In this document: positions 1-64,000 of the stretch, one piece after another
How positions within the stretch are numbered: the stretch's first letter is position 1
Layout: every line of letters starts with the position of its first letter
Assembly: GCF_018613325.1 (NCBI RefSeq)
Contig: NZ_JAGGQJ010000036.1
Span: forward strand, 1-64,000
Reading direction: 5' to 3'
Length of the DNA: 64,000 bases
Source of the DNA: Bacillus sp. ISL-34
GTDB lineage: Bacteria > Bacillota > Bacilli > Bacillales > DSM-1321
Notes under the pieces: model-generated
Databases searched by the model: none
What the model was told of the DNA's origin: nothing
The model's input: the letters and a program-made list of their open reading frames with translations, nothing else
Program-made: the position numbers and the translations under genes

Positions 1-30
1 AAGGCCGCCAATTGGCAGCCTGCTTATTGA

Positions 31-90
31 GCTAAGCACCCGTTAGTTCTATAAGGAAAAGTGAACCTTTTTAAACAATCGTGCCCGTTT
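31..90. repeat. Partial copy of dispersed intergenic repeat
   Basis: The segment contains GCACCCGTTAGTTCTATAAG followed by AATCGTGCCCG. The same words recur near 1161-1255, 3913-4043 and 9813-9980. Bases 4-20 just upstream can fold (GGCCGCC / GGCAGCC). It looks like a decayed member of a non-coding repeat family lying behind the 3' end of the CorA gene. Confidence 0.5.
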
Positions 91-114
91 TTTGCATCGG
101 CTTTTTATTTTTAA

Positions 115-1056
115 TCATTTAAACCAACCCTTACGCCAAAACCATAACAACATTACAGAGCCAACTGATACCATAACTCCCAACACTCCAAAATATCCCC
201 ATTGCCAAGTAAGTTCTGGCATATATTCAAAATTCATCCCATATATACTGGCAATAAACGTTAAGGGTATGAAAACTGATGTCATAACAGTTAGTGTCTT
301 CATAATTCTGTTCATTCGGTTTGAATTTAGTGAAATATAGTTGTCTCGTATATCTGCCGTCATTTCTCGATTAGACTCAATCATTTCAGAAAGTCTCAAT
401 AGATGGTCGTATATATCCATAAAATAGACTCGATCATCTTTTGGGACTATCACTCTCTCCGAATTTAAAATTCTATACAGCAATTCTCTCATCGGAAAAA
501 TTGTGCGCCTTAACTTAAGTAACTGGTTTCTTATTTCATAAACATTTTCAATTAAATCTTGATTTGTTTTATTCATTTCTATTTCATTCAATTCATCTTC
601 ACTTTTATAAATACTTGGAAAATACTCATCTACAATTTTATCCATTATTGAATAAAAAATGTGGAGAACCCCTTTATTAATAGTGTTTTTATCCTCCATT
701 ACTCTTTTTCGAACCATTCCTATTTCACTTGAAGGTGATGAATGGAAAGTAACAATAAAATTGTGTCCGACAAATATATCTAATTCTTCAGGTGCAAGGG
801 AGACTTGGTTTAAAGTGTGTAGAACAAAAAAATTATACCCATCATAATAATCAAGTTTTGGACGCTGTAGAAAATGTAAGCAGTCTTCAATTGCAAGTGG
901 ATGGAAATCAAAATGAGTTTTTAAAAGCAGTGCTTCTTCATCATTAGGTGTATCGAAATCTACCCAAAACCATTTAATATCTGAATCATCTAAACGTTTT
1001 AATGGTATATCAGTTATTAGTTTTAAATCGTTTGTTACCGCAAAAGTATGAATCAT
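115..1056 (-). CDS. corA: CorA-family divalent cation (Mg2+/Co2+) transporter
   Basis: An inner-membrane channel expected to import Mg2+ or Co2+. The protein is 313 residues from the chosen start, normal for the family. The N-terminal two thirds is the soluble funnel with long charged helices. Near the C-terminus a hydrophobic helix ends in YGMNFEYMPEL, carrying the CorA signature GMN, and a second membrane helix and a basic tail (FWRKGWFK) follow. I chose the ATG at 1056 because GAGGAAG lies eight bases upstream; the open frame runs twelve codons further without a better site. The gene stands alone between intergenic repeats. The GMN signature makes the family call secure; the ion preference is not readable from sequence. 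Confidence 0.93.
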   Translation of the reverse strand: MIHTFAVTNDLKLITDIPLKRLDDSDIKWFWVDFDTPNDEEALLLKTHFDFHPLAIEDCLHFLQRPKLDYYDGYNFFVLHTLNQVSLAPEELDIFVGHNFIVTFHSSPSSEIGMVRKRVMEDKNTINKGVLHIFYSIMDKIVDEYFPSIYKSEDELNEIEMNKTNQDLIENVYEIRNQLLKLRRTIFPMRELLYRILNSERVIVPKDDRVYFMDIYDHLLRLSEMIESNREMTADIRDNYISLNSNRMNRIMKTLTVMTSVFIPLTFIASIYGMNFEYMPELTWQWGYFGVLGVMVSVGSVMLLWFWRKGWFK

Positions 1057-1160
1057 ATGTATCGCTTCCTCTTTTAATTGTAAATTAAACACTACCTCTT
1101 TGTGTCAGATACAAATTATTATTAATAACATAAAGAATTGGTCTAATATATTATAACTCC

Positions 1161-1255
1161 TTGTTCAACTAACCTGCCCCTTTAGTTCCACAAGAAAAAG
1201 GTTGCCGCAGCAACCCTTTATTAAACTAACGCACCTGTTAGTTCATTAAAGAAAA
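1161..1255. repeat. Dispersed intergenic repeat with central hairpin
   Basis: A copy of the family also seen at 3913-4043. It has TTGTTCAACTAACCTGCCC, then the hairpin GGTTGC-CGCA-GCAACC (1200-1215), then AACTAACGCACCTGTTAGTT. The flanking CTAAC / GTTAG words are themselves inverted. No coding potential is evident. Confidence 0.6.
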
Positions 1256-1275
1256 ACAATCCCTCTTATTGGGGT

Positions 1276-1322
1276 AGTGACAGGGTTTGTGTCATAGACC
1301 GCAAAGTAGAGTAGATACAGAG
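1276..1322 (+). repeat. Left arm of long inverted repeat around the phosphatase gene
   Basis: Bases 1289-1322 are an exact 34-base reverse complement of 3417-3450, including the word ATAGACCGCAAAGTAGAGTA. Similarity continues outward (AGTGACAGGG against AGTAACAGGG) with small differences, giving arms of about 46 bases. The arms enclose the phosphatase gene and a gene remnant. Confidence 0.75.
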
Positions 1323-1373
1323 CTTATTAAATTAGCTTTATAATCTATATTCAAAATCATCACATTTCATATA

Positions 1374-1665
1374 CTATCCAGTCTGGAAGTGATCTTGAAA
1401 AGCGATTAAATCATCTCTCTTCCCAACTTGCTCACATAATACAACAAAACCATCATTTATTGCGGTATCTTCAGAAATGGCCAGAGCAAAGTAAGATCGT
1501 TTCAACACCTTCTGGAGGCACAGTCATTGTACGTATGTAATTAATAATGGTTCGGCACCACACATTAAAGCTTCCCAATTTAAACAGAGGATTTTCTAAA
1601 GCACTGAAATTTGCAATTAATAAGCCGTTATACGTAAAACAAACATTAATTGCGTCTGAGAGCAT
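1374..1665 (-). pseudogene. Frameshifted remnant of an unidentified protein
   Basis: A 64-codon frame starting at 1665 ends at 1471. The next frame carries on at once with a protein-like sequence (FALAISEDTAINDGFVVLCE..., ending at 1374), so a single frameshift near 1480-1490 joins two halves of about 95 residues. I do not recognise the family. It lies between the left inverted-repeat arm and the phosphatase, divergent from the latter. Confidence 0.45.
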
Positions 1666-1791
1666 TTCTCTGCATATAAAAAAAGAGTAAGTTATATAAA
1701 AATCACTCCTTTTAACATTTATTGTTTGATAGATAAAACTGAGCTAAGGGCCACATACATCTAAACATCGTCAGTATGATAAGTAATCATA

Positions 1792-1845
1792 TTTACAATC
1801 TTTTTACTTTCTTCTATCTAAAAAATCACAATTTGTCGATAAAAT
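1792..1845 (+). promoter_or_regulatory. Candidate PhoP (Pho box) promoter of the alkaline phosphatase
   Basis: Four hexamers at exact 11-base steps, TTTACA (1792), TTTACT (1803), CTATCT (1814) and ATCACA (1825), resemble the Bacillus PhoP repeat TT(A/T/C)ACA spaced by about five bases. TAAAAT at 1840-1845 is a fitting -10, and no good -35 is present, as expected of a PhoP-activated promoter. The third hexamer is weak. Confidence 0.6.
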
Positions 1846-1886
1846 TGAATTTGTGTCAAAAATACATAGAACAGGGAGAGATAAGT

Positions 1887-3245
1887 ATGTTTAAGAAAAC
1901 AGCCTTTATTCTATTAGGTGCTACCATATTACTTACTAGCGTAGGAATGGGATCACATACTACAACAAATGAGACCGAGGCAAAAACTATTCCTAAATCA
2001 TCTGTAAAGAATGTTATTATGATGGTTCCTGACGGTTATTCAACAGCGTATGCTACAAATTATCGCTGGTATAAAGGAAAAGAAAGTGCGATGGATCCAT
2101 TACTTGTTGGAATGGTACGTACCCACTCTGCTAATACAGAAGTGACTGATTCAGCAGCAGCAGGTACTGCATACGCTACCGGTGTAAAAACAAATAATGG
2201 AATGGTTAGTGTTACTCCTCAAGGAAAAGAATTGAAAACAGTTCTAGAAGGTGCAGAGTCCAAGGGAAAAGCCACTGGGCTTGTTGTTACGTCAAGCCTT
2301 ACTGATGCAACCCCTGCAGCCTTTTCTTCTCACGTTACTGATCGCTCTAACGAAGTTGCTATTCCATCACAAATTCTTTCAAACGATGTGGATGTTATTC
2401 TAGGAGGCGGAAAGGACTTTTTCTTACCAGAGAAATTAGGTGGAAAACAAACTAGCCAAAACTTAGTAGAAAAAGCTAAAAAACAAGGTTATCGATATGT
2501 GGAAACTGAAAAACAGTTAGCAAATGTGAAAGGTAACAAAGTCCTTGGTTTATTTGCTGATGAAGGAATGTCACCTGAATTAGACCGTGAAACGACAAAA
2601 GAACCAAGTCTTACTACTATGACAACTAAAGCCCTAGATACATTGAAAAAGGATAAGGATGGATTCTTTTTAATGGTTGAAGGAAGTCAAATTGATTGGG
2701 CTGGCCATTCTCATGATGCAGCACGCGCTATGAAGGATACTGAATCATTTGAAAAGGCTGTAGAGGAAGTTGTTAATTTTGCTAAGAAAGACGGGAACAC
2801 CCTTGTAGTTATTGCTGGCGACCATGATACAGGAGGAATGTCTGTAGGTGGTTATGATCAATACGATACAAAAGTAGATATATTGCACAATGTCACAGCT
2901 TCTGCTCCTTATATTGAGTCGAAATTTAACAAAGATTTTAGTAACGTGAAAGAAGTCGTCAAACAATATACTAAACTAGACCTTAGTGACGAAGAAGTAC
3001 AACGTATTAAAGATGCAAAACAAAGCAACGGTGATCAACCAATTAAAGATTCAGATAACGTAGCGTACACAATTAGTAATATTATCAGTGAACATGCTTT
3101 AATTGGGTGGACTAGCACAGGTCATACAGGTACAGATGTGCCCCTTTATGCATATGGAAAAGGAGCTCAATCATTTAGTGGGCTAAAACAAAACACAGAT
3201 ATTGCTAACTTAATGGCAAAAGCAATGAATGTGAACCTCAAATAG
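1887..3245 (+). CDS. Secreted alkaline phosphatase
   Basis: Hydrolyses phosphate monoesters outside the membrane to supply phosphate. The 452-residue protein begins with a typical Sec signal (basic FKK, a hydrophobic stretch to about residue 20, then small polar residues). Mature landmarks are VPDG (about 47-50, metal ligand Asp), TDSAAAGTAYATG (about 87-99, catalytic Ser) and GDHDTGG plus GHTGTDVP later, all features of the PhoA fold. I chose the ATG at 1887 because AGGGAGAG precedes it by six bases; the upstream 37 codons look non-coding. A candidate PhoP-dependent promoter lies upstream and a terminator follows at 3341. The gene sits inside a 2.1-kb segment bounded by long inverted repeats, which suggests movement or rearrangement. 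The family is certain; which phoA/phoB paralogue it matches is not. Confidence 0.95.
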   Translation: MFKKTAFILLGATILLTSVGMGSHTTTNETEAKTIPKSSVKNVIMMVPDGYSTAYATNYRWYKGKESAMDPLLVGMVRTHSANTEVTDSAAAGTAYATGVKTNNGMVSVTPQGKELKTVLEGAESKGKATGLVVTSSLTDATPAAFSSHVTDRSNEVAIPSQILSNDVDVILGGGKDFFLPEKLGGKQTSQNLVEKAKKQGYRYVETEKQLANVKGNKVLGLFADEGMSPELDRETTKEPSLTTMTTKALDTLKKDKDGFFLMVEGSQIDWAGHSHDAARAMKDTESFEKAVEEVVNFAKKDGNTLVVIAGDHDTGGMSVGGYDQYDTKVDILHNVTASAPYIESKFNKDFSNVKEVVKQYTKLDLSDEEVQRIKDAKQSNGDQPIKDSDNVAYTISNIISEHALIGWTSTGHTGTDVPLYAYGKGAQSFSGLKQNTDIANLMAKAMNVNLK

Positions 3246-3340
3246 ATCTAATTAAAGAGGAACTAAAGATTCAACATTTGACTATAAACGATCATGATCT
3301 TTTTAAAATCTTGATTTTCGTTTTAGGAAGTAGCTAAAAA

Positions 3341-3386
3341 AGCCAAACCCCTGATACGCATGGGTTTGGCTCTTAGTCGTTTTTTA
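3341..3386 (+). terminator. Intrinsic terminator after the phosphatase
   Basis: AGCCAAACCC (3341-3350) pairs with GGGTTTGGCT (3362-3371), and a T-run begins eight bases later. It lies 95 bases past the stop codon. Confidence 0.75.
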
Positions 3387-3401
3387 TCGTTTATTCACTA
3401 T

Positions 3402-3884
3402 TCATACAACCTTTTCCTCTGTATCTACTCTACTTTGCGGTCTATGACACACCCCTGTTACTCTGTTCAATTCATTATCATTTTCTAAAATAATCTTTCC
3501 AGTACTCTCTTTAATGAATAATGGTTCGTTAAGTTCCTCCATACTCAAAACGTAATAAAAAGGACTAAACTGTTTCAATAATTCGGGTTCATCAATAAAT
3601 TTAATATTTTCAAAATCAACAAAAGAAGCAAAAGCTAAAAAAGGATAATGTTCATTAAGCAATATATGCAAATGTTTATTGAAAACTTTAACTTCGACAT
3701 TTAAAAAATTAGTTGCAAACTGTGGTTCTATGAATTCCAACACTTTTCCGTTATTCCTTTTCATGATACTAAAACATTGCTGTTTAAATTGTTTCCCATC
3801 AATTGTTGGTGGCTTATTATGTTTTGCATTATAAAAACCGGTTACTCCTTTAGGAAGTTTCAATAAACATCCACCCGCATTCAT
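3402..3884 (-). CDS. Hypothetical protein whose C-terminus is encoded by the inverted repeat
   Basis: A soluble 160-residue frame with no signal or membrane segment and a readable N-terminal half (LKLPKGVTGFYNAKHNK...). I do not recognise its family. The last 15 or so codons (VCHRPQSRVDTEEKVV) lie within the right arm of the long inverted repeat (3417-3462), so the original C-terminus was probably replaced when the repeat arrived. Whether it is still functional is unknown. It converges on the phosphatase gene. Confidence 0.55.
   Translation of the reverse strand: MNAGGCLLKLPKGVTGFYNAKHNKPPTIDGKQFKQQCFSIMKRNNGKVLEFIEPQFATNFLNVEVKVFNKHLHILLNEHYPFLAFASFVDFENIKFIDEPELLKQFSPFYYVLSMEELNEPLFIKESTGKIILENDNELNRVTGVCHRPQSRVDTEEKVV
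3417..3462 (-). repeat. Right arm of long inverted repeat
   Basis: Reverse complement of 1276-1322, exact over 34 bases (3417-3450) and imperfect beyond. It overlaps the 3' end of the hypothetical gene at 3402-3884. Confidence 0.75.
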
Positions 3885-3912
3885 AATTTTTATAGCTTAT
3901 ATTCTCCATTCC

Positions 3913-4043
3913 TTATGCAACTATCCTGCCCCGATAGTTCCATTAGAAAAAGGCTGCCGCAGCAACCCACTATTAATGAAGCACCCGTTAGTTGATTAAG
4001 ACAAGCTAACCTTATTCAAGAATCGCGCCCTTTTATGGAATAA
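3913..4043. repeat. Most complete copy of the dispersed intergenic repeat
   Basis: Carries AACTATCCTGCCCCGATAGTT, the hairpin GGCTGC-CGCA-GCAACC, GCACCCGTTAGTT and then TTATTCAAGAATCGCGCCC. These modules are found singly or together at 31-90, 1161-1255, 9813-9980 and 11378-11411. Confidence 0.6.
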
Positions 4044-4090
4044 ACTTTCGGAAGATTTGTCTCCAATATTACTTCTTAAGTTGTTGTAAA

Positions 4091-4718
4091 CTATGGCCAC
4101 AGAAGTTCTTTGATCCATTCGTTATTTTCCATTCGATACAATAAGCGTATATGCTTCCTTTCTCTATCTCCTTGCCAAAATTCCACCTCACTTGCTGTTA
4201 CTTTATATAAACACCAATAAGGGGCTACTGTATTAGTCATTCGCTCAATTTGCTTTATAAATGATTCCTCTAAGACTTTACTGTCGGGCAAAACTTTACT
4301 TTGTTTTCCTAGAAAAGCAATGGCTCGTGCAACTTCCCCTCTTTCTAAAAAATCCTTTGCACTTTGCTCTTTTCCTACCCTCAATGAGGTTCCTCGTATT
4401 CGAACTTGCCTTCCAATCAAAGACCAATAAAAAGTTAAAGAAACATTTGGATTCATCTTCAATTGTTGTCCCTTTATACTGTTTTAGCTAGAAGCAAAGT
4501 ACCATCCATCTTCATCCATATCTTTTAAAATAAATACTCTTGCATCAGGGTGCCCAAAACTATAGATGGTAGAAAGTGTCATGGAGTGAGGTTCATGAAC
4601 TTCATTCTTTATAGCAATATGAAACCATTCTTGAAAGAGCTCATTTGGTTTGAAGGAACATTTTTAGGGCAAATTTTGGAAATGGCCCTTCCAAAGATTT
4701 GAGGTTTCTTAGTAGCTT
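4091..4718 (-). pseudogene. pdxH: Broken pyridoxamine/pyridoxine 5'-phosphate oxidase (PdxH)
   Basis: PdxH is an FMN enzyme oxidising pyridoxamine or pyridoxine phosphate to PLP. The last 123 codons are intact and diagnostic (NPNVSLTFYWSLIGRQVRIRG, FWQGDRERKHIRLLYR, ELLWP end). In the same frame upstream I read FHIAIKNEVHEPHSMTLSTI ... YFASS, followed by a TAA where homologues continue into SRKGKQL. Further upstream LEGPFPKFA lies in another frame, so there is a frameshift near 4660-4675 as well. An N-terminal start is not visible. With at least two lesions this is a pseudogene; the TTG-initiated 123-residue piece is unlikely to work alone. Confidence 0.85.
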
Positions 4719-4782
4719 ATGTGTATTCTATATGTATACTCCTTTTCCCTAATTTCAGCGTTCAAGAGAAAAGTAAATTATT

Positions 4783-4998
4783 TTATTTGATTTTTTTGGG
4801 TATTGTTAGACTCTTCCAATAAACGGACTTAATTTGTTTACCAATATAAACGATTTGTCCTATATGATAAGAATAATGGTACATGCTTTTTTCAATCTCT
4901 TCAATCACAGTAAGGGGTTTATTACTAAGGTCATTAAAGCACGATTCGAAGAAATGAAAAGTATTTTCAAACCCAATTTCCTTTATATAATTGTACCT
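4783..4998 (-). pseudogene. C-terminal remnant of a DinB/DUF1572-like protein
   Basis: The minus strand reads through about 70 codons after an in-frame TGA, ending at 4783. It includes a run EEIEKSMYHYSYHIGQIVYI followed by GKQIK...WKSLTIP. HxxYHxGQIVYIGK plus WxSLSIP is typical of the C-terminus of DUF1572 proteins in the DinB superfamily. No N-terminus is found, so this is a truncated relic beside the pdxH pseudogene. Confidence 0.65.
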
Positions 4999-5088
4999 TC
5001 AAACAGCATCAGTTCCGTGTGAAATTTGCGGTGAGCCCTCTGCCCCAGGCACCCATATGTGTTATTGAGCATATAAGTCCCTAAGCTT

Positions 5089-6510
5089 TTACCGTACTCT
5101 TTTTTGCCATTCACCAACAAATTCAGCTTCATTGTAAGAAAAGAAGTTTTTCAGAATCTCTTCTTGATCATCAAGGAAAAGCTGATCCGCCACCGCTGAA
5201 ACGAGCTTTGGTATTCCATATCTCATGCCTGAAAGCGCGGAGGCCGAGATACCACAGCTAATTAAAGCCGAATAGTTAAAAGCAAAAAGTCCATGCAGGC
5301 GCTTTTTAACCTTTTCATCGCGGCTTGTGAAAGCAAAGCCAGGGCTAAGGTAAGGGTGTGCATCGAGCATATCATTAGATATCTCAGTTGGTACCTTATA
5401 ACGATCGCCCCAGCGAGCAATATAGCTTTCGACCAGCCTCAACTCCGGACGCAAAGCCGGATCAGTGAGAAGACCAGTGCTGATGATCAGGAAATCGAAG
5501 GTGAATTCTCCCTTAGGCGTGGTCACCACGGCACCCTCACCTGTTGCCACTACATCAAGCCATGGTGCACCTAAGTGCAGATTGAAACCAGGCCATGAAG
5601 CTGCGCGTTCAAAGGTATCATTGGTCGGTGGTTGATTGTGCTTAAAGAAATGGGCGATAACGGCATATTTATCAGCGTCAGATAAGGCATGGAAACGTTC
5701 AATTAGGCCCGACCCCTCCATCTGGCGGATTGGGTTAATTCGCGGCATCTCCTTGCGGCGCACAAATACATGAGCCTCGGCCACACCTTCCCATAATGCG
5801 AAATTGGCATTATCAAAAGCTGAGGCCCCGCCTCCCAAAATAGCAACCTTCTTGCCCTTAAGTGCATTAAAATCAATAGCTTCAGACGTGTGGGCATAGA
5901 GATTACGAGGTAATTTTTCAGAAATCATTGGAGGCACATGCCATTCGCCTCCACCCTGAATACCAGTAGCCAGAATGACCTTGCGTGCCAGCAACGTGTT
6001 GCACAGTGCTCCCGATCCTTCGACATACAATCGGTGAATCCCTTCTTCCGACGGCTCAATGAGCTTCAGCTTCACCTCATTGATGACGGGCAAATTGAGC
6101 ACCTTCCGATACCAGCGCAAATAGTTCATCCAATCGCCCCGTGGAATCTTCACCACCTCTTCCCAGCCTTTCGGTCCGAATTGCGCTTCCCACCATGAGC
6201 GGAAGGTTAGAGAAGGAACCCCGAGGTCAATGGAAGTCAAATGCTTGGGCGTTCTGAGTGTCACCATGCGGGCGTAGGTTTCCCACGGCCCTTCTAGGCC
6301 TTCCTGATTTTCATCAATAACAAGGATATTGGATACTCGCTCACGCAAAAGACCAAAAGCTGTGCCTAAGCCGCTTTGGCCGCCGCCAATGATTACTACA
6401 TCGTAGACGTGACCCTCAGGATGGTGAAGCGGACGCACCCAGTCCGCTCCACCGAACCCAAGATAAAAAAGATCGAGTTTGACTTGTTCATTTAAAGCTT
6501 CTAAGCTCAT
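5089..6510 (-). CDS. FAD/NAD(P)-dependent monooxygenase, candidate urate hydroxylase
   Basis: A 473-residue soluble flavoprotein with two Rossmann motifs: VVIIGGGQSGLG (about 39-49) for FAD and VAILGGGASAFDNA (about 222-235) for NAD(P)H. This is the layout of single-component flavin monooxygenases. It is the last gene of a minus-strand operon whose other members are a urate-type permease and the two enzymes acting after urate oxidation. No PucL-type uricase domain is present, so by position it should convert urate to 5-hydroxyisourate. A flavoprotein urate hydroxylase unrelated to uricase (HpyO of Xanthomonas) is known; whether this one is homologous must be tested. The start at 6510 has AGAGGA upstream. 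Base composition is visibly more GC-rich than its neighbours, suggesting transfer from another lineage. Confidence 0.8.
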   Translation of the reverse strand: MSLEALNEQVKLDLFYLGFGGADWVRPLHHPEGHVYDVVIIGGGQSGLGTAFGLLRERVSNILVIDENQEGLEGPWETYARMVTLRTPKHLTSIDLGVPSLTFRSWWEAQFGPKGWEEVVKIPRGDWMNYLRWYRKVLNLPVINEVKLKLIEPSEEGIHRLYVEGSGALCNTLLARKVILATGIQGGGEWHVPPMISEKLPRNLYAHTSEAIDFNALKGKKVAILGGGASAFDNANFALWEGVAEAHVFVRRKEMPRINPIRQMEGSGLIERFHALSDADKYAVIAHFFKHNQPPTNDTFERAASWPGFNLHLGAPWLDVVATGEGAVVTTPKGEFTFDFLIISTGLLTDPALRPELRLVESYIARWGDRYKVPTEISNDMLDAHPYLSPGFAFTSRDEKVKKRLHGLFAFNYSALISCGISASALSGMRYGIPKLVSAVADQLFLDDQEEILKNFFSYNEAEFVGEWQKRVR

Positions 6511-6580
6511 AATTTTTCATTCCTCTCAACATATTATTTGTTGTCAGTTGTCATCCATCGGCCAAACCGACCATTGAATG

Positions 6581-6934
6581 TTAACTTCCCCGATAGACTT
6601 GATAGCCCCATGGTGAAACGAGCAACGGGACATGATAGTGTGAAGACGAGTTATTGATGCCAATTCGCACTGATACCTTATCAAGAAAGGCAGGATCGGA
6701 TAGTTGCAGTCCCTTTTTCCTGAAATAGTCTCCAATATAAAACAGTAGTTCATACTCTCCAGATTGGATGTTATTGAAGTCGAGAAGGGGATAATCTAAT
6801 CGGCCATCAAAATTAGTTACGGCGGTGTTTAACAAACGTCTTGTTGATCCTTCCCAACGATAGAGCTCGATGTCTACCTCTGAAGCAGGGTGGCCATGCG
6901 TTAAATCTAATATATGTGTAGTAAGTCCCTTCAT
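6581..6934 (-). CDS. pucM: 5-hydroxyisourate hydrolase
   Basis: Hydrolyses 5-hydroxyisourate to OHCU in the urate pathway. At 117 residues it has the family's usual size. Its transthyretin-like signatures are at both ends: THILDLTHGHPA near the start, with a catalytic His, and YHVPLLVSPWGYQVYRGS at the end, including the conserved YRGS tail. GAGGATG precedes the ATG. It lies 17 bases after the OHCU decarboxylase gene and 70 bases before the flavoprotein, in one probable transcript. Confidence 0.95.
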   Translation of the reverse strand: MKGLTTHILDLTHGHPASEVDIELYRWEGSTRRLLNTAVTNFDGRLDYPLLDFNNIQSGEYELLFYIGDYFRKKGLQLSDPAFLDKVSVRIGINNSSSHYHVPLLVSPWGYQVYRGS

Positions 6935-6951
6935 CTAATCAACATCCTCAT

Positions 6952-7446
6952 TTATATAATTTGATCTTCTATTCTAAATTGAACAATTTGATAGATTTCT
7001 GATAAGGCTTGGTCAAATTCTTGTTCTTTTGAATTTTTTAATCGTTCCCTCATCGCTTGAAGAATTTCATCTTTGTTTTTTCCGCGAACAGCTAAAATAA
7101 AGGGAAATCCAAATCGTTGAACGTACTCTTTATTCATTTCCAGCAAAAACTCATACTCTGCTTCTGACAGCTGATTCAATCCAGCACCCTTTTGTTCACT
7201 CTGGGAAAATGAAGTCATCGGTTTTCGTGTCCCTAAATGGGGGTGGGCCTGAATTAAGTTCAGTTTTTCTCTTTCACTCGCTGTTTGGACAACGGTAATC
7301 ATCTGTTCATAAAGAGCCTCACGGGAACTAAAAGGACGAAACTTCCCTACCCTTTGGACTACCCAGGGGGAGTGTTCAAATATATCTTTTAATTTTTCCA
7401 CAAACCCAGACAACGAAATTTCATTTAAAGCATTCATAGTAACCAT
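6952..7446 (-). CDS. uraD: OHCU decarboxylase (stand-alone)
   Basis: Decarboxylates 2-oxo-4-hydroxy-4-carboxy-5-ureidoimidazoline to (S)-allantoin. The 164-residue protein carries the family signature HPHLG (about 71-75) and FGFPFILAVRGK with the downstream R-L-N-S-like patch. In B. subtilis this domain is fused to uricase in PucL; here it ends at the stop codon with no uricase part. The ATG at 7446 has AAAGGGG at good spacing; a second ATG three codons in is possible. It follows the permease by 24 bases. Confidence 0.92.
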   Translation of the reverse strand: MVTMNALNEISLSGFVEKLKDIFEHSPWVVQRVGKFRPFSSREALYEQMITVVQTASEREKLNLIQAHPHLGTRKPMTSFSQSEQKGAGLNQLSEAEYEFLLEMNKEYVQRFGFPFILAVRGKNKDEILQAMRERLKNSKEQEFDQALSEIYQIVQFRIEDQII

Positions 7447-7470
7447 ATATCATAACCCCTTTATCTTTTT

Positions 7471-8784
7471 TTATGAAACGTGTGCTTCGTCAGCTTCCTC
7501 ATGCTGAAGGGATGCTGGAGTAGGCGCTAAAACTGTCCGGAAGTTAAAAAATAGATTCATAAAGATAGCAGTTAGGCTTCCAGTAATTACTCCATCGCTA
7601 ACGATGATTTTTATTGCTGAAGGCAATTGACTAAATAACTCAGGTACGACGGTGGCTCCCAGTCCTAGCGAAATTGAGCAAGCAACAATAAGTGCGTTAT
7701 GTTGATTGCTGAAATCTACTGAACCTAGCATTTTAATTCCTGAAGACACGACCATACCAAACAATACAACCGTAGCACCGCCAAGCACGGGGGCAGGAAT
7801 AATGGTAGCAATGGCAGCAATTTTAGGAACTAAACCAAGAAAAACTAGGATACTACCTGCTGCAACCACAACGTTCGTTGATTTGTTTTGAGATAATTGA
7901 ACCAGTCCTACATTTTGAGCAAAGGTGTTGTAGGGAAAGGCATTAAAGATGCCTCCTAAGGTGATGGCCAAGCCTTCTGCTCGATATCCTCGAGTGAGAT
8001 CATCTTGTGTAACAGGACGATCACAAATTTTCCCTAAGGCAAAAAACACACCGGTTGATTCAACAACAATGACTAATCCTACAATTAACATCGTCAGTAT
8101 CGGACCGATCTCGAAAGATGGGACACCGAAATAGAAAGGTTGAGGAATACGGAACCACGAAGCTTCTACAACCTCATGAAAATCTACTTTCCCCAACATT
8201 GCCGCTAATGCTGTACCTGCGATAATTCCTAAGAGCACAGAAAGAGAGCGGACATATCCTTTAAAGAAACGATTGATGATGAGAATAACAGCGATGACAC
8301 CCATGGATAACATCAAGTTATCTAAGCTGCCGAAGTCCGGCTTCCCGGTTCCCCCTGCCATATTTCTAATTCCTGATGGAATTAACGATAGTCCAATGAT
8401 CGTGACGACAGTTCCCGTGACAACAGGTGGAAAGAACTTTACGAGTTTTCCAAGATAGCGAGCAAATAAAAAAATGAAGATTCCTGTTGCTATAATAGAT
8501 CCGTAAATGGCAGGAATGCCATATTGCGATCCGATAGCGACCATCGGCGTCAGGGCGACAAACGAAGCACCCAAAACAACGGGTAACCCAATACCAAAAT
8601 ATTTGTTTTTCCATGCCTGTAGTAAGGTAGCAATGCCACAAGTTAATAAATCAATGGCAACCAAGTAAGCCAATTGCTCTGGAGTAAGGTTTAATGCCCT
8701 CCCAACAAGCAATGGAACAAGAATCGCTCCAGCATACATGGCCATGACGTGCTGGAATCCTAACGAAAATACTTTTGAATTCAT
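7471..8784 (-). CDS. NCS2-family urate/xanthine permease (PucJ/PucK type)
   Basis: A cytoplasmic-membrane symporter of 437 residues with about 12-14 hydrophobic segments. The NCS2 features are ALTPMVAIGSQYG in TM3, VVESTGVFFALG in TM8 (conserved Glu) and YNTFAQNVGLVQLSQ in TM10. Family members closest to this pattern are the B. subtilis uric acid permeases PucJ and PucK, and the neighbouring urate-degradation genes support urate as substrate. It heads the run of four genes. A strong hairpin with a T-run lies 30 bases before its start, either the terminator of the upstream gene or an attenuator. Confidence 0.88.
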   Translation of the reverse strand: MNSKVFSLGFQHVMAMYAGAILVPLLVGRALNLTPEQLAYLVAIDLLTCGIATLLQAWKNKYFGIGLPVVLGASFVALTPMVAIGSQYGIPAIYGSIIATGIFIFLFARYLGKLVKFFPPVVTGTVVTIIGLSLIPSGIRNMAGGTGKPDFGSLDNLMLSMGVIAVILIINRFFKGYVRSLSVLLGIIAGTALAAMLGKVDFHEVVEASWFRIPQPFYFGVPSFEIGPILTMLIVGLVIVVESTGVFFALGKICDRPVTQDDLTRGYRAEGLAITLGGIFNAFPYNTFAQNVGLVQLSQNKSTNVVVAAGSILVFLGLVPKIAAIATIIPAPVLGGATVVLFGMVVSSGIKMLGSVDFSNQHNALIVACSISLGLGATVVPELFSQLPSAIKIIVSDGVITGSLTAIFMNLFFNFRTVLAPTPASLQHEEADEAHVS

Positions 8785-8810
8785 CTGTACTCCCCCTTAA
8801 TTTGCTTTTT

Positions 8811-8859
8811 AAAAAAAGCCGCAGAAATAGAAGGGGTTTCCTCCTATATCTACGGCTCT
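8811..8859 (-). terminator. Strong hairpin plus T-run before the urate permease
   Basis: On the minus strand AGCCGTAGATATAGGAGG pairs with CCTTCTATTTCTGCGGCT with three imperfections, followed by seven T. It could end the DUF2294 transcript or attenuate the urate operon. Confidence 0.7.
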
Positions 8860-8954
8860 CAAATTACGTATAACGAAATTTAAGCTCCTGAATCCTTGAA
8901 ACAAGTCTGTGAAGAAAAAATGATAAATCAAAATCTCTCCAACACTAATATTGA

Positions 8955-9296
8955 TTAGATATCAAGCGATTGTTCTAGGTAAATCACCGTACAAGCATGC
9001 TCACTTGTGGAATCGTAATCCTTAAATATGGTGTTAACCTTCATCCCAAATCGCCTCTCAAAGTTTTCTTTTAATCGAAGTTTATATTCCATGGCTAAAG
9101 CCCCATCGACGGATAAGGTCAGCTCAGGATACCTTTCACTTAATACTGAGATTAAAGGCGAGCGCTTCGTCTGCGCAAAAATGACAATGCGATTATCCTG
9201 GATGTCAATTTTTTGCTTACTAACTCCCGTACTATAAATTTCTTGGTTGACGTCATTATATAACTGTGACAGCTGCATTTTAAAAGAAGAATTCAC
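8955..9296 (-). CDS. DUF2294 (MpsC-like) protein
   Basis: A small soluble 113-residue protein with the DUF2294 pattern: an N-terminal helix, then KQKIDIQDNRIVIFAQ, ERYPELTLSVDGALAMEYK and FGMKVNTIFKDYD. DUF2294 occurs in proteins called MpsC-like (membrane potential generation), but function is poorly known and I assign none. The GTG at 9296 follows AGGTGAG; an internal ATG at 9278 is an alternative. It precedes the urate permease in the same direction, separated by 170 bases that contain a terminator-like hairpin. Confidence 0.7.
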   Translation of the reverse strand: MNSSFKMQLSQLYNDVNQEIYSTGVSKQKIDIQDNRIVIFAQTKRSPLISVLSERYPELTLSVDGALAMEYKLRLKENFERRFGMKVNTIFKDYDSTSEHACTVIYLEQSLDI

Positions 9297-9380
9297 CCAT
9301 ACTCACCTGCTGCTTCTAGTTCTTGTATTAATCATATAAAAATTATTGCCCTTTGACACTATTTATGTAAGGAAATCTAA

Positions 9381-9581
9381 CATATTATTTTAATTTCTTA
9401 CCAGTCCATAGCAGCTCCATCCACTCGAGGATCGACACTTTGGGATCATTTGAAAGAAATTCGAAGTGAATACGACTTTGTAACTTTTACTCTAAAAGAA
9501 TATCGAATGACATTTAAGCATCTTCATCAATTAGCTTTGGAAAATGGTTATGCCATTCATCTAATAATTACATGCACATAA
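9381..9581 (+). pseudogene. Unidentified coding remnant
   Basis: A stop-free stretch encoding APSTRGSTLWDHLKEIRSEY and continuing FTLKEYRMTFKHLHQLALENG has protein-like composition but no start codon or ribosome binding site. Its 3' end overlaps an Old Yellow Enzyme fragment on the other strand, marking a recombination junction near 9557-9581. Family not recognised. Confidence 0.3.
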
Positions 9582-9745
9582 GCGAGATTTAATTTAGCTA
9601 ATTCAGGAATTAAAAAACGATATACATCTAAACCATTTTCTCCTTCATTTATACCTATAAAGTCTAAGTTACCAGGAGAAATTCGGAATCCGGTACAATT
9701 TGCACCAATTTCTTCTGCTACAGGGGCTAAAAAATACACCCTCAA
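9557..9745 (-). pseudogene. Internal fragment of an Old Yellow Enzyme-type alkene reductase
   Basis: The 62-codon frame reads APVAEEIGANCTGFRISPGN and later YRFLIPELAKLNLAYVHVI. This matches the middle of NADH:flavin oxidoreductases (conserved GxxRxGxRxSP and LNLAYxHVIE). Both ends are missing: it begins inside a 12-bp hairpin and stops right after HVI. It is a relic, not a gene. Confidence 0.75.
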
Positions 9746-9771
9746 TTGCTAGACTTTTTGTCTAGCAATTG
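9743..9771. repeat. Perfect 12-bp inverted repeat at the edge of the OYE fragment
   Basis: CAATTGCTAGAC-TTTTT-GTCTAGCAATTG. It coincides with the point where the Old Yellow Enzyme homology starts, so it may mark a breakpoint or a captured terminator. Confidence 0.6.
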
Positions 9772-9812
9772 GGGTGCAGTTCAGTTCATAGAAATTGACC
9801 TTTTTATTTTGT

Positions 9813-9980
9813 CTTGTTCAAGTAACTCACCCGTTAGTTCTATAAGAGGTAGCGTCAGGAAAATGCGTATTTATAACGTTAAAGAAAATTTCGATATTAA
9901 AAAGCCCAATTTCTCAGCATTAAAATTGAGAAATTGGGCTTTTTCCGTTACTCCATTAAAGCGCCCGATTCTTGAATAAC
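9813..9980. repeat. Dispersed repeat interrupted by a 16-bp hairpin
   Basis: Bases 9813-9855 (TTGTTCAAGTAACTCACCC, GTTAGTTCTATAAG) and 9951-9980 (the inverted CCATTAAAGCGCCCGATTCTTGAATAA) are modules of the intergenic repeat family. Between them AAAGCCCAATTTCTCA (9901-9916) and its exact complement (9927-9942) form a strong hairpin usable as a bidirectional terminator. Confidence 0.55.
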
Positions 9981-10032
9981 TAAAAATGACTTAGTACACG
10001 ATCTTTTCTAACAACGTACGGTGACCCAAGAT

Positions 10033-10058
10033 GTAGCTATTCTACTTTGCGGGTAATA
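10033..10058 (+). repeat. Third, diverged copy of the phosphatase-flanking repeat core
   Basis: GTAGCTATTCTACTTTGCGG matches 18 of 20 positions of the right arm beginning at 3421 (GTATCTACTCTACTTTGCGG). No partner arm is seen nearby. Confidence 0.4.
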
Positions 10059-10118
10059 GGTTCGCTGGCCCCCCCTTATAGAAAAAATATTTTTATGACT
10101 GATTTGACGCTCACCTTT

Positions 10119-10176
10119 ATGTAAGTACCTGTATTAAAAGTGCATACTTACATATTTGCAGTGTGCACTTTATAAT
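10119..10176 (+). promoter_or_regulatory. Promoter and HxlR-type operator of the quinone reductase gene
   Basis: ATGTAAGTA (10119-10127) and TACTTACAT (10145-10153) are a perfect inverted repeat. AAGTGCA (10138-10144) and TGCACTT (10164-10170) form a second, overlapping one, and TATAAT follows at 10171-10176. GTAAGTAT also occurs 5' of the hxlR gene at about 11224. Confidence 0.6.
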
Positions 10177-10210
10177 CAAGATATAAATAATACTTTAGGA
10201 GGACAAATCT

Positions 10211-10771
10211 TTGAAAACTCTTGTTATCGTAACACATCCCAGCATAGAAACATCCGTCATTAATAAGCGATGGGTAGAAGAACTGAAAAAATATCCGGAA
10301 AAGTTTACTGTTCACGAATTGACTAAAGTTTACCCTGATGGAAACATAGACGTGGAAAAAGAACAAAAATTGGTTGAATCACATGGTAATCTTGTTTTGC
10401 AGTTCCCTATATATTGGTTTAATTGTCCGCCTCTCCTTAAAAAATGGTTTGACGATGTTTTAGCTTATGGATGGGCTTATGGTTCAAATGGCGGAGATAA
10501 ATTAAGGAATCGTAAAGTTGCTTTAGGTGTATCTGCAGGAATCAAAAAAGAGGATTATAGTAAAAACGGAAGATATCGGTATACACTTGAACAACTATTA
10601 GTTCCATTTGAAACGACTTTCCTGTATTGCAATGCAGATTATCGTTCGTTCTTTGCGTTTTATGGCAAAGAAAATGAGCCGGGTGGAAACGAAGAAGAAG
10701 AAAATGAGTCGGGTGCAAGTGAATTGGAAAAAAGCGCTCAGGATTATTTGAATTTTGTTGACAACCTGTAA
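10211..10771 (+). CDS. Flavodoxin-fold NAD(P)H:quinone oxidoreductase
   Basis: A cytoplasmic FMN/FAD enzyme of the NQO/YwrO/MdaB type, 186 residues. It starts MKTLVIVTHPS (phosphate-binding loop) and has LVLQFPIYWFNCPPLLKKWFDDVLAYGWAYG pieces typical of the family. Such enzymes reduce quinones or electrophiles by two electrons. The TTG start at 10211 follows AGGAGG. It converges with an HxlR regulator, and its promoter carries two nested inverted repeats; in B. subtilis HxlR proteins such as YodB and HypR control quinone-responsive reductases. An acidic insert (EEEENE, about 157-162) precedes the last helix. Confidence 0.85.
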   Translation: MKTLVIVTHPSIETSVINKRWVEELKKYPEKFTVHELTKVYPDGNIDVEKEQKLVESHGNLVLQFPIYWFNCPPLLKKWFDDVLAYGWAYGSNGGDKLRNRKVALGVSAGIKKEDYSKNGRYRYTLEQLLVPFETTFLYCNADYRSFFAFYGKENEPGGNEEEENESGASELEKSAQDYLNFVDNL

Positions 10772-10795
10772 TAGGCAGCTTAATTAAAGCTATAA

Positions 10796-10824
10796 AAAAG
10801 AAGTATTTTTATTATACTTCTTTT
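10796..10824. terminator. Bidirectional terminator between reductase and hxlR genes
   Basis: AAAAGAAGTAT (10796-10806) pairs perfectly with ATACTTCTTTT (10814-10824), with A- and T-runs on both sides. Confidence 0.8.
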
Positions 10825-10846
10825 GATTTAAACAAAATAGCTATGC

Positions 10847-11206
10847 CTACCTCTGTACATCCTCCAGAGCTGGCAAACGGTTTTTCTCTCCCCACTCGCA
10901 CATCATATTTAACAAAGGAACGAGAGAAAGACCACGGTCAGATAATGAATATTCAACTTTTGGAGGTACTTGGGGAAATTCCTTGCGTATGATAAGGCCA
11001 TCTGCCTCAAGCTCTTTTAACATGATGCTTAGCGTTTTAAAAGAAATGATACCGATACTTCGCTTCAGCTCATTATGCCGCATAACCTTATTTTCAGACA
11101 GCCAATATATAATGATCATTTTATATTTACCGCCTATTAAGGACAACGTATATCCAAAGCCAGTGTCTTTTCGTTCAACGCCAGTCGGAACACAGGTTTT
11201 GCGCAT
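10847..11206 (-). CDS. HxlR-family transcriptional regulator
   Basis: A 119-residue winged-helix regulator with the HxlR hallmarks: YTLSLIGGKYKMIIIYWL, RHNELKRSIGIISFKTLS (recognition region), LEADGLIIRKEFPQVPPKVEYSLSD pieces and a terminal dimer helix. Cys5 stands in the N-terminal position used by YodB (Cys6) to sense quinones and diamide, so redox sensing is plausible. AAAGGAGAG precedes the ATG. It likely represses the converging quinone reductase gene; GTAAGTAT upstream of its own start suggests autoregulation. Confidence 0.88.
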   Translation of the reverse strand: MRKTCVPTGVERKDTGFGYTLSLIGGKYKMIIIYWLSENKVMRHNELKRSIGIISFKTLSIMLKELEADGLIIRKEFPQVPPKVEYSLSDRGLSLVPLLNMMCEWGEKNRLPALEDVQR

Positions 11207-11377
11207 AAGTTACACTCTCCTTTAGGTAAGTATATGAAATATCCTTTACAATAGATCATTATGCAATCTTATTGCAAAGGATGTAAAGTAAAATCGCTAT
11301 AAAATTTTGCTATATCTTTAATTCGAGTAAATTTTAACAAAACACCCCTTAGATTGACTGTTAAAAAACTTCTTCTT

Positions 11378-11411
11378 TATTCAATTAAATTGCCCTTTAA
11401 TGGAATAACAT
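11378..11411 (+). repeat. Degenerate repeat module
   Basis: TATTCAATTAAATTGCCCTT and TAATGGAATAA resemble the second module of the 3913-4043 copy. The rest of 11226-11489 shows no gene I can support. Confidence 0.35.
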
Positions 11412-11489
11412 GACTGGCGTTTTAAACAACTTTATTGTAAATGTAACAACAAAAAATAGCCTCTACTCAAAGCGAGTAAGGGCTATTGA

Positions 11490-12629
11490 TTATGCTGCAA
11501 ACAATTTAGTGAAAGTAGCTTTACCTGCTTTCTTATCTACAGTTATCTTTTTAGCTTCCTGGAATTTAGATAATTCTGATTCAGTACCTTTTCCAAAGAT
11601 AGAATCAAGTGATCCAGGGTTAAACCCTGCCATATATAGTGCAAGCCTGTAGGATTCATGTGAGATTGCCTTTTACACCTTTTTCGACAGTGACGATGGC
11701 AGCCTTAGTCTTAGCTCCCCATTTTCCATCCACAACAAGTTTTTTATTAAACTGTTTATTAAGTTCTGTTTGTATGCCTTTGATAAGCGCTGTTTTAGTT
11801 CCAGGACCTTTAATCCCATCCACAAAAAGACTGGCTTTATACCGGCTATTTAATGTTTTTTTGAATGGAAACTATAACACTATCCCCACTACTCGTAGGC
11901 TTCGTGTCTTCTTTGATATTTTCAGGTTTTTCACTAACATCTTTAGCGTTTCCAAAATTGATTTTCTGGCCTAGTTTTAATATAGCTGGATCGATACCGG
12001 GATTCGCTTTTATTAAACCTTTAACTTGGACGCCACCAGTACCGTCCTTATGTGCAATGCTCCATAAAGTATCTCCTTGTTGGATTTTATAAACATCAGG
12101 AGCCGGTGCTGGTTTGGCTCGGGTTTTTGAACCTTTCCAATCAAAAGCATCTCTGTAGTTATACTGACAACAAGCTTTCCAACTATAAACTCGCATTTCA
12201 TTATGGGCTTATCATACTTTCCTATCCCAACAAGCGCAATGTGAAGCTGCGCAATACTTGCAAGTGTGGCTTCATCCATAATGTCATATCGATAATCACC
12301 AGCAACACAGATTCCAAACGAGAATTGGTTGCTATTCCCTGCATGATAGGTCCTTCGGTCAATATCATATGCATATACAACTCTAGCCCTTGGAGTAATA
12401 ATCAGATTCTTTGGCTCGATAATAAATGTATTTCCAACTCCAGGCCACCCCAGCGTGTTTACATGGTAAATTGCGAAGCTTTCAGCAGTAGAATCCAGCC
12501 AAATTCTCCTTTGTTAATGAATGATGCTATACACGGCGAGTTATTGCTCTTGTGCGTTTTTGAATAAGTACCTTTTGATTTTAATTTGCCTCTTTTATTG
12601 ACTAATTGAGGAAGTTTATTAAATTCCAT
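11490..12629 (-). pseudogene. Degraded prophage endolysin (Amidase_2 + LysM + peptidoglycan-binding)
   Basis: Reading the minus strand across frames reconstructs an N-acetylmuramoyl-L-alanine amidase of about 380 codons. MEFNKLPQLVNKRGKLK begins at the ATG at 12629. DSTAESFAIYHVNTLGWPGV then TYHAGNSNQFSFGICVAGDY is the amidase domain (12290-12490). VYKIQQGDTLWSIAHKDG is LysM (about 12050-12100), and LVVDGKWGAKTKAAIV plus FNPGSLDSIFGKGTESELSK form the peptidoglycan-binding part, ending TAA at 11490. At least four frameshifts separate these pieces, so no full enzyme is made. Domain order matches phage lysins that cut the amide bond of peptidoglycan. Confidence 0.88.
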
Positions 12630-12680
12630 TTTCCATCGTTTCCTTTAATTTTAAATGGTATTCTTATTTTCGGAGCAACA

Positions 12681-12703
12681 AAAAAGACGCCTCGATAAGG
12701 CGT
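12681..12703 (-). terminator. Terminator after the CBO0543-like gene
   Basis: On the minus strand ACGCCT-TATCG-AGGCGT followed by TCTTTTTT. Confidence 0.7.
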
Positions 12704-12720
12704 TTTATGTCCCATTTTCA

Positions 12721-13182
12721 TTAATACATCTGTTTGTTAAATGAAAAATATTTCATAACTAATTTGTAATAACCATAGGTCATTAAAAGCGAAATTCCAT
12801 AACTTACTGCTGTCCAATATATATTCCATCCATTTAGGTAATCTAATTTACCTAGTATTACTAATAATAGTTCAAAGAAACTTTCACCTAAGGTTAAGAC
12901 TAAAAAAGTAATTAGGAAAGGCACTTTTTTATAATGGATTATACATATAAATAAGCAGCTCAGTATTGGAAAGAGCCCTATATCATAGGGAAGTGAGGGG
13001 AACGATAATTCTACAAAATCCTCATTCATCTTCCAAAAATAATTAAATCCAATTTTGTTTATTAAAAAAGCTATGGCAGTGCCAATCGGGTAAATAATAA
13101 CGAAAATCCTATTGTGATTTCTAACTAAATAAACTCCTAGGATCCATGGGAAAATAAAACCAACGATTGTATGAAAAAACAT
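12721..13182 (-). CDS. CBO0543-like integral membrane protein
   Basis: A 153-residue protein made almost wholly of hydrophobic segments (four or five transmembrane helices), with aromatic and tryptophan-rich loops (NYFWKMNEDF, YLNGWNIYWTAVSYG). The pattern resembles the CBO0543 family of small Bacillus and Clostridium membrane proteins of unknown role. GGGAGGGG lies before the ATG and a terminator follows. It is the only intact frame inside the prophage lysis relic, lying between the holin and endolysin remnants. Confidence 0.65.
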   Translation of the reverse strand: MFFHTIVGFIFPWILGVYLVRNHNRIFVIIYPIGTAIAFLINKIGFNYFWKMNEDFVELSFPSLPYDIGLFPILSCLFICIIHYKKVPFLITFLVLTLGESFFELLLVILGKLDYLNGWNIYWTAVSYGISLLMTYGYYKLVMKYFSFNKQMY

Positions 13183-13252
13183 ATCCCACCCCTCCCTTAT
13201 TAAATCTGATACAATAGTCTTTCCCCAAAAATCACAATAAACATACCTAAAA

Positions 13253-13275
13253 AAAAGCCACCCGATGGGCAGCTT
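13253..13275 (-). terminator. Terminator after the holin remnant
   Basis: Minus-strand AAGCTGCCC-ATC-GGGTGGCTT (closed with two G-U pairs) is followed by eight T. Confidence 0.75.
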
Positions 13276-13294
13276 ATTTCAATCCATTCTTTTT

Positions 13295-13519
13295 CTATAC
13301 TTCTTCTTGTTTATGAGCTTTCTTAGTTAGCAAAAATTGATTCTTATATACACCGTATAGGGCAAACGCTAACGGAATTGCAGCCAATAAAACATTCAAA
13401 AAGGCATCTATTGTTTTTTCGTTAAATCACGAGATTTCAAAACCTAATGCCTGAAAAAATAAAAGCAGTGGCCCCAGGACACCGCCAATTATTGCTACAT
13501 ATTGTTTTGTTTTATCCAT
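13295..13519 (-). pseudogene. Phage holin with an in-frame TGA
   Basis: From the ATG at 13519 (preceded by AAAGGGGA) the frame reads MDKTKQYVAIIGGVLGPLLL, then FFQALGFEIS, a TGA, and continues in the same frame FNEKTIDAFLNVLLAAIPLA to a basic tail KKAHKQEEV. Two hydrophobic helices and a charged C-terminus are the form of small phage holins. One nonsense codon about 31 codons in breaks an otherwise full 74-codon gene. Confidence 0.75.
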
Positions 13520-13520
13520 A

Positions 13521-13838
13521 TCAAAAATCCCCTTTGTTTTCGATTATATCAATTCGTTTATGAGCTTGTTTCGTACTTTCTTCATTACGAATCACTCTTT
13601 CTGATAATGCGGTCCAACGATGGTCACTGGCTTTAAAATCATTTCTAATTGAATCAACTGATTGACCAATATTATCTAACTTTTTCCTAATGATTGCAGA
13701 TTCTGTTGCATCATTTTTGACATTACTTTTGAAATCATTTTTTTTTATTTCTGTTAAGTATTAACAAACCAGGATGACCCCGGATGCCGTACACAATAAA
13801 CCAATTATCGTAATCAATAACTCATTTGAAACATTCAT
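13521..13838 (-). pseudogene. XhlA-like phage lysis protein with an in-frame TAA
   Basis: From the ATG at 13838 (GGAGTG upstream) the frame encodes an N-terminal membrane helix (ELLITIIGLLCTASGVILVC), then a TAA, then continues in frame with a coiled-coil-like domain (IIRKKLDNIGQSVDSIRNDF, RVIRNEESTKQAHKRIDIIE) to the TGA at 13521. This is the layout of XhlA/hemolysin-like proteins that accompany holins. The single stop at codon 26 disables it. It abuts the holin start, as expected of a lysis cassette. Confidence 0.7.
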
Positions 13839-13860
13839 TTTTTCACTCCGTTTGTATATA

Positions 13861-13885
13861 AAATAAAAAGCCCTATTCGGCTTTT
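13861..13885 (-). terminator. Terminator upstream of the lysis cassette
   Basis: AAAAGCC (13866-13872) pairs with GGCTTTT (13879-13885). On the minus strand it is followed by TTTTTATTTT. It probably ended the lost structural-gene transcript. Confidence 0.55.
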
Positions 13886-13955
13886 GGTTGCAATCGATTA
13901 ATTATTTTTGTCCTCACGCTTCCGTTAATGCTGAAAAGGCTTAGTTCCCTTTTTT

Positions 13956-14426
13956 GTGCAGCACTCCCTTTATTATATTTCAGGTCAAGGTCTTGTTTTA
14001 CAAACTCCTAAAACACATAGCGGAAAAAGAAATATTTCTATTACTAATGAGATGATTGAAGAATTACAATCTTACAAAGTTAAGAAACAGGCACAACTTT
14101 TTAAAGTGGGGTTGAAGTTAATAGAGGATCACTTTGTCGTTTCTGCTTTTGGTGGAGATCCAGTAAACCCCAATAGGATACACAAGCAGTTTCTTTATGA
14201 TGGTAAGCTTGCCGGAATGAAGAGGATTCGATTTCATAATTTACGCCATACACTTGCAACTATAATGTTGGAAATCGGAGAAAATTCTAAAGTGATGTCA
14301 GAAAGATTAGGACATTCAAATATTTCTATAACATTAGATAAATATAGTCATGTAACTCAGAATATACAGGACTCTTCGGCAGAAAACTTTTCAAAAGCAC
14401 TAGGTAAAAAGAGCCTTGAGCAATAA
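13956..14426 (+). pseudogene. C-terminal part of a phage tyrosine integrase
   Basis: The 156-codon frame holds the end of the catalytic domain: TPKTHSGKRNISIT, then HNLRHTLATIMLEIGENSKV, ERLGHSNISITLDKYSHVT. The H-x-L-R-H, L-G-H and Tyr catalytic residues are present. The N-terminal arm- and core-binding domains and the first catalytic Arg (ALGLRW region) are missing, and the GTG at 13956 has no ribosome binding site. It is a truncated integrase marking one end of the prophage relic, next to mutL. Confidence 0.82.
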
Positions 14427-14457
14427 ATGTGGTCATTTAGTGGTATTTCATAAAAAT

Positions 14458-14498
14458 AACACTGGAGAACCCTTGTAAATAAAGGATTCTCCAGTGTT
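14458..14498. terminator. Bidirectional terminator between integrase remnant and mutL
   Basis: AACACTGGAGAA (14458-14469) pairs exactly with TTCTCCAGTGTT (14487-14498). It lies six bases from the mutL stop codon. Confidence 0.8.
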
Positions 14499-14503
14499 TA
14501 TAA

Positions 14504-16444
14504 TTACATGATCCTCTTGAACATTTTCTCCATTTCATAAATGGAATAAGAGATGATGATAGGTCTTCCATGAGGGCATGTGAAGGGATCGGTCGTCCGC
14601 CTTAGTTCATCCAACAGTGCTTGGATTTCATCATTGCGCAGATGACGGTTTGCCTTTATGGAGGCTTTACAGCTCATCATGATAGCTGCTTCTTCGCGCA
14701 ATTTTTTGATGTCGACCTTTTTCATCGAGAGCAATTGTTCAATCATTTCTTCAAGGATTTCCTGCTCAATTCCTTTAGGGAACCATTGTGGATGAGATCG
14801 GACAATATAGGCGTTATAGCCAAACTCCTCTAAATAGACGCCGACTTTTTCCAACTCATGCCGATATTCATTTATCCGGATACATTGGTCTGTTGAAAAT
14901 TCAAGGGTGATGGGCACCAGCATGTCCTGTAGCTCGTTTTCAACACGTCCGACCTTTTCTTTAAAATATTCGTATTTGATCCGTTCCTGTGCAGCATGTT
15001 GGTCTATGATATATAAACCTTTTTCGTTTTGGGCGAAAATATATGTTCCATGCATTTGCCCAATCGGGTACATGGGAGGGATACGGCTATCCGTTTCATT
15101 CGCCTCGGTTTCATCCTCTTGTTCGACAGTGTAGGTTGTATACGTTTCAGCTGACTCGAAATATGGTTTACTTTCATCATCTTGTAGGACCGGTACATAA
15201 ACATCTTCCATTTGCTGCTGTTCATCGCTATAGATTATTTCCTTTATTGGTTCTAGATTGAAATCTTCATTATGATCACCATAACTCTTTTGTTCCTGCT
15301 TTTCCCGAATCAAGGTATCCTTCAAGAGTGAAGCTTCTTTCTTGGCTTCTTCAAGGACCCGCTTGCCACTTGCCACAACATGGTCCAATTCCAGCGTAGT
15401 TTGCTCACTTTTCACCTGTACCTGCTTTGCTGTTGGTGTATATCCACTTGGAATTAGAGACATCTTTTTAAACGAAGATTTGATCGTTTCCGATACAAGG
15501 CTGAACAATTCCTGTTCCTTGCTGAGCCTTACCTCCATTTTGGATGGATGTACATTGACATCGACAAGAATCGGATCCATTTCAATATTCAACAAAGCAA
15601 TCGGAAAACGCCCAATCGGTAGAAGTGTATGGTACCCATCCAGGATTGCTTTCACGAGCGCATAGTTTTTAATGAAGCGGCCGTTTATCATGGTTGAAAT
15701 ATAATTCCTTGAAGCCCGGGTGACCTCGGGCATAACGATATATCCGGATAATTTGAAGTCCAGGGAGCTTGCCTGAACCGGAATCATCTTTTTGGCGATA
15801 TTCGTACCATAGATTGCGGCTAGCACCTGCCTGACATCGCCGTTACCATTTGTATGGAGGATACGCTTCTCATTGTGTGATAACCGTATAGAAACATCCG
15901 GATGCGAAAGTGCGAGCCTGTTTGCGACATCCGTAATATTTCCTAGCTCGGTATGAATGGTTTTCATATATTTCAACCTTGCAGGAGTATTGTAAAACAA
16001 GTCGGAAACCAGGATATCCGTTCCTTTACGGCTGGATGAAGCCTCTAGTTCCTTAACCATGCCGCCTTCAAGAAGGATGCGAGTTCCTACACCTTCGCCA
16101 GTGCTGCTTTTCATTTCGAAACGGGAAACTGAAGCGATACTGGGCATTGCTTCACCGCGGAAGCCAAGTGTTCGAATTCGGAAGAGATCATTTTCATCTT
16201 TTATTTTACTTGTGGCGTGACGTTTAAATGCCGCTTCTATGTCATCAGCCAAAATCCCGTCGCCATTATCCACGATCCGAATGGAACCAAGTCCAGCCTC
16301 CACCAATTCAATCTCTATAATGGTACTGTTTGCATCTATTGCGTTTTCCACAAGTTCCTTAACGACTGAGGCTGGGCGTTCAACAACTTCGCCAGCTGCG
16401 ATTTTATTAGATAATGCCTCGTCGAGCTGTTTGATTTTTCCCAT
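14504..16444 (-). CDS. mutL: DNA mismatch repair endonuclease MutL
   Basis: MutL couples MutS mismatch recognition to strand nicking. The 646-residue protein has the GHKL ATPase N-terminus ([27 protein letters not shown] in part, [14 protein letters not shown]) and a C-terminal endonuclease domain with [21 protein letters not shown] and CPHGRP, the metal-binding motifs of MutL from bacteria lacking MutH. A variable acidic linker (about 340-460) joins them. It follows mutS by 23 bases on the same strand and ends at a strong terminator shared with the integrase relic. Confidence 0.98.
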
Positions 16445-16467
16445 TTTTATCGCCTCGCTTTAATTTC

Positions 16468-19095
16468 TCATTTAAGTTTCTTTTGTAATTTGTAAAGGGT
16501 ATTCATCGCCTCAAGCGGCGTCATTTCAAGGATATCCAGTGATTTTATGTCATCCAGCACCTTTTTTTCCTTAGGCGAGGGATTCACTTTTCCTTTAGGA
16601 GCCTCTTCCCCAAAGAAGGAAAGCTGTGCCTCATTGACGGATGTTACCGGGACGACTTCGGCAATAGGTGCTTTTACAACAGCAGCCGGCTGTTCAGGCA
16701 TCGCTTTTGCCTGTCCATTTTCATTTTCCAGCTGCGCTAAAATAGCGGCCGCCCGATCTATTAGCTGCTCCGGTAAATCAGCTAGCTTTGCCACGTGAAT
16801 TCCATAGCTTTTATCTGCTGGACCTTCTTTAATTTTATGAAGGAAAACGACATTTCCATTTTGCTCAATGGCACTGACATGGATATTTTTCAATTTTGGC
16901 AGTTCCGCTGCCAATACAGTCAATTCGTGATAATGAGTCGAAAAGAGAGTCTTTGCCCCAATTTCCTCATGAATATATTCAATGATGGCCTGGGCAAGCG
17001 CCATCCCATCGTAAGTTGATGTTCCCCGCCCGATCTCATCAAATAATATCAAACTGTTTTCTGTCGCATTCATGATGGCATTTCTTGCTTCAAGCATCTC
17101 GACCATGAATGTACTTTGACCGGAAATCAAATCATCTGCAGCTCCGATCCTAGTAAATACCTTATCGAAAATAGGCAATTCAGCTATGCTTGCGGATACG
17201 AAGCATCCAATTTGCGCTAGAATCGATGTTAGTGCAATTTGACGCATATACGTACTTTTACCCGACATATTGGGCCCTGTGATCAAGAGTAACTCCCGGT
17301 CTCCATCCATAAAGCAGTCATTCGGGACATACTCCTGTGATTGAAGGACTTTCTCGACCACTGGATGCCGGCCTTCCTTCAATACGATTCTTCGATCATC
17401 GGAAAAGACAGGCTTCACATAATGGCGTTCTTCGCTAATCGTCGCAAAGCACTGCAGGACATCCAGTTCACTGACGACTTTCGCTAAATCCTGTAAACGC
17501 GGGATATAGCTTTTGACCTCTTCACGAAGATTGAGGAATAGGTCATATTCCAAACTGATGCTTTTTTCCTCTGCTTGTAAAATCAAAGCTTCCTTTTCTT
17601 TCAACTCAGGTGTGATATAACGTTCGGCATTCGTTAAAGTTTGCTTCCGTTCATAACGGCCTTCTTCAAGCAGATGCAAATTGGCTCGTGTGACTTCTAT
17701 ATAATAGCCAAAAACTCGATTATATCCGATTTTCAATGATTTGATCCCGGTACGTTCCCGCTCTTCTCGTTCAAGCTGTGCAATCCAGGTTTTCCCGTTT
17801 CTGCTGGCATCCCTGTATGTATCCAGCTCCTTATGGAAACCGTCCTGAATGATATTCCCTTCCTTCACGGACAATGGCGGGTTTTCTACAAGCGCCGTTT
17901 CAAGCAGGTCCGTCACTTCTTCGCAAGGATCCAATTTCTCGGCCAGGATAGAAATATCCTGATTGGAAGCCATTGACTTCACGATTTCACGAATGATCGG
18001 CACCTGTTGCAATGAACGTTTCAATTGAATTAAATCCCGAGCGTTTACATTCCCGAAGGCCACCCTTCCGGCAAGCCGCTCCAAGTCGTACACTTCCTTC
18101 AGGCGTTCACGTAAGTCCTGACGTTCGAAGTATTGATTTTTCAGGGTTTCAACAAGGCTTTGTCTCCGCTCGATCTGTTTTTTATTAATGAGCGGTCTAT
18201 CAATCCATTGTTTCAACATCCTTCCGCCCATGGCTGTTTTTGTTTCATCAAGCAGCCATAATAATGAGCCTTTTTTACCTTTGGAACGAATGGTTTCAGT
18301 TAATTCCAAATTGCGTTTGCTATAATAATCAATTTTCATATATTGTGATGTTTCATATGCAAGCACTGGCTGTAAATGATCCAGGCTGCGTTTTTGGGTA
18401 CGGTATAGATAATTCAATAAACGTGAAGTCGTTGTCGCCAGTTTCTGGTCTTTTAACAGATGAAGCAATGCAACGAATGACTCGCTTTGATCTATATTAT
18501 TCTCTAGGGATAGAGCGGCAGCGCCCCGTTCTTGCAGCTTTTTTTTCCATTCTTCATTGAAATCCTCGGCAATGACCACTTCACTCGCACCAAGGATGGC
18601 AAATTCATTCAGAACTTCCTCAAAACTCTCAATCAATGTGACCTTATTTTCCCCTGTCGATAAATCATTGTATCCAAAGCCAAACTGACCATCCGTGAAA
18701 TAAGTGATGGTGGCAATATAATTATTTTCCTTTTCTCGAAGACCCTTACTATCCATTTTCGTGCCAGGAGTAATCAGCTGGACAACTTCCCTGCGTACCA
18801 CGCCTTTGGCTTGCTTCGGATCTTCGGTTTGTTCACAAATAGCTACTTTAAAACCTTTTTCTATCAATATATCAATATAATTAGCAGCCGAGTGATACGG
18901 AATGCCGCACATCGGAATTCGCTCTTCGCTACCGCCTTCTCGGCTTGTTAATGTGATTTCGAGCTCTTGAGATGCATTCAGTGCATCGTCAAAAAACATT
19001 TCATAAAAATCGCCTAAACGAAAAAATAAAAAGGCATCCTGATACTCTGCCTTAATTTTTAAATATTGCTGTATCATCGGAGTATATCCAGCCAT
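16468..19095 (-). CDS. mutS: DNA mismatch repair protein MutS
   Basis: Recognises base mismatches. The 875 residues run from the mismatch-binding domain ([15 protein letters not shown], with the Phe-x-Glu motif in GDFYEMF) to the ATPase domain ([15 protein letters not shown] Walker A near 610, [15 protein letters not shown] Walker B, STHYHEL). Near the C-terminus AQLSFFG fits a beta-clamp binding motif. It is the first gene of the mutSL pair; cotE lies upstream with its own terminator at 19305-19330. Confidence 0.98.
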
Positions 19096-19298
19096 TCCTT
19101 CAAAACCTTTCCAAACTATAATCTATTACACTTTTATGTCCTTCATTATAACATACGGGAAAGCAACATTGCCTGTATTCGAAATTGCATGGTAAATCAA
19201 TTATCCTCTGAATTGGAAACTGTTGTAAGCAACTTTTCGCAGTATATAGTATCTTTCTCATTGCCAGTCCTGCAAGGGACTTGTCCCGCTGCAAATTA

Positions 19299-19330
19299 AA
19301 TAAAACCGGATGAAGGGAATGTCATCCGGT
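19299..19330 (-). terminator. Terminator of cotE
   Basis: ACCGGATGA (19305-19313) and TCATCCGGT (19322-19330) form a perfect stem followed by TTTTATTT on the minus strand. Confidence 0.8.
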
Positions 19331-19345
19331 ATTAATTTCTATATT

Positions 19346-19885
19346 CTATTCGTCTTCGAATTCATCAAGGAAATCCGGATCTAAATCTTCGAAATCCTCA
19401 TCATCGAAATCAGAGCCCCAGTCATCCTCGCAGCGGCCATCTGGACTAACAGCGACACAAATTTTCGTTTCGCCGACGACTTCCACAAAGAATTCCCTTT
19501 CCACATGGACAATTATTTTTTGTCCACATGGGGAGATGCAAGCTTCTAAACAATTCGGCTGTTGGACAGCTTTTGCAACGATTTCATGGTCATCAAGACA
19601 ATCGGGATCACGGTATTTCAGCGAAATAACGTCGGTATATTGCACTTTTTCAGTTACAACTTCCGTCTTTGAATTATGGTTATAAGAATACCAGACGTTG
19701 ATTTCGTAGCTGCCGTGAATTTCTACCTTTTTGCCGACTTTCTTTGCATCGTATTTATGGTTGATGATCCAACAACCTAGAATGCTAGAAGGATGATGAG
19801 CCGGGCAAATGGTGTGAGAGGACTTTGTGAATTTACGTCCTTTTGCCACCACCGCTTTAGTAATTATCTCTCTATATTGTGACAT
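19346..19885 (-). CDS. cotE: Outer spore coat morphogenetic protein CotE
   Basis: CotE directs assembly of the outer spore coat. The 179-residue protein begins [20 protein letters not shown] and has the conserved core [13 protein letters not shown] and [15 protein letters not shown]. It ends in a highly acidic tail ([19 protein letters not shown]), all characteristic of Bacillus CotE. GAGGAGGG lies upstream of the ATG. It sits between ricA and mutS as in B. subtilis. Mother-cell sigma factor control is expected from the family but I did not locate the promoters. Confidence 0.96.
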
Positions 19886-20060
19886 GCTAGCGAACCCTCC
19901 TCATACAGTTTCCATTCATCCTATGCGTGGTAAAAGTCTAGTGTGCGTAGAATTTTAATTGTTTGAAAACTGCTGTAATGTTTTAAACCTAGGTTATTTT
20001 ATGCGCATGTTTTGGGATATGTGTCACGAATGGGCACTGTATAAGGATTTCCGCATATTA

Positions 20061-20090
20061 AAAAGCCCTTCTGAAATCAGAAGGGCTTTT
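20061..20090 (-). terminator. Terminator of the miaB-ricA unit
   Basis: AAAAGCCCTTCTGA (20061-20074) and TCAGAAGGGCTTTT (20077-20090), a perfect 14-bp stem. Confidence 0.85.
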
Positions 20091-20096
20091 TTAGAT

Positions 20097-20525
20097 TCAT
20101 GAACAGCTTCCGCCGCCTGCTTGTACCTTTGAACCTGTCTCACCGCGAAGGACGTCTCCTTCAGTCGATTCAATAATCAGGTCCGTCACCTTATTCGATA
20201 CCTGTGATGAGACCATTTGTAAAAGATCATTTACATCCACTTGGGATTGTTTGAATTCTTGTACGATTGGGAGTTCATCCAATTGTTTTTCCAGTGCATC
20301 AATTTTGGCCTGAACTTGACTGTATGCCTTCTCTTTGCCGTAATGCTGGAAGTTTACAGCCTGTTTTTGCAAGCTCTTGATGCTGGCGATCATTTCACGG
20401 ATTTTTTGGTTTTCATTGATGTGAGCTTCTGCTCGTTTAAAGAAATCGACTTCTTCCGTGCTTGCGATCATTTCAGCAAGCTCGGCAGCTTTGTTCAGAA
20501 TGTCATCTTTAGTATATTTCGTCAT
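20097..20525 (-). CDS. ricA: RicA (YmcA), regulator of sporulation, competence and biofilm
   Basis: RicA forms the RicAFT (YmcA-YlbF-YaaT) complex that affects the Spo0A phosphorelay and RNase Y-dependent mRNA processing. The 142 residues from the chosen ATG form the helical Com_YlbF fold (KDDILNKAAELAEMIASTEE ...) and end GGGSCS with a terminal Cys. I start at 20525, where the ATG overlaps the context of the miaB stop (TAATATG) and GAGGTGGAG serves as ribosome site; the frame extends 15 codons further but without support. Translational coupling to miaB is likely. Confidence 0.93.
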   Translation of the reverse strand: MTKYTKDDILNKAAELAEMIASTEEVDFFKRAEAHINENQKIREMIASIKSLQKQAVNFQHYGKEKAYSQVQAKIDALEKQLDELPIVQEFKQSQVDVNDLLQMVSSQVSNKVTDLIIESTEGDVLRGETGSKVQAGGGSCS

Positions 20526-20526
20526 A

Positions 20527-22071
20527 TTACTCCACCTCAATCGCCGTTGCTTCTTCAACCATATCGCCATTTAATGACCATGTTTTCGTTCCGGTGATTT
20601 TCACTTTTACTATTCGGCCAATAGCGGATTTTGGTCCTTTGAAGTTCACGAGCTTATTTTTCGTTGTATAACCTGCTAATACTTCCGCATTCTTCTTGCT
20701 TTCGCCTTCAACGAGCACTTCAACAATCTGCCCATCATACTCCTTCATTTTCAATGCGCACGTTTCATTGACAAGGGCATTCAAGCGTTGCAGACGTTCC
20801 TTTTTCACTTCCATCGGTACATTATCCTGCATTTTCGCAGCCGGTGTTCCCTCACGTGGTGAATAGATGTAAGTATATGCCGCATCGAAACCAACTTCAC
20901 GGTATAAAGACATCGTTTCTTCAAAGTGCTCTTCCGTTTCATTCGGATAGCCTACAATGATGTCAGTGGTTAGCGATGCACTTGGGATAGCTTCCTTGAT
21001 CTTTTTTACTAGCTCCAAATATTGTTCACGTGTATATTTACGGGCCATGATTTTAAGTGTGTCCGTACTTCCCGATTGAACTGGAAGATGGATATGGTCA
21101 ACGAGATTACCGCCCTTAGCCAATACTTCAATCAAGTGATCATCGAAATCACGGGGATGGCTTGTCGTAAAACGAATGCGCGGAATATCGATTTTGCGGA
21201 TTTCATCCATCAAATCGCCGAAACGATATTCGATATCCGTAAAATCTTTACCGTAAGCATTCACATTCTGTCCAAGCAGGGTTATTTCCTTGTAACCCTG
21301 TGCCGCTAAATGACGGACTTCCTGTATGATATCTTCAGGCCTGCGGCTTCTTTCTTTCCCTCTTGTGTACGGTACGATGCAGTATGTACAAAACTTATCG
21401 CAGCCATACATGATATTGACCCATGCCTTCGTTTTTCCTTTACGCACTTTCGGAAGGTTCTCGATAACATCACCTTCTTTAGACCAAACCTCAATGACCA
21501 TTTCCTTGGAAAGATAAGCTTCATTAAGAATTTGCGGCAGGCGGTGGATATTATGCGTTCCGAAAATCATATCAACAAAATGGTGCTTTTCTAGAATCCG
21601 CTTTACAACTGACTCCTCTTGTGACATACAGCCGCAAACCCCAAGCAATAGATCCGGCTTTTCCAATTTCAATGATTTTAAATGCCCCAATTCACCGAAC
21701 ACTTTATTCTCTGCGCCTTCCCGAATCGCACAAGTGTTTAGTAAAATGACGTTAGCATCATCCACCGTGTCTGTCGGCTGATAACCAAGTGCCATAAAGA
21801 TGCCCGCCATGACTTCTGTATCATGTTCGTTCATTTGACAGCCATAAGTACGAATGTAAAACTTTTTACCTTCTCCCATTCCGCGGAAACCTTCAGGAAT
21901 TGCAAAGTCATCATGATATTCTACTTCTTCTTTTCCTCGCTTTTTCGCATCTTTTAAGGAAGGCGGAATATAAACGGCTTGAAAGTACTTACTGAAGTCC
22001 TTTTCGGATTTTTTGTCCGCTGGATTCTCAGCCTGTACTTGTTGTGATTCTAATCGTTGTTTCTCGTTCAT
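20527..22071 (-). CDS. miaB: tRNA-2-methylthio-N6-isopentenyladenosine synthase MiaB
   Basis: A radical-SAM methylthiotransferase that adds the ms2 group to i6A37 of tRNA. The 514-residue protein has the N-terminal UPF0004 domain ([12 protein letters not shown], first cluster cysteines), the radical SAM motif [17 protein letters not shown] (CxxxCxxC) and a C-terminal TRAM domain (about 440-505). The first 60 residues are a charged extension seen in Bacillus homologues. It is upstream of and nearly touches ricA. Confidence 0.97.
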
Positions 22072-22307
22072 AGTTAATCTCCTTTCAAAATAGTTAGTTT
22101 ATTTCTTTCACCAACTATTTCAAGACCTATCTTCTAATGGTTTTATACGGATTCCTTTTTAAGAATTACCAGTAAATATTTGCTATTAAGTGTGATATAT
22201 CCACATTATCATAGTATAAAGCTTTTAACAGCAAGAAACAATCATTCTGTCATGGCTTCTTGAATTGTAAGAAATATTTCACAAATACGGAAAATAAGAA
22301 CATGAAA
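22072..22307. other. miaB-tdh intergenic region
   Basis: Contains the miaB leader with AAATAGTT / AACTATTT (22088-22095, 22113-22120), an imperfect stem just upstream of the ribosome site. I see no gene here. Confidence 0.4.
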
Positions 22308-22336
22308 GAAGAGGCTATGACGAAATCAGCCTCTTC
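22308..22336 (-). terminator. Terminator of tdh
   Basis: GAAGAGGCT (22308-22316) and AGCCTCTTC (22328-22336). On the minus strand the stem is followed by TTTCATG, so the T-run is short. Confidence 0.6.
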
Positions 22337-22383
22337 TTATCATTTTTGGATGACGCCTTCCCCTTTCAAGATTTTTCAAATGA

Positions 22384-23427
22384 TTAAGGTATCAGGAGCA
22401 CCTTACCACATTGACCTCTGATCATCAGTTCAAATCCCTTTTCAAAATCGCTTAGTGAAAAACGATGGGTAATCATTGGTTTTACATCAACCTTGCCACT
22501 TTCAAGCAGACTTGAAACCTGTTGCCAGGTTGAAAACATCTTCCTTCCTGTTATTCCTTGGACAGTAAGACCCTTGAATACTATATCCTCCGTTATATTA
22601 AGCGTGACGGGCTTAGATGGCAGACTAAGAATTGATATTCTTCCACCATTCGTCGCCATCTTAAACCCTTGTTGGATAGCTTCCGGATTACCGCTCATTT
22701 CGCAAATGACATCCACCCCATCGGCACTTGTAAGGCTTTTCGTGATTTTCAATGGATCCTGTTTAATTGAATGAATGAGGTCTGTAGCACCCATCTTTTG
22801 GGCCAGCTGAAGTCGATAATCATTAATATCAAGAGCGATTACTTTATCAGCACCTGCGGCCTTTGCTACAGCAATCGCCATAAGCCCTATTGGACCACAG
22901 CCGATTATTGCCACCGTTTTCCCCAGCACCTCGCCAGCTAGCACTGAATGGACTGCATTTCCCATCGGTTCTTGGATGGTAGCCATATCGAGTGGCATAT
23001 CACTTGGATTTTTCCATAAATTTTTGGCGGGCAGAGCTATATACTCTGCAAAGCACCCTTGTCTATCAACACCGATAATGTTTGTTTTTTTACAAATATG
23101 GAATTGCCCGGTTAAGCACTGCCTGCATGTGCCGCAAACGATATGTGTTTCTGCAGATACGCAATCACCAACCGAAACATTGCTTACACTTGCTCCTATC
23201 TCCATTACTTCCCCAGCAAATTCGTGCCCAAATACGTATGGTGGATTCACTCTTCCCTGCGACCATTCATCCCAGGTGAAAATATGAATATCCGTTCCAC
23301 ATATCGAGGTCATTTTCACTCGAATCAATACTTCGTCTTCACGGATAAACGGTATATCGACATTTTGTAATTGCGCCCCATAACCTCGGTGGTGTTTGAC
23401 GACGGCTTTCATTTTCCCTTTCAACAT
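22384..23427 (-). CDS. tdh: L-threonine 3-dehydrogenase
   Basis: Oxidises L-threonine to 2-amino-3-ketobutyrate with NAD+. The 347-residue zinc alcohol-dehydrogenase-type protein has SICGTDIH (catalytic Zn Cys), GHEFAGEV, the structural-zinc cluster CGTCRQCLTGQFHIC, and the NAD loop IGCGPIGLMA (about 173-182). I chose the ATG at 23427: GGGGGAG is five bases upstream, and the length equals that of B. subtilis Tdh. In B. subtilis the partner ligase gene kbl is adjacent; here it is absent from the locus and a low-complexity gene takes the place. Confidence 0.93.
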   Translation of the reverse strand: MLKGKMKAVVKHHRGYGAQLQNVDIPFIREDEVLIRVKMTSICGTDIHIFTWDEWSQGRVNPPYVFGHEFAGEVMEIGASVSNVSVGDCVSAETHIVCGTCRQCLTGQFHICKKTNIIGVDRQGCFAEYIALPAKNLWKNPSDMPLDMATIQEPMGNAVHSVLAGEVLGKTVAIIGCGPIGLMAIAVAKAAGADKVIALDINDYRLQLAQKMGATDLIHSIKQDPLKITKSLTSADGVDVICEMSGNPEAIQQGFKMATNGGRISILSLPSKPVTLNITEDIVFKGLTVQGITGRKMFSTWQQVSSLLESGKVDVKPMITHRFSLSDFEKGFELMIRGQCGKVLLIP

Positions 23428-23656
23428 GTACACTCCCCCTGAACTAGGGCTGCTTCTTTCATCTACCTTAATATGTAAAGATATGAAAAACTAAATAAAA
23501 AAATACCTTAATCCCTTTTGTATCGGCCTTCAGATTAATAATGATGATTTTTAGTGCATTCGTACATTTTTGATAAATGGGTCATGTTTCTATAGCATCT
23601 TGTCCGCTCTCGAATAAGATATCTTGTACAACAAATTAATTGAAGGAGTGACTTAT

Positions 23657-23920
23657 ATGTCATGTAACAATAATCACCATCATGATAACAACAATAATAA
23701 CGATAGAATCGCAGACGATTTTTGTCGTGCTGTGAGAGGCTGTCAAAGACGTGACCGCGACCGCGATAGAGACCATGATCGGGACCGCGATCGGGACCGC
23801 GATCGGGACTGCGAGCACCATCATCACCACCACCATAACAACAATAACAATAATTGTCGCAGAAGGAATCGTTGCAATTTCTTCTCATTCGGCTGCGGAT
23901 GCAATAACGGTTGGTGGTAA
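23657..23920 (+). CDS. Low-complexity His/Asn/Arg-Asp repeat protein, probably spore-coat related
   Basis: An 87-residue protein built of simple sequence: MSCNNNHHHDNNNNNDR, an RD dipeptide tract (about 33-51), a seven-His run, a six-Asn run, and a Cys-rich end (CNFFSFGCGCNNGWW). AAGGAG lies eight bases before the ATG and a bidirectional terminator follows, so it is a real gene despite an open frame on the other strand. No known domain. Simple charged, His- and Cys-rich proteins are common in Bacillus coats or exosporia and CotE is nearby, but that function is inference. It is one of only two plus-strand genes between 14.5 and 64 kb. Confidence 0.72.
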   Translation: MSCNNNHHHDNNNNNDRIADDFCRAVRGCQRRDRDRDRDHDRDRDRDRDRDCEHHHHHHHNNNNNNCRRRNRCNFFSFGCGCNNGWW

Positions 23921-23974
23921 GCTAATTCAGAGAGTATAGTGATTCTCTCTACTGAGCTTTCCAATTAATCACAA

Positions 23975-24009
23975 AAAAGGTTCACCCCATCTTAAGGGGT
24001 GAACCTTTT
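23975..24009. terminator. Bidirectional terminator between coat-like gene and korB
   Basis: AAAAGGTTCACCCC (23975-23988) and GGGGTGAACCTTTT (23996-24009), a perfect 14-bp stem. Confidence 0.85.
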
Positions 24010-24014
24010 ACCTT

Positions 24015-24881
24015 TTACATAAATTCAGCAACAAGCTTATCAAAGTGCGCTTGATCCAGAGTCAGATCTGATTTATTTAATGCTTTTTCAGCATACCCTG
24101 GCACTAATTCCTGGTACGAAGGGCGTGAAGAGTCTTGATAAATGATCCCTGTCACAAGGCTGTCATGCTGCATCAAAGTCTGCATGGCCTGTTCTTTATT
24201 TGATGAATCATAGCCTTCAATCGTGTTCAATTTAGTCAAGTTTTGTTTAAACCAATCATACGTATTGATCTTATTGTATGTTACGCAAGGTGAGAATACA
24301 TTGATAAAGGAGAACCCTTTATGGTTTATCCCTGCTTCAATGATTGCCGTCAGGTCTTTCAAGTCTGTGGAAAAGCTTTGGGCGACAAACGTAGCGCCAG
24401 CTGACAATGCTAATTCCATAGGTGAAACAGCCTGTTCTATTGATCCCTCTGGAGTGGATTTCGTTTTAAATCCAGCAGCGGATCTAGGAGAAGTCTGGCC
24501 TTTTGTCAATCCATATATTTGGTTATCCATGACAATATACGTAATGTCGATATTACGGCGGATCGCATGGATGGTGTGTCCCATCCCGATCGCAAAACCA
24601 TCTCCGTCTCCGCCTGAAGCTATAACGGTCAATTCACGATTGGCCATTTTTACTCCTTGGGCGATTGGCAGTGAGCGGCCATGGATGCCGTGGAAACCAT
24701 ATGACTTGATGTAACCGGATATACGCCCTGAACAGCCGATACCGGAAACAACAGCCAAATTCTCCGGCTCCAATCCTACATTGGCTGCCGCACGCTGCAT
24801 GGCAGCCTGAACGGAGAAGTCTCCGCAGCCAGGACACCAGTTAGGTTTTACATCATTCCGAAACTCTTTAAACGTTGCCAT
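24015..24881 (-). CDS. korB: 2-oxoacid:ferredoxin oxidoreductase, beta subunit
   Basis: With KorA it oxidatively decarboxylates a 2-oxoacid (probably 2-oxoglutarate) to the acyl-CoA, reducing ferredoxin. The 288 residues carry the TPP-binding motif GDGDGFAIGMGHTIHA and cluster cysteines in NWCPGCGDF and GIGCSGRI. I place the start at the ATG at 24881, preceded by AAGGAGATG and overlapping the korA end by 14 bases, which indicates coupled translation; the longer open frame lies within korA. Confidence 0.93.
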   Translation of the reverse strand: MATFKEFRNDVKPNWCPGCGDFSVQAAMQRAAANVGLEPENLAVVSGIGCSGRISGYIKSYGFHGIHGRSLPIAQGVKMANRELTVIASGGDGDGFAIGMGHTIHAIRRNIDITYIVMDNQIYGLTKGQTSPRSAAGFKTKSTPEGSIEQAVSPMELALSAGATFVAQSFSTDLKDLTAIIEAGINHKGFSFINVFSPCVTYNKINTYDWFKQNLTKLNTIEGYDSSNKEQAMQTLMQHDSLVTGIIYQDSSRPSYQELVPGYAEKALNKSDLTLDQAHFDKLVAEFM

Positions 24882-26625
24882 ATTCGAACATCTCCTTGCA
24901 TTGTGTGTGAATTTCATGCGGGAGGAATGGATTGCCATCATATTTTAGGATGCTTTTAATTTTATTAACATGTCCGACATTCATCTTGATGATATTAGCC
25001 AATTGTCCAGTCGCATTATTTTCAATAACTACTACTTTCTTAGCACTTTGCACCAATGATTGGATTTCGTCAGCTGGGAAAGGATGAATCAAACGGATTT
25101 GCGCATGATTCACTTTCATTCCATCCGTTTCTAACCGGCCGATCGCTTCATCAATCGTCCCGCGTGTTGAGTTAAAGCCAAGAATTAATAAATCCGCTTC
25201 TTCATGCGGTGTGTTTTTGTATACTGGTGTTTGGAATGTGTTAGTTAAATTATTCAGCTTACGCATCCGTTTATCCATTTGCAATTTACGATTCAAGGCC
25301 GTCTCAGAAGGTCTGCCCGTTTCATCATGTTCAACACCTGTAACATGGTGAATTCCATTTTTCATACCAGGCACTACACGTGGTGAGACTCCGTCTTCCG
25401 TTACTTCATAACGCTTGAAGTAAGATTTGTCTTCAGCCTCTTCAATTTCAAAGTCAACCAATTTACCGCGTCTTATCTCCACTTTGCCGTAATCAAGCGG
25501 CTGAACCGTTTGTTTACCTAATGATAGCTGTAAGTCGGATAAAACGATAACCGGACATTGATATTCCTCTGCAAGGTTGAATGCTTCTGCCGTATCATAA
25601 AAAGCTTCCTCGACAGTACTCGGAGCCATGACGATTTTAGGTATTTCACCATGTGTACCATAAATCATGGCCATTAAATCGGATTGCTCCTGTTTTGTAG
25701 GAAGTCCCGTAGATGGACCGCCACGTTGAGTATCGACGATGACAATTGGCGTTTCGGTAATGCCCGCTAAACCAATCGCTTCCATTTTCAATGAAAGTCC
25801 AGGTCCAGCTGAAGCTGTGATGGCACGTACACCGCCATAGTTTGCACCGATTGCCATTGTAGCCGCCGCGATTTCATCTTCAGTCTGTATGACCGTCCCG
25901 CCAAATTGAGGAAGTTTCTTAATTAAGTATTCCATAATTTCCGAGGCCGGAGTAATCGGGTATGCTGCCATAAAGCGGCAACCGCCTGCAACTGCGCCTA
26001 AAGCGATAGCATCGTTTCCGATCATGAACATTCGTTTTTGGCCGTCTGCCTTTTCCAGCTCCATTGCGCCAAGTTTTTCTCCAAGCAACACTTCCATGGC
26101 CTTATAGCCAGCAGTAATGGCATCCATATTCTTCTTAACGATTTCTTCACCTTTACGGCCGAATATTTCATCTACCACATCGTTGAATACGGAAATTTCC
26201 ATTCCTAGAACAGCACATGTCGCACCGATGGCGACCATATTTTTCATTAATGACGTTCCTAATTCGGCTGCTATTTCCGTAAAGGGAACAATATATAATT
26301 CTGCCTTTGTATCTTCTGGGCAGACAGGTTTGAATTTTGCATCTGCAATTATGATGCCACCATCATGTAATTCTTTATAATTGACGTCGATTGTTTCTTG
26401 GTCAAAAGCAACTAAGATGTCTAAATCATCAGAGATAGCACGAGTTTCCGTAGTACTTACACGAATTTTGTTATTCGTGTGTCCACCCTTGATTCGGGAT
26501 GAGAAATGACGGTAGCCATACAAGTAATAACCTAAGCGATTGAGGGCAATACAGAATATTTCTCCTGTACTTTCAATACCTTCACCTTGTTGTCCGCCAA
26601 CTTTCCATGAAAGTTGATTGATCAT
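24868..26625 (-). CDS. korA: 2-oxoacid:ferredoxin oxidoreductase, alpha subunit (gamma-alpha fusion)
   Basis: The 585-residue fused subunit begins with the gamma domain (VGGQQGEGIESTGEIF, residues 1-190) and continues with the alpha pyrimidine-binding domain (MIGNDAIALGAVAGGCRFMAAYPITPASE from about 200, in pieces) and the C-terminal transketolase-like part (NATGQLA). It precedes and overlaps korB. The preferred substrate cannot be fixed from sequence. Confidence 0.93.
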   Translation of the reverse strand: MINQLSWKVGGQQGEGIESTGEIFCIALNRLGYYLYGYRHFSSRIKGGHTNNKIRVSTTETRAISDDLDILVAFDQETIDVNYKELHDGGIIIADAKFKPVCPEDTKAELYIVPFTEIAAELGTSLMKNMVAIGATCAVLGMEISVFNDVVDEIFGRKGEEIVKKNMDAITAGYKAMEVLLGEKLGAMELEKADGQKRMFMIGNDAIALGAVAGGCRFMAAYPITPASEIMEYLIKKLPQFGGTVIQTEDEIAAATMAIGANYGGVRAITASAGPGLSLKMEAIGLAGITETPIVIVDTQRGGPSTGLPTKQEQSDLMAMIYGTHGEIPKIVMAPSTVEEAFYDTAEAFNLAEEYQCPVIVLSDLQLSLGKQTVQPLDYGKVEIRRGKLVDFEIEEAEDKSYFKRYEVTEDGVSPRVVPGMKNGIHHVTGVEHDETGRPSETALNRKLQMDKRMRKLNNLTNTFQTPVYKNTPHEEADLLILGFNSTRGTIDEAIGRLETDGMKVNHAQIRLIHPFPADEIQSLVQSAKKVVVIENNATGQLANIIKMNVGHVNKIKSILKYDGNPFLPHEIHTQCKEMFEYGNV

Positions 26626-26841
26626 GTCTTACACTCCTTTAGGACGTTCGTATATAAATGCATTTAACCGCACCTCTCTTCAGAACATTCAACTATGTAT
26701 AATTATCGTTCTAATTTAGGAAAGGTGTACTAAACGCTTTCAATTCTATCGGTTAAATCATCAAATTGCAACCTTTTTGCTTTTATTTTTTATATTTTCA
26801 GAATATTTATTCATATCTATATAGTAAGAATTGCAAATCAC

Positions 26842-27777
26842 TTACGATATTTCCTTTTCAAGCGGAAAATTACGAGTGAAATTATCAAAAAGGAGACCTT
26901 TTACAAACTCACTCGAATAAAGCCTGTTCAGTTCATTGATTAAGTTATGATAATCCTTATATGACGTTAAATTCTCTACCATATGATCGATTCCATCGAA
27001 GTCTGATCCTAATCCAATTTGTCTTTCCCCGCCCAAACTGCATATATGCTCTATATGTTTCAGGATATCCCTAATTGTAGCCGATTCACCATTTGCCAAA
27101 AATTGCGGGACAAAGGTTACGCCGATCACCCCATTTTTCTGCAAAAGGGCTTTTATCTGCCCGTCTTTTAAATTTCGCGGATGCGGACAAAGATGATAAG
27201 CATTTGAATGGGAGGCAATTGGGAATTTCGCTAACTTTAGGGTGTCCCAAAATCCCGCTTCAGATAAATGGGATAAATCGCACCAAATTGACTTCTCATT
27301 CAATAGCGCGACCACCTCGGTTCCAAACCCTGTCAAGCCGCCCCCTCTTGTTTCCAATGCCCCATCCGCTACCAAGTTAGCGTAATTCCAAGTTAGGCCT
27401 ACGGAGGACACTCCAAGATGAATAAGGGTTTTCAGTTTCAACAAATCATTCCCGATGCAATCGCACCCCTCCAAAGTCAGCATTGCACCTATTTCCTTTT
27501 CTTTTAAGGATTCGATGTCTGCCTTGGTCTTTATAAATCTCATTTCCGGCTCTGATAAAATCTTTTCATGAAAAATATCCACCATCGCCAAAGCAGCTTG
27601 AAATCTCATATCAGGGTGGACTTTTTCAGGAATATATATTGCAAAACATTGGATCTTCCCCCCCTCATCCAATAACGCCCGCTTTGTTATATGTAATTTA
27701 TCACTATTCTTAAAAGAAATATCCGGTTCGATGAACATCTTCATCAGCACATCACAATGGGCATCAAAAATCGCCAA
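26842..27777 (-). CDS. Membrane dipeptidase (peptidase M19)
   Basis: A zinc dipeptidase of the renal-dipeptidase family, 311 residues. Motifs: IFDAHCDVL (first metal ligands), LEGCDCIG (bridging Glu), SHSNAY (His ligand) and IGLGSDFDGID (Asp). The TTG start at 27777 follows GGGGGA. It lies between spoVS and korA on the same strand. Acting on dipeptides is expected from the family; the natural substrate is unknown. Confidence 0.9.
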   Translation of the reverse strand: MAIFDAHCDVLMKMFIEPDISFKNSDKLHITKRALLDEGGKIQCFAIYIPEKVHPDMRFQAALAMVDIFHEKILSEPEMRFIKTKADIESLKEKEIGAMLTLEGCDCIGNDLLKLKTLIHLGVSSVGLTWNYANLVADGALETRGGGLTGFGTEVVALLNEKSIWCDLSHLSEAGFWDTLKLAKFPIASHSNAYHLCPHPRNLKDGQIKALLQKNGVIGVTFVPQFLANGESATIRDILKHIEHICSLGGERQIGLGSDFDGIDHMVENLTSYKDYHNLINELNRLYSSEFVKGLLFDNFTRNFPLEKEIS

Positions 27778-27862
27778 TGTAATCCCCCTTCCTGCACCTT
27801 TTTTATGTTTATATATTCCATTATAAAGGGATACGGGTTTTTCGTCATTTCGATTTCACGAC

Positions 27863-27895
27863 AAAAAAGAGCCTGCTCGCCATCCGACAAACAGG
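27863..27895 (-). terminator. Terminator of spoVS
   Basis: On the minus strand CCTGTTTGTC-GGAT-GGCGAGCAGG forms a stem with three G-U pairs, then CTCTTTTTT. Confidence 0.7.
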
Positions 27896-27911
27896 ACACC
27901 AAAACATGGAA

Positions 27912-28172
27912 TTATCTTGGTTCAATGATTAGTTTTATTGCCGTTCTCTCTTCGCCATCAATAAGTATATCTGTAAAGGCAGGAATACAAATCAAGTCAA
28001 CTCCACTAGGTGCGACAAACCCTCTTGCGATTGCTACTGCCTTGACGGCTTGATTTAACGCACCTGCACCGATTGCTTGAATTTCGGCTGCCCCTCTTTC
28101 CCTGAGCACTCCCGCTAGTGCGCCTGCTACAGAATTAGGATTAGATTTTGCTGAAACTTTTAATATTTCCAT
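27912..28172 (-). CDS. spoVS: Stage V sporulation protein S
   Basis: A small 86-residue nucleic-acid-binding (Alba-like) protein needed for stage V sporulation. The sequence MEILKVSAKSNPNSVAGALA and the end ILIDGEERTAIKLIIEPR are almost invariant in Bacillus SpoVS. AGGAGGAC precedes the ATG. It lies downstream of ymdB, each with its own terminator. Confidence 0.98.
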   Translation of the reverse strand: MEILKVSAKSNPNSVAGALAGVLRERGAAEIQAIGAGALNQAVKAVAIARGFVAPSGVDLICIPAFTDILIDGEERTAIKLIIEPR

Positions 28173-28311
28173 TCCTAGTCCTCCTTGTTTTCCCTGCCGA
28201 TTCTAACTTGGCTCAATAGTTATAACACTTTCCACTGCTACTATATTCATCAAGTAAAACTTGTATGACAAAGAAAATCGGGATTGTCCACCATTTATTA
28301 ATGAATGGAAA

Positions 28312-28342
28312 AACGGATGGCCAGTTTGACTATCCATCCGTT
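28312..28342 (-). terminator. Terminator of ymdB
   Basis: AACGGATGG (28312-28320) and CCATCCGTT (28334-28342), followed on the minus strand by TTTCC. Confidence 0.75.
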
Positions 28343-28346
28343 CGAA

Positions 28347-29144
28347 TCAATGATAAAAGGGATGATCTTCGTTAATCAGTATCCTTTCTATTTTTTTTGC
28401 CTTGCCAGTTTTATCATCAATTTCAAGGAGAACCCCACTTAATAGGGTCCGCCCCTCTTTTGGCACTTCGAAACGAACAGGAAGGCTAGTTAGGAACCGA
28501 TGGATGATTGCATCTCTTTCCATGCCAAGGATGCCATCATATGGCCCTGTCATGCCTACATCTGATATGTAAGCGGTGCCTCCAGGCAGTATACGGTTAT
28601 CGGCTGTCTGGACGTGTGTGTGTGTACCAACAACAGCTGTAACCTTCCCATCCAGGAACCACCCCATAGCCTGCTTCTCACTTGTGGCTTCTCCATGAAA
28701 ATCGACAAAGATGATTGGTGTCTTTTTTTGAGCCTCCGCCACGAGTTCTTCAGCCTTTTTGAACGGACAATCCAAATCCGGCATGAATGTTCTCGCTTGC
28801 AAATTGATGACCGCTATTTCATACTGGTTCAACTTTAAAAATTTCATTCCTTCACCAGGTGCCCCGTCTGGAAAGTTCGCTGGACGGACGAGATATTTCG
28901 CTTCATCAATAAAATTGAAAATATCACGATTATCCCATGTATGATTTCCCATGGTCACCGCCTGCGCTCCCCACTCTAAAAAACTGCGGTAAATCTTTTC
29001 TGTAATTCCCCGGCCACTTGCTGCATTCTCGCCATTGATGACCGTGATGTGCGGACGATACTTTTCTTTTAACTTAGGAAGGTATTCTTGGATCATGTCT
29101 CGACCAGGAGACCCCACTACATCTCCAATAAATAGCAATTTCAT
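28347..29144 (-). CDS. ymdB: 2',3'-cyclic nucleotide phosphodiesterase YmdB
   Basis: A metallophosphoesterase of 265 residues that influences biofilm and sporulation decisions in Bacillus. Metal-binding motifs: FIGDVVGSPGR near the start, NGENAA, MGNHTWDN and VGTHTHVQTADN. It follows rny on the same strand with a terminator between, and spoVS lies after it. Confidence 0.96.
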   Translation of the reverse strand: MKLLFIGDVVGSPGRDMIQEYLPKLKEKYRPHITVINGENAASGRGITEKIYRSFLEWGAQAVTMGNHTWDNRDIFNFIDEAKYLVRPANFPDGAPGEGMKFLKLNQYEIAVINLQARTFMPDLDCPFKKAEELVAEAQKKTPIIFVDFHGEATSEKQAMGWFLDGKVTAVVGTHTHVQTADNRILPGGTAYISDVGMTGPYDGILGMERDAIIHRFLTSLPVRFEVPKEGRTLLSGVLLEIDDKTGKAKKIERILINEDHPFYH

Positions 29145-29252
29145 TGTAAAACCCTCTCTAGATTCACCTAATTATATGAATTATTCAAGTATGTATTGTA
29201 ACATAATTTGGGGTAATCATAGGAATTACCCTTAACGATTAATAGCGGAAAA

Positions 29253-29283
29253 AGAAAAAACGAAGTGGATTGCACCACTTCGT
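29253..29283 (-). terminator. Terminator of rny
   Basis: ACGAAGTGG (29260-29268) and CCACTTCGT (29275-29283), then TTTTTCTTTTT on the minus strand. Confidence 0.85.
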
Positions 29284-29296
29284 CTTTCTCTAACAT

Positions 29297-30856
29297 TTAT
29301 TTAGCGTATTCGACTGCTCTTGTTTCACGGATGACCGTGACTTTTATATGACCAGGGTAATCGAGCTCTTCTTCAATCCTTTTCCGGATATCACGTGCGA
29401 GTCGATGGGCCGAAAGATCATCAATTTGTTCTGGTTTCACTAGAATCCGCACTTCTCGTCCGGCTTGAATCGCAAATGATTTTTCCACTCCATCATAGGA
29501 TTCGGAAATTTCCTCAAGTTTTTCAAGTCTTCTAATGTAATTTTCAAGCGTTTCACTTCTAGCTCCCGGTCTTGCAGCTGATAATGCATCAGCGGCAGCC
29601 ACAAGCACTGAAATGATGGATGTTGGTTCCGTATCGCCATGATGTGAAGCGATGCTGTTAATGACAGTTGGATGCTCTTTATATTTGGTTGCTAATTCAA
29701 CGCCAATTTCAACGTGACTGCCTTCCACTTCATGATCAATCGCTTTCCCAATATCATGCAATAAACCTGCACGGCGGGCAAGAACTTCATCCTCACCAAG
29801 CTCAGCGGCCAGTAAACCTGAAAGCTGGGCCACTTCAATTGAATGTTTAAGTACGTTTTGCCCATAACTTGTACGGAACTTCAAACGTCCTAGTATTTTG
29901 ATGAGATCTGGATGGAGACCGTGAACTCCAACTTCAAACGTTGTTTGTTCACCAATTTCACGAATATGTTCATCTACCTCACGTCTTGCTTTGTCAACCA
30001 TTTCTTCAATGCGAGCCGGATGGATCCGTCCGTCTTGAACAAGTTTCTCAAGAGCCAAGCGTGCCGTTTCGCGTCTAATTGGATCAAATCCAGATAAAAT
30101 GACAGCTTCAGGAGTATCATCAATAATAAGGTCAATACCTGTTAGCGTTTCTAACGTCCGGATATTTCGTCCTTCACGTCCGATTATCCGTCCTTTCATT
30201 TCATCGTTTGGAAGATTTACTACAGAAACGGTGGTTTCTGCAACATGATCAGCCGCACAACGCTGAATGGCAAGAGAAAGAACTTCTTTTGCTTTTTTAT
30301 CAGCTTCTTCTTTGGCACGGGTATCACTTTCTTTAATCATAAGCGCTACATCGTGAGCAAGCTCGTTTTCCATTCGGTCTATAATGATTGCTTTGGCTTC
30401 TTCACGAGTTAAACCGGAAACACGTTCAAGCTCTGTTTGCTGCTTACGAACCGTCTCGTCCACTTTGCTTTCCATCTCTTCAATATGCTGTTGTCTTTGG
30501 TTTAGAGAATCTTCTTTTTTCTCCAAAAGGCTTTCACGTTTGTCTAACGTTTCATCCTTGCGGTCCAGATTCTCTTCTCTTTGCAATAACCGATTTTCTT
30601 GTTTTTGTAATTCGTTCCTTCTTTCACGGGCTTCCCGATCCGAATCGGCACGAACTTTATGAATTTCATCTTTTGCTTCCAACAAGGCTTCTTTCTTAAG
30701 TGCTTCCGCTTCACGTTTTGCATCCTCAAGGATGTGTTCTGCAGAGCCCTTTGCCCCTGCTATTTTACTCTCAAATTTTGATTTGTGAATAAAATAACCA
30801 ACAACTGCACCGACGATTAGGCCAAGCAAAGTGAAGATGATTGTCATGGGTTCCAT
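29297..30856 (-). CDS. rny: Ribonuclease Y
   Basis: The membrane-anchored endoribonuclease that starts mRNA decay. The 519 residues comprise an N-terminal membrane helix ([20 protein letters not shown]), a long coiled coil (about 30-200), a KH domain ([15 protein letters not shown]) and an HD domain ([14 protein letters not shown]). I start at the ATG at 30856, preceded by GGGGAGGTG; the length then equals the usual 519-520. A clear sigma-A promoter lies at 30990-31018. Confidence 0.98.
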
Positions 30857-30989
30857 CGTTTCACCTCCCCTTGCTATGAACTTTTTACATAAAATGTTGA
30901 ACTGTCGGCAAGTACATTGCACATAAATTCAATATACAGCACTTAATTTTCAAAATTTTAGTTTGAAAAATTGTAAAATATACATATTA

Positions 30990-31018
30990 ATTGTATAGTT
31001 GAGAATTTTTATTGTCAA
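30990..31018 (-). promoter_or_regulatory. Sigma-A promoter of rny
   Basis: On the minus strand TTGACA (31018-31013), a 17-base spacer, then TACAAT (30995-30990). This implies a leader of roughly 125 bases. The rest of the 353-base rny-recA gap is AT-rich and holds only this promoter and the recA terminator. Confidence 0.75.
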
Positions 31019-31167
31019 GCGTTTGTCCCTTATGTATCAATGATTATTCAAGTTTTCTTAATATCAACCATCATAATGTACAGCATTCATTATGGAAGAA
31101 GTCTGTAAATCTGATTTCAATGCCATTTAATCCGCTGAAAATTTCGCACTTTTCTCAAAATATATAG

Positions 31168-31199
31168 AAAAGGCCTAAGCGAACAAGCTTAGGCCTTTT
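31168..31199 (-). terminator. Terminator of recA
   Basis: AAAAGGCCTAAGC (31168-31180) and GCTTAGGCCTTTT (31187-31199), a perfect 13-bp stem. Confidence 0.87.
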
Positions 31200-31209
31200 C
31201 CAAACACCA

Positions 31210-32256
31210 TTAATCAAGCAATTCAAAATGCTCTTCCGGTTCATTTTCTTCTGATGGTAATTCATGCTCTCCATCGAGATTATAATGATCTCTGATTTTC
31301 TGAGAAATTTCCTGAGCGATATCCTGATTTTCTTTCAAGAACAGCTTCGCATTTTCACGGCCTTGTCCGACACGCTCTTCATTGTATGAATACCACGAGC
31401 CGCTTTTAAGGACGATATCAAGATCTGCACCCATATCGATGATTTCACCTTCCTGGGAAATCCCTTGACCATACATGATGTCAACTTCTGCTTGACGGAA
31501 TGGTGGAGCAACCTTGTTTTTTACAACTTTGATTTTCGTTTTATTACCGACGATTTCATTACCCTGTTTTAATTGTTCCGCACGGCGCACTTCCAGACGA
31601 ACAGTTGAATAGAACTTCAATGCCCGGCCTCCCGGAGTCGTTTCTGGATTCCCAAACATAACACCGATTTTTTCACGGACTTGGTTAATGAAAATGGCAA
31701 TGGTATTTGATTTATTAATGGAACCAGACAGTTTTCTAAGTGCCTGAGACATCATACGCGCTTGAAGACCCATATGGGAATCTCCCATTTCGCCTTCGAT
31801 TTCAGCTTTAGGAACAAGTGCTGCCACCGAGTCAATGACAATGATATCTACCGCTCCACTTCGAACTAACGCTTCAGCGATCTCTAAGGCTTGTTCACCC
31901 GTATCAGGCTGTGAAAGCAGTAACTCATCGATATTCACACCAAGTTTTTCTGAATATGCTGGATCTAAAGCATGCTCGGCATCAATGAATGCAGCCGTGC
32001 CGCCAGTCTTTTGTACTTCTGCAATAGCATGTAATGCAACAGTCGTTTTACCGGAGCTTTCAGGTCCATATATCTCAATGACCCGGCCTCTTGGATATCC
32101 GCCCACTCCCAACGCTACGTCCAATGCTAAAGAACCGCTTGAAATCGTTGAAATCCTACGATCAGTCTGTTCCCCAAGTTTCATAATAGAACCTTTACCA
32201 AATTGTTTTTCAATTTGTTTTAACGCCATATCTAAAGCCGCTTGACGATCACTCAC
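31210..32256 (-). CDS. recA: Recombinase RecA
   Basis: Catalyses homologous strand exchange and stimulates LexA self-cleavage. The 348 residues have Walker [10 protein letters not shown] (about 65-73), [18 protein letters not shown] (Walker B and loop 1) and the acidic C-terminal tail. The GTG start follows GAGGAGG. A promoter with an SOS box lies about 110-160 bases upstream and a strong terminator follows. Confidence 0.99.
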
Positions 32257-32363
32257 TCAATTTCCTCCTCTATATTCAAATAATCGGCTGCCCGATTAAA
32301 GGTGTACATACGTTAGCAATTATTTGAGATCAAAGTTTGTAACCTGTCTCAAAACCTATCTTT

Positions 32364-32415
32364 ACTATATACTCTTTTTACTATTTTGCCAAGCAAAAAG
32401 TCGAACATTCATTCG
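32364..32415 (-). promoter_or_regulatory. recA promoter with LexA (SOS) box
   Basis: On the minus strand CGAATGAATGTTCG (32415-32402) fits the Bacillus LexA box CGAAC-N4-GTTCG with one change, the same change I recall in B. subtilis recA. It is followed by TTGGCA (32392-32387), a 17-base spacer and TATAGT (32369-32364). Confidence 0.8.
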
Positions 32416-32565
32416 TTTTTTTCTTTTGGGATATTCTTTGTAAAAAAGCGTTTTACCTTAAGGAAATCTCCATTTCCATTCACTTGCTCCCTAAAAAAAA
32501 CATTTTCATTGAATTAACTTTTATCTTTTTTCCCTATTTTTCAAGAAACAAACTTCTAAAGCCAA

Positions 32566-32595
32566 AATAAAAAGCAGAGCTGTAAAAAGCTCTGC
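32566..32595 (-). terminator. Terminator of the ymfK-rodZ-pgsA-cinA group
   Basis: GCAGAGCT (32574-32581) and AGCTCTGC (32588-32595), then TTTTTATTTT on the minus strand, just past the cinA stop. Confidence 0.75.
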
Positions 32596-32604
32596 CTATA
32601 GCGT

Positions 32605-33837
32605 TTATAAATCCCTTAATAGGTAATGACAGCCGTATTTCACACTCCGAATACGGTTTTGCGCCCTGCTTCCGGAAAGGTTCAACTCCTTGAAATGAGT
32701 GTTTCCATCCCGATAGGAAATACCGATAAATACTGTCCCTACAGGCTTGCCTTCTTGTTCATCCGGCCCTGCAACACCCGTAAAGCTTATGCCTACATCC
32801 GCATCGAGCTTGCTCCGGACATTAGAGGCCATTTCCATTGCACACTCACCGCTGACCACCCCATGCTCGGAAATGGTATCATCACTGACACCGAGGACAT
32901 TCGACTTCGCATCATTCGTATAGCAGACAATTCCGCCTTTGAAGACTTTACCGGCGCCCGGTATGGTTGTCAGCTGTTCTTGGAACATCCCTCCGGTCAA
33001 GCTTTCAGCTGCCGCAATTGAAAGCTTGCGAACCGTTAATTCTTTTACAAGTTCCTTTATTAGCGAAGTATTATCACTTCCATAATGGAACTTACCGACC
33101 CTGCTAAGAATTTCTTTTTCCGCTTCTAAAATAAGCTCTTCGCATTTTTCTTTAGAAGAGTCTTTAGCGGTGATCCTTAACGTCACTTCCCCTTCGGCTG
33201 CCAGCGGAGCAATTGTCGGATTCGTTTGATTGACAAGAAGATCTTCAATCACCGCTTCCAGTTCGGCTTCACCTATACCGTAGAACCGAAGAACCTTGGA
33301 ATCGATCCGTTCATGCTTTTCCAGTTTATTCATGATCTTTTCATAACCATAACTTAAAAACATCGGCTCCATTTCACTTGGTGGACCAGGTAGAAGCATA
33401 TATGTAATCCCGGATTTGGACAAGACCATTCCCGGTGCCATGCCATGATCGTTTGCCAACACTTCACTGCCTTCTAAGACAAGGGCCTGCTTTTTGTTGT
33501 TTTCCGTCATCGGCCGTTCCCGTTTTTGGAAGTAAGCTTCAATGGATTGCAAAGCTTCATCATTAAAAACGAGCTTTTTCCCAATATGGCGAGCAATCGT
33601 TTCTTTCGTTAAATCATCTTTGGTAGGACCGAGTCCACCGGTAAAGACAATCAAGTTCGCCCTCGATTCAGCGATTTCTATAGCTTGTTGTAAACGGCGG
33701 TCGTTATCCCCGACCACAGTATGGTAAAAAACGTTAATCCCCATTTCCGCAAACTGCTGCGATAAGAACCTTCCATTAGTGTTATTGATTTGTCCTAAAA
33801 GAAGCTCTGAGCCCACTGCAATGATTTCTGCATCCAT
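32605..33837 (-). CDS. cinA: CinA-family protein (competence/damage-inducible)
   Basis: A two-domain protein of 410 residues: an N-terminal MoCF/molybdopterin-binding-like domain (AEIIAVGSELLLGQINNTN, FTGGLGPTKDD) and a C-terminal PncC-like nicotinamide-nucleotide amidase domain (IAAAESLTGGMFQEQ). In Bacillus cinA is upstream of recA and induced in competence. I chose the ATG at 33837, which begins the conserved MDAEII; the open frame is 13 codons longer. It lies 22 bases after pgsA. Confidence 0.94.
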   Translation of the reverse strand: MDAEIIAVGSELLLGQINNTNGRFLSQQFAEMGINVFYHTVVGDNDRRLQQAIEIAESRANLIVFTGGLGPTKDDLTKETIARHIGKKLVFNDEALQSIEAYFQKRERPMTENNKKQALVLEGSEVLANDHGMAPGMVLSKSGITYMLLPGPPSEMEPMFLSYGYEKIMNKLEKHERIDSKVLRFYGIGEAELEAVIEDLLVNQTNPTIAPLAAEGEVTLRITAKDSSKEKCEELILEAEKEILSRVGKFHYGSDNTSLIKELVKELTVRKLSIAAAESLTGGMFQEQLTTIPGAGKVFKGGIVCYTNDAKSNVLGVSDDTISEHGVVSGECAMEMASNVRSKLDADVGISFTGVAGPDEQEGKPVGTVFIGISYRDGNTHFKELNLSGSRAQNRIRSVKYGCHYLLRDL

Positions 33838-33859
33838 CTTTTCAAAACCACCATTCGTT

Positions 33860-34444
33860 TTACTTTGAATTAACAAATACTTCTTTGTTTTTTATAAAAT
33901 AATCCAAACCTGACCAGATTGTAAAGAGTAATGCAATCCACAATGCGATATTGGCAAATGGAAGTGAAATGAGGGCAAATGGAAGGTTATGCAGCAATAA
34001 AGCCGAAATAGAAACAATTTGTGCCCATGTTTTAATTTTACCAAGCTGGTTCGCTGCAACCACTTCCCCTGTACCCGCTAACACCAAACGCAACCCGGTG
34101 ACTGCAAACTCGCGACTAATAATCACGATGGCAATCCATGATTGACCGTACATTAAATCTAGATCAACCAAAACGATTAAGGCAGCCGAAACCAGAAGTT
34201 TATCAGCCAATGGATCTAAAAATTTCCCTAAATCAGTAATCATATTATATTTTCTGGCAAAATGGCCATCGATCCAATCCGTAGTGGAAGCGATAATAAA
34301 GAGGATGGCTCCAGCTAAGTGCGCCACTGGCAAACTGTATTCTCCCCAAGTCAGCGTCCCCCATGAAAAAGGAACGAGCATGATGATTAAAAATACTGGT
34401 ATTAAACAGATTCTTGCTACTGTAATCTTATTAGGCAGATTCAA
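33860..34444 (-). CDS. pgsA: CDP-diacylglycerol-glycerol-3-phosphate 3-phosphatidyltransferase
   Basis: Makes phosphatidylglycerol phosphate in the membrane. The 194-residue protein has several membrane helices and the CDP-alcohol phosphotransferase motif DWIDGHFARKYNM...DLGKFLDPLADK (about 60-85). I place the start at the TTG at 34444 (MNLPNKITVARI), because GGAGG lies seven bases upstream; the longer frame would begin inside that ribosome site. Confidence 0.95.
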   Translation of the reverse strand: MNLPNKITVARICLIPVFLIIMLVPFSWGTLTWGEYSLPVAHLAGAILFIIASTTDWIDGHFARKYNMITDLGKFLDPLADKLLVSAALIVLVDLDLMYGQSWIAIVIISREFAVTGLRLVLAGTGEVVAANQLGKIKTWAQIVSISALLLHNLPFALISLPFANIALWIALLFTIWSGLDYFIKNKEVFVNSK

Positions 34445-34584
34445 AACTTTTACCTCCAAAATTTACACATGCCATTTGGGCCTGTGTCTTAGATCTTAAT
34501 AATGCTTTTATGTATAATTTAACTCAAAATCCAATCTTATATGCCGGGTAGTCCATTTCCAGCCGCCTTACCTATTATATAGAG

Positions 34585-34613
34585 CAAAAATAGTCATCTA
34601 TAAGATGACTATT
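34585..34613 (-). terminator. Terminator overlapping the rodZ stop codon
   Basis: AATAGTCATCT (34589-34599) and AGATGACTATT (34603-34613), followed by TTTGC on the minus strand. The stem includes the rodZ TAG at 34609-34611. Confidence 0.7.
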
Positions 34614-35508
34614 CGGCTTTCGTAAATTGTATCGTAACCAATTGCGTATTCACTTCAGTCGGTGAAATGGAATACTCCAGCTTCTCATCATTCACATAAA
34701 TCTCAGTTTCATATGCCCTGCCTATATTGATGACAGCTTCTTTTTCATTGGTGAAATCAATTTCCTGGCTTTTGTCCTTGTCGATAGTGCCCTGGAACAG
34801 TAATTTACCTTCACCATTTTTTATGCCGACCCATGGTGAGCCTTTTGAGGTCACCTTTAATTTAAAGGTATCGGTATTTTTTAATTCATACGTACTATTT
34901 TTACCGCTGGAACTGGTGACGGCAAGTTTTTGCTCTTTCTTTTCATCTTTGGCAACTGCATCATCTTCATTCTTCTCATCAGATGACTCTGATTTTTCTT
35001 CATTCTGTTTTTGGTCTGCATTCTCTTCTTCTTTGTTAAAATCTTCACTTTTATTATAAACCACGGCATCGCTCTGTTTTGCTTCCTTTTTGTCATCGTT
35101 GTCCGGATTACTCATATAGTTCAATACGAGCACCCAAATCAATACGGCAGCACCAATGATTAAAACGGCAGCCAAGATCTTCGGTAACATCTCCACAACC
35201 TTAGAATCTCCTGCCGGTATGGTTTTCCGGGATTGGACCCTTGAAAGCTGTTCTGGCAATTCCTCACTATAGACTGATGGCACTTCACTCTTATATTGTT
35301 CGAAAATCTCTTCTGAATCCAGTCCGACCGCTTCACAATATTGCTTTATGAATGCCCGTACATAGAACTTTCCAGGCATCATACTGTAATTTCCCTCTTC
35401 AATACCTATGAGGTAACGCTTTTGAATCTTCGTTAATTCCTGCAAATCTTCTAAGCTAAGACCTTTGGCTTCCCTAGCTTCCTTTAATCGATTACCTAAC
35501 TCAGTCAA
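34609..35508 (-). CDS. rodZ: RodZ-like cytoskeletal/cell-shape protein (YmfM)
   Basis: A bitopic membrane protein of 299 residues. It has an N-terminal Cro-type helix-turn-helix (LGNRLKEAREAKGLSLEDLQ, binds MreB in homologues), one membrane helix (ILAAVLIIGAAVLIWVLVL, about 112-130), a Lys/Glu/Asp-rich linker, and a C-terminal DUF4115 beta domain. The TTG at 35508 is the likely start (CAGGTG seven bases before; MTELG is conserved); a GTG three codons upstream is possible. Located between ymfK and pgsA as in B. subtilis. Confidence 0.92.
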   Translation of the reverse strand: MTELGNRLKEAREAKGLSLEDLQELTKIQKRYLIGIEEGNYSMMPGKFYVRAFIKQYCEAVGLDSEEIFEQYKSEVPSVYSEELPEQLSRVQSRKTIPAGDSKVVEMLPKILAAVLIIGAAVLIWVLVLNYMSNPDNDDKKEAKQSDAVVYNKSEDFNKEEENADQKQNEEKSESSDEKNEDDAVAKDEKKEQKLAVTSSSGKNSTYELKNTDTFKLKVTSKGSPWVGIKNGEGKLLFQGTIDKDKSQEIDFTNEKEAVINIGRAYETEIYVNDEKLEYSISPTEVNTQLVTIQFTKAE

Positions 35509-35525
35509 ATAAAACACCTGCCATT

Positions 35526-36317
35526 TTAAAAGTCAAAGGAACCAAAATCGGACCCTGAAAACTGGTCTTTTTGGTCGACAACTTCATATGTTATTTCTTC
35601 TTCAGGATTGTTTCGCAATTCAATAATATAATCAAAGTCTTCGAGGGTATACTCCGTATTTTGGACAAAAACATCCGGATGTTCGATTACTTTGACAGCA
35701 TCAAGCCTCATTATTTCGCGAATCAACTGCCAATGACGCTCATTTGCACGGCGAGTGGAAACAATTCCATCTAAAATGAACAAATTATCATTATTATATT
35801 CATCCTCAATAAGCTGACTGCGGATAGTCTGCTTTAAAAGGGTAGATGACACAAACAACCATCTCTTATTAGCACATACACTCGAGGCTACGATGGATTC
35901 AGTTTTCCCGACACGAGGCATCCCTCGTATCCCGATCAATTTATGACCTTCCTGTTTAAATAGCTCGGCCAGGAAATCGACAAGCAAGCCTAGTTCATCA
36001 CGGACAAACCTAAAGGTGTTTTTCTCATCGGCATCGCGCTGAATATAACGGCCATGCCTGACTGCCAGGCGATCACGCAATTTAGGTTCCCGAAGCTTAA
36101 TGACCTTTATCGTATCCATCGTACGGAGGATTGACTCGAACCTTTCTATATTACGGCTGTCTTTCGCCAACAAAAGTAAACCACGCCTACCTTCATCGAC
36201 CCCGTTAATGGTGATGATATTAATGGAAAGCATCCCCAGCAGGGATGAAATATCCCCTAATAAACCAGGACGGTTGACTTGGATTTCATATTCAAAATAC
36301 CATTCTTTATTATCCAC
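35526..36317 (-). CDS. ymfK: YmfK family protein (DUF3388)
   Basis: A 263-residue protein with an N-terminal ACT-like region (YEYEIQVNRPGLLGDISSLLGML pieces, residues 5-70) and a C-terminal part containing a P-loop-like GMPRVGKTES (about 131-140). It matches the DUF3388/YmfK family, of unknown function. It starts with GTG and stands first in the ymfK-rodZ-pgsA-cinA direction. Confidence 0.88.
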   Translation of the reverse strand: MDNKEWYFEYEIQVNRPGLLGDISSLLGMLSINIITINGVDEGRRGLLLLAKDSRNIERFESILRTMDTIKVIKLREPKLRDRLAVRHGRYIQRDADEKNTFRFVRDELGLLVDFLAELFKQEGHKLIGIRGMPRVGKTESIVASSVCANKRWLFVSSTLLKQTIRSQLIEDEYNNDNLFILDGIVSTRRANERHWQLIREIMRLDAVKVIEHPDVFVQNTEYTLEDFDYIIELRNNPEEEITYEVVDQKDQFSGSDFGSFDF

Positions 36318-36513
36318 GATAACACTCCTTAAGCCTAAAAGCTTTTACCCTACTCAGGGGCAAAAAACTTATCCATCGTAAATTTCAAGGTCTGAACACT
36401 TTATTATTATTTGTCTAGCTTCTATAATATAGCATTTCGTGATAAGTTAAAAGGAAAAACCCTAGAAAAATATTCATTTTTATATAAGAGGATAAATAGT
36501 CATCCACTTAAAT

Positions 36514-36550
36514 CCAAAAGGCCCTGTTAATTAATAACAGGGCCTTTGGA
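36514..36550 (-). terminator. Terminator of the ymfFHIJ group
   Basis: AAAGGCCCTGTTA (36517-36529) and TAACAGGGCCTTT (36535-36547) form a perfect 13-bp stem; ATCC / GGAT outside extends it past a one-base bulge. Confidence 0.8.
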
Positions 36551-36558
36551 TTGATATT

Positions 36559-36816
36559 TTACTTCGTTCCATTGTTCTCGACTAACTTGACCATGACACT
36601 TGCCATGGCATGTTTTTCTTGATCGCTTGCGACTGACCAAAGATCAGCAAGCACTTTCTCTTGATCATTCTGGGGCTCAACCTGATTTGCCAGGTAATCA
36701 CCGATTTCGTAAGCCAAGTTGTTAACAGCACTTTCTGACAAGCCTTGTTGTTCACCTTGATTTAATCTGTCGCCTAAGAAATTTTTCCATTGATCCCAAT
36801 TGTCCAGTACAGACAT
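36559..36816 (-). CDS. ymfJ: YmfJ (DUF3243)
   Basis: A small 85-residue helical protein, MSVLDNWDQWKNFLGDRLNQ, with the DUF3243 pattern (AYEIGDYLA, DQEKHAMASVMVKLV). Function unknown. It follows ymfI and ends at a strong terminator. Confidence 0.9.
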   Translation of the reverse strand: MSVLDNWDQWKNFLGDRLNQGEQQGLSESAVNNLAYEIGDYLANQVEPQNDQEKVLADLWSVASDQEKHAMASVMVKLVENNGTK

Positions 36817-36895
36817 GAATGGTCACCCTTTCCTTCAAAATAGTACATAGATATTTTGTGAAGGAAGTGAGGAAATTATACATGTCTAAAAAAAA

Positions 36896-37621
36896 TCATG
36901 TGTACCATCCGCCATTTACGCCTAAAATTTGCCCGGTTATATAGGATGACTTGTCGGAAAGCAAATAGTATACGGCCTCGGCGACTTCCTTGGATTGCCC
37001 CATCCTGCCCATCGGGATATCGCCTTTGATGATCTCCAGATCTTCAGCACTGAAAGATTCGAGCATGGAAGTGGAAATCGCACCGGGGGCAACGGCATTC
37101 ACCCGGATTCCATTAAGCGATACTTCTTTGCTAAGCGCCTTGATAAAAGCATTTTGACTGCCCTTGACCATAGAATATAATACTTCACAAGATGCACCTG
37201 TCTGACCCCAAATCGATGTGACCGCAACGATGGCAGCCTGTTCTTGGTACATAAGCTTTGGAAGCAGTTCCTTTGTTAATTGGAAAGGGCTGGTTACATG
37301 CAACTGCACCATTTCATTAACGATTTTCTCATCCATGTCCGATATAAGCCCATAATAGCTATTGCCACTATTAAGGACGATTGCATGAAGGGCAAAAATA
37401 TTTTCCGCCAATTTCTTGTATCCATCCGGTGCGGCCAAATCCGCTTGAACCGGAATAAGTTCGACTTGATGAGGCTTCAATTCTTCAATCAGGTCAAGTA
37501 TCGCTTCTTCATTGCTGTTATAATGTAAATAAAGAGAATAATTCTCCTCGGCGAGCTTTATAGCGATTTCCCTGCCGATTCCTCCACTGGCTCCAGTAAT
37601 AAGGGCAAAACGTTTCCCCAC
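36896..37621 (-). CDS. ymfI: Short-chain dehydrogenase YmfI (EF-P modification)
   Basis: An SDR of 241 residues with TGASGGIG (about 10-17) for NAD(P)H and the catalytic YSMVK (YxxxK, about 149-153). It ends GGWYT as other FabG-like proteins do. In B. subtilis YmfI reduces the 5-aminopentanone group on EF-P Lys32 to 5-aminopentanol; conserved linkage with ymfF and ymfH supports the same role. GTG start behind AAAGGGGG. Confidence 0.9.
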   Translation of the reverse strand: MGKRFALITGASGGIGREIAIKLAEENYSLYLHYNSNEEAILDLIEELKPHQVELIPVQADLAAPDGYKKLAENIFALHAIVLNSGNSYYGLISDMDEKIVNEMVQLHVTSPFQLTKELLPKLMYQEQAAIVAVTSIWGQTGASCEVLYSMVKGSQNAFIKALSKEVSLNGIRVNAVAPGAISTSMLESFSAEDLEIIKGDIPMGRMGQSKEVAEAVYYLLSDKSSYITGQILGVNGGWYT

Positions 37622-37639
37622 ATCCCAGCCCCCTTTATA

Positions 37640-38926
37640 TTATTTAGGAAGTACCTGACAGACTGTCATCCGTTCATCGGATATTAAGTCCTTGGCGATC
37701 TCCCTGATATCTTCGATCGTTAGTTTTTCCAATACCGATACAATTTCGAACAAGTTCATATCATTGAATGCATATCTGGTGAATTGATTCGCTATATATT
37801 CCGGCGAATTCAGGGAACGAAGGAAAGAACCGATTTTTTTCTTGATTGTCCTTTGCAGGCTTTCTTCATTCAGGCTGGTTCCGGCTTTTGATTTTTGCAG
37901 GATACCAAATAAAGACTCCGTCAACTCATCAGGTTTGGCACTGTCCCCGCCAATTAACGCAAACCCAAAACCCTGTTCCTGTGTATAATCATATGAGAAG
38001 CTTTGATCGATCAACCCTTTCTCATATAGCTCCTCATGCAAAGGTGAACTCTTGCCAAACAGCATTTCCAAATAGATATTGGTTGCCAATTCCCTTTTCA
38101 AAAGCTGTAAACCTGATTGTTGGACATTGGTAGCCTTGATTCCCAGCATCACTTTTGGTGTCTGGACATTCATTCTTAAGATTTCCTTATCCTTGGCAAC
38201 GATTTCCGGCTCTTGGTCAAATTTACGTTCCACCTCAGGCTGTTCGTTGTATCCTTTATTATTTTGATTATCCCGGATCAGTTTCATGGTGCTTTCGACA
38301 TCTACCGGTCCTACAACGAATAAGAGCATGTTGCTAGGATGATAAAACGTATTATAACATTCGTAAAGCATATCCTTCGTGATATCTGCAATGGATTCCA
38401 CAGTACCGGCAATATCGATTTTCACGGGATGCTGATGATACATATTGGCTATCGTCCCGAAATATAATCGCCAGTCTGAATTATCATCATACATGTTGAT
38501 TTCCTGCCCAATGATTCCTTTCTCCTTCTCCACCGTCTTTTCCGAAAAGTACGGATCCTGGACAAAGTCGATTAAGGTAGTTAGATTCCTATCAAAATCG
38601 GACGTGCTGGAAAATAAATAAGCTGTACGGGTGAAAGAAGTAAAGGCATTTGCAGATGCTCCCTGCTTTGAAAATTGCTGAAAAACATCACCATCTTCCT
38701 TTTCAAAAAGCTTATGTTCAAGAAAATGGGCAATTCCATCAGGTACTTTAGAAAATTCCGTTTCATTCAATGGTTTGAAATGGTTGTCGATTGAACCATA
38801 ATTCGTCGTGAAAGTGGCAAATGATTTATTGAACCCACTTTTCGGAAGAATATACACTTCAAGGCCATTATCCATTTTTTCATGGAAAAGTTCTTCTTTC
38901 AATTGAGTGAATGCTATTTTATCCAT
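37640..38926 (-). CDS. ymfH: M16-family peptidase YmfH
   Basis: A 428-residue pitrilysin-type protein with the inverted zinc motif HFLEH (about 67-71) and the distal Glu helix (EKEKGIIGQEINMYDD). It is expected to pair with YmfF to form an active/inactive heterodimer, and the pair is linked to EF-P modification in B. subtilis. Its ATG overlaps the ymfF stop by one base (TAATG), so translation is coupled. Confidence 0.92.
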   Translation of the reverse strand: MDKIAFTQLKEELFHEKMDNGLEVYILPKSGFNKSFATFTTNYGSIDNHFKPLNETEFSKVPDGIAHFLEHKLFEKEDGDVFQQFSKQGASANAFTSFTRTAYLFSSTSDFDRNLTTLIDFVQDPYFSEKTVEKEKGIIGQEINMYDDNSDWRLYFGTIANMYHQHPVKIDIAGTVESIADITKDMLYECYNTFYHPSNMLLFVVGPVDVESTMKLIRDNQNNKGYNEQPEVERKFDQEPEIVAKDKEILRMNVQTPKVMLGIKATNVQQSGLQLLKRELATNIYLEMLFGKSSPLHEELYEKGLIDQSFSYDYTQEQGFGFALIGGDSAKPDELTESLFGILQKSKAGTSLNEESLQRTIKKKIGSFLRSLNSPEYIANQFTRYAFNDMNLFEIVSVLEKLTIEDIREIAKDLISDERMTVCQVLPK

Positions 38927-40206
38927 TATCCTTGCACCTCCCCTTCCGTTAGGAAATAAATCGTATCAAGCTGAATCTTTTGAGCAACTGCAATGATTTC
39001 TTCCTTTGTCGTCCGCTCTGTTTTTGCAAACCACTCGTCGAGTGAAATATCCTGCCCGGAAACTACATTATGATATAAAATTTCCACAAGTCCTCTCGAA
39101 ACGTCAATGGTTTCAAGGAGTTGATTCTTAACGACCGCCTTCGTCTGTGCCAGCTCTTCTTCGGAAAAGTTCCCTTGCTTCATTTCCTTCATTTGTGCAT
39201 GAATGATATCCAATGCCTGCTTGTAGTTGGCATTTTCAATGCCGGCCATGACCATTAATAAACCTTTATGACTTTCGAGCCTCGAAGCCGCATAATAAGC
39301 AAGGCTGGCTTTCTCCCTGACATTAATGAAAAGTTTTGAATGTGAAAAGCCACCAAAAATCCCATTGAAAAGCTGAAGTGCATAATAATCACGATCACCG
39401 TAGGCAACCTGGGTTCGGTAACCGATATTCAATTTCCCTTGCTTTACATCCGAATTCTCAATGATTTCATTTTCCTTCTCCACTATCTTGCCCGTCTTCC
39501 CTGGCAGTCTCACAGGCACTCGTTCTTGCAACGACACATACTTGTCAGCTAGGGCCTGCACTTCCGATTCATCGATGTCACCGATTACATATAAATCGAT
39601 TTCATCCTCCGCCAGCATTTTTTTGTAATAGGCGAAAAGGGACTCTGGAGTCATCGTTTCCAAGTCTTGAAGATTACCGCTCGCTTCTAAAGCATATGGT
39701 TCGTTTTTGCACATTTCCTCTACAAGGCGTGTAGCTGAATATCGCATTTTGTCATCTGAAATGGATTGGATCCGCTGTTTTAATGAACGGATTTCATTGG
39801 AAACCGTTTTAGAGTCAAAGGCTTCGCCTTTCTTCTTCGGATTAAAGATCACCTCTGATAATAACCCAAAAGCCTTTTCGAGAAGCGGGGTTGAATCACT
39901 AAGGAATTTTTCATTGACGATATCGATCGTAAAACTTATGATTTGATATTCGCCTTTTTTAGCTACATCGACATAAAACCCTGCTCCATATAAATCATCA
40001 AGATAAGATCGAAGCTCGGGTGTTGTAGGATATTTACTTGTATTGCTTTGTAACACATATGGCAGCAATGCACGATATGTAACGTCCTCTTTTGTCAACG
40101 GGGCTTTCATCTTCAGCACGAGAGTATTCGTTTTATATTTATCCGTCCGGACCACATGAAGCTTGTAGCCGCTTTTTTCCGTAATTGTATCGGAAGCAAT
40201 AGACAT
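38926..40206 (-). CDS. ymfF: M16-like protein YmfF lacking the zinc motif
   Basis: A 426-residue member of the M16 fold with the usual two-lobed pattern, including the second-domain REKASLAYYAASR. No HxxEH is found in the N-terminal lobe, so it is probably the non-catalytic partner of YmfH. First gene of the ymfFHIJ unit; ATG start after AGGAGG-like bases. Confidence 0.92.
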   Translation of the reverse strand: MSIASDTITEKSGYKLHVVRTDKYKTNTLVLKMKAPLTKEDVTYRALLPYVLQSNTSKYPTTPELRSYLDDLYGAGFYVDVAKKGEYQIISFTIDIVNEKFLSDSTPLLEKAFGLLSEVIFNPKKKGEAFDSKTVSNEIRSLKQRIQSISDDKMRYSATRLVEEMCKNEPYALEASGNLQDLETMTPESLFAYYKKMLAEDEIDLYVIGDIDESEVQALADKYVSLQERVPVRLPGKTGKIVEKENEIIENSDVKQGKLNIGYRTQVAYGDRDYYALQLFNGIFGGFSHSKLFINVREKASLAYYAASRLESHKGLLMVMAGIENANYKQALDIIHAQMKEMKQGNFSEEELAQTKAVVKNQLLETIDVSRGLVEILYHNVVSGQDISLDEWFAKTERTTKEEIIAVAQKIQLDTIYFLTEGEVQG

Positions 40207-40375
40207 GAATAATCCTCCTCATTATATAAATCACCTTTATTAGCTTATTGTTTGTAGATTGGAACCCTTTTAAACATCTACTTAAAATATACATGTGAAA
40301 GGAAAAATCATGCAAGTTACAGCTACTTTTTTTGGTTTTTCACCAGCCAACCATCACTTACGGCTCAACCTCAAA

Positions 40376-40412
40376 AATAAAAAACCGGCCAGCATAGTTT
40401 GCTGACCGGTTT
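40376..40412 (-). terminator. Terminator of the nup operon
   Basis: AAACCGGCCAGCA (40382-40394) and TGCTGACCGGTTT (40400-40412) with one mismatch, then TTTTATTTTT on the minus strand. Confidence 0.85.
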
Positions 40413-40417
40413 AAAAA

Positions 40418-41377
40418 TTATCTTTTCCCTTTGATGTATGGCTGTCCGGATGCTTTTGGAGCATCTGCACGTCCAATGAAACCAGTTAGTGCAATGATCG
40501 TCAGAACATAAGGGGCGATCAAGAGGTAAACCGATGGAATATCCTTGAAGAAGGGAAGGCTCGATCCAACGATACTTAAACTTTGAGCCAAACCAAAGAA
40601 TAACGCTGCACCCATTGCCCCGACCGGGTGCCATTTGCCAAAAATCATGGCGGCAATGGCCATGAAACCTTGACCATTAATTGTCGCATGATTGAATTCA
40701 TTCGAAAAGATGGTAGCATAAATCGCTCCGCCGATACCTCCAAAAGCACCTGATAATAAAACGGCGGCATATCGGATTTTCGTAACATTGACACCCATTG
40801 TGTCAGCAGCCATGGGATGCTCACCCACTGCACGGATCCTTAACCCGAATGGTGTTTTATAAAGTACATACCAGACGACAAAAGATATTAGAATCGCTAT
40901 ATATACGATATAATATCCATTTGCGAAAAAGATGGGTCCTATAAATGGAATATCGCTGAGTAAAGGAACATCGATCCTTGGAAATGTTTCTGTGATTCTG
41001 TCAGTTTGACCTTTGTCAAAAATCAGCTTCACCAAAAACATGGTCAGACCTACTGCCAACAAATTGATGGCTACCCCACTAACCGTTTGGTCCGCCCTGA
41101 ACGTAATGCATGCCACAGCGTGAAGAATGGAAAACAGCAAGCCGGCAATCATTGCCGCTAAGACTGCAAGCCAAGGAGTCCATTCCCCAAAAACATCAGC
41201 AAACATTAAGTTAAAAACAATCCCTGTAAAGGCACCAATGACCATCAATCCTTCTAAACCGATGTTTATGACACCTGCCCGTTCAGAAAACACTCCTCCG
41301 AGTGAAGTAAAAATAAGTGGTGCAGCTAGAGCAATCATAGATGGAATAATAATTTGTAATACTTGGTAAAAATCCAC
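40418..41377 (-). CDS. nupQ: Nucleoside ABC transporter permease NupQ
   Basis: An integral membrane permease of the branched-chain/CUT2 type, 319 residues with about eight to ten helices. It has SLGGVFSERAGVINIGLEG, the conserved loop of this family. The GTG start directly follows the nupP stop. It is the last gene of nupNOPQ; in B. subtilis this system takes up guanosine and other nucleosides. Confidence 0.9.
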   Translation of the reverse strand: MDFYQVLQIIIPSMIALAAPLIFTSLGGVFSERAGVINIGLEGLMVIGAFTGIVFNLMFADVFGEWTPWLAVLAAMIAGLLFSILHAVACITFRADQTVSGVAINLLAVGLTMFLVKLIFDKGQTDRITETFPRIDVPLLSDIPFIGPIFFANGYYIVYIAILISFVVWYVLYKTPFGLRIRAVGEHPMAADTMGVNVTKIRYAAVLLSGAFGGIGGAIYATIFSNEFNHATINGQGFMAIAAMIFGKWHPVGAMGAALFFGLAQSLSIVGSSLPFFKDIPSVYLLIAPYVLTIIALTGFIGRADAPKASGQPYIKGKR

Positions 41378-42421
41378 TTATTTCACCCCTTTCTTAAATC
41401 GAGCGGCAATCCAACGAATAAAATAACTGGATGCGACGAAGAAAATGATTAATGCTATGACAATATCTACAATTTCACTAGGTATGCCGGTTTCTAGCGG
41501 CATATTTAACGCCCCTGCTTTCAGTCCCCCAAATAATAAGGCTGCCAGCACAACACCAATAGCCGTATTCGCTCCTAGTAAGGCTACTGCAATCCCATCA
41601 AAGCCCATACCTGTGAACCCGCCTTTGACTGCGGCATAACCGAAAGTCCCAAGGCCTTCCATCGCACCCGCAAGCCCTGCAAATGCACCTGAAATAACCA
41701 TGGAAAGGATGATGTTCTTATTTACACTCATCCCTGCATATTCGGACGCATGCTGATTGAAACCTACGGCTTTCAATTCAAAGCCGGTTTTTGTCCTTTC
41801 AAGAAGGAACCACATGATGATCACGCAAATAATCGCTACCACTATTCCCCAATGCATCCGGGAAAAATCCGTAATGCTTTCAAAGAAAGGAGACCGCAGT
41901 GATGCTGTATCTGCAACTCTTTCTGTTTTATCCAGCTTGTCAGTCATTACATTCCTAATTAAATAATTCGTCACATATAAAGCTGTATAATTCAACATGA
42001 TCGAAACGATTACTTCATGTACACGGAACTTGGCTTTTAAATAACCAGGGATAAATGCCCACAAGGCGCCAGCAGCTGCACCTGCTAATATGGCAAACGG
42101 CAAATGGATGATTCTCGGAAGATCAAAAGCGATTCCGACCCAAACTGCCGCCAGCCAGCCTACAATTAATTGCCCTTCTACACCGATATTGAATAGGCCC
42201 GTGCGAAAAGCAAAAGCCACTGCCAAACCAGCAAGGATATAAGGGATGATTGTCCTGACGGATTCCCCTACATAATAGGAATCCCCAATAATTCCATTTA
42301 TCATGGAGCCATAGCCGGCAACAGGGTCATAGCCGCTTACTAACATGATTATGGCCCCAACGACTAAGCCGAGGATAACTGCTATTAACGGACTCGTTAA
42401 TTTAGATAAATACTTAGACAT
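41378..42421 (-). CDS. nupP: Nucleoside ABC transporter permease NupP
   Basis: A 347-residue multi-helix permease with AFRTGLFNIGVEGQL, the family loop matching NupQ. The ATG at 42421 follows CAGGGGG and lies inside the last codons of nupO (8-base overlap). It pairs with NupQ as the membrane channel. Confidence 0.92.
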   Translation of the reverse strand: MSKYLSKLTSPLIAVILGLVVGAIIMLVSGYDPVAGYGSMINGIIGDSYYVGESVRTIIPYILAGLAVAFAFRTGLFNIGVEGQLIVGWLAAVWVGIAFDLPRIIHLPFAILAGAAAGALWAFIPGYLKAKFRVHEVIVSIMLNYTALYVTNYLIRNVMTDKLDKTERVADTASLRSPFFESITDFSRMHWGIVVAIICVIIMWFLLERTKTGFELKAVGFNQHASEYAGMSVNKNIILSMVISGAFAGLAGAMEGLGTFGYAAVKGGFTGMGFDGIAVALLGANTAIGVVLAALLFGGLKAGALNMPLETGIPSEIVDIVIALIIFFVASSYFIRWIAARFKKGVK

Positions 42422-43949
42422 TTTGTTTTCCCCCTGCTTCCGTCCGTTTACTGCCAGCCATAAGAAGGCCAAGCTCCTGTTCAGTCGTTTCTTTCGGATC
42501 GACTATTGCGACGATTTTCCCTTCGTATATAACGGCAATTCTATCGCTCACATTCATAATTTCTTCCAATTCAAAGGATATGAGGAGTACCGCTTTTCCT
42601 GCATCACGCTGTTCAATCAGACGTTTATGGATAAACTCGATCGCCCCTACATCAAGCCCGCGTGTTGGCTGTGCGGCAATCAATAAATCCGGGTTCCTAT
42701 CCACTTCCCGGCCGATGATCGCTTTTTGCTGATTTCCTCCAGAAAGCGCCCTTGCCGGGGTATATTCACTCGGAGTACGAACATCGTAACTTTTGATCAA
42801 TGAACGGGCCTTTTCAAATATTTTCTTTGAGTTCAAGATACCAGCTTTTGAAAAAGGCTTTTGATAATAGGTTTGCAAGACAATATTTTCCCCAATGCTG
42901 TAATCGAGAACCAGACCATGCTTATGCCTGTCTTCGGGAATATGGCCGACACCTGCTTCAGTGATTTTACGCGGCTTCAGATTCCTGATTTCTTTTCCAT
43001 TTAGCATTATGGAACCTGCTGTTGTCTTCCTTAGGCCAGCCAATGCTTCAATCAATTCGGATTGCCCATTACCATCTACACCAGCGATTCCGACAATTTC
43101 TCCTGCACGGACAGTTAAATCCAAGTTCCGAACAGCTGAAACACCCCGGGAATCCTTGACTACCAGCTCCCGGACCTCGAGAACTACATCCGAAGGAGTA
43201 GCTGCCGTTTTTTCCGTCTTGAACAAAACTTCCCTACCGACCATTAAGCTGGCCAATTCGTTAGGATTCGTTTCGTTGACATTCACTGTACCAATTCCTT
43301 GCCCTTTGCGTATAACCGTTACCCGGTCACAAACCTCCATGATTTCCTTAAGTTTGTGTGTAATTAAAATGATTGATTTCCCCTCTTTGATAAGGGCTTT
43401 CATAATATAAATCAATTCCTTGATTTCTTGAGGAGTCAGTACAGCGGTCGGTTCATCAAAAATCAATATCTCCGCACCACGGTAAAGCGTTTTAAGAATC
43501 TCGACACGCTGCTGCATCCCTATTGAAATATCGGCAATTTTTGCATTGGGGTCAACACGTAGCTGATATTGTTCAGATAGTTTCCTAACTTCCTCGCTCG
43601 CTTCTTTTAAATCGATCTTACCCGCTTTTGACGTTTCTTTTCCTAAAATGATATTTTCCGTTACTGTAAAAGGGTCAACGAGCATAAAATGCTGATGGAC
43701 CATCCCAATCCCTAAATCATTGGCAATGTTAGGACTGGTAATCTTGACTGGCTTGCCATTCACACGGATTTCTCCCTGTTCAGGCTGGTATAGGCCGAAT
43801 AAAACATTCATCAAAGTGGATTTACCCGCGCCATTTTCACCTAATAATGCGTGAATCTCCCCTTTTTCAACCTGAAGGGTAACATTATCATTTGCGACGA
43901 TGCCGGGGAATTCCTTACGGATATTAAGCATCTCAATTACATATTCCAC
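42414..43949 (-). CDS. nupO: Nucleoside ABC transporter ATPase NupO
   Basis: A 511-residue fused double ATPase. The first cassette has GENGAGKSTLMN and ILIFDEPTAVLTP. The second has a degenerate Walker A (GVDGNGQSELIEAL), then ALSGGNQQKAIIGRE and AAQPTRGLDVGAI. This uneven pair is usual for the CUT2 class. The GTG start follows AGGAGT. A terminator-like hairpin separates it from nupN. Confidence 0.94.
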   Translation of the reverse strand: MEYVIEMLNIRKEFPGIVANDNVTLQVEKGEIHALLGENGAGKSTLMNVLFGLYQPEQGEIRVNGKPVKITSPNIANDLGIGMVHQHFMLVDPFTVTENIILGKETSKAGKIDLKEASEEVRKLSEQYQLRVDPNAKIADISIGMQQRVEILKTLYRGAEILIFDEPTAVLTPQEIKELIYIMKALIKEGKSIILITHKLKEIMEVCDRVTVIRKGQGIGTVNVNETNPNELASLMVGREVLFKTEKTAATPSDVVLEVRELVVKDSRGVSAVRNLDLTVRAGEIVGIAGVDGNGQSELIEALAGLRKTTAGSIMLNGKEIRNLKPRKITEAGVGHIPEDRHKHGLVLDYSIGENIVLQTYYQKPFSKAGILNSKKIFEKARSLIKSYDVRTPSEYTPARALSGGNQQKAIIGREVDRNPDLLIAAQPTRGLDVGAIEFIHKRLIEQRDAGKAVLLISFELEEIMNVSDRIAVIYEGKIVAIVDPKETTEQELGLLMAGSKRTEAGGKQNV

Positions 43950-44038
43950 GTATTATCAACTCCTAAAATGAGTGTAAATATTCTTAAATCATTTAATTGC
44001 TTCTACTAGCTTATTGATTTTTTTAAAAAAACCAAATG

Positions 44039-44065
44039 AAAAACTACGATTCTATCATAGTTTTT
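44039..44065 (-). terminator. Hairpin between nupN and nupO
   Basis: On the minus strand AAAAACTATGAT-AGA-ATCGTAGTTTTT (one G-U pair). It may partly end transcription after the binding-protein gene, or protect its 3' end. Confidence 0.6.
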
Positions 44066-44100
44066 CATTCGATATTTTTCAGTTATAAAAAGCAATTGGG

Positions 44101-44139
44101 AAAAGAAAGAATAGAGGGCAATTCTGCCTCCCTATTCTT
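44101..44139 (-). terminator. Terminator-like stem just after nupN
   Basis: AAGAATAG (44107-44114) and CTATTCTT (44132-44139), with GGCA / TGCC pairing inside, followed by TCTTTTCCC on the minus strand. Confidence 0.6.
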
Positions 44140-44149
44140 GCATCACCGC

Positions 44150-45238
44150 TTATAAACCAAGTTTTTCGAATTCCTCATCCGTACCCGGAACTACGAATTC
44201 ACCTGATTTAATTTTTTCTGTCCACTCTTCGACCGCTTTTAAAGATTCTTCTGTTACGTTATCTTTTGTATCGGAAATGCCTACACCATTTTCTTCGATA
44301 CCATACTCAATTACTTTTCCGCCTGGGAAGTTTCCTTCTTTCGCTTTCTCGGAAAGGTCTTTAACTGCCACGTCAACACGTTTTAGCATGGAAGTCAGTG
44401 TGATGTTGTCGTCAGTTCCAGGAACTGCCCCTAATTTAGCTTGGTCGCTATCTACACCGATAACATAGATTTCTCTCTTAGGATCTTTTTGCTTTTGCTC
44501 TACTGCTTCAGTGAATACACCTTTTCCAGTTCCGCCAGCAGCATGATAAATGATATCGATGCCTGAAGAATACATGGAGCCTGCTGTCGATTTACCGATA
44601 TCAGCTTTATTGAAATCTCCGGCATATTTAACTTCAACTTTCGCATCCGGATTAACAGATAAAACCCCAGCCTTAAAGCCAACTTCAAATTTCTTGATTA
44701 ATTCAGATTCAACACCGCCGATAAAACCGACTTTGTTTGTTTTCGTTTGCAATCCGGCAATTACACCTACAAGGAATGAACCTTGCTGCTCTTTAAAATT
44801 AATGCTGGCTACATTCTTTTTATCTACAACTGTATCCACGATAGCAAAGTGTGAATCCGGACGTTGGTCAGCCACTTCACCAACAGCTTCGGCTAAAAGA
44901 AAACCGATACCATAGATCAGTTGGTAATCTTCACGTACAAGCGTATTCAGGTTTTTAGCGTAATCGGCATCAGATTTAGATTGCAGGTAGTTGTAGCCAT
45001 CTTTACCTTTTTCCAGACCATTATCCTTACCGAATTCCTGAATGCCTTTCCAAGCGGATTGGTTGAACGACTCGTCATCCACGCCGCCAGTATCAGTTAC
45101 CATTGCAACAGTGAAGTTATCTTTGTTTTTCCCATTTGAAGATTCTTTATCATCATTCTCTGAATTACCACATGCTCCTAGTAGCGTACCGGCTGCAAGA
45201 ACAAGTGAAAGAGCTAGACCTAATTTGCGCTTTTTCAA
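44150..45238 (-). CDS. nupN: BMP-family nucleoside-binding lipoprotein NupN
   Basis: The substrate-binding lipoprotein of the nucleoside ABC transporter, 362 residues. It has a lipoprotein signal with lipobox LLGAC (Cys23), then an Asp/Asn/Lys-rich linker. The BMP domain shows [20 protein letters not shown] and later GFIGGVES and [18 protein letters not shown] precedes the ATG. Two stem-loops follow, consistent with higher expression of the binding protein than of nupOPQ. Confidence 0.94.
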
Positions 45239-45326
45239 TTTTTATCCCCCTAATTTACATAGTTTTTTGAGCAGGAATGTTCTGAAAAGTCATTTATGTT
45301 TGCGTTTTCACTTCTCGTTAATTTTT

Positions 45327-45390
45327 TTTGCATACGTTTGATCGACTTTTAAGGAATCGAAACAAACGCTTGCATTCACCCGTATGCAAA
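45327..45390. promoter_or_regulatory. Inverted 10-mers upstream of nupN (candidate regulator sites)
   Basis: TTTGCATACG (45327-45336) and its exact complement CGTATGCAAA (45381-45390) face each other between nupR and nupN. AACAAACGCTTGCATT between them resembles a CcpA cre site with two mismatches. They are good candidates for NupR binding. Confidence 0.5.
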
Positions 45391-45398
45391 GTCATTGC

Positions 45399-46124
45399 CT
45401 ACACACGTTTACGAAGAACATGAAAGCTGAACATATTGGCTTTAAAGTAGTTAACAGAATACAGGATAGGCTGGTCCCAATCATCCAGATGCATCTGCTT
45501 TAGAACGAGTAGTGCGGCTTCTGGCGAACATTTAAGGATAGGAGAAACTTTCTCATGATATCCAATGGGCTCGATCTCTGCTACGGCATGCGTAATTTTT
45601 CGATGCGCATCTCTTTCCAAAATATCAAAAAGAGACTCATCATTACGGTCAAAATTTTCTGATAGTATAGATTCAGGAATTTTGTCAATACAGTAGACAA
45701 CTGGCTCCCCGTTCGCTGTCCTTACTCGCTCGATGATGACGATGCGTTCATCTGTTGAACAAGAAAACCTGCGTATATCCTCTTCTGTAGGTTCTTGGGC
45801 CGTCGAGCTTAAGAAAATCGTACCCGGCTTCATTCCTGCCTCTTCAATCATGTTCGTGACACTTTTTAATTGCTCGATACCTGAACTGAACCGAGGTTTC
45901 GGATTGACGAAAGTACCAACTCCATGGCGGCGAATGATGATGTTTTCTTCTTCTAAAATTCGCAGCGCTTCACGAAGTGTCGCCCTACTCACTCCCAATT
46001 TTTTTGCAAGATCGAACTCTGAAGGGAATTTTTCATTTTCCTGATAGACTCCTGCTTCAATATCCTGCTTCAGGTAATCAATGACCTGCAAATATAAATG
46101 TCGACTATCTGATTTTATTGACAT
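45399..46124 (-). CDS. nupR: GntR/HutC-family regulator NupR (YmfC)
   Basis: A 241-residue regulator: an N-terminal GntR winged helix ([29 protein letters not shown]) and a C-terminal UTRA ligand-binding domain (about 95-235). In B. subtilis NupR (formerly YmfC) represses the nucleoside transporter operon; here it lies directly upstream of nupN in the same direction, strengthening the assignment. A palindrome at 46152-46169 lies just before its start and may mediate autoregulation. Confidence 0.9.
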
Positions 46125-46151
46125 ACGGTTTCCCCCAGCTAATTTCTTAAG

Positions 46152-46169
46152 ACATCAGACCTCTGATGT
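46152..46169. promoter_or_regulatory. Palindromic operator upstream of nupR
   Basis: ACATCAGA-CC-TCTGATGT, a perfect 8-bp inverted repeat 28 bases before the nupR start. A symmetrical site of this size suits a GntR-type dimer. Confidence 0.5.
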
Positions 46170-46428
46170 TGAATCATTCCTACTAATCGAAAATAATATA
46201 ACATTTTTTTTGATATAAATAAATAGTGTTTTACTATTTACTTCAAAAGAATTTAGGAGAAATTACCCTTCCCTGTGTCTTTCAATCTAGAGAAGGCCGC
46301 GAAATTTGTACGATTATTCTCCTAAATCAGATAATTTTTTTTTGAAAATGCAAAATGAATGCAGCTCTGTTCAAGATGCTGTTTTCCTGTATAATAGGAT
46401 TTATCTTCTTTGAAGGGATGTACACAAG
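46170..46428. other. AT-rich divergent intergenic region
   Basis: Lies between nupR (minus) and the DUF6509-like gene (plus). TGTATAAT at 46388-46395 is a likely -10 for the latter. Apart from the nupR-side palindrome nothing else stands out. Confidence 0.4.
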
Positions 46429-46728
46429 ATGTTAAAGATTACAGAATACACGATCGAAAAATTGAATGATCCATTTGGTATTTTGTCCGGGGAACGTTTC
46501 GAGTTGTTCTTGGATATTGAAGTGCCTGAAGAGGATGAGCTCTTTTCAGAAAATGGTTTATATATTCGGGTGCTTTTTGCAGTGGAAGAACAAATAGGCA
46601 AATTGATTAAATATGATATTTTTGAAAAAGGGAACGAAGTCGCACTCGAATTCGATTTAGAAGAAGATGAAGAAGCGATGATTACCGACTTCTGCCTTAA
46701 ACATTTAGACGAGGCGATGAATAATTAA
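46429..46728 (+). CDS. DUF6509-like small acidic protein
   Basis: A 99-residue soluble acidic protein (MLKITEYTIEKLNDPFGILS ... EFDLEEDEEAMITDF). I recognise it as resembling the DUF6509 family of Bacillus, with unknown function. AAGGGA lies before the ATG, TATAAT is 34 bases upstream and a bidirectional terminator follows, so it is a self-contained unit opposing its neighbours. Confidence 0.75.
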   Translation: MLKITEYTIEKLNDPFGILSGERFELFLDIEVPEEDELFSENGLYIRVLFAVEEQIGKLIKYDIFEKGNEVALEFDLEEDEEAMITDFCLKHLDEAMNN

Positions 46729-46752
46729 AAAACCGGGCTGCTGCCCGGTTTT
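46729..46752. terminator. Bidirectional terminator between the DUF6509-like gene and spoIIIE
   Basis: AACCGGGC (46731-46738) and GCCCGGTT (46743-46750) flanked by A- and T-runs. Confidence 0.85.
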
Positions 46753-46758
46753 TTTTAT

Positions 46759-49089
46759 CTATGATGAATGCGCCTCATCCTGTTCATCTTTAGTGACCAA
46801 TACATTTCGTGGTTTACTGCCTTCATATGGACCGACAATTCCCCTCGCTTCCATTTCATCAATCAATCTCGCTGCCCGGGTATAGCCAATCCGGAAACGG
46901 CGTTGCAGCATGGAAACAGATGCAGTCTGCATTTCTACGATCAAGGACACCGCATCCCCGTATAAATTATCTTCGACTTCACCATTTGAAGTTTCTGCAA
47001 TTTCATCCGGTATCATCTCTTCGTTATATTGTGCTTTTTGCTGTGAAATGACATATGTGACAACTTCCTCGACTTCATTGTCGGATAAAAAGGCCCCTTG
47101 GACGCGAACCGGCTTTGAAGCTCCTGCAGGCAGGAAGAGCATGTCACCCCGGCCTAACAGTTTTTCGGCTCCGCCCATGTCGAGAATCGTTCTCGAATCG
47201 GTCATAGATGAGACACTAAAAGCAATCCGAGATGGGATGTTCGCTTTAATGACCCCTGTAATTACATCTACGGATGGCCGCTGAGTGGCAATTATCAAGT
47301 GGATGCCAGCGGCACGTGCCATTTGTGCAAGCCGTGTGATGGCATCCTCTACATCATTAGAGGCGACCATCATCAAATCCGCCAGCTCATCGACAATGAC
47401 TACGATGTAAGGCAAGAGTGGTTGTTTGGCATCTTCTTCGATGTTATACCGGTTAATATAATCATTATAGCCTTCAATATTACGCGTACCGGAATGAGAA
47501 AATAGCTCATAGCGCCTTTCCATTTCACTGACCACTTTTTGCAAAGCCTGTGCAGCTTTCTTTGGATTTGTCACAACAGGTGCGAGTAAGTGGGGAATTC
47601 CATTATAGACATTCAACTCCACCATTTTTGGATCAATCATCATCATTTTCACTTCATGCGGTTTTGCCCGCATCAGAATACTCGTAATAATCCCGTTGAT
47701 ACAAACGGATTTCCCGCTGCCAGTAGCACCAGCCACTAGTAAATGGGGCATTTTATTGAGTTCCGCCTTAACCGCTTCACCGGAAATATTCCGCCCTAAG
47801 CCTATTTGCAGCTTTGCGTCAGGCTTGTCAACTTCTTTGGCCTCTAAAACTTCCCTTAATGACACCATCGCCACTTCAGAGTTGGGCACTTCTATTCCGA
47901 TAGCCGATTTTCCGGGAATCGGAGCTTCGATCCTAATATCTTTTGCGGCTAGTGCAAGGGCCAAGTCATCGGATAGGCTGACAATTTTACTTACCTTCAC
48001 CCCTACGTCCGGATGAACTTCGTATTTGGTTACGGCTGGGCCTAAATGAACTTGAGTGACCCTTGCTTTCACTCCAAAGCTATGAAAGGTACGCTCAAGC
48101 TTGGCCGCATTTTCATGAATCAATTGGTATTCTCCGCTTTGGTCCGTTTTTTTAGGCTGCAATAACAAAGAAAGTGGCGGTAAAAGATATTCTTTATTCT
48201 CCACTTCCGTAAAATTCATAGGCGGAACGGCATCATCCTGTTCCTCTGCACTTTCAGCTGCTGGTTCCGTAACGACCGGAATTATTTCGTCTTCGTCGCT
48301 ATAGGCTTTATCAGCAAAGCTGGAAATGATCCGCTCCGTCGCCATTTGCTGTGTTTCCTCTTCTTGGTGAAGGGGCTGATCCGTTTCTTCCACCAGTTCT
48401 TTTTCCCGTTTCTTCTTTTTCACGGGATTCTTTTTCTTTTCTTTTTTGTCTTCATTCCACGTTTTCATATCATCTCTGAAAGCAGACCATTGCTTTTTGA
48501 AAAAGCCGCCAAGACCCATGAAAAACTTCCCGAGGGTTTCACCTAACGTTTTCCCGGTCAATAGGACAGCACCTACAATGATAAAAAGGAATGAAACGAT
48601 TTTCGATCCAGCTTCGTCGAATAAAAAGTATGAGGCCGCAAATAATACCGCTCCAATCATACCGCCCCCAAGGTCCTTGGTGCTGGCCTTGCCGGTCACT
48701 TCCATCCAGAATAGTTCCCAAGTATTTGAAATGACGCTGGGCTTCGTGAACGGTCCTCCATCTGCAAGCATGTTAAACAGCGTCACATGACTTAGTAGGA
48801 GCATGCTCGCAACAAGGAAATACATCCCGACGAATTGCCGTTTTAACAGATAAGGGACCTCCCTCTTTATCATCAAATAGAACCCGGCTGCGATTGCTCC
48901 CAACAAAAAGAGGATATACCATTCCCCCATGAAGAAGCGGATTAAAAAGACCGTCCCATTTCCCACTGCTCCAAGCTTGGCAATGGCAATGATGGCCAAG
49001 CCTATTAAAGTGAGGCCGATCAATTCAAATTTAAGCGTTAGTTTTAACTTCTCTGTACTATTCTTTTTTCTGCGTTTCTTCTTTGCCAT
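46759..49089 (-). CDS. spoIIIE: DNA translocase SpoIIIE/FtsK
   Basis: Pumps the chromosome into the forespore and through division septa. The 776-residue protein has four membrane helices in the first 180 residues, a charged linker, the motor domain with Walker [17 protein letters not shown] (about 450-465) and [10 protein letters not shown] (Walker B), and the C-terminal gamma winged helix ([21 protein letters not shown]). It stands at the end of the dapG-dapA-rnjB-tepA-ylzJ direction as in B. subtilis. Confidence 0.97.
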
Positions 49090-49259
49090 AATATCACCTG
49101 ATTCTTCATGAAACTATTCTAACTTTCCTATTCAACATCACAACATGATTTCCCTTCACAAAACAAACGTTCGCTCATTGATTATACCAAATAAAAATGC
49201 CCCTGTCCTTGATATATATACCATTTACTCTTAAAGCGAACATTTTGCCCCTATAATGA

Positions 49260-49281
49260 ATAAAGCAGCCAAGCGGCTGCT
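49260..49281 (-). terminator. Terminator of tepA-ylzJ
   Basis: AGCAGCC (49264-49270) and GGCTGCT (49275-49281), followed by TTATTC on the minus strand; a weak T-run. Confidence 0.55.
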
Positions 49282-49328
49282 GATTTTCATTCCAGTATAT
49301 CATAATTTACCTCAGTTAGTCGTTTTTA

Positions 49329-49556
49329 CTAAGGATTCATCTGTTCGAACACATTAATGACAGCCCCCGGCTGAATGTGTACATTCATATAATCTTCAGG
49401 ATCCGTGCTCACGATTCGATCAATACGAAACGTGCGGCCGCCGTCATGTTCGACCATCACATGTACACCATTATAGATCATTTCTATTAAATTTGCCGTC
49501 TTCTCATGATGGTGAGGGAAAATGATTTCTTCAGGAACGATCGTATAAAGCGTCAT
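49329..49556 (-). CDS. ylzJ: YlzJ-like protein
   Basis: A 75-residue protein, [20 protein letters not shown] ... [10 protein letters not shown], matching the small YlzJ family of bacilli, unknown function. Its ATG overlaps the end of tepA by four bases (ATGA), indicating coupled translation. Confidence 0.9.
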
Positions 49557-50299
49557 TGCAGAAGCCCCTCCTCTTCCCCGGCAATTTTTGGCCTTCTTTC
49601 TTCCATGAAGCTATTCAGTTTTCTCATGGCCTGGCCTACTCCTCCTACATCATCGATCATACCGATTTCAACTGCCTCGGCCCCGATTACATTCGTGCCG
49701 ATATCACGGGTTAAATTTCCTTTAGCAAACATTAATTCCTTAAAACTTTCTTCCGTAACGTTGGAATGCCGCGTAACAAATTTAATGACTCTTTCCTGCA
49801 TTTTATCCAAGTATTCAAAGGTTTGAGGCACGCCAATGACTAGCCCTGTCAAACGAATGGGATGAATCGTCATCGTTGCTGTTTCTGCTATATAGCTATG
49901 GTCACACGAAACCGCAATTGGCACACCGATCGAGTGACCTCCCCCAAGTACAATAGAGACGGATGGCTTTGAAAGGGAAGCCAGCATTTCTGCGATGGCT
50001 AGTCCCGCTTCGACATCTCCTCCCACTGTATTTAAAATGACAAGCAGCCCCTCTATATTGGGATTTTGTTCAATTGCCACAATTTGCGGAATAACATGTT
50101 CATATTTGGTCGTTTTATTTTGAGGCGGCAGCTGCATATGTCCTTCAATTTGTCCAATGATCGTCAAACAATGGATTTTTGAGTCCTGAGATAGTTGCGG
50201 AACATTAGTAGCCCCCAGCTGCTGGATCTTTTCGATTAAAGTTGAATTCTTACCTTCCTGCTTGCCTTCATTTTCATTTGGTAATGGTGCATTATCCAC
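49553..50299 (-). CDS. tepA: ClpP-like translocation-enhancing protein TepA
   Basis: A cytoplasmic Clp-type serine protease relative of 248 residues. It contains [37 protein letters not shown] (nucleophile Ser region) and [11 protein letters not shown] (His). In B. subtilis TepA (YmfB) was linked to protein translocation and SASP degradation during germination. It lies between rnjB and ylzJ. Confidence 0.9.
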
Positions 50300-50389
50300 T
50301 ATGCCAACCCCTTTCTCTTTTAGCCTATAGCTTTATTATGTCACGAGTCTCGGACTTCATTCTTCAAGATATAAGAGGTTTGAAACAGA

Positions 50390-50421
50390 AAAAGAACCCC
50401 TGACCTTTAAATCAGGGGTTC
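50390..50421 (-). terminator. Terminator of rnjB
   Basis: GAACCCCTGA (50394-50403) and TCAGGGGTTC (50412-50421), then TTTTTC on the minus strand. Confidence 0.85.
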
Positions 50422-50426
50422 CTTAC

Positions 50427-52097
50427 TTAATATTCCATGATGATCGGTAAAATCATTGGGCGGCGTTTCGTTTTTTCATAGAAGAATTGGTTTAACGCAT
50501 CACGCATTTCCTGCTTCAGCGTGGACCAATCAAAAGGTTGGCGCGACCCATTTTTCTTTACGATTTCACTTACTATTTCAGTTGCTTCGCCAATCATTTT
50601 CTCTGATTCGCGAACATATACGAAGCCCCTTGAAATGATTTCAGGGCCAGCTGCAATGCTTTTATCCTGACGGTTCAACGTTACCACTACAATCAAAATG
50701 CCATCCTGGGATAACAAGCGCCGATCACGAAGAACGATATTACCCACATCTCCGACACCGCTGCCATCTATCAAGATATTTCCTGCAGAGACTTTGCCGG
50801 AAAGGCCCAATTTATTGCCCTTTAGTTCGATGACATCACCTTTTTCGGCAATGATGATGTTTTCACGTTTAATCCCCGCAGCAATCCCAACTTTTTGATG
50901 GGCATATAAATGGCGGTATTCCCCATGTACAGGGATCAAGAATTTAGGATTCATCAAATTGATCATCATTTTAAGTTCTTCCTGGCTGCCATGCCCTGTT
51001 ACGTGAACTTTATATTTATTTGCAGATACCACTTCCGCACCTACCCTGTATAGCAAATCGACGGTTTTGGATAAAATAAGTTCGCCGCCCTGTAGGGGTG
51101 ATGCACTGATCAAAACTGTGTCTCCCTTTTTGATCGTCACCTGCTTGTGGGTCTGTTTTGCCATTTTTTGAAGTGCCGCAATGGGCTCCCCCTGATGACC
51201 TGTCGATAACACGACGATTTCACGGTCGTCATACTGGCTGATTTCATTAATTGGGATTATCAGCTCTTCTTCGACCTTTAAGTAGCCAAGGTTCAAGGCT
51301 GTTTCATAAACGCGTTGCAGGCTTTTCCCTACAACTGCCACTTTTCTGCGACTTGCTGCCGCTGCATTGAAAACATGTTGAATCCGGTTGATGTTCGAAG
51401 CGAAGCACGCAACAATGATCCTTCCGGAGGCAGCATGAAAAGCCTCTGTAATATCTTTGGCCACAACTGCTTCTGATGTGGTATAACCTGGCCTCTCGGC
51501 TCCGGTACTATCCGAAAGCAAGCATAGGACACCTTCTTCACCGATACTGGCCATTTTACCGATTTCCGGTTTATATAGATCTGTTGCCGCTTGATCAAAT
51601 TTGAAATCCCCTGTATAAACGATTGCACCTTCACGTGTGTGGATCACGACTCCGACGGAATCGGGAATACTATGGTTTGTCCGGAAAAAAGACACGGCTG
51701 CTTGAGGGAAACTTAAAAGAGAATCCGAATCGATTTCAGTGAATGTCGCCCTGCCGTTAAAGCCATCTTCCTTTAATTTCGTTTTGATTAAAGCAAGAGT
51801 AAGCTTTGTTCCATATACAGGGACCGGTAAATATTTCAAGACATAAGCAAGCGCTCCCATATGGTCTTCATGACCATGGGTAATGAATATCCCCTGCACC
51901 CGTTCCTTATTATCCATCAAATAAGTAATATCAGGGATAACCGCATCGATTCCGAGCATTTCGTCTTCTGGCAGCATTAACCCTGCATCAAGAAGATAGA
52001 TGTCCTCGTTCACCTCAACGACGTACATATTTTTACCAAGTTCCCCTTGTCCTCCAAGAGAAATCACTTTTATTCCATTATTTTTATCTTTACCCAA
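50427..52097 (-). CDS. rnjB: Ribonuclease J2
   Basis: A beta-CASP metallo-beta-lactamase RNase of 556 residues that partners RNase J1. It starts KVISLGGQGELGKNMYVVEV. The metal motif reads THGHEDHMGAL (HxHxDH with Glu for the usual first Asp), with YTGDFKFD and SGHGSQEE-like VTGHGSQEEL later. Order beside dapA and tepA fits J2 (YmfA) rather than J1. TTG start behind AAGGAGG. Confidence 0.93.
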   Translation of the reverse strand: MGKDKNNGIKVISLGGQGELGKNMYVVEVNEDIYLLDAGLMLPEDEMLGIDAVIPDITYLMDNKERVQGIFITHGHEDHMGALAYVLKYLPVPVYGTKLTLALIKTKLKEDGFNGRATFTEIDSDSLLSFPQAAVSFFRTNHSIPDSVGVVIHTREGAIVYTGDFKFDQAATDLYKPEIGKMASIGEEGVLCLLSDSTGAERPGYTTSEAVVAKDITEAFHAASGRIIVACFASNINRIQHVFNAAAASRRKVAVVGKSLQRVYETALNLGYLKVEEELIIPINEISQYDDREIVVLSTGHQGEPIAALQKMAKQTHKQVTIKKGDTVLISASPLQGGELILSKTVDLLYRVGAEVVSANKYKVHVTGHGSQEELKMMINLMNPKFLIPVHGEYRHLYAHQKVGIAAGIKRENIIIAEKGDVIELKGNKLGLSGKVSAGNILIDGSGVGDVGNIVLRDRRLLSQDGILIVVVTLNRQDKSIAAGPEIISRGFVYVRESEKMIGEATEIVSEIVKKNGSRQPFDWSTLKQEMRDALNQFFYEKTKRRPMILPIIMEY

Positions 52098-52339
52098 TCG
52101 AATATCCTCCTTAAAAAATCCCGTTCATAATTTCCCAATGATTTCATTATAACCGATGTTCAAAAAACATGACAACACTTACCATTTTCAAAGGGACTTT
52201 TTCATTTAATCCAAAAAAAAACAACCTATTATGTAAGAGATCCTTGCACGTTTATCCAGTTTCGATTGATCATAAAAAAAATTTAAATATTTTCATCCCG
52301 AAATCGGAAAGTATATCCCATTCATATACATCATTATGT

Positions 52340-52372
52340 AAAAACAAGCCAATCTTCAACGATCAGCTTGTT
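52340..52372 (-). terminator. Terminator of dapA
   Basis: On the minus strand AACAAGCTGATC pairs with GATTGGCTTGTT (two G-U pairs), then TTTAC. Confidence 0.7.
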
Positions 52373-52386
52373 CGTGACTTTACTTT

Positions 52387-53253
52387 TTATTTTTTTAATA
52401 CCTTGGTTAATGCAAGGCGCTCCTGTTCAGTCAATGGCACGATTGGAAGTCTCACCGATCCAACGTCAATTCCATATAACTGAAGCGCTGTTTTGACAGG
52501 TGCAGGGCTTGGCGCTGCAAACAAACCTTTTATAAGCGGTAACAGTTCCTGATGCAGCCTGGCTGCCTCTTTCAAGTTCCCACTGATGAAAGCCTCAACT
52601 ATTTTCTGCAGCTCATTACCTGCAATATGTGAAGCAACCGAAACTACACCCACACCACCAATCGCCAATACCGGGAGTGTTAAAGCGTCGTCCCCGCTAT
52701 ATAATGCAAAATCTTCATCCGTGCCGGCTATGATTTGGGTCATAGCGTTTAAATCCCCGCTCGCTTCCTTAACGGCTACGATATTAGGAATTTTTGAAAG
52801 GCGGATGATCGTTTCCGGTTCAATGTTGACCGAAGCGCGCCCAGGGATATTATATACCATAACAGGAAGAGTCGTACTAGCTGCAATAGCCTTAAAATGC
52901 TGGTACAGACCTTCTTGATTCGTTTTACTATAATACGGGGCAACCAGCATTATCGCATCGGCGCCATTTTGTTCCGCTTTTTTTGTCAACTCGATGGACG
53001 CATACGTATTGTTGCTTCCTGTACCCATGATGATGGGCACACGTTTTTCAACAACCTTGGAAACATGACGCAATAACGCAATTTTCTCCTCAGAAGATAA
53101 AGTTGGAGATTCCCCTGTCGTTCCCGAAATCACAAGCGAATCGGTTCCATTCGTTAATAAGTAATTAACCAATGAAGTCGTCTTTTGAAAATCAACATTT
53201 CCCTTGCTATCGAAAGGGGTGACCATTGCGGTTGATACTCTACCAAATATCAT
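52387..53253 (-). CDS. dapA: 4-hydroxy-tetrahydrodipicolinate synthase
   Basis: Condenses pyruvate with aspartate semialdehyde at the branch to diaminopimelate, lysine and dipicolinate. The 288-residue TIM barrel has GTTGESPTLSSEEK (pyruvate binding), the catalytic Tyr in MVYNIPGRA and the Schiff-base Lys in VAVKEASGD (about 162). I prefer the second ATG (53253), which has AGGTG at proper distance and matches B. subtilis DapA. It follows dapG by about 50 bases. Confidence 0.96.
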   Translation of the reverse strand: MIFGRVSTAMVTPFDSKGNVDFQKTTSLVNYLLTNGTDSLVISGTTGESPTLSSEEKIALLRHVSKVVEKRVPIIMGTGSNNTYASIELTKKAEQNGADAIMLVAPYYSKTNQEGLYQHFKAIAASTTLPVMVYNIPGRASVNIEPETIIRLSKIPNIVAVKEASGDLNAMTQIIAGTDEDFALYSGDDALTLPVLAIGGVGVVSVASHIAGNELQKIVEAFISGNLKEAARLHQELLPLIKGLFAAPSPAPVKTALQLYGIDVGSVRLPIVPLTEQERLALTKVLKK

Positions 53254-53302
53254 CATCTAACACCTCTTTAATTTTTAAAACCTTTATTCATTAAAAACCT
53301 GA

Positions 53303-54529
53303 TTATTGGACTTCACTTTCATGCAATTGAAATGCATAGTGCAGGGAATTGACAGCTTCTATTAAATCTTCCTCTTTTACGAGTACCCAAATTGTCGTAT
53401 GGCTGTCCGCTGACTGGAGAATGGCAATTTCCCTTTCGGAAAGCGCTGTGACTATCTTCGCTGCAACGCCTGGCACTCCATTGATGCCTGCACCGACTAC
53501 TGAAACCTTGGCGCAATTCCGTTCAATGACCGGTTCATGACCAAGCTCGGCCAAAATCGAGAGCGCAAGTTCTGTCACCTCTTCCGAAACGGTATAAACT
53601 ACGCCACTCGGATATATATTTATAAAGTCCACTGAAATGGACGCATTGGCCATTGCTTTGAAAACTTCAGCCTGTAGATTATATTGATCTTTCTTCGCAT
53701 GGACCTTGATTTGAGTGATCTTTGGTACATGGGCAATCCCGGTCACGAGCCTTTCACGTATGTCACTGCCCTGGCTTCCCTTGTTCATGCTTGTAACAAG
53801 TGTTCCCAAACCTTCGCTGTATGTTGACCTTATCCGAATCGGGACTTTCGCCTGCATCGCAATTTCAACAGCTCTCGGATGAATGACCTTCGCCCCTTGA
53901 TATGCCATATTGCAAACTTCCGTATATGAAACGATTGATAATGGACGAGCTTGATCGGCAATACGTGGATCTGCCGTCATGATTCCTTCCACATCCGTAA
54001 AAATATCGACCCGTTCAGCTTGCAATGCCGCACCTAATGCTGCGGCTGATGTATCACTTCCACCACGGCCGATGGTCGTGATGTCCCCGTTTTTAGCCGC
54101 TCCCTGGAAGCCTGCTACAACGACAACATCCTTCACCTCAAGCTCTTTCATGAGACGGTCGCATTTCATTTCGATAATTTTTGCACTTGAATAGTCGGTA
54201 TTCGTCAAGAATCCCGCCTGAGCTCCAGTATAAGCGACCGCATCAATACCATGTTCCAAGAGCATGTTCGTAAATACGACAGATGATATCGTTTCCCCTA
54301 CTGACATAAGTAAATCCTGTTCCCGTTTTGAAAGGCTGGCTTTCGCTCCATTTACCAGGGAAATTAAGGTATCCGTTGCATAAGGATCGCCTTTTCTTCC
54401 CATTGCTGAAACTACAACCACCACTTTATAGCCTTCTTTAATCGCTTTTTCAATATGCCCCTTGGCGAATGAACGGCTTTCCTCATCTCGAACGGATGTC
54501 CCACCGTATTTCTGGACGATAATTTTCAT
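53303..54529 (-). CDS. dapG: Aspartokinase I (diaminopimelate-sensitive type)
   Basis: Phosphorylates aspartate, the first step toward diaminopimelate and dipicolinate. The 408-residue protein begins MKIIVQKYGGTSVRD (kinase signature) and contains TTIGRGGSDTSA and two C-terminal ACT domains (about 265-405) for feedback control. The ATG at 54529 starts the conserved sequence; an upstream extension of 11 codons is unlikely. It lies between asd and dapA, as for B. subtilis DapG. Confidence 0.96.
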   Translation of the reverse strand: MKIIVQKYGGTSVRDEESRSFAKGHIEKAIKEGYKVVVVVSAMGRKGDPYATDTLISLVNGAKASLSKREQDLLMSVGETISSVVFTNMLLEHGIDAVAYTGAQAGFLTNTDYSSAKIIEMKCDRLMKELEVKDVVVVAGFQGAAKNGDITTIGRGGSDTSAAALGAALQAERVDIFTDVEGIMTADPRIADQARPLSIVSYTEVCNMAYQGAKVIHPRAVEIAMQAKVPIRIRSTYSEGLGTLVTSMNKGSQGSDIRERLVTGIAHVPKITQIKVHAKKDQYNLQAEVFKAMANASISVDFINIYPSGVVYTVSEEVTELALSILAELGHEPVIERNCAKVSVVGAGINGVPGVAAKIVTALSEREIAILQSADSHTTIWVLVKEEDLIEAVNSLHYAFQLHESEVQ

Positions 54530-54551
54530 AATATGCACCCCAAATATAAGC

Positions 54552-54574
54552 CAGCTTCCCAATCAGGGAAGCTG
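54552..54574 (-). other. Stem-loop just upstream of dapG
   Basis: CAGCTTCCC-AATCA-GGGAAGCTG, a perfect 9-bp stem 22 bases before the dapG start and 60 bases after the asd stop, with no T-run on the minus strand. It could be a processing or stability element. Confidence 0.5.
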
Positions 54575-54634
54575 ACAAAAACTCTCTATCCTATTGGAAT
54601 TTAATTTTCTGTCGAGTTCATTAAGAATAAATTA

Positions 54635-55690
54635 TTACTTAACGGTAACCAAACCTAATTTCAAAAGGCTCTCAGCAATTTGAACGGAATTCCAAGCTGC
54701 TCCTTTTAATAGATTATCGGAAACCACCCATAAATGGAAGCCTTTATCTTCATCCAAATCTTTGCGAATCCGGCCGACGAATACATCATTCTTGCCGACG
54801 GATGAAGCAGGCGTAGGGTAAACTTGTTGTTCAGGTTCGTCTTCTAACACTACTCCAGGTGCCGTTTTCATTAAATCTTTGATTTGAGAAGCCGCTATGC
54901 CTTCTTTTTCAACTTCAATGTATACAGATTCCGAATGACCTGTTACAACAGGAAGCCTCACGCAAGTTGCAGACACTGGAAGGTTTTGCATATGCATGAT
55001 TTTCTTTGTTTCATTAATCATTTTCATCTCTTCGAATGTGTACCCATTATCTTGGAATTTATCGATTTGGGGAATGACGTTAAATGCGATTTGATAATGC
55101 TTTTCGTCCCCTTTTACCGGTAAAATTTTCGGATCTATTTCTTTTTCGTCAAGCAAGTCGCGAGCTTGTTCCTTTAATTCATTTATCGCTGCTGCACCTG
55201 CACCCGAAACAGCCTGATACGTAGAAACAACGATTTTTGATAAGCCGTATGTCTTGCGGATAGGTTCTAATGCCACAACCATTTGGATGGTTGAACAATT
55301 CGGATTTGCAATGATCCCATTATGCTGTTTCAAGTCTTCTTCATTTACTTCAGGAACGACTAGCGGCACATTTTCATCCATGCGGAATGCACTCGTATTA
55401 TCCACCACTATCGCACCGCGTTTCACTGCTTCTGGAGCCAATTCCTTAGACACGCTTCCTCCAGCACTGAATAAAGCGATATCGATGCCTTCAAAGCTCT
55501 CAGGTTTTGCTTCCTGCACTTCGATTTCTTCGCCCTTAAACGTAAGTTTGATTCCTGCGGAACGAGCCGATGATAAAAAGATGATTTTCTTAATCGGTAA
55601 GTCCCTTTGTTCGAGTGTTGAAATCATTTGTTGTCCTACTGCTCCAGTTGCTCCCACAACTGCAATACGCAATCCCTGTGTCTCAGTCAT
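54635..55690 (-). CDS. asd: Aspartate-semialdehyde dehydrogenase
   Basis: Reduces aspartyl phosphate to aspartate semialdehyde with NADPH. The 351-residue protein has [12 protein letters not shown] (about 10-21) and the active-site Cys in [10 protein letters not shown] (about 130), with a His region near GHSESVY. GGAGTATG precedes the ATG. First gene of the asd-dapG-dapA group. Confidence 0.97.
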
Positions 55691-55904
55691 TTATACATAC
55701 TCCTTTTCTATCTCTTAAATTAGTTATTTTATTGGATTTACTACTTCTTGTTCAGAATATCATTTATTTTAACACATTAACATTCCAAAGGGTCGCACTT
55801 TAACAAAATATTCTGGTAGTGGAGTGGTTTTTTATAACTTCAACCCACAAATTTATGCATATATGTCAGTCGTTACAAAGCGGGATCGAGGCATAAATAC
55901 TTGT

Positions 55905-56507
55905 TCAGACTAAATCATCCTTGAACCTTTCGACGATGACAGGTTGAATCTGTTCCCTTTCCAGTGCCGATATGATCGTATCCCTTATCATGCTCATCCT
56001 TGCAACCATGGAACTTGGTTTGCCTGTGGGATTATCCTGGCCATATGGAACGAAATAAATATCTTTAGCTGCCATCAGCCTCATTAGATTGACACCATTT
56101 AACCCAAGTGCATCATTTGTTGATATCGCGACCACGACTGGACGGTGATTTCTCATCGTAGCTTTTGCAGCCATAAGTACTGGCGAATCGGTAAGTGCAT
56201 TTGCCATTTTACTCATGGAGTTACCCGTTAAAGGAGCGATCACCATGCAATCAAGTGGCAATTTAGGTCCTAAAGGCTCTGCTTTGACGATTGTATCAAC
56301 GACATGGTTCCCCGTCAATTTTTCTATTCTTTCGACCCAGTCCTCTCCCTTTCCAAAACGGGTTTCCGTGTTTTGTACAGTCGATGTTACGATTGGAATG
56401 ACTTCCGCACCTTCATTCACAAGTTTTTCTATTTCAGGAAACACTTCATCATAAGTGCAATGTGATCCTGTTAATCCGAAACCAATCCGTTTCCCTTTGA
56501 GACTCAT
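55905..56507 (-). CDS. spoVFB: Dipicolinate synthase subunit B
   Basis: A flavoprotein-like subunit of 200 residues (LKGKRIGFGLTGSHCTYDEV, VIAPLTGNSMSKMANALTD). With DpaA it forms dipicolinic acid from the DapA product in the mother cell. Its ATG overlaps the spoVFA stop by four bases. It lies upstream of asd-dapG-dapA, which supply its substrate. Confidence 0.96.
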   Translation of the reverse strand: MSLKGKRIGFGLTGSHCTYDEVFPEIEKLVNEGAEVIPIVTSTVQNTETRFGKGEDWVERIEKLTGNHVVDTIVKAEPLGPKLPLDCMVIAPLTGNSMSKMANALTDSPVLMAAKATMRNHRPVVVAISTNDALGLNGVNLMRLMAAKDIYFVPYGQDNPTGKPSSMVARMSMIRDTIISALEREQIQPVIVERFKDDLV

Positions 56508-57406
56508 ATCATTTTCCCCTTCCTTTTCAAGAACTCGCCTTGTATCAATAGTCCCAGTGCATTCGCTAATATCTGACCAGCTGTTTTCGGGGCAACTATA
56601 CCAGGTAGGCTCGGTGCCAACAGCGCCTTAATTCCCCTTTTTTCAGCGTAACGAAAATCCGTTCCCCCCGGTTTTGAAGCAAGGTCGATGATTAATGTAT
56701 GAACGGGCATTTTGGCTATAACTTTTGCGGTAATTATCGGAAAAGGAATCGTATTGATACATATATCAACATCTTTCATTTCTGAAGCAAGATCATTTAA
56801 ATGAAAAGGGGCTAATGCCATTTCACTGATCCTCGCAATATCTTCGCTTTTTCTTGCCCCCACCTTAACTTTTGCTCCAAGTGCATGGAATGACCGGGCT
56901 ACACTCATTCCGACCCTTCCCAGTCCGAGAACGGCTACATTCGATCCATGGATAGTAAAATCCGTATGTTGAATGGCCATCATGATTGCACCCTCAACAG
57001 TGGGAATCGAATTATAAATAGCCACATCATCACGTTCGAACAATAGAACGAGTTTGCGATCCACTTTCTGGAATATCTCATTGAGGTAATCGTTACTGAT
57101 TCCTGCATAAAAAATGCAGTGTGCCGGGGTATTTTTTATCATTTCTTCAGTCAAAACAACCTCTTCACTGGAAAAGATCGTTTCTACTTTCCCATCTGAA
57201 TCCGTGCCCCGGACAGGTAAAATAACTGAATCTATTTCCTTGAAGTTTATATCTTCCATTTTTTCCTTAACCGCTCCGGTAAAAGCATGGTCGAGCTGTT
57301 CAAAACCTACCAATAATAGCTTTGCATCAAGCTCCGTCAGTTTACGTACAACTTCAAGCTGACGCGCATCTCCACCAATTACAGCGATTTGCATGCCTGT
57401 GAGCAT
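56504..57406 (-). CDS. spoVFA: Dipicolinate synthase subunit A
   Basis: The NAD(P)-binding subunit of 300 residues. It starts MLTGMQIAVIGGDARQLEVV and has a second Rossmann motif AVLGLGRVGMSVAR (about 156-169) and LAPSLPGIVAPKTAGQI. The start at 57406 follows AAGAAGGTGA and matches the known N-terminus; the open frame extends 17 codons more. Mother-cell (sigma-K) expression is expected from B. subtilis. Confidence 0.95.
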   Translation of the reverse strand: MLTGMQIAVIGGDARQLEVVRKLTELDAKLLLVGFEQLDHAFTGAVKEKMEDINFKEIDSVILPVRGTDSDGKVETIFSSEEVVLTEEMIKNTPAHCIFYAGISNDYLNEIFQKVDRKLVLLFERDDVAIYNSIPTVEGAIMMAIQHTDFTIHGSNVAVLGLGRVGMSVARSFHALGAKVKVGARKSEDIARISEMALAPFHLNDLASEMKDVDICINTIPFPIITAKVIAKMPVHTLIIDLASKPGGTDFRYAEKRGIKALLAPSLPGIVAPKTAGQILANALGLLIQGEFLKRKGKMI

Positions 57407-57550
57407 TAAAACCGTCACCTTCTTTATATAAAAGATCCTAAACATTCCTTGCCTCATGATACAATTCCTTCAGGAAGCAATTCGGTTTTTGCTACATTCT
57501 CTAGTTACCCTGCCATCTTATGTTTTTACTTAAAAAACGGTGATAAGAAA

Positions 57551-57588
57551 AGAAAAAACGCCATAGCTATTGCCAGCTAAGGCGTTTT
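57551..57588 (-). terminator. Terminator of ymxH
   Basis: AAAACGCC (57555-57562) and GGCGTTTT (57581-57588) with TAGCT / AGCTA inside, then TTCTTTTC on the minus strand. Confidence 0.8.
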
Positions 57589-57633
57589 CGAGCGTGCATT
57601 CCGAGAAGTTCATGGAGTATGGCGCGAGCGTCA

Positions 57634-57903
57634 TTATCCGTCCATATGCTCTCCGTCATTATTTGAAAGCCCTTCCTGAAAATCAATGATGACCATATCC
57701 GCACCGATTTTTTTTATATGTTCCCATGGAACTCTAATTTCACTGCCATTCCTTAAAAGGCCGAACCATTTGACAGATGGGATGATCAACGAGGTAATTT
57801 GTCCAGTTTCATCTATTTCCAAATCGGTCTGACCAAGGATTCCTAATCTTTCCGCCCTATTCACATCGACTATTTCCTTACCGCTCAATTCGCTCAACCT
57901 CAA
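57634..57903 (-). CDS. ymxH: YlmC/YmxH family PRC-barrel protein
   Basis: An 89-residue protein (MRLSELSGKEIVDVNRAERL, WFGLLRNGSEIRVPWEHIKK) with the PRC-barrel pattern of sporulation protein YmxH/YlmC. Its function is not well defined. TTG start after AGGGGGA. It follows mlpA and has its own terminator. Confidence 0.9.
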   Translation of the reverse strand: MRLSELSGKEIVDVNRAERLGILGQTDLEIDETGQITSLIIPSVKWFGLLRNGSEIRVPWEHIKKIGADMVIIDFQEGLSNNDGEHMDG

Positions 57904-58011
57904 AATTGGTTCCCCCTTTTTCGCTTTCTATTCAATCTATATCCGAAAAAGGTAAACTTAGAAGGCATTTATCCAAATATTGTCCATAACATTGGACCCT
58001 CCCACATTCAA

Positions 58012-58056
58012 AGAAAAAAAGCCTGACCTCCCTTAGTAAAAGGAAGATGCAGACTT
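58012..58056 (-). terminator. Terminator of mlpA
   Basis: On the minus strand AAGTCTG ... CAGGCTT with TCTTCC / GGGAGG inside (several G-U pairs), then TTTTTCTTTG. Confidence 0.65.
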
Positions 58057-58065
58057 GTTCGTTAC

Positions 58066-59292
58066 TTATTTATCCCAGTTTTCCAACGGGCTCACTAATG
58101 ACAAGGAATGTTCCGTAAAGATCTGGTTTGCCAATTCATTAACGGTATCCTCCGTCACCTCGTCAATCTTGATGATGATATCATCAAGGGAACGGTGCTC
58201 ACCCAACATCAGCTCATTTTTTCCGTTCCGGCTCATACGGCTATTCGTGCTTTCAAGGCTGAGCATCAAGCTTCCTTTAAGTTGCTCTTTACTATTCCGT
58301 AATTCCTTTTCCGTAATGCCATCCCTTTTTAAAGTATCCAGTGTTTCCTGAATGGTTTCATACAGGCTGTCAAGCTGATTTGTGCCTGTCCCCCCATATA
58401 CTGTCACCATACCGCTATCTTGATAGCTGGAATGATAGGAATAAACGGAATAGGCAAGGCCGCGTTGCTCCCTAACGTCCTGGAATAGGCGGCTACTCAT
58501 GCTTCCTCCGAGAATATTATTCAGGGTAATCAGGCTGTATGTTTTATCATTGCCGATTTCCAACCCTTTGTAACCAAGGCATAAGTGGGCTTGTTCCGTA
58601 TCTTTTTTACGGGTGATCCTATTTTCATGGAAGGATGGCTTGACCAATTCAAGACGGTCTTCCCCTCCTTGATACGAGCCAAAGTAGCTTTCGACTTCCT
58701 TAATCATTTTTTCATCTACATTCCCCGCAATGGATACAACTACTTTATCAGGTGTATACATGTCATGGACGTATTTTTTTAATGTATCACTATTGAACGT
58801 TTCAAGCGTATTTTCCGTGCCAAGTATCGGATAGCCAAGGGGATGATTTTCATATACCGCCTTGCTTAAGAGGTCATGGACAATGTCATCTGGTGTGTCT
58901 TCGTACATTTTGATTTCTTCGTAGACGACATTTTTTTCTTTTTTCAATTCTTCCCCATCAAATGTTGAGTTGAAGAACATATCAGCAAGGATTTCAAGCG
59001 CATAGCTTGCATGGTTATCCATTACTTTAGCATAATAGCATGTGTACTCTTTTGAAGTGAACGCATTCACCTGTCCGCCAATACTATCGAATGACTCGGC
59101 GATTTCACGAGCATTTCTCGTAGTTGTCCCTTTAAAGAACATATGCTCCAAGAAATGTGAAACCCCATTCAATTCCGGTGTTTCATTTCTTGAACCTGTT
59201 TTGATCCATACTCCAATTGCTGCAGAGCGTACAGTTGGAATATTTTCCAATACAATTCTAACTCCATTTTGACACGTGTATTTCTTAATCAA
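58066..59292 (-). CDS. mlpA: Zinc protease MlpA (YmxG, M16 family)
   Basis: A 408-residue processing-peptidase-like enzyme with HFLEHMFFKG (HxxEH, about 47-51) and the distal Glu in KKEKNVVYEEIKMYEDTP. The second lobe has REQRGLAYSVYSYH. It lies downstream of ylxY and pnp as in B. subtilis, where MlpA affects protease gene expression. TTG start behind GGGAGGA. Confidence 0.94.
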   Translation of the reverse strand: MIKKYTCQNGVRIVLENIPTVRSAAIGVWIKTGSRNETPELNGVSHFLEHMFFKGTTTRNAREIAESFDSIGGQVNAFTSKEYTCYYAKVMDNHASYALEILADMFFNSTFDGEELKKEKNVVYEEIKMYEDTPDDIVHDLLSKAVYENHPLGYPILGTENTLETFNSDTLKKYVHDMYTPDKVVVSIAGNVDEKMIKEVESYFGSYQGGEDRLELVKPSFHENRITRKKDTEQAHLCLGYKGLEIGNDKTYSLITLNNILGGSMSSRLFQDVREQRGLAYSVYSYHSSYQDSGMVTVYGGTGTNQLDSLYETIQETLDTLKRDGITEKELRNSKEQLKGSLMLSLESTNSRMSRNGKNELMLGEHRSLDDIIIKIDEVTEDTVNELANQIFTEHSLSLVSPLENWDK

Positions 59293-59338
59293 CTAACATT
59301 CCTCCCAATCATTCTATGCTGCTATCGTTACCAATACA

Positions 59339-60298
59339 TTATGGATTCGATCGCTCTTCATCTACTGCTTCCGAAACGGTAACAACATCTAAGTCTTTCT
59401 TTTTTATTTCAATTATTAACGTTTCCAATGATTTTGCAGTAGATTCCGTCGGATGCATCAATATAAATGCTCCTGGGTGTACCTTAGAAAGCACTCTTTG
59501 TTGAAGGACTTCAGGGCTTGGCTTTTGCCAGTCGATCGTATCCACACTCCACATGACGGTCTCCATACCGAGAGAATCCGCGATTTTCACCGTTTCGTCC
59601 CGGTAGCTTCCACTTGGTGGTGCGAACCATTTCATTTTCAAACCTGTCACCGCTTCAATGACTTCGTTCGTTTTTCGAATTTCCTCACGTGTAGCTTGTG
59701 CGGAGATGTTTTTCATATCGGGATGTGAGTAAGAATGATTTCCAATTTCATGTCCCCCGCCCTTGATCATCTTGGCCAAATCAGGGTTTTTCTTGGTCCA
59801 ATTGCCTTCAAGGAAAAAAGTGGCCTTGACATTATTCTTTTTTAACACGGCCAACATATCTTGTAAGTATTCATTCCCCCAGGCCACATTGATTAAAAAT
59901 GAAACGACTGGCTTTTCGGGATGGGCCCGGTAAATCGGAGCCGGATCCAGATCCTCCATATGTATCTTTGCAGGAACCTGCTGAAATACCAGCTTATCCT
60001 TATCGAACACGCCCTCCTTCTTCATGGCTTTATACGAATCATCAATATTTACCTTCAGGCCGTTATATGCAGGAACGGTTTTCCAAACAGAATCTATTCG
60101 TGCATCCTGTGGTGCAATCTCATATTTTTTTGTTGATTCTTTTATTTGTAATAGAAGCTCGTCTTCTTGCTTCATTGAAGCAACTGAATCATCTGTTAAT
60201 TGGGTCAAATAAATTTGTGTATATGGATTTTGCACTAATAACCATGATATACCTGCAATGGCACTTATCGCAACTATCTGCTTCCATTTATTATTCAT
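59339..60298 (-). CDS. ylxY: YlxY-type polysaccharide deacetylase homologue
   Basis: A 319-residue protein with an N-terminal membrane anchor (IVAISAIAGISWLLVQNP) and an extracellular NodB-like domain (about 130-315). Motif 2 is intact (GHEIGNHSYSHPDM, HxxxH type) and the Arg/Trp-region FAPPSGSYRDE and LMHPT are present. At motif 1, where active deacetylases have TFDDG, this protein has SFLINVAWGNEY, so the catalytic and metal-binding aspartates are missing. It may be inactive or have changed chemistry. Confidence 0.92.
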   Translation of the reverse strand: MNNKWKQIVAISAIAGISWLLVQNPYTQIYLTQLTDDSVASMKQEDELLLQIKESTKKYEIAPQDARIDSVWKTVPAYNGLKVNIDDSYKAMKKEGVFDKDKLVFQQVPAKIHMEDLDPAPIYRAHPEKPVVSFLINVAWGNEYLQDMLAVLKKNNVKATFFLEGNWTKKNPDLAKMIKGGGHEIGNHSYSHPDMKNISAQATREEIRKTNEVIEAVTGLKMKWFAPPSGSYRDETVKIADSLGMETVMWSVDTIDWQKPSPEVLQQRVLSKVHPGAFILMHPTESTAKSLETLIIEIKKKDLDVVTVSEAVDEERSNP

Positions 60299-60391
60299 TT
60301 TTTACGCCCCCTTCATACCAAAATGTATGAAGAAAACGGACAAGGTAGAACATGACATCATTTTAACGCCATTCACACTATGGATATTAAA

Positions 60392-60427
60392 CAAAAAAAG
60401 CATGCAGATTCACAAGGAACCGCATGC
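60392..60427 (-). terminator. Terminator of pnp
   Basis: GCATGC (60400-60405) and GCATGC (60422-60427), with TTTTTTTG after the stem on the minus strand. Confidence 0.7.
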
Positions 60428-60445
60428 CGGGTTTTTCATTTTCCA

Positions 60446-62563
60446 TTACGATTGAGAAGGGTTGGCTGCCTCTTTTTGCTCTTTCAAGACCGCTTTACGG
60501 GAAAGGTTTACCCTTCCTTGCTTATCGATTTCAGTAACTTTGACCAATAATTCATCGCCAAGTGAAACGACATCTTCCACTTTTCCGACTCTTTCTTCAG
60601 CCAGTTCAGAAATATGTACCAAACCGTCTTTACCATTGAAGATTTCAACGAAGGCACCGAACTTTTCGATACGTTTAACTTTACCTAAGTATAGTTCGCC
60701 CACTACGACTTCACGTACGATATCCTCGATGATTTTCTTCGCTTTTTGAATCATTGGTTCATCAGTAGAAGATATGAATACCGTCCCATCTTGTTCGATG
60801 TCGATTTTCACGCCAGTTTCTTCAATGATTTTGTTGATATGTTTTCCGCTCGGTCCAATCACATCACGGATCTTATCCGGATTTATGGACATTGTAACGA
60901 TTTTTGGAGCATATTTGGATAACTGCTCACGCGGTTGATTGATTGTTGACATCATTGATTCCAAAATATGCATCCGGCCATGTTTGGCTTGAAGTAAAGC
61001 TTCTTCAAGAATCTCTCTTGAAAGACCCTCGATCTTAATATCCATTTGCAGGGCAGTAACACCTTTTGAAGTACCTGCGACTTTAAAGTCCATGTCTCCC
61101 AAATGGTCTTCCATACCTTGAATATCCGTTAAGATTGTATAGTGCTCACCTGTTTTGACAAGACCCATGGCAATACCGGCAACTGGAGCTTTCAATGGAA
61201 CACCGGCATCCATCATTGCCAAAGTGCTTGCACAGATACTTGCTTGTGATGTTGAACCGTTTGATTCAAGCACTTCAGAAACAAGTCTGATTGTATAAGG
61301 GAAGTCTTTATCGTTTGGAATGACAGGCTCCAATGCCCTTTCACCAAGTGCACCATGACCGATTTCACGGCGTCCTGCCCCACGGATAGGACCAGTTTCA
61401 CCAACACTGAAATGCGGGAAGTTATAGTGGTGCATAAAACGTTTTGACTCTTCGGTTCCAAGTCCGTCCAGGATCTGCACATCACCAAGTGCACCTAATG
61501 TACAGATGGATAGAGCTTGGGTTTGTCCACGTGTGAACAATCCGGAACCATGTGTACGTGGCAGAATGGTAACTTCTGATGATAATGGTCTGATTTCGTC
61601 AGGATTACGGCCATCCGGACGCACTTTTTCTTCCGTGATTAAACGGCGGACTTCGGATTTGACCAGTTTATTCAGGATTTCTTTGATTTGCTTTAATTTT
61701 TCTTCATCAGTTTCTTCTTCATAATGAACCAACACACGATCTTTTACTTCTTTGATCGCGTCTTCACGGGCATGTTTTTCCTGAACTTGTACTGCTTTGT
61801 TCAAGTCTGCTTCACATAGGCCTTTCACTTCTGCTTCCAGTTCTGCATCCACTTGATATAAAGCGACCTGCATTTTTTCCTTGCCGATTTCAGCAACGAT
61901 TTTATCTTGGAATGCAATGATCTTCTTGATTTCATCATGTCCAAACATGATTGCTTCAAGCATCGTTTCCTCTGGTACTTCATTTGCTCCGGCTTCAACC
62001 ATGTTGATAGCATCTTTAGTGCCGGCAACCGTCAGATTGATGTCACTTTTAGCTAGTTGGTCAACAGTAGGGTTAATGATGAATTCATTATTGATCCTCC
62101 CCACTACAACTCCAGCAATTGGACCTTCGAACGGAATATCGGAAACTGAAAGTGCAAGGGAAGAACCTAGCATAGCTGCCATTTCCGTAGAGCAATCTTG
62201 ATCGACACTCATGACCATGCTGATGATCTGAACATCGTTCCTGAAGCCATCGGCGAAAAGCGGACGGATTGGACGGTCAATCAAGCGGCTTGCAAGTATT
62301 GCCCTTTCACTCGGTCGTCCTTCACGTTTGATGAAGCCTCCCGGAATTTTACCGACTGCATAAAGTCTTTCTTCGTAGTTGACTGTCAAAGGGAAGAAGT
62401 CGACATTTCTAGGTTCCTTCGAAGCTGTTGCTGTACTTAATACAGCAGTTTCTCCATAACGGACTAAAACTGCCCCGTTAGCTTGTTTAGCCAATTGCCC
62501 TATTTCTACCGTTACATTACGGCCGGCCCAGTCAAATGAATACGTATGTTTTTCCTGTCCCAT
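60446..62563 (-). CDS. pnp: Polynucleotide phosphorylase
   Basis: A phosphate-dependent 3'-5' exoribonuclease of 705 residues. It has two RNase PH-like domains ([30 protein letters not shown]), a KH domain ([19 protein letters not shown], about 562-580) and an S1 domain ([19 protein letters not shown], about 630-690). It lies downstream of rpsO with a stem-loop in its leader. Confidence 0.98.
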
Positions 62564-62766
62564 TTATTAAACCCCTCTCTGAATCTTCACTTAGAGGCTT
62601 AGTTTACCTAAACCTGTATTGGATTAAATCAATTATATGTGAAAGTAACTGAACTCGAGTTAAAACCAAACTATTCCTATTATGCACGAAAAAAACAAGC
62701 ATTAACAGTAAAATGAATAAAAATTTCATTCATTTGATTATGTATATCCCGATCATTTATAAATGG
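62564..62766. other. pnp leader region
   Basis: AT-rich stretch between the pnp start and the hairpin at 62771; no open frame I can support. Confidence 0.4.
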
Positions 62767-62792
62767 AAAAGGACCCGGCTCCTGCCGAGTCC
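62767..62792 (-). terminator. Second stem-loop between rpsO and pnp
   Basis: GGACCCGGC-TCCT-GCCGAGTCC (62771-62792, one wobble), then TTTTCC on the minus strand. It is either a back-up terminator or a pnp leader processing hairpin. Confidence 0.6.
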
Positions 62793-62847
62793 CAAGGACG
62801 AAGGCCCAGCCTTAAGTAGAATACGTCCAAATCATTTGATTAACATC

Positions 62848-62868
62848 AAAAAAGCGGGAAATTTCCCG
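62848..62868 (-). terminator. Terminator of rpsO
   Basis: GCGGGAAATTTCCCGC (62853-62868), an uninterrupted palindrome followed by TTTTTTG on the minus strand. Confidence 0.75.
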
Positions 62869-62882
62869 CCTTCCTGAAAAAA

Positions 62883-63152
62883 TTATCTACGTAGACCTAA
62901 TTTGTTAATTAGTGTACGGTAACGAGTAACGTCTTTGTTACGTAGGTAAGTTAAAAGATTACGACGTTTACCTACCATTTTTAGAAGACCGCGACGTGAA
63001 TGGTGGTCTTTTTTGTGTGTGCGTAAGTGACCGTTCAAGTTGTTGATTTCTTCTGTTAATACTGCGATTTGAACTTCTGGAGAACCAGTGTCAGTATCGT
63101 GAGTTCTGAACTCAGCGATAAGTTCGTTTTTGCGTACTTGTGTAATTGCCAT
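62883..63152 (-). CDS. rpsO: 30S ribosomal protein S15
   Basis: An 89-residue primary rRNA-binding protein ([55 protein letters not shown]). It starts at the ATG at 63152, preceded by AGGAGGAA; the open frame is 11 codons longer. It lies between ribF and pnp. Confidence 0.99.
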
Positions 63153-63287
63153 GTTATTATTCCTCCTAAAATTCTGTAAAATCACCTATTACCGAGCCAG
63201 CGTCGGAGTCTCGACTAGCCAAGCAATGGTTATTTTCATACATACAATAGAATACATGTTTTTCATTAAAATTGCAAGTCTTGTCTT

Positions 63288-64000
63288 TTATGCTTCAAGC
63301 TTTGCAAAATAGGCTATGGCATTTTGCTTATCCGTTTCGATCTGAGCGACCAATGCTTCAAGTCCGGAAAATTTCTGCTCACTCCGAAGCCTTGTATGCC
63401 ATTCAACCGAAACCTGGTTGCCATAAATATCTCCCGAGAACTCCAAGGCATGAACCTCTACAGTCGGATATTTAGGTTTTTTTTCGTGGAATGTAGGTTT
63501 GTAGCCGACATTGCAAACCCCTTTATACCATTTACCGCTTATTTTGATCCTGACGGCATATACGCCTGCAGCAGGGAAAATATAATCGTCACTCACTTCA
63601 ATATTTGCGGTGGGGAAACCCAATTTCCTGCCCCGCTTTTCACCGTGAACGACATGACCTTTCGTTAAATAGCGGCGGCCAGCCAAATGATAAAAGTCCG
63701 TAAAGTCGCCATTACCGAGAGTTTCCCTGATTCTCGTCGAGCTAACCTTTTCATCTTCAAGTGTCTGTTTTGCAACGACTGTCTGTGAAAATCTGCCCTG
63801 TGCATAAACAGGCAAATCTTCCATCGATCCTTGACCATAGCGACCGTAGGAATAATCAAAGCCTGCAACTACGTGACGGACATTCAGCCCGGCAATGTAT
63901 TCGTCAACGAACCGTTCCGGGAGTACCGAAGCAAAATCCTTGCTGAAATGGACAATGAATAAATAATCTATCTCCATCGATTCTATGATATCCACTTTAT
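63288..64000 (-). CDS. ribF: Bifunctional riboflavin kinase/FAD synthetase (5' end outside window)
   Basis: Makes FMN from riboflavin and FAD from FMN. Only the last 237 or so codons are inside. They include the end of the FAD synthetase domain (VAGFDYSYGRYGQG, SSTRIRETLGNGD) and the whole riboflavin kinase domain (GRKLGFPTANIEV, AAGVYAVRIK, CNVGYKPTF, VEVHALEFSGDIYG). The frame stays open through position 64000, so the start lies beyond the right edge. Confidence 0.96.
   Translation of the reverse strand, partial: KVDIIESMEIDYLFIVHFSKDFASVLPERFVDEYIAGLNVRHVVAGFDYSYGRYGQGSMEDLPVYAQGRFSQTVVAKQTLEDEKVSSTRIRETLGNGDFTDFYHLAGRRYLTKGHVVHGEKRGRKLGFPTANIEVSDDYIFPAAGVYAVRIKISGKWYKGVCNVGYKPTFHEKKPKYPTVEVHALEFSGDIYGNQVSVEWHTRLRSEQKFSGLEALVAQIETDKQNAIAYFAKLEA

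Follow-up and report, generated by a model that had tools for sequence, protein, structure and literature searches.

The stretch analysed here (the window) comprises 64,000 nucleotides of the Bacillus sp. ISL-34 genome. Its minus strand carries a run of four intact genes encoding a permease, UraD, UraH and a flavoprotein referred to as FLAV, together with a leader and a small accompanying gene.

5089..6510, minus strand: FLAV, a 473-aa FAD/NAD(P)H flavoprotein and proposed urate hydroxylase (open frame; Pyr_redox_3, NAD_binding_9 and Lys_Orn_oxgnase matches; glycine motifs; predicted class B fold)
6581..6934, minus strand: UraH, 5-hydroxyisourate (HIU) hydrolase (TIGR02962 over cut-off; PF00576)
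6952..7446, minus strand: UraD, stand-alone OHCU decarboxylase (TIGR03164 over cut-off; PF09349)
7471..8784, minus strand: NCS2 xanthine/urate permease, PbuX-type (TIGR03173 over cut-off; PF00860)
8785..8954, minus strand: conserved leader with a terminator-like hairpin, candidate attenuator (fold z-score; conservation; paired changes)
8955..9296, minus strand: small MpsC-like gene accompanying the cassette (neighbour in other cassettes; weak PF10057)

The four genes are open and supported by profiles, in agreement with the first-pass annotation, which had described a permease, an OHCU decarboxylase, an HIU hydrolase and a flavoprotein in one direction. The permease scored 546.1 bits against the xanthine permease model TIGR03173 (cut-off 414.15), UraD 185.6 bits against TIGR03164 (cut-off 96.25), and UraH 124.4 bits against TIGR02962 (cut-off 87.45). 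A Pfam scan of FLAV and the window's UraD found no PucL uricase domain (PF01014), confirming the earlier observation that this domain is absent from the decarboxylase and from the window. The MpsC-like gene is probably part of the same run. It matched PF10057 weakly, under the cut-off, and genes 77-93% identical lie beside the cassette in L021, L022, L041, L045 and L054 and on plasmid L101. Near the cassette there are also an integrase-type fragment at 13956-14426 and, at 4091-4462, a short gene resembling those for pyridoxamine-phosphate oxidase.

The leader contains a strong hairpin resembling an intrinsic terminator at approximately 8807-8860, just 5' of the permease ribosome-binding site, and its fold has a z of -3.97. 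It is kept in seven cassettes. In the alignment, six pairs were changed on both sides and 96.9% of cells were paired, compared to 49.8-64.0% when the alignment was slid. The leader is a candidate attenuator. No purine riboswitch or other known RNA matched Rfam over the gathering threshold in window positions 1-15000 or in six loci, and a search at a lax threshold gave nine matches, all far below gathering. Among the loci collected at that stage, an nhmmer leader profile reached E <0.01 in the seven cassettes only. A covariance model searched against 22 sources recovered the copy in the window and placed one further match, at L155:6056-6213, on the borderline (E 0.012); all others were at E >=0.14. 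Exact leader-pattern matches in two viral contigs (L172 and L173) occurred without any tested purine gene and were taken as chance.

FLAV scored over the Pfam cut-offs for Pyr_redox_3, NAD_binding_9, Lys_Orn_oxgnase, DAO and Pyr_redox_2. Two dinucleotide-binding glycine motifs are located at 42-47 and 226-230, and G42-G44, G47 and G226-G228 were invariant among 42 aligned sequences. Over most of the chain, the predicted fold is that of a class B N-hydroxylating monooxygenase with two dinucleotide domains. From the two motifs and this predicted fold, FLAV is expected to bind FAD and NAD(P)H. Three more specific assignments were rejected. Six NCBIfam families matched FLAV at E <=0.001, and NF033623 (urate_HpxO) was not among them; the matches to the ArsO type (53.6 bits, cut-off 425) and the MSMEG_0569 type (36 bits, cut-off 498.35) were weak and partial. 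No HpxO structure was among the 50 matches listed in each fold comparison, though such a listing does not prove that the folds differ.

The first-pass annotation had described the operon as having no uricase, but absence from one window is not absence from the genome. The genome search found one PF01014 gene on another contig than the cassette (G000:C37:39607-40638). It is a 343-aa open frame with two matched stretches and no stops, and its residues 23-336 align to the solved uricase 4r8x (E 1.5e-131). This gene lies between further copies of UraD and UraH, and the resulting UraD-uricase-UraH cluster also carries two PucR-type regulators and a redoxin/AhpC-type gene. An organism without uricase is thus ruled out. 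Because this cluster is intact, FLAV is not needed by the pathway in its own genome, and a FLAV that stands in place of uricase in ISL-34 is not supported. The FLAV cassette is a second route in this strain rather than a replacement, and it was probably gained as one unit.

The distribution of these genes was examined across 398 Bacilli genomes, with FLAV counted at E up to 1e-40. UraD was present in 49 genomes, and all 49 carried uricase, FLAV or both: FLAV occurred alone in 17, uricase alone in 16 and the two together in 16 (ISL-34 and 15 further genomes), and none lacked both. No FLAV genome was without UraD, and the genomes with UraD were exactly those with at least one of the two enzymes. 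UraD was present and uricase absent in 17 of the 33 FLAV genomes. P values of this co-distribution overstate independence, since the genomes are related. In a second, chosen sample, drawn from 50 of 80 FLAV loci (18 of them picked for a purine gene near FLAV) less two that dropped out, 48 FLAV genomes were counted; UraD was found in 44 and uricase in 2, and no UraD was found in 4. The samples were not summed, because they hold probable duplicate genomes (G055/G091, G395/G099 and G021/G082) and because the relatives overlap with the class sample. In its own genus, FLAV was present in 3 of 36 genomes. One of the searches behind this count gave a match in 14 genomes, but in nine of them it was weak and partial only (best E between 6e-9 and 7.6e-4), and these nine were left out as not being FLAV. 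FLAV appears, from gene content, to be the sole urate-oxidising enzyme identified in a number of other Bacilli, one uricase-less carrier being Peribacillus asahii.

Other urate-oxidising enzymes were also searched. PuuD (PF06181) was found in none of 62 genomes, the own one included, and its positive control matched in Caulobacter vibrioides. The HpxO model was not matched over cut-off in any of 60 genomes, in a search with no positive control above cut-off. Weaker matches to this model occurred in 55 of the 60, and class A flavoproteins reached up to 260 bits in some of them against a cut-off of 500.

In 8 of the 80 Bacilli loci, FLAV takes the position typical of uricase, with UraD on one side and UraH on the other. 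The same UraD-FLAV-UraH order was present in 3 of the 12 plasmid records opened, from 348 that match FLAV, and the cassette itself is present on a Priestia filamentosa plasmid. FLAV and the urate genes occur together in two different arrangements across several genera and two phyla. FLAV was away from UraD and UraH in 63 of the 80 loci, as judged from at most 8 kb of flanking sequence. Seven alphaproteobacterial plasmid homologues with approximately 38-45% identity (L103, L104 and L166-L170) had neither UraD nor UraH in the fetched stretch, and the wider family therefore probably acts on other substrates. The Mesorhizobium loti one adjoins xanthine-dehydrogenase-family genes, and homologue L171 lies near an annotated 8-oxoguanine deaminase gene. 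The wider set of homologues includes sphingomonad, Niveispirillum and rhizobial proteins. No Xanthomonas record was among the plasmid matches listed for FLAV, a minority of all those obtained, and no FLAV was found in viral contigs.

These data were weighed against readings in which FLAV does not oxidise urate. A chance neighbourhood, with an ordinary flavoprotein beside urate genes, would fit the large size of the flavoprotein superfamily and the 63 loci with FLAV away from UraD and UraH. It is scarcely credible given two arrangements that recur across genera and phyla and a co-distribution that holds throughout the 398 genomes. FLAV could instead oxidise another purine or related compound, such as a modified oxopurine, feeding or draining the pathway, while an unrecognised enzyme oxidises urate in the uricase-less genomes. 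The distant homologues away from UraD and UraH, the neighbour of L171, the 16 genomes with both FLAV and uricase and the weak HpxO-model matches are in line with this proposal. However, it requires another enzyme distributed exactly as FLAV, and the absence of PuuD and of above-cut-off HpxO matches in the genomes searched, the exact fit of the UraD distribution to uricase plus FLAV and the FLAV genes in the uricase slot of 8 loci and 3 plasmids make it improbable.

A further reading is compatible with urate hydroxylation: in ISL-34, FLAV may be a redundant, laterally gained passenger, active and minor beside the resident uricase. The intact uricase cluster with its regulators and redoxin/AhpC-type gene, the rarity of FLAV in its own genus, the plasmid-borne Priestia cassette and the integrase-type and pyridoxamine-phosphate-oxidase-like neighbours are consistent with it. 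On the other hand, the genes of the cassette keep open frames, its FLAV shares 89% identity with the copy in Priestia abyssalis and the leader has been conserved, which argues for use of the cassette. We regard the passenger status as a serious prospect, somewhat short of an even chance.

From the co-distribution and the uricase position in part of the clusters, we infer that FLAV is very probably a urate hydroxylase. Taken as a whole, an NAD(P)H-dependent urate C5 hydroxylase that feeds UraH and UraD, and forms a second route in ISL-34, is the best explanation and a highly probable one. In this mechanism, the permease would import a purine, NAD(P)H would reduce the flavin of FLAV, and O2 would react with the reduced flavin to give a C4a-hydroperoxyflavin. 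FLAV would then hydroxylate urate at C5 to 5-hydroxyisourate, which UraH and UraD of the same operon would convert to S-allantoin. Of the two oxygen atoms, urate would receive one and the second would end up in water; FLAV would thus release no H2O2, unlike uricase. The earlier proposal that a flavoprotein replaces uricase thus survives for the sampled Bacilli, where orthologues appear to fill the uricase step, and not for ISL-34.

If this is true, one protein family with an activity open to assay would account for the purine-degrading Bacilli that lack uricase (17 of the 49 UraD genomes in the sample), and the label 'NAD(P)/FAD-dependent oxidoreductase' given to the FLAV family in public records can be corrected. 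The known enzymes would also gain one from a Gram-positive that oxidises urate without making H2O2, and such an enzyme might ease the peroxide problem of therapeutic uricase.

FLAV was compared with known systems. The N-hydroxylating monooxygenases PvdA, KtzI and SidA share 13-16% identity with FLAV; their substrates are amines, unlike the urate proposed for FLAV, and no siderophore genes were recognised beside FLAV in the window by NCBIfam and Pfam scans. HpxO has the same proposed reaction and the same cofactors. HpxO is of the class A type, whereas FLAV lacks a match to the HpxO model and has a predicted class B fold with two dinucleotide domains. Uricase (Uox/PucL) shares with FLAV its pathway step and its place in the clusters, flanked by UraD and UraH. 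In contrast to FLAV, it carries PF01014 and is described, in an excerpt of PMC4562309, as a cofactor-free T-fold enzyme producing H2O2. An FAD-dependent urate hydroxylase has been annotated automatically in B. paramycoides (PMC10460076), in B. paranthracis as auaG (PMC12029181) and in B. subtilis as hpxO (PMC12426190); excerpts of these papers contain no purified enzyme and no HpyO name.

The Xanthomonas enzyme HpyO (Michiel et al. 2012) is an FAD-dependent urate hydroxylase. An excerpt of PMC4562309 assigns it to a large, paralogue-rich family and to a hydroxylase family distinct from HpxO. By that description, HpyO is like FLAV an FAD and NAD(P)H flavoprotein that works beside UraD and UraH where uricase is missing. 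The two differ in that HpyO is from a Gram-negative organism, whereas FLAV occurs in Bacilli and, in ISL-34, alongside uricase. HpyO was reportedly assayed in the hpxO locus of Acinetobacter baylyi ADP1. The relationships within the FLAV family come from a quick tree with SH-aLRT support. The first-pass suggestion of an independent enzyme type agrees with the lack of an HpxO-model match, but FLAV may simply be HpyO. It is unlikely that the FLAV clade of Bacilli and sphingomonads represents a third flavoprotein urate hydroxylase of separate origin with a class B N-hydroxylase fold, not orthologous to HpyO, that repeatedly displaced uricase in spore formers as the cassette spread under its own RNA attenuator. 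With HpyO compared by description only, FLAV most likely belongs to the HpyO kind or is its sister.

The operon proposed by the first-pass annotation, with a permease, an OHCU decarboxylase (UraD), a 5-hydroxyisourate hydrolase (UraH) and a flavoprotein (FLAV), was confirmed as four intact genes in one minus-strand run at 5089-8784. Its components and upstream neighbors were as follows.

8955-9296, minus strand: small MpsC-like gene, upstream of the cassette
8785-8954, minus strand: leader before the permease gene
7471-8784, minus strand: NCS2 permease, curated cut-off passed
6952-7446, minus strand: UraD, stand-alone OHCU decarboxylase, curated cut-off passed
6581-6934, minus strand: UraH, curated cut-off passed
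5089-6510, minus strand: FLAV, 473 aa, assigned by Pfam to broad FAD/NAD(P) families and Lys_Orn_oxgnase; no NCBIfam model reached at cut-off

The distribution of FLAV was analyzed in 398 evenly drawn Bacilli genomes, with calls accepted at E values up to 1e-40. FLAV was detected in 33 genomes, UraD in 49 and uricase in 32. The UraD set was the exact union of the other two: FLAV occurred without uricase in 17 of these genomes, uricase without FLAV in 16 and the two together in 16, whereas none had neither, and no genome carried FLAV or uricase without UraD. Chance alone would have placed UraD in about 4 of the 33 genomes carrying FLAV. Genomes are not independent; counted per genus, all nine FLAV genera fell within the 21 UraD genera among 146 (P = 4.6e-9). 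Of the 16 genomes carrying both enzymes, 15 came from a single genus (g69), and the remaining one was the window's own. When g69 was left out, FLAV and uricase were nearly exclusive (16 and 16, with 1 carrying both; Fisher P = 1.5e-8).

Among 61 relatives, UraD was found in 28 and uricase in 23. Four of the five relatives with UraD and no uricase carried a full-length FLAV (G012, G021, G050 and G055). In the fifth, G006 of the same genus, UraD was broken by four stops (C1:1039406-1039681) and neither a uricase match nor a full-length FLAV was found, an apparent decay of the urate pathway. The only further FLAV carrier in this set was the own genome, so that UraD accompanied FLAV in 5/5 carriers (P = 0.017). 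Within the own genus (36 genomes), uricase occurred in 20 and FLAV in three, and both other FLAV genomes lacked a uricase match. FLAV was found in Peribacillus asahii MA001, as in G021, which is a genome of the own genus. A second, non-random sample comprised 50 loci, 18 of them picked for purine genes near FLAV; of the 48 FLAV genomes searched, 44 had UraD and two had uricase (27 and two of 30 without the picked loci). UraD was not found in the other four of the 48, so either the rule is not a strict one or these genomes are incomplete. The HpxO model NF033623 was not reached at cut-off in any of 60 genomes or 14 control genomes; sub-cut-off matches occurred in 55 of the 60 (best 260 bits, cut-off 500). 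PuuD was detected in none of the 62 genomes searched.

The first-pass annotation had also proposed that FLAV replaces uricase in this organism. This was contradicted by the own genome (54 contigs, 5.38 Mb), in which a second pair of UraD and UraH flanks an intact uricase (contig C37, 39607-40638). This uricase aligns over residues 23-336 with the solved uricase 4r8x (E = 1.5e-131). The cluster also holds two PucR-type regulators and a second permease. A redoxin/AhpC-type gene directly after uricase-UraH (L003:10829-11368, plus strand) fits the H2O2 made by uricase; in the FLAV run, Pfam assigned none of the five genes to this type. Thus, the organism has two candidate urate-oxidizing routes.

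Among 80 FLAV loci from Bacilli, 17 had UraD and UraH within the flanks that were fetched. Eight of the 17 had the order UraD-FLAV-UraH and five the window's permease-UraD-UraH-FLAV. In three Paenibacillus loci, UraD and UraH were a few kilobases from FLAV; in L072 they were on the opposite strand, and the UraD match was split into two parts, of which one contained a stop. Nearby clusters carried M20-type peptidase-family, class V aminotransferase, PucR and amidohydrolase genes, which we take to represent later purine steps. UraD and UraH are immediate neighbors, and uricase is missing, in the purine clusters of G012 and G021; FLAV is located elsewhere in both genomes.

Of 348 matching plasmid records, 12 were opened. 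Beyond Bacilli, the order UraD-FLAV-UraH was found on plasmids from Novosphingobium (64%), Sphingobium (63%) and Niveispirillum (48%). The fetched stretches around seven homologues of about 38-45% (L103, L104 and L166-L170) contained no UraD or UraH; thus, the wider family is probably mixed. The L103 homologue adjoins xanthine-dehydrogenase-family genes. Since two distant homologues stand in purine settings, namely L142 (Niveispirillum plasmid, 48%; UraD-X-UraH) and L171 (Rhizobium sp. ACO-34A plasmid, 43-44%; near an annotated 8-oxoguanine deaminase gene), urate activity may extend past the FLAV clade.

The leader contains a strong terminator-like hairpin whose T-run is only some 20 bases from the start codon. 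It is conserved in seven cassettes, with pair-preserving changes, and matched no Rfam family over gathering. The leader may act as a riboswitch or as an attenuator of transcription; alternatively, a roughly palindromic stretch near 8862-8890 may serve as a DNA operator. The MpsC-like gene, a possible regulator, accompanies the cassette in five other loci (L021, L022, L041, L045 and L054) and plasmid L101, and adjoins the leader directly upstream in 6/6 cassettes examined for both, the window's aside.

The cassette, MpsC-like gene and leader recur, at 70-95% protein identity, in Priestia abyssalis, Ectobacillus and Domibacillus loci and on a Priestia filamentosa plasmid. The complete cassette is plasmid-borne in L101 (CP136440.1, P. 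filamentosa p5). Within the own genus, FLAV is limited to three of the 36 genomes. The cassette was likely gained as a unit. The GC content of FLAV (0.489) exceeds that of its UraD (0.370), a weak sign of gain because values close to 0.48-0.49 are seen in the P. abyssalis and Domibacillus L041 copies too. In L101, a Tn3-family transposase gene lies about 4 kb from the cassette. The window's cassette region is flanked by a phage-integrase-type fragment (13956-14426, plus strand) and a short pyridoxamine-phosphate-oxidase-like gene (4091-4462, minus strand), an arrangement suggestive of past insertion and decay.

On the model of class B monooxygenases, and of HpxO and HpyO as described in PMC4562309, NAD(P)H would reduce the FAD of FLAV, and O2 would react with the reduced flavin to give a peroxyflavin. 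This would hydroxylate urate to 5-hydroxyisourate with water as by-product, and UraH and then UraD would carry the product through to S-allantoin. The substrate, regiochemistry and nucleotide preference are likewise predictions.

Flavoprotein urate hydroxylases are already known as HpxO and HpyO. According to PMC4562309, HpyO works with FAD and NAD(P)H, the families of hpxO and hpyO are large and rich in paralogues, and UraH and UraD were left unexplained in only twelve cases among 1689 species. This is consistent with a count in which FLAV was classed as HpyO. FLAV is thus a putative further member of this known kind and a candidate member of the HpyO group.
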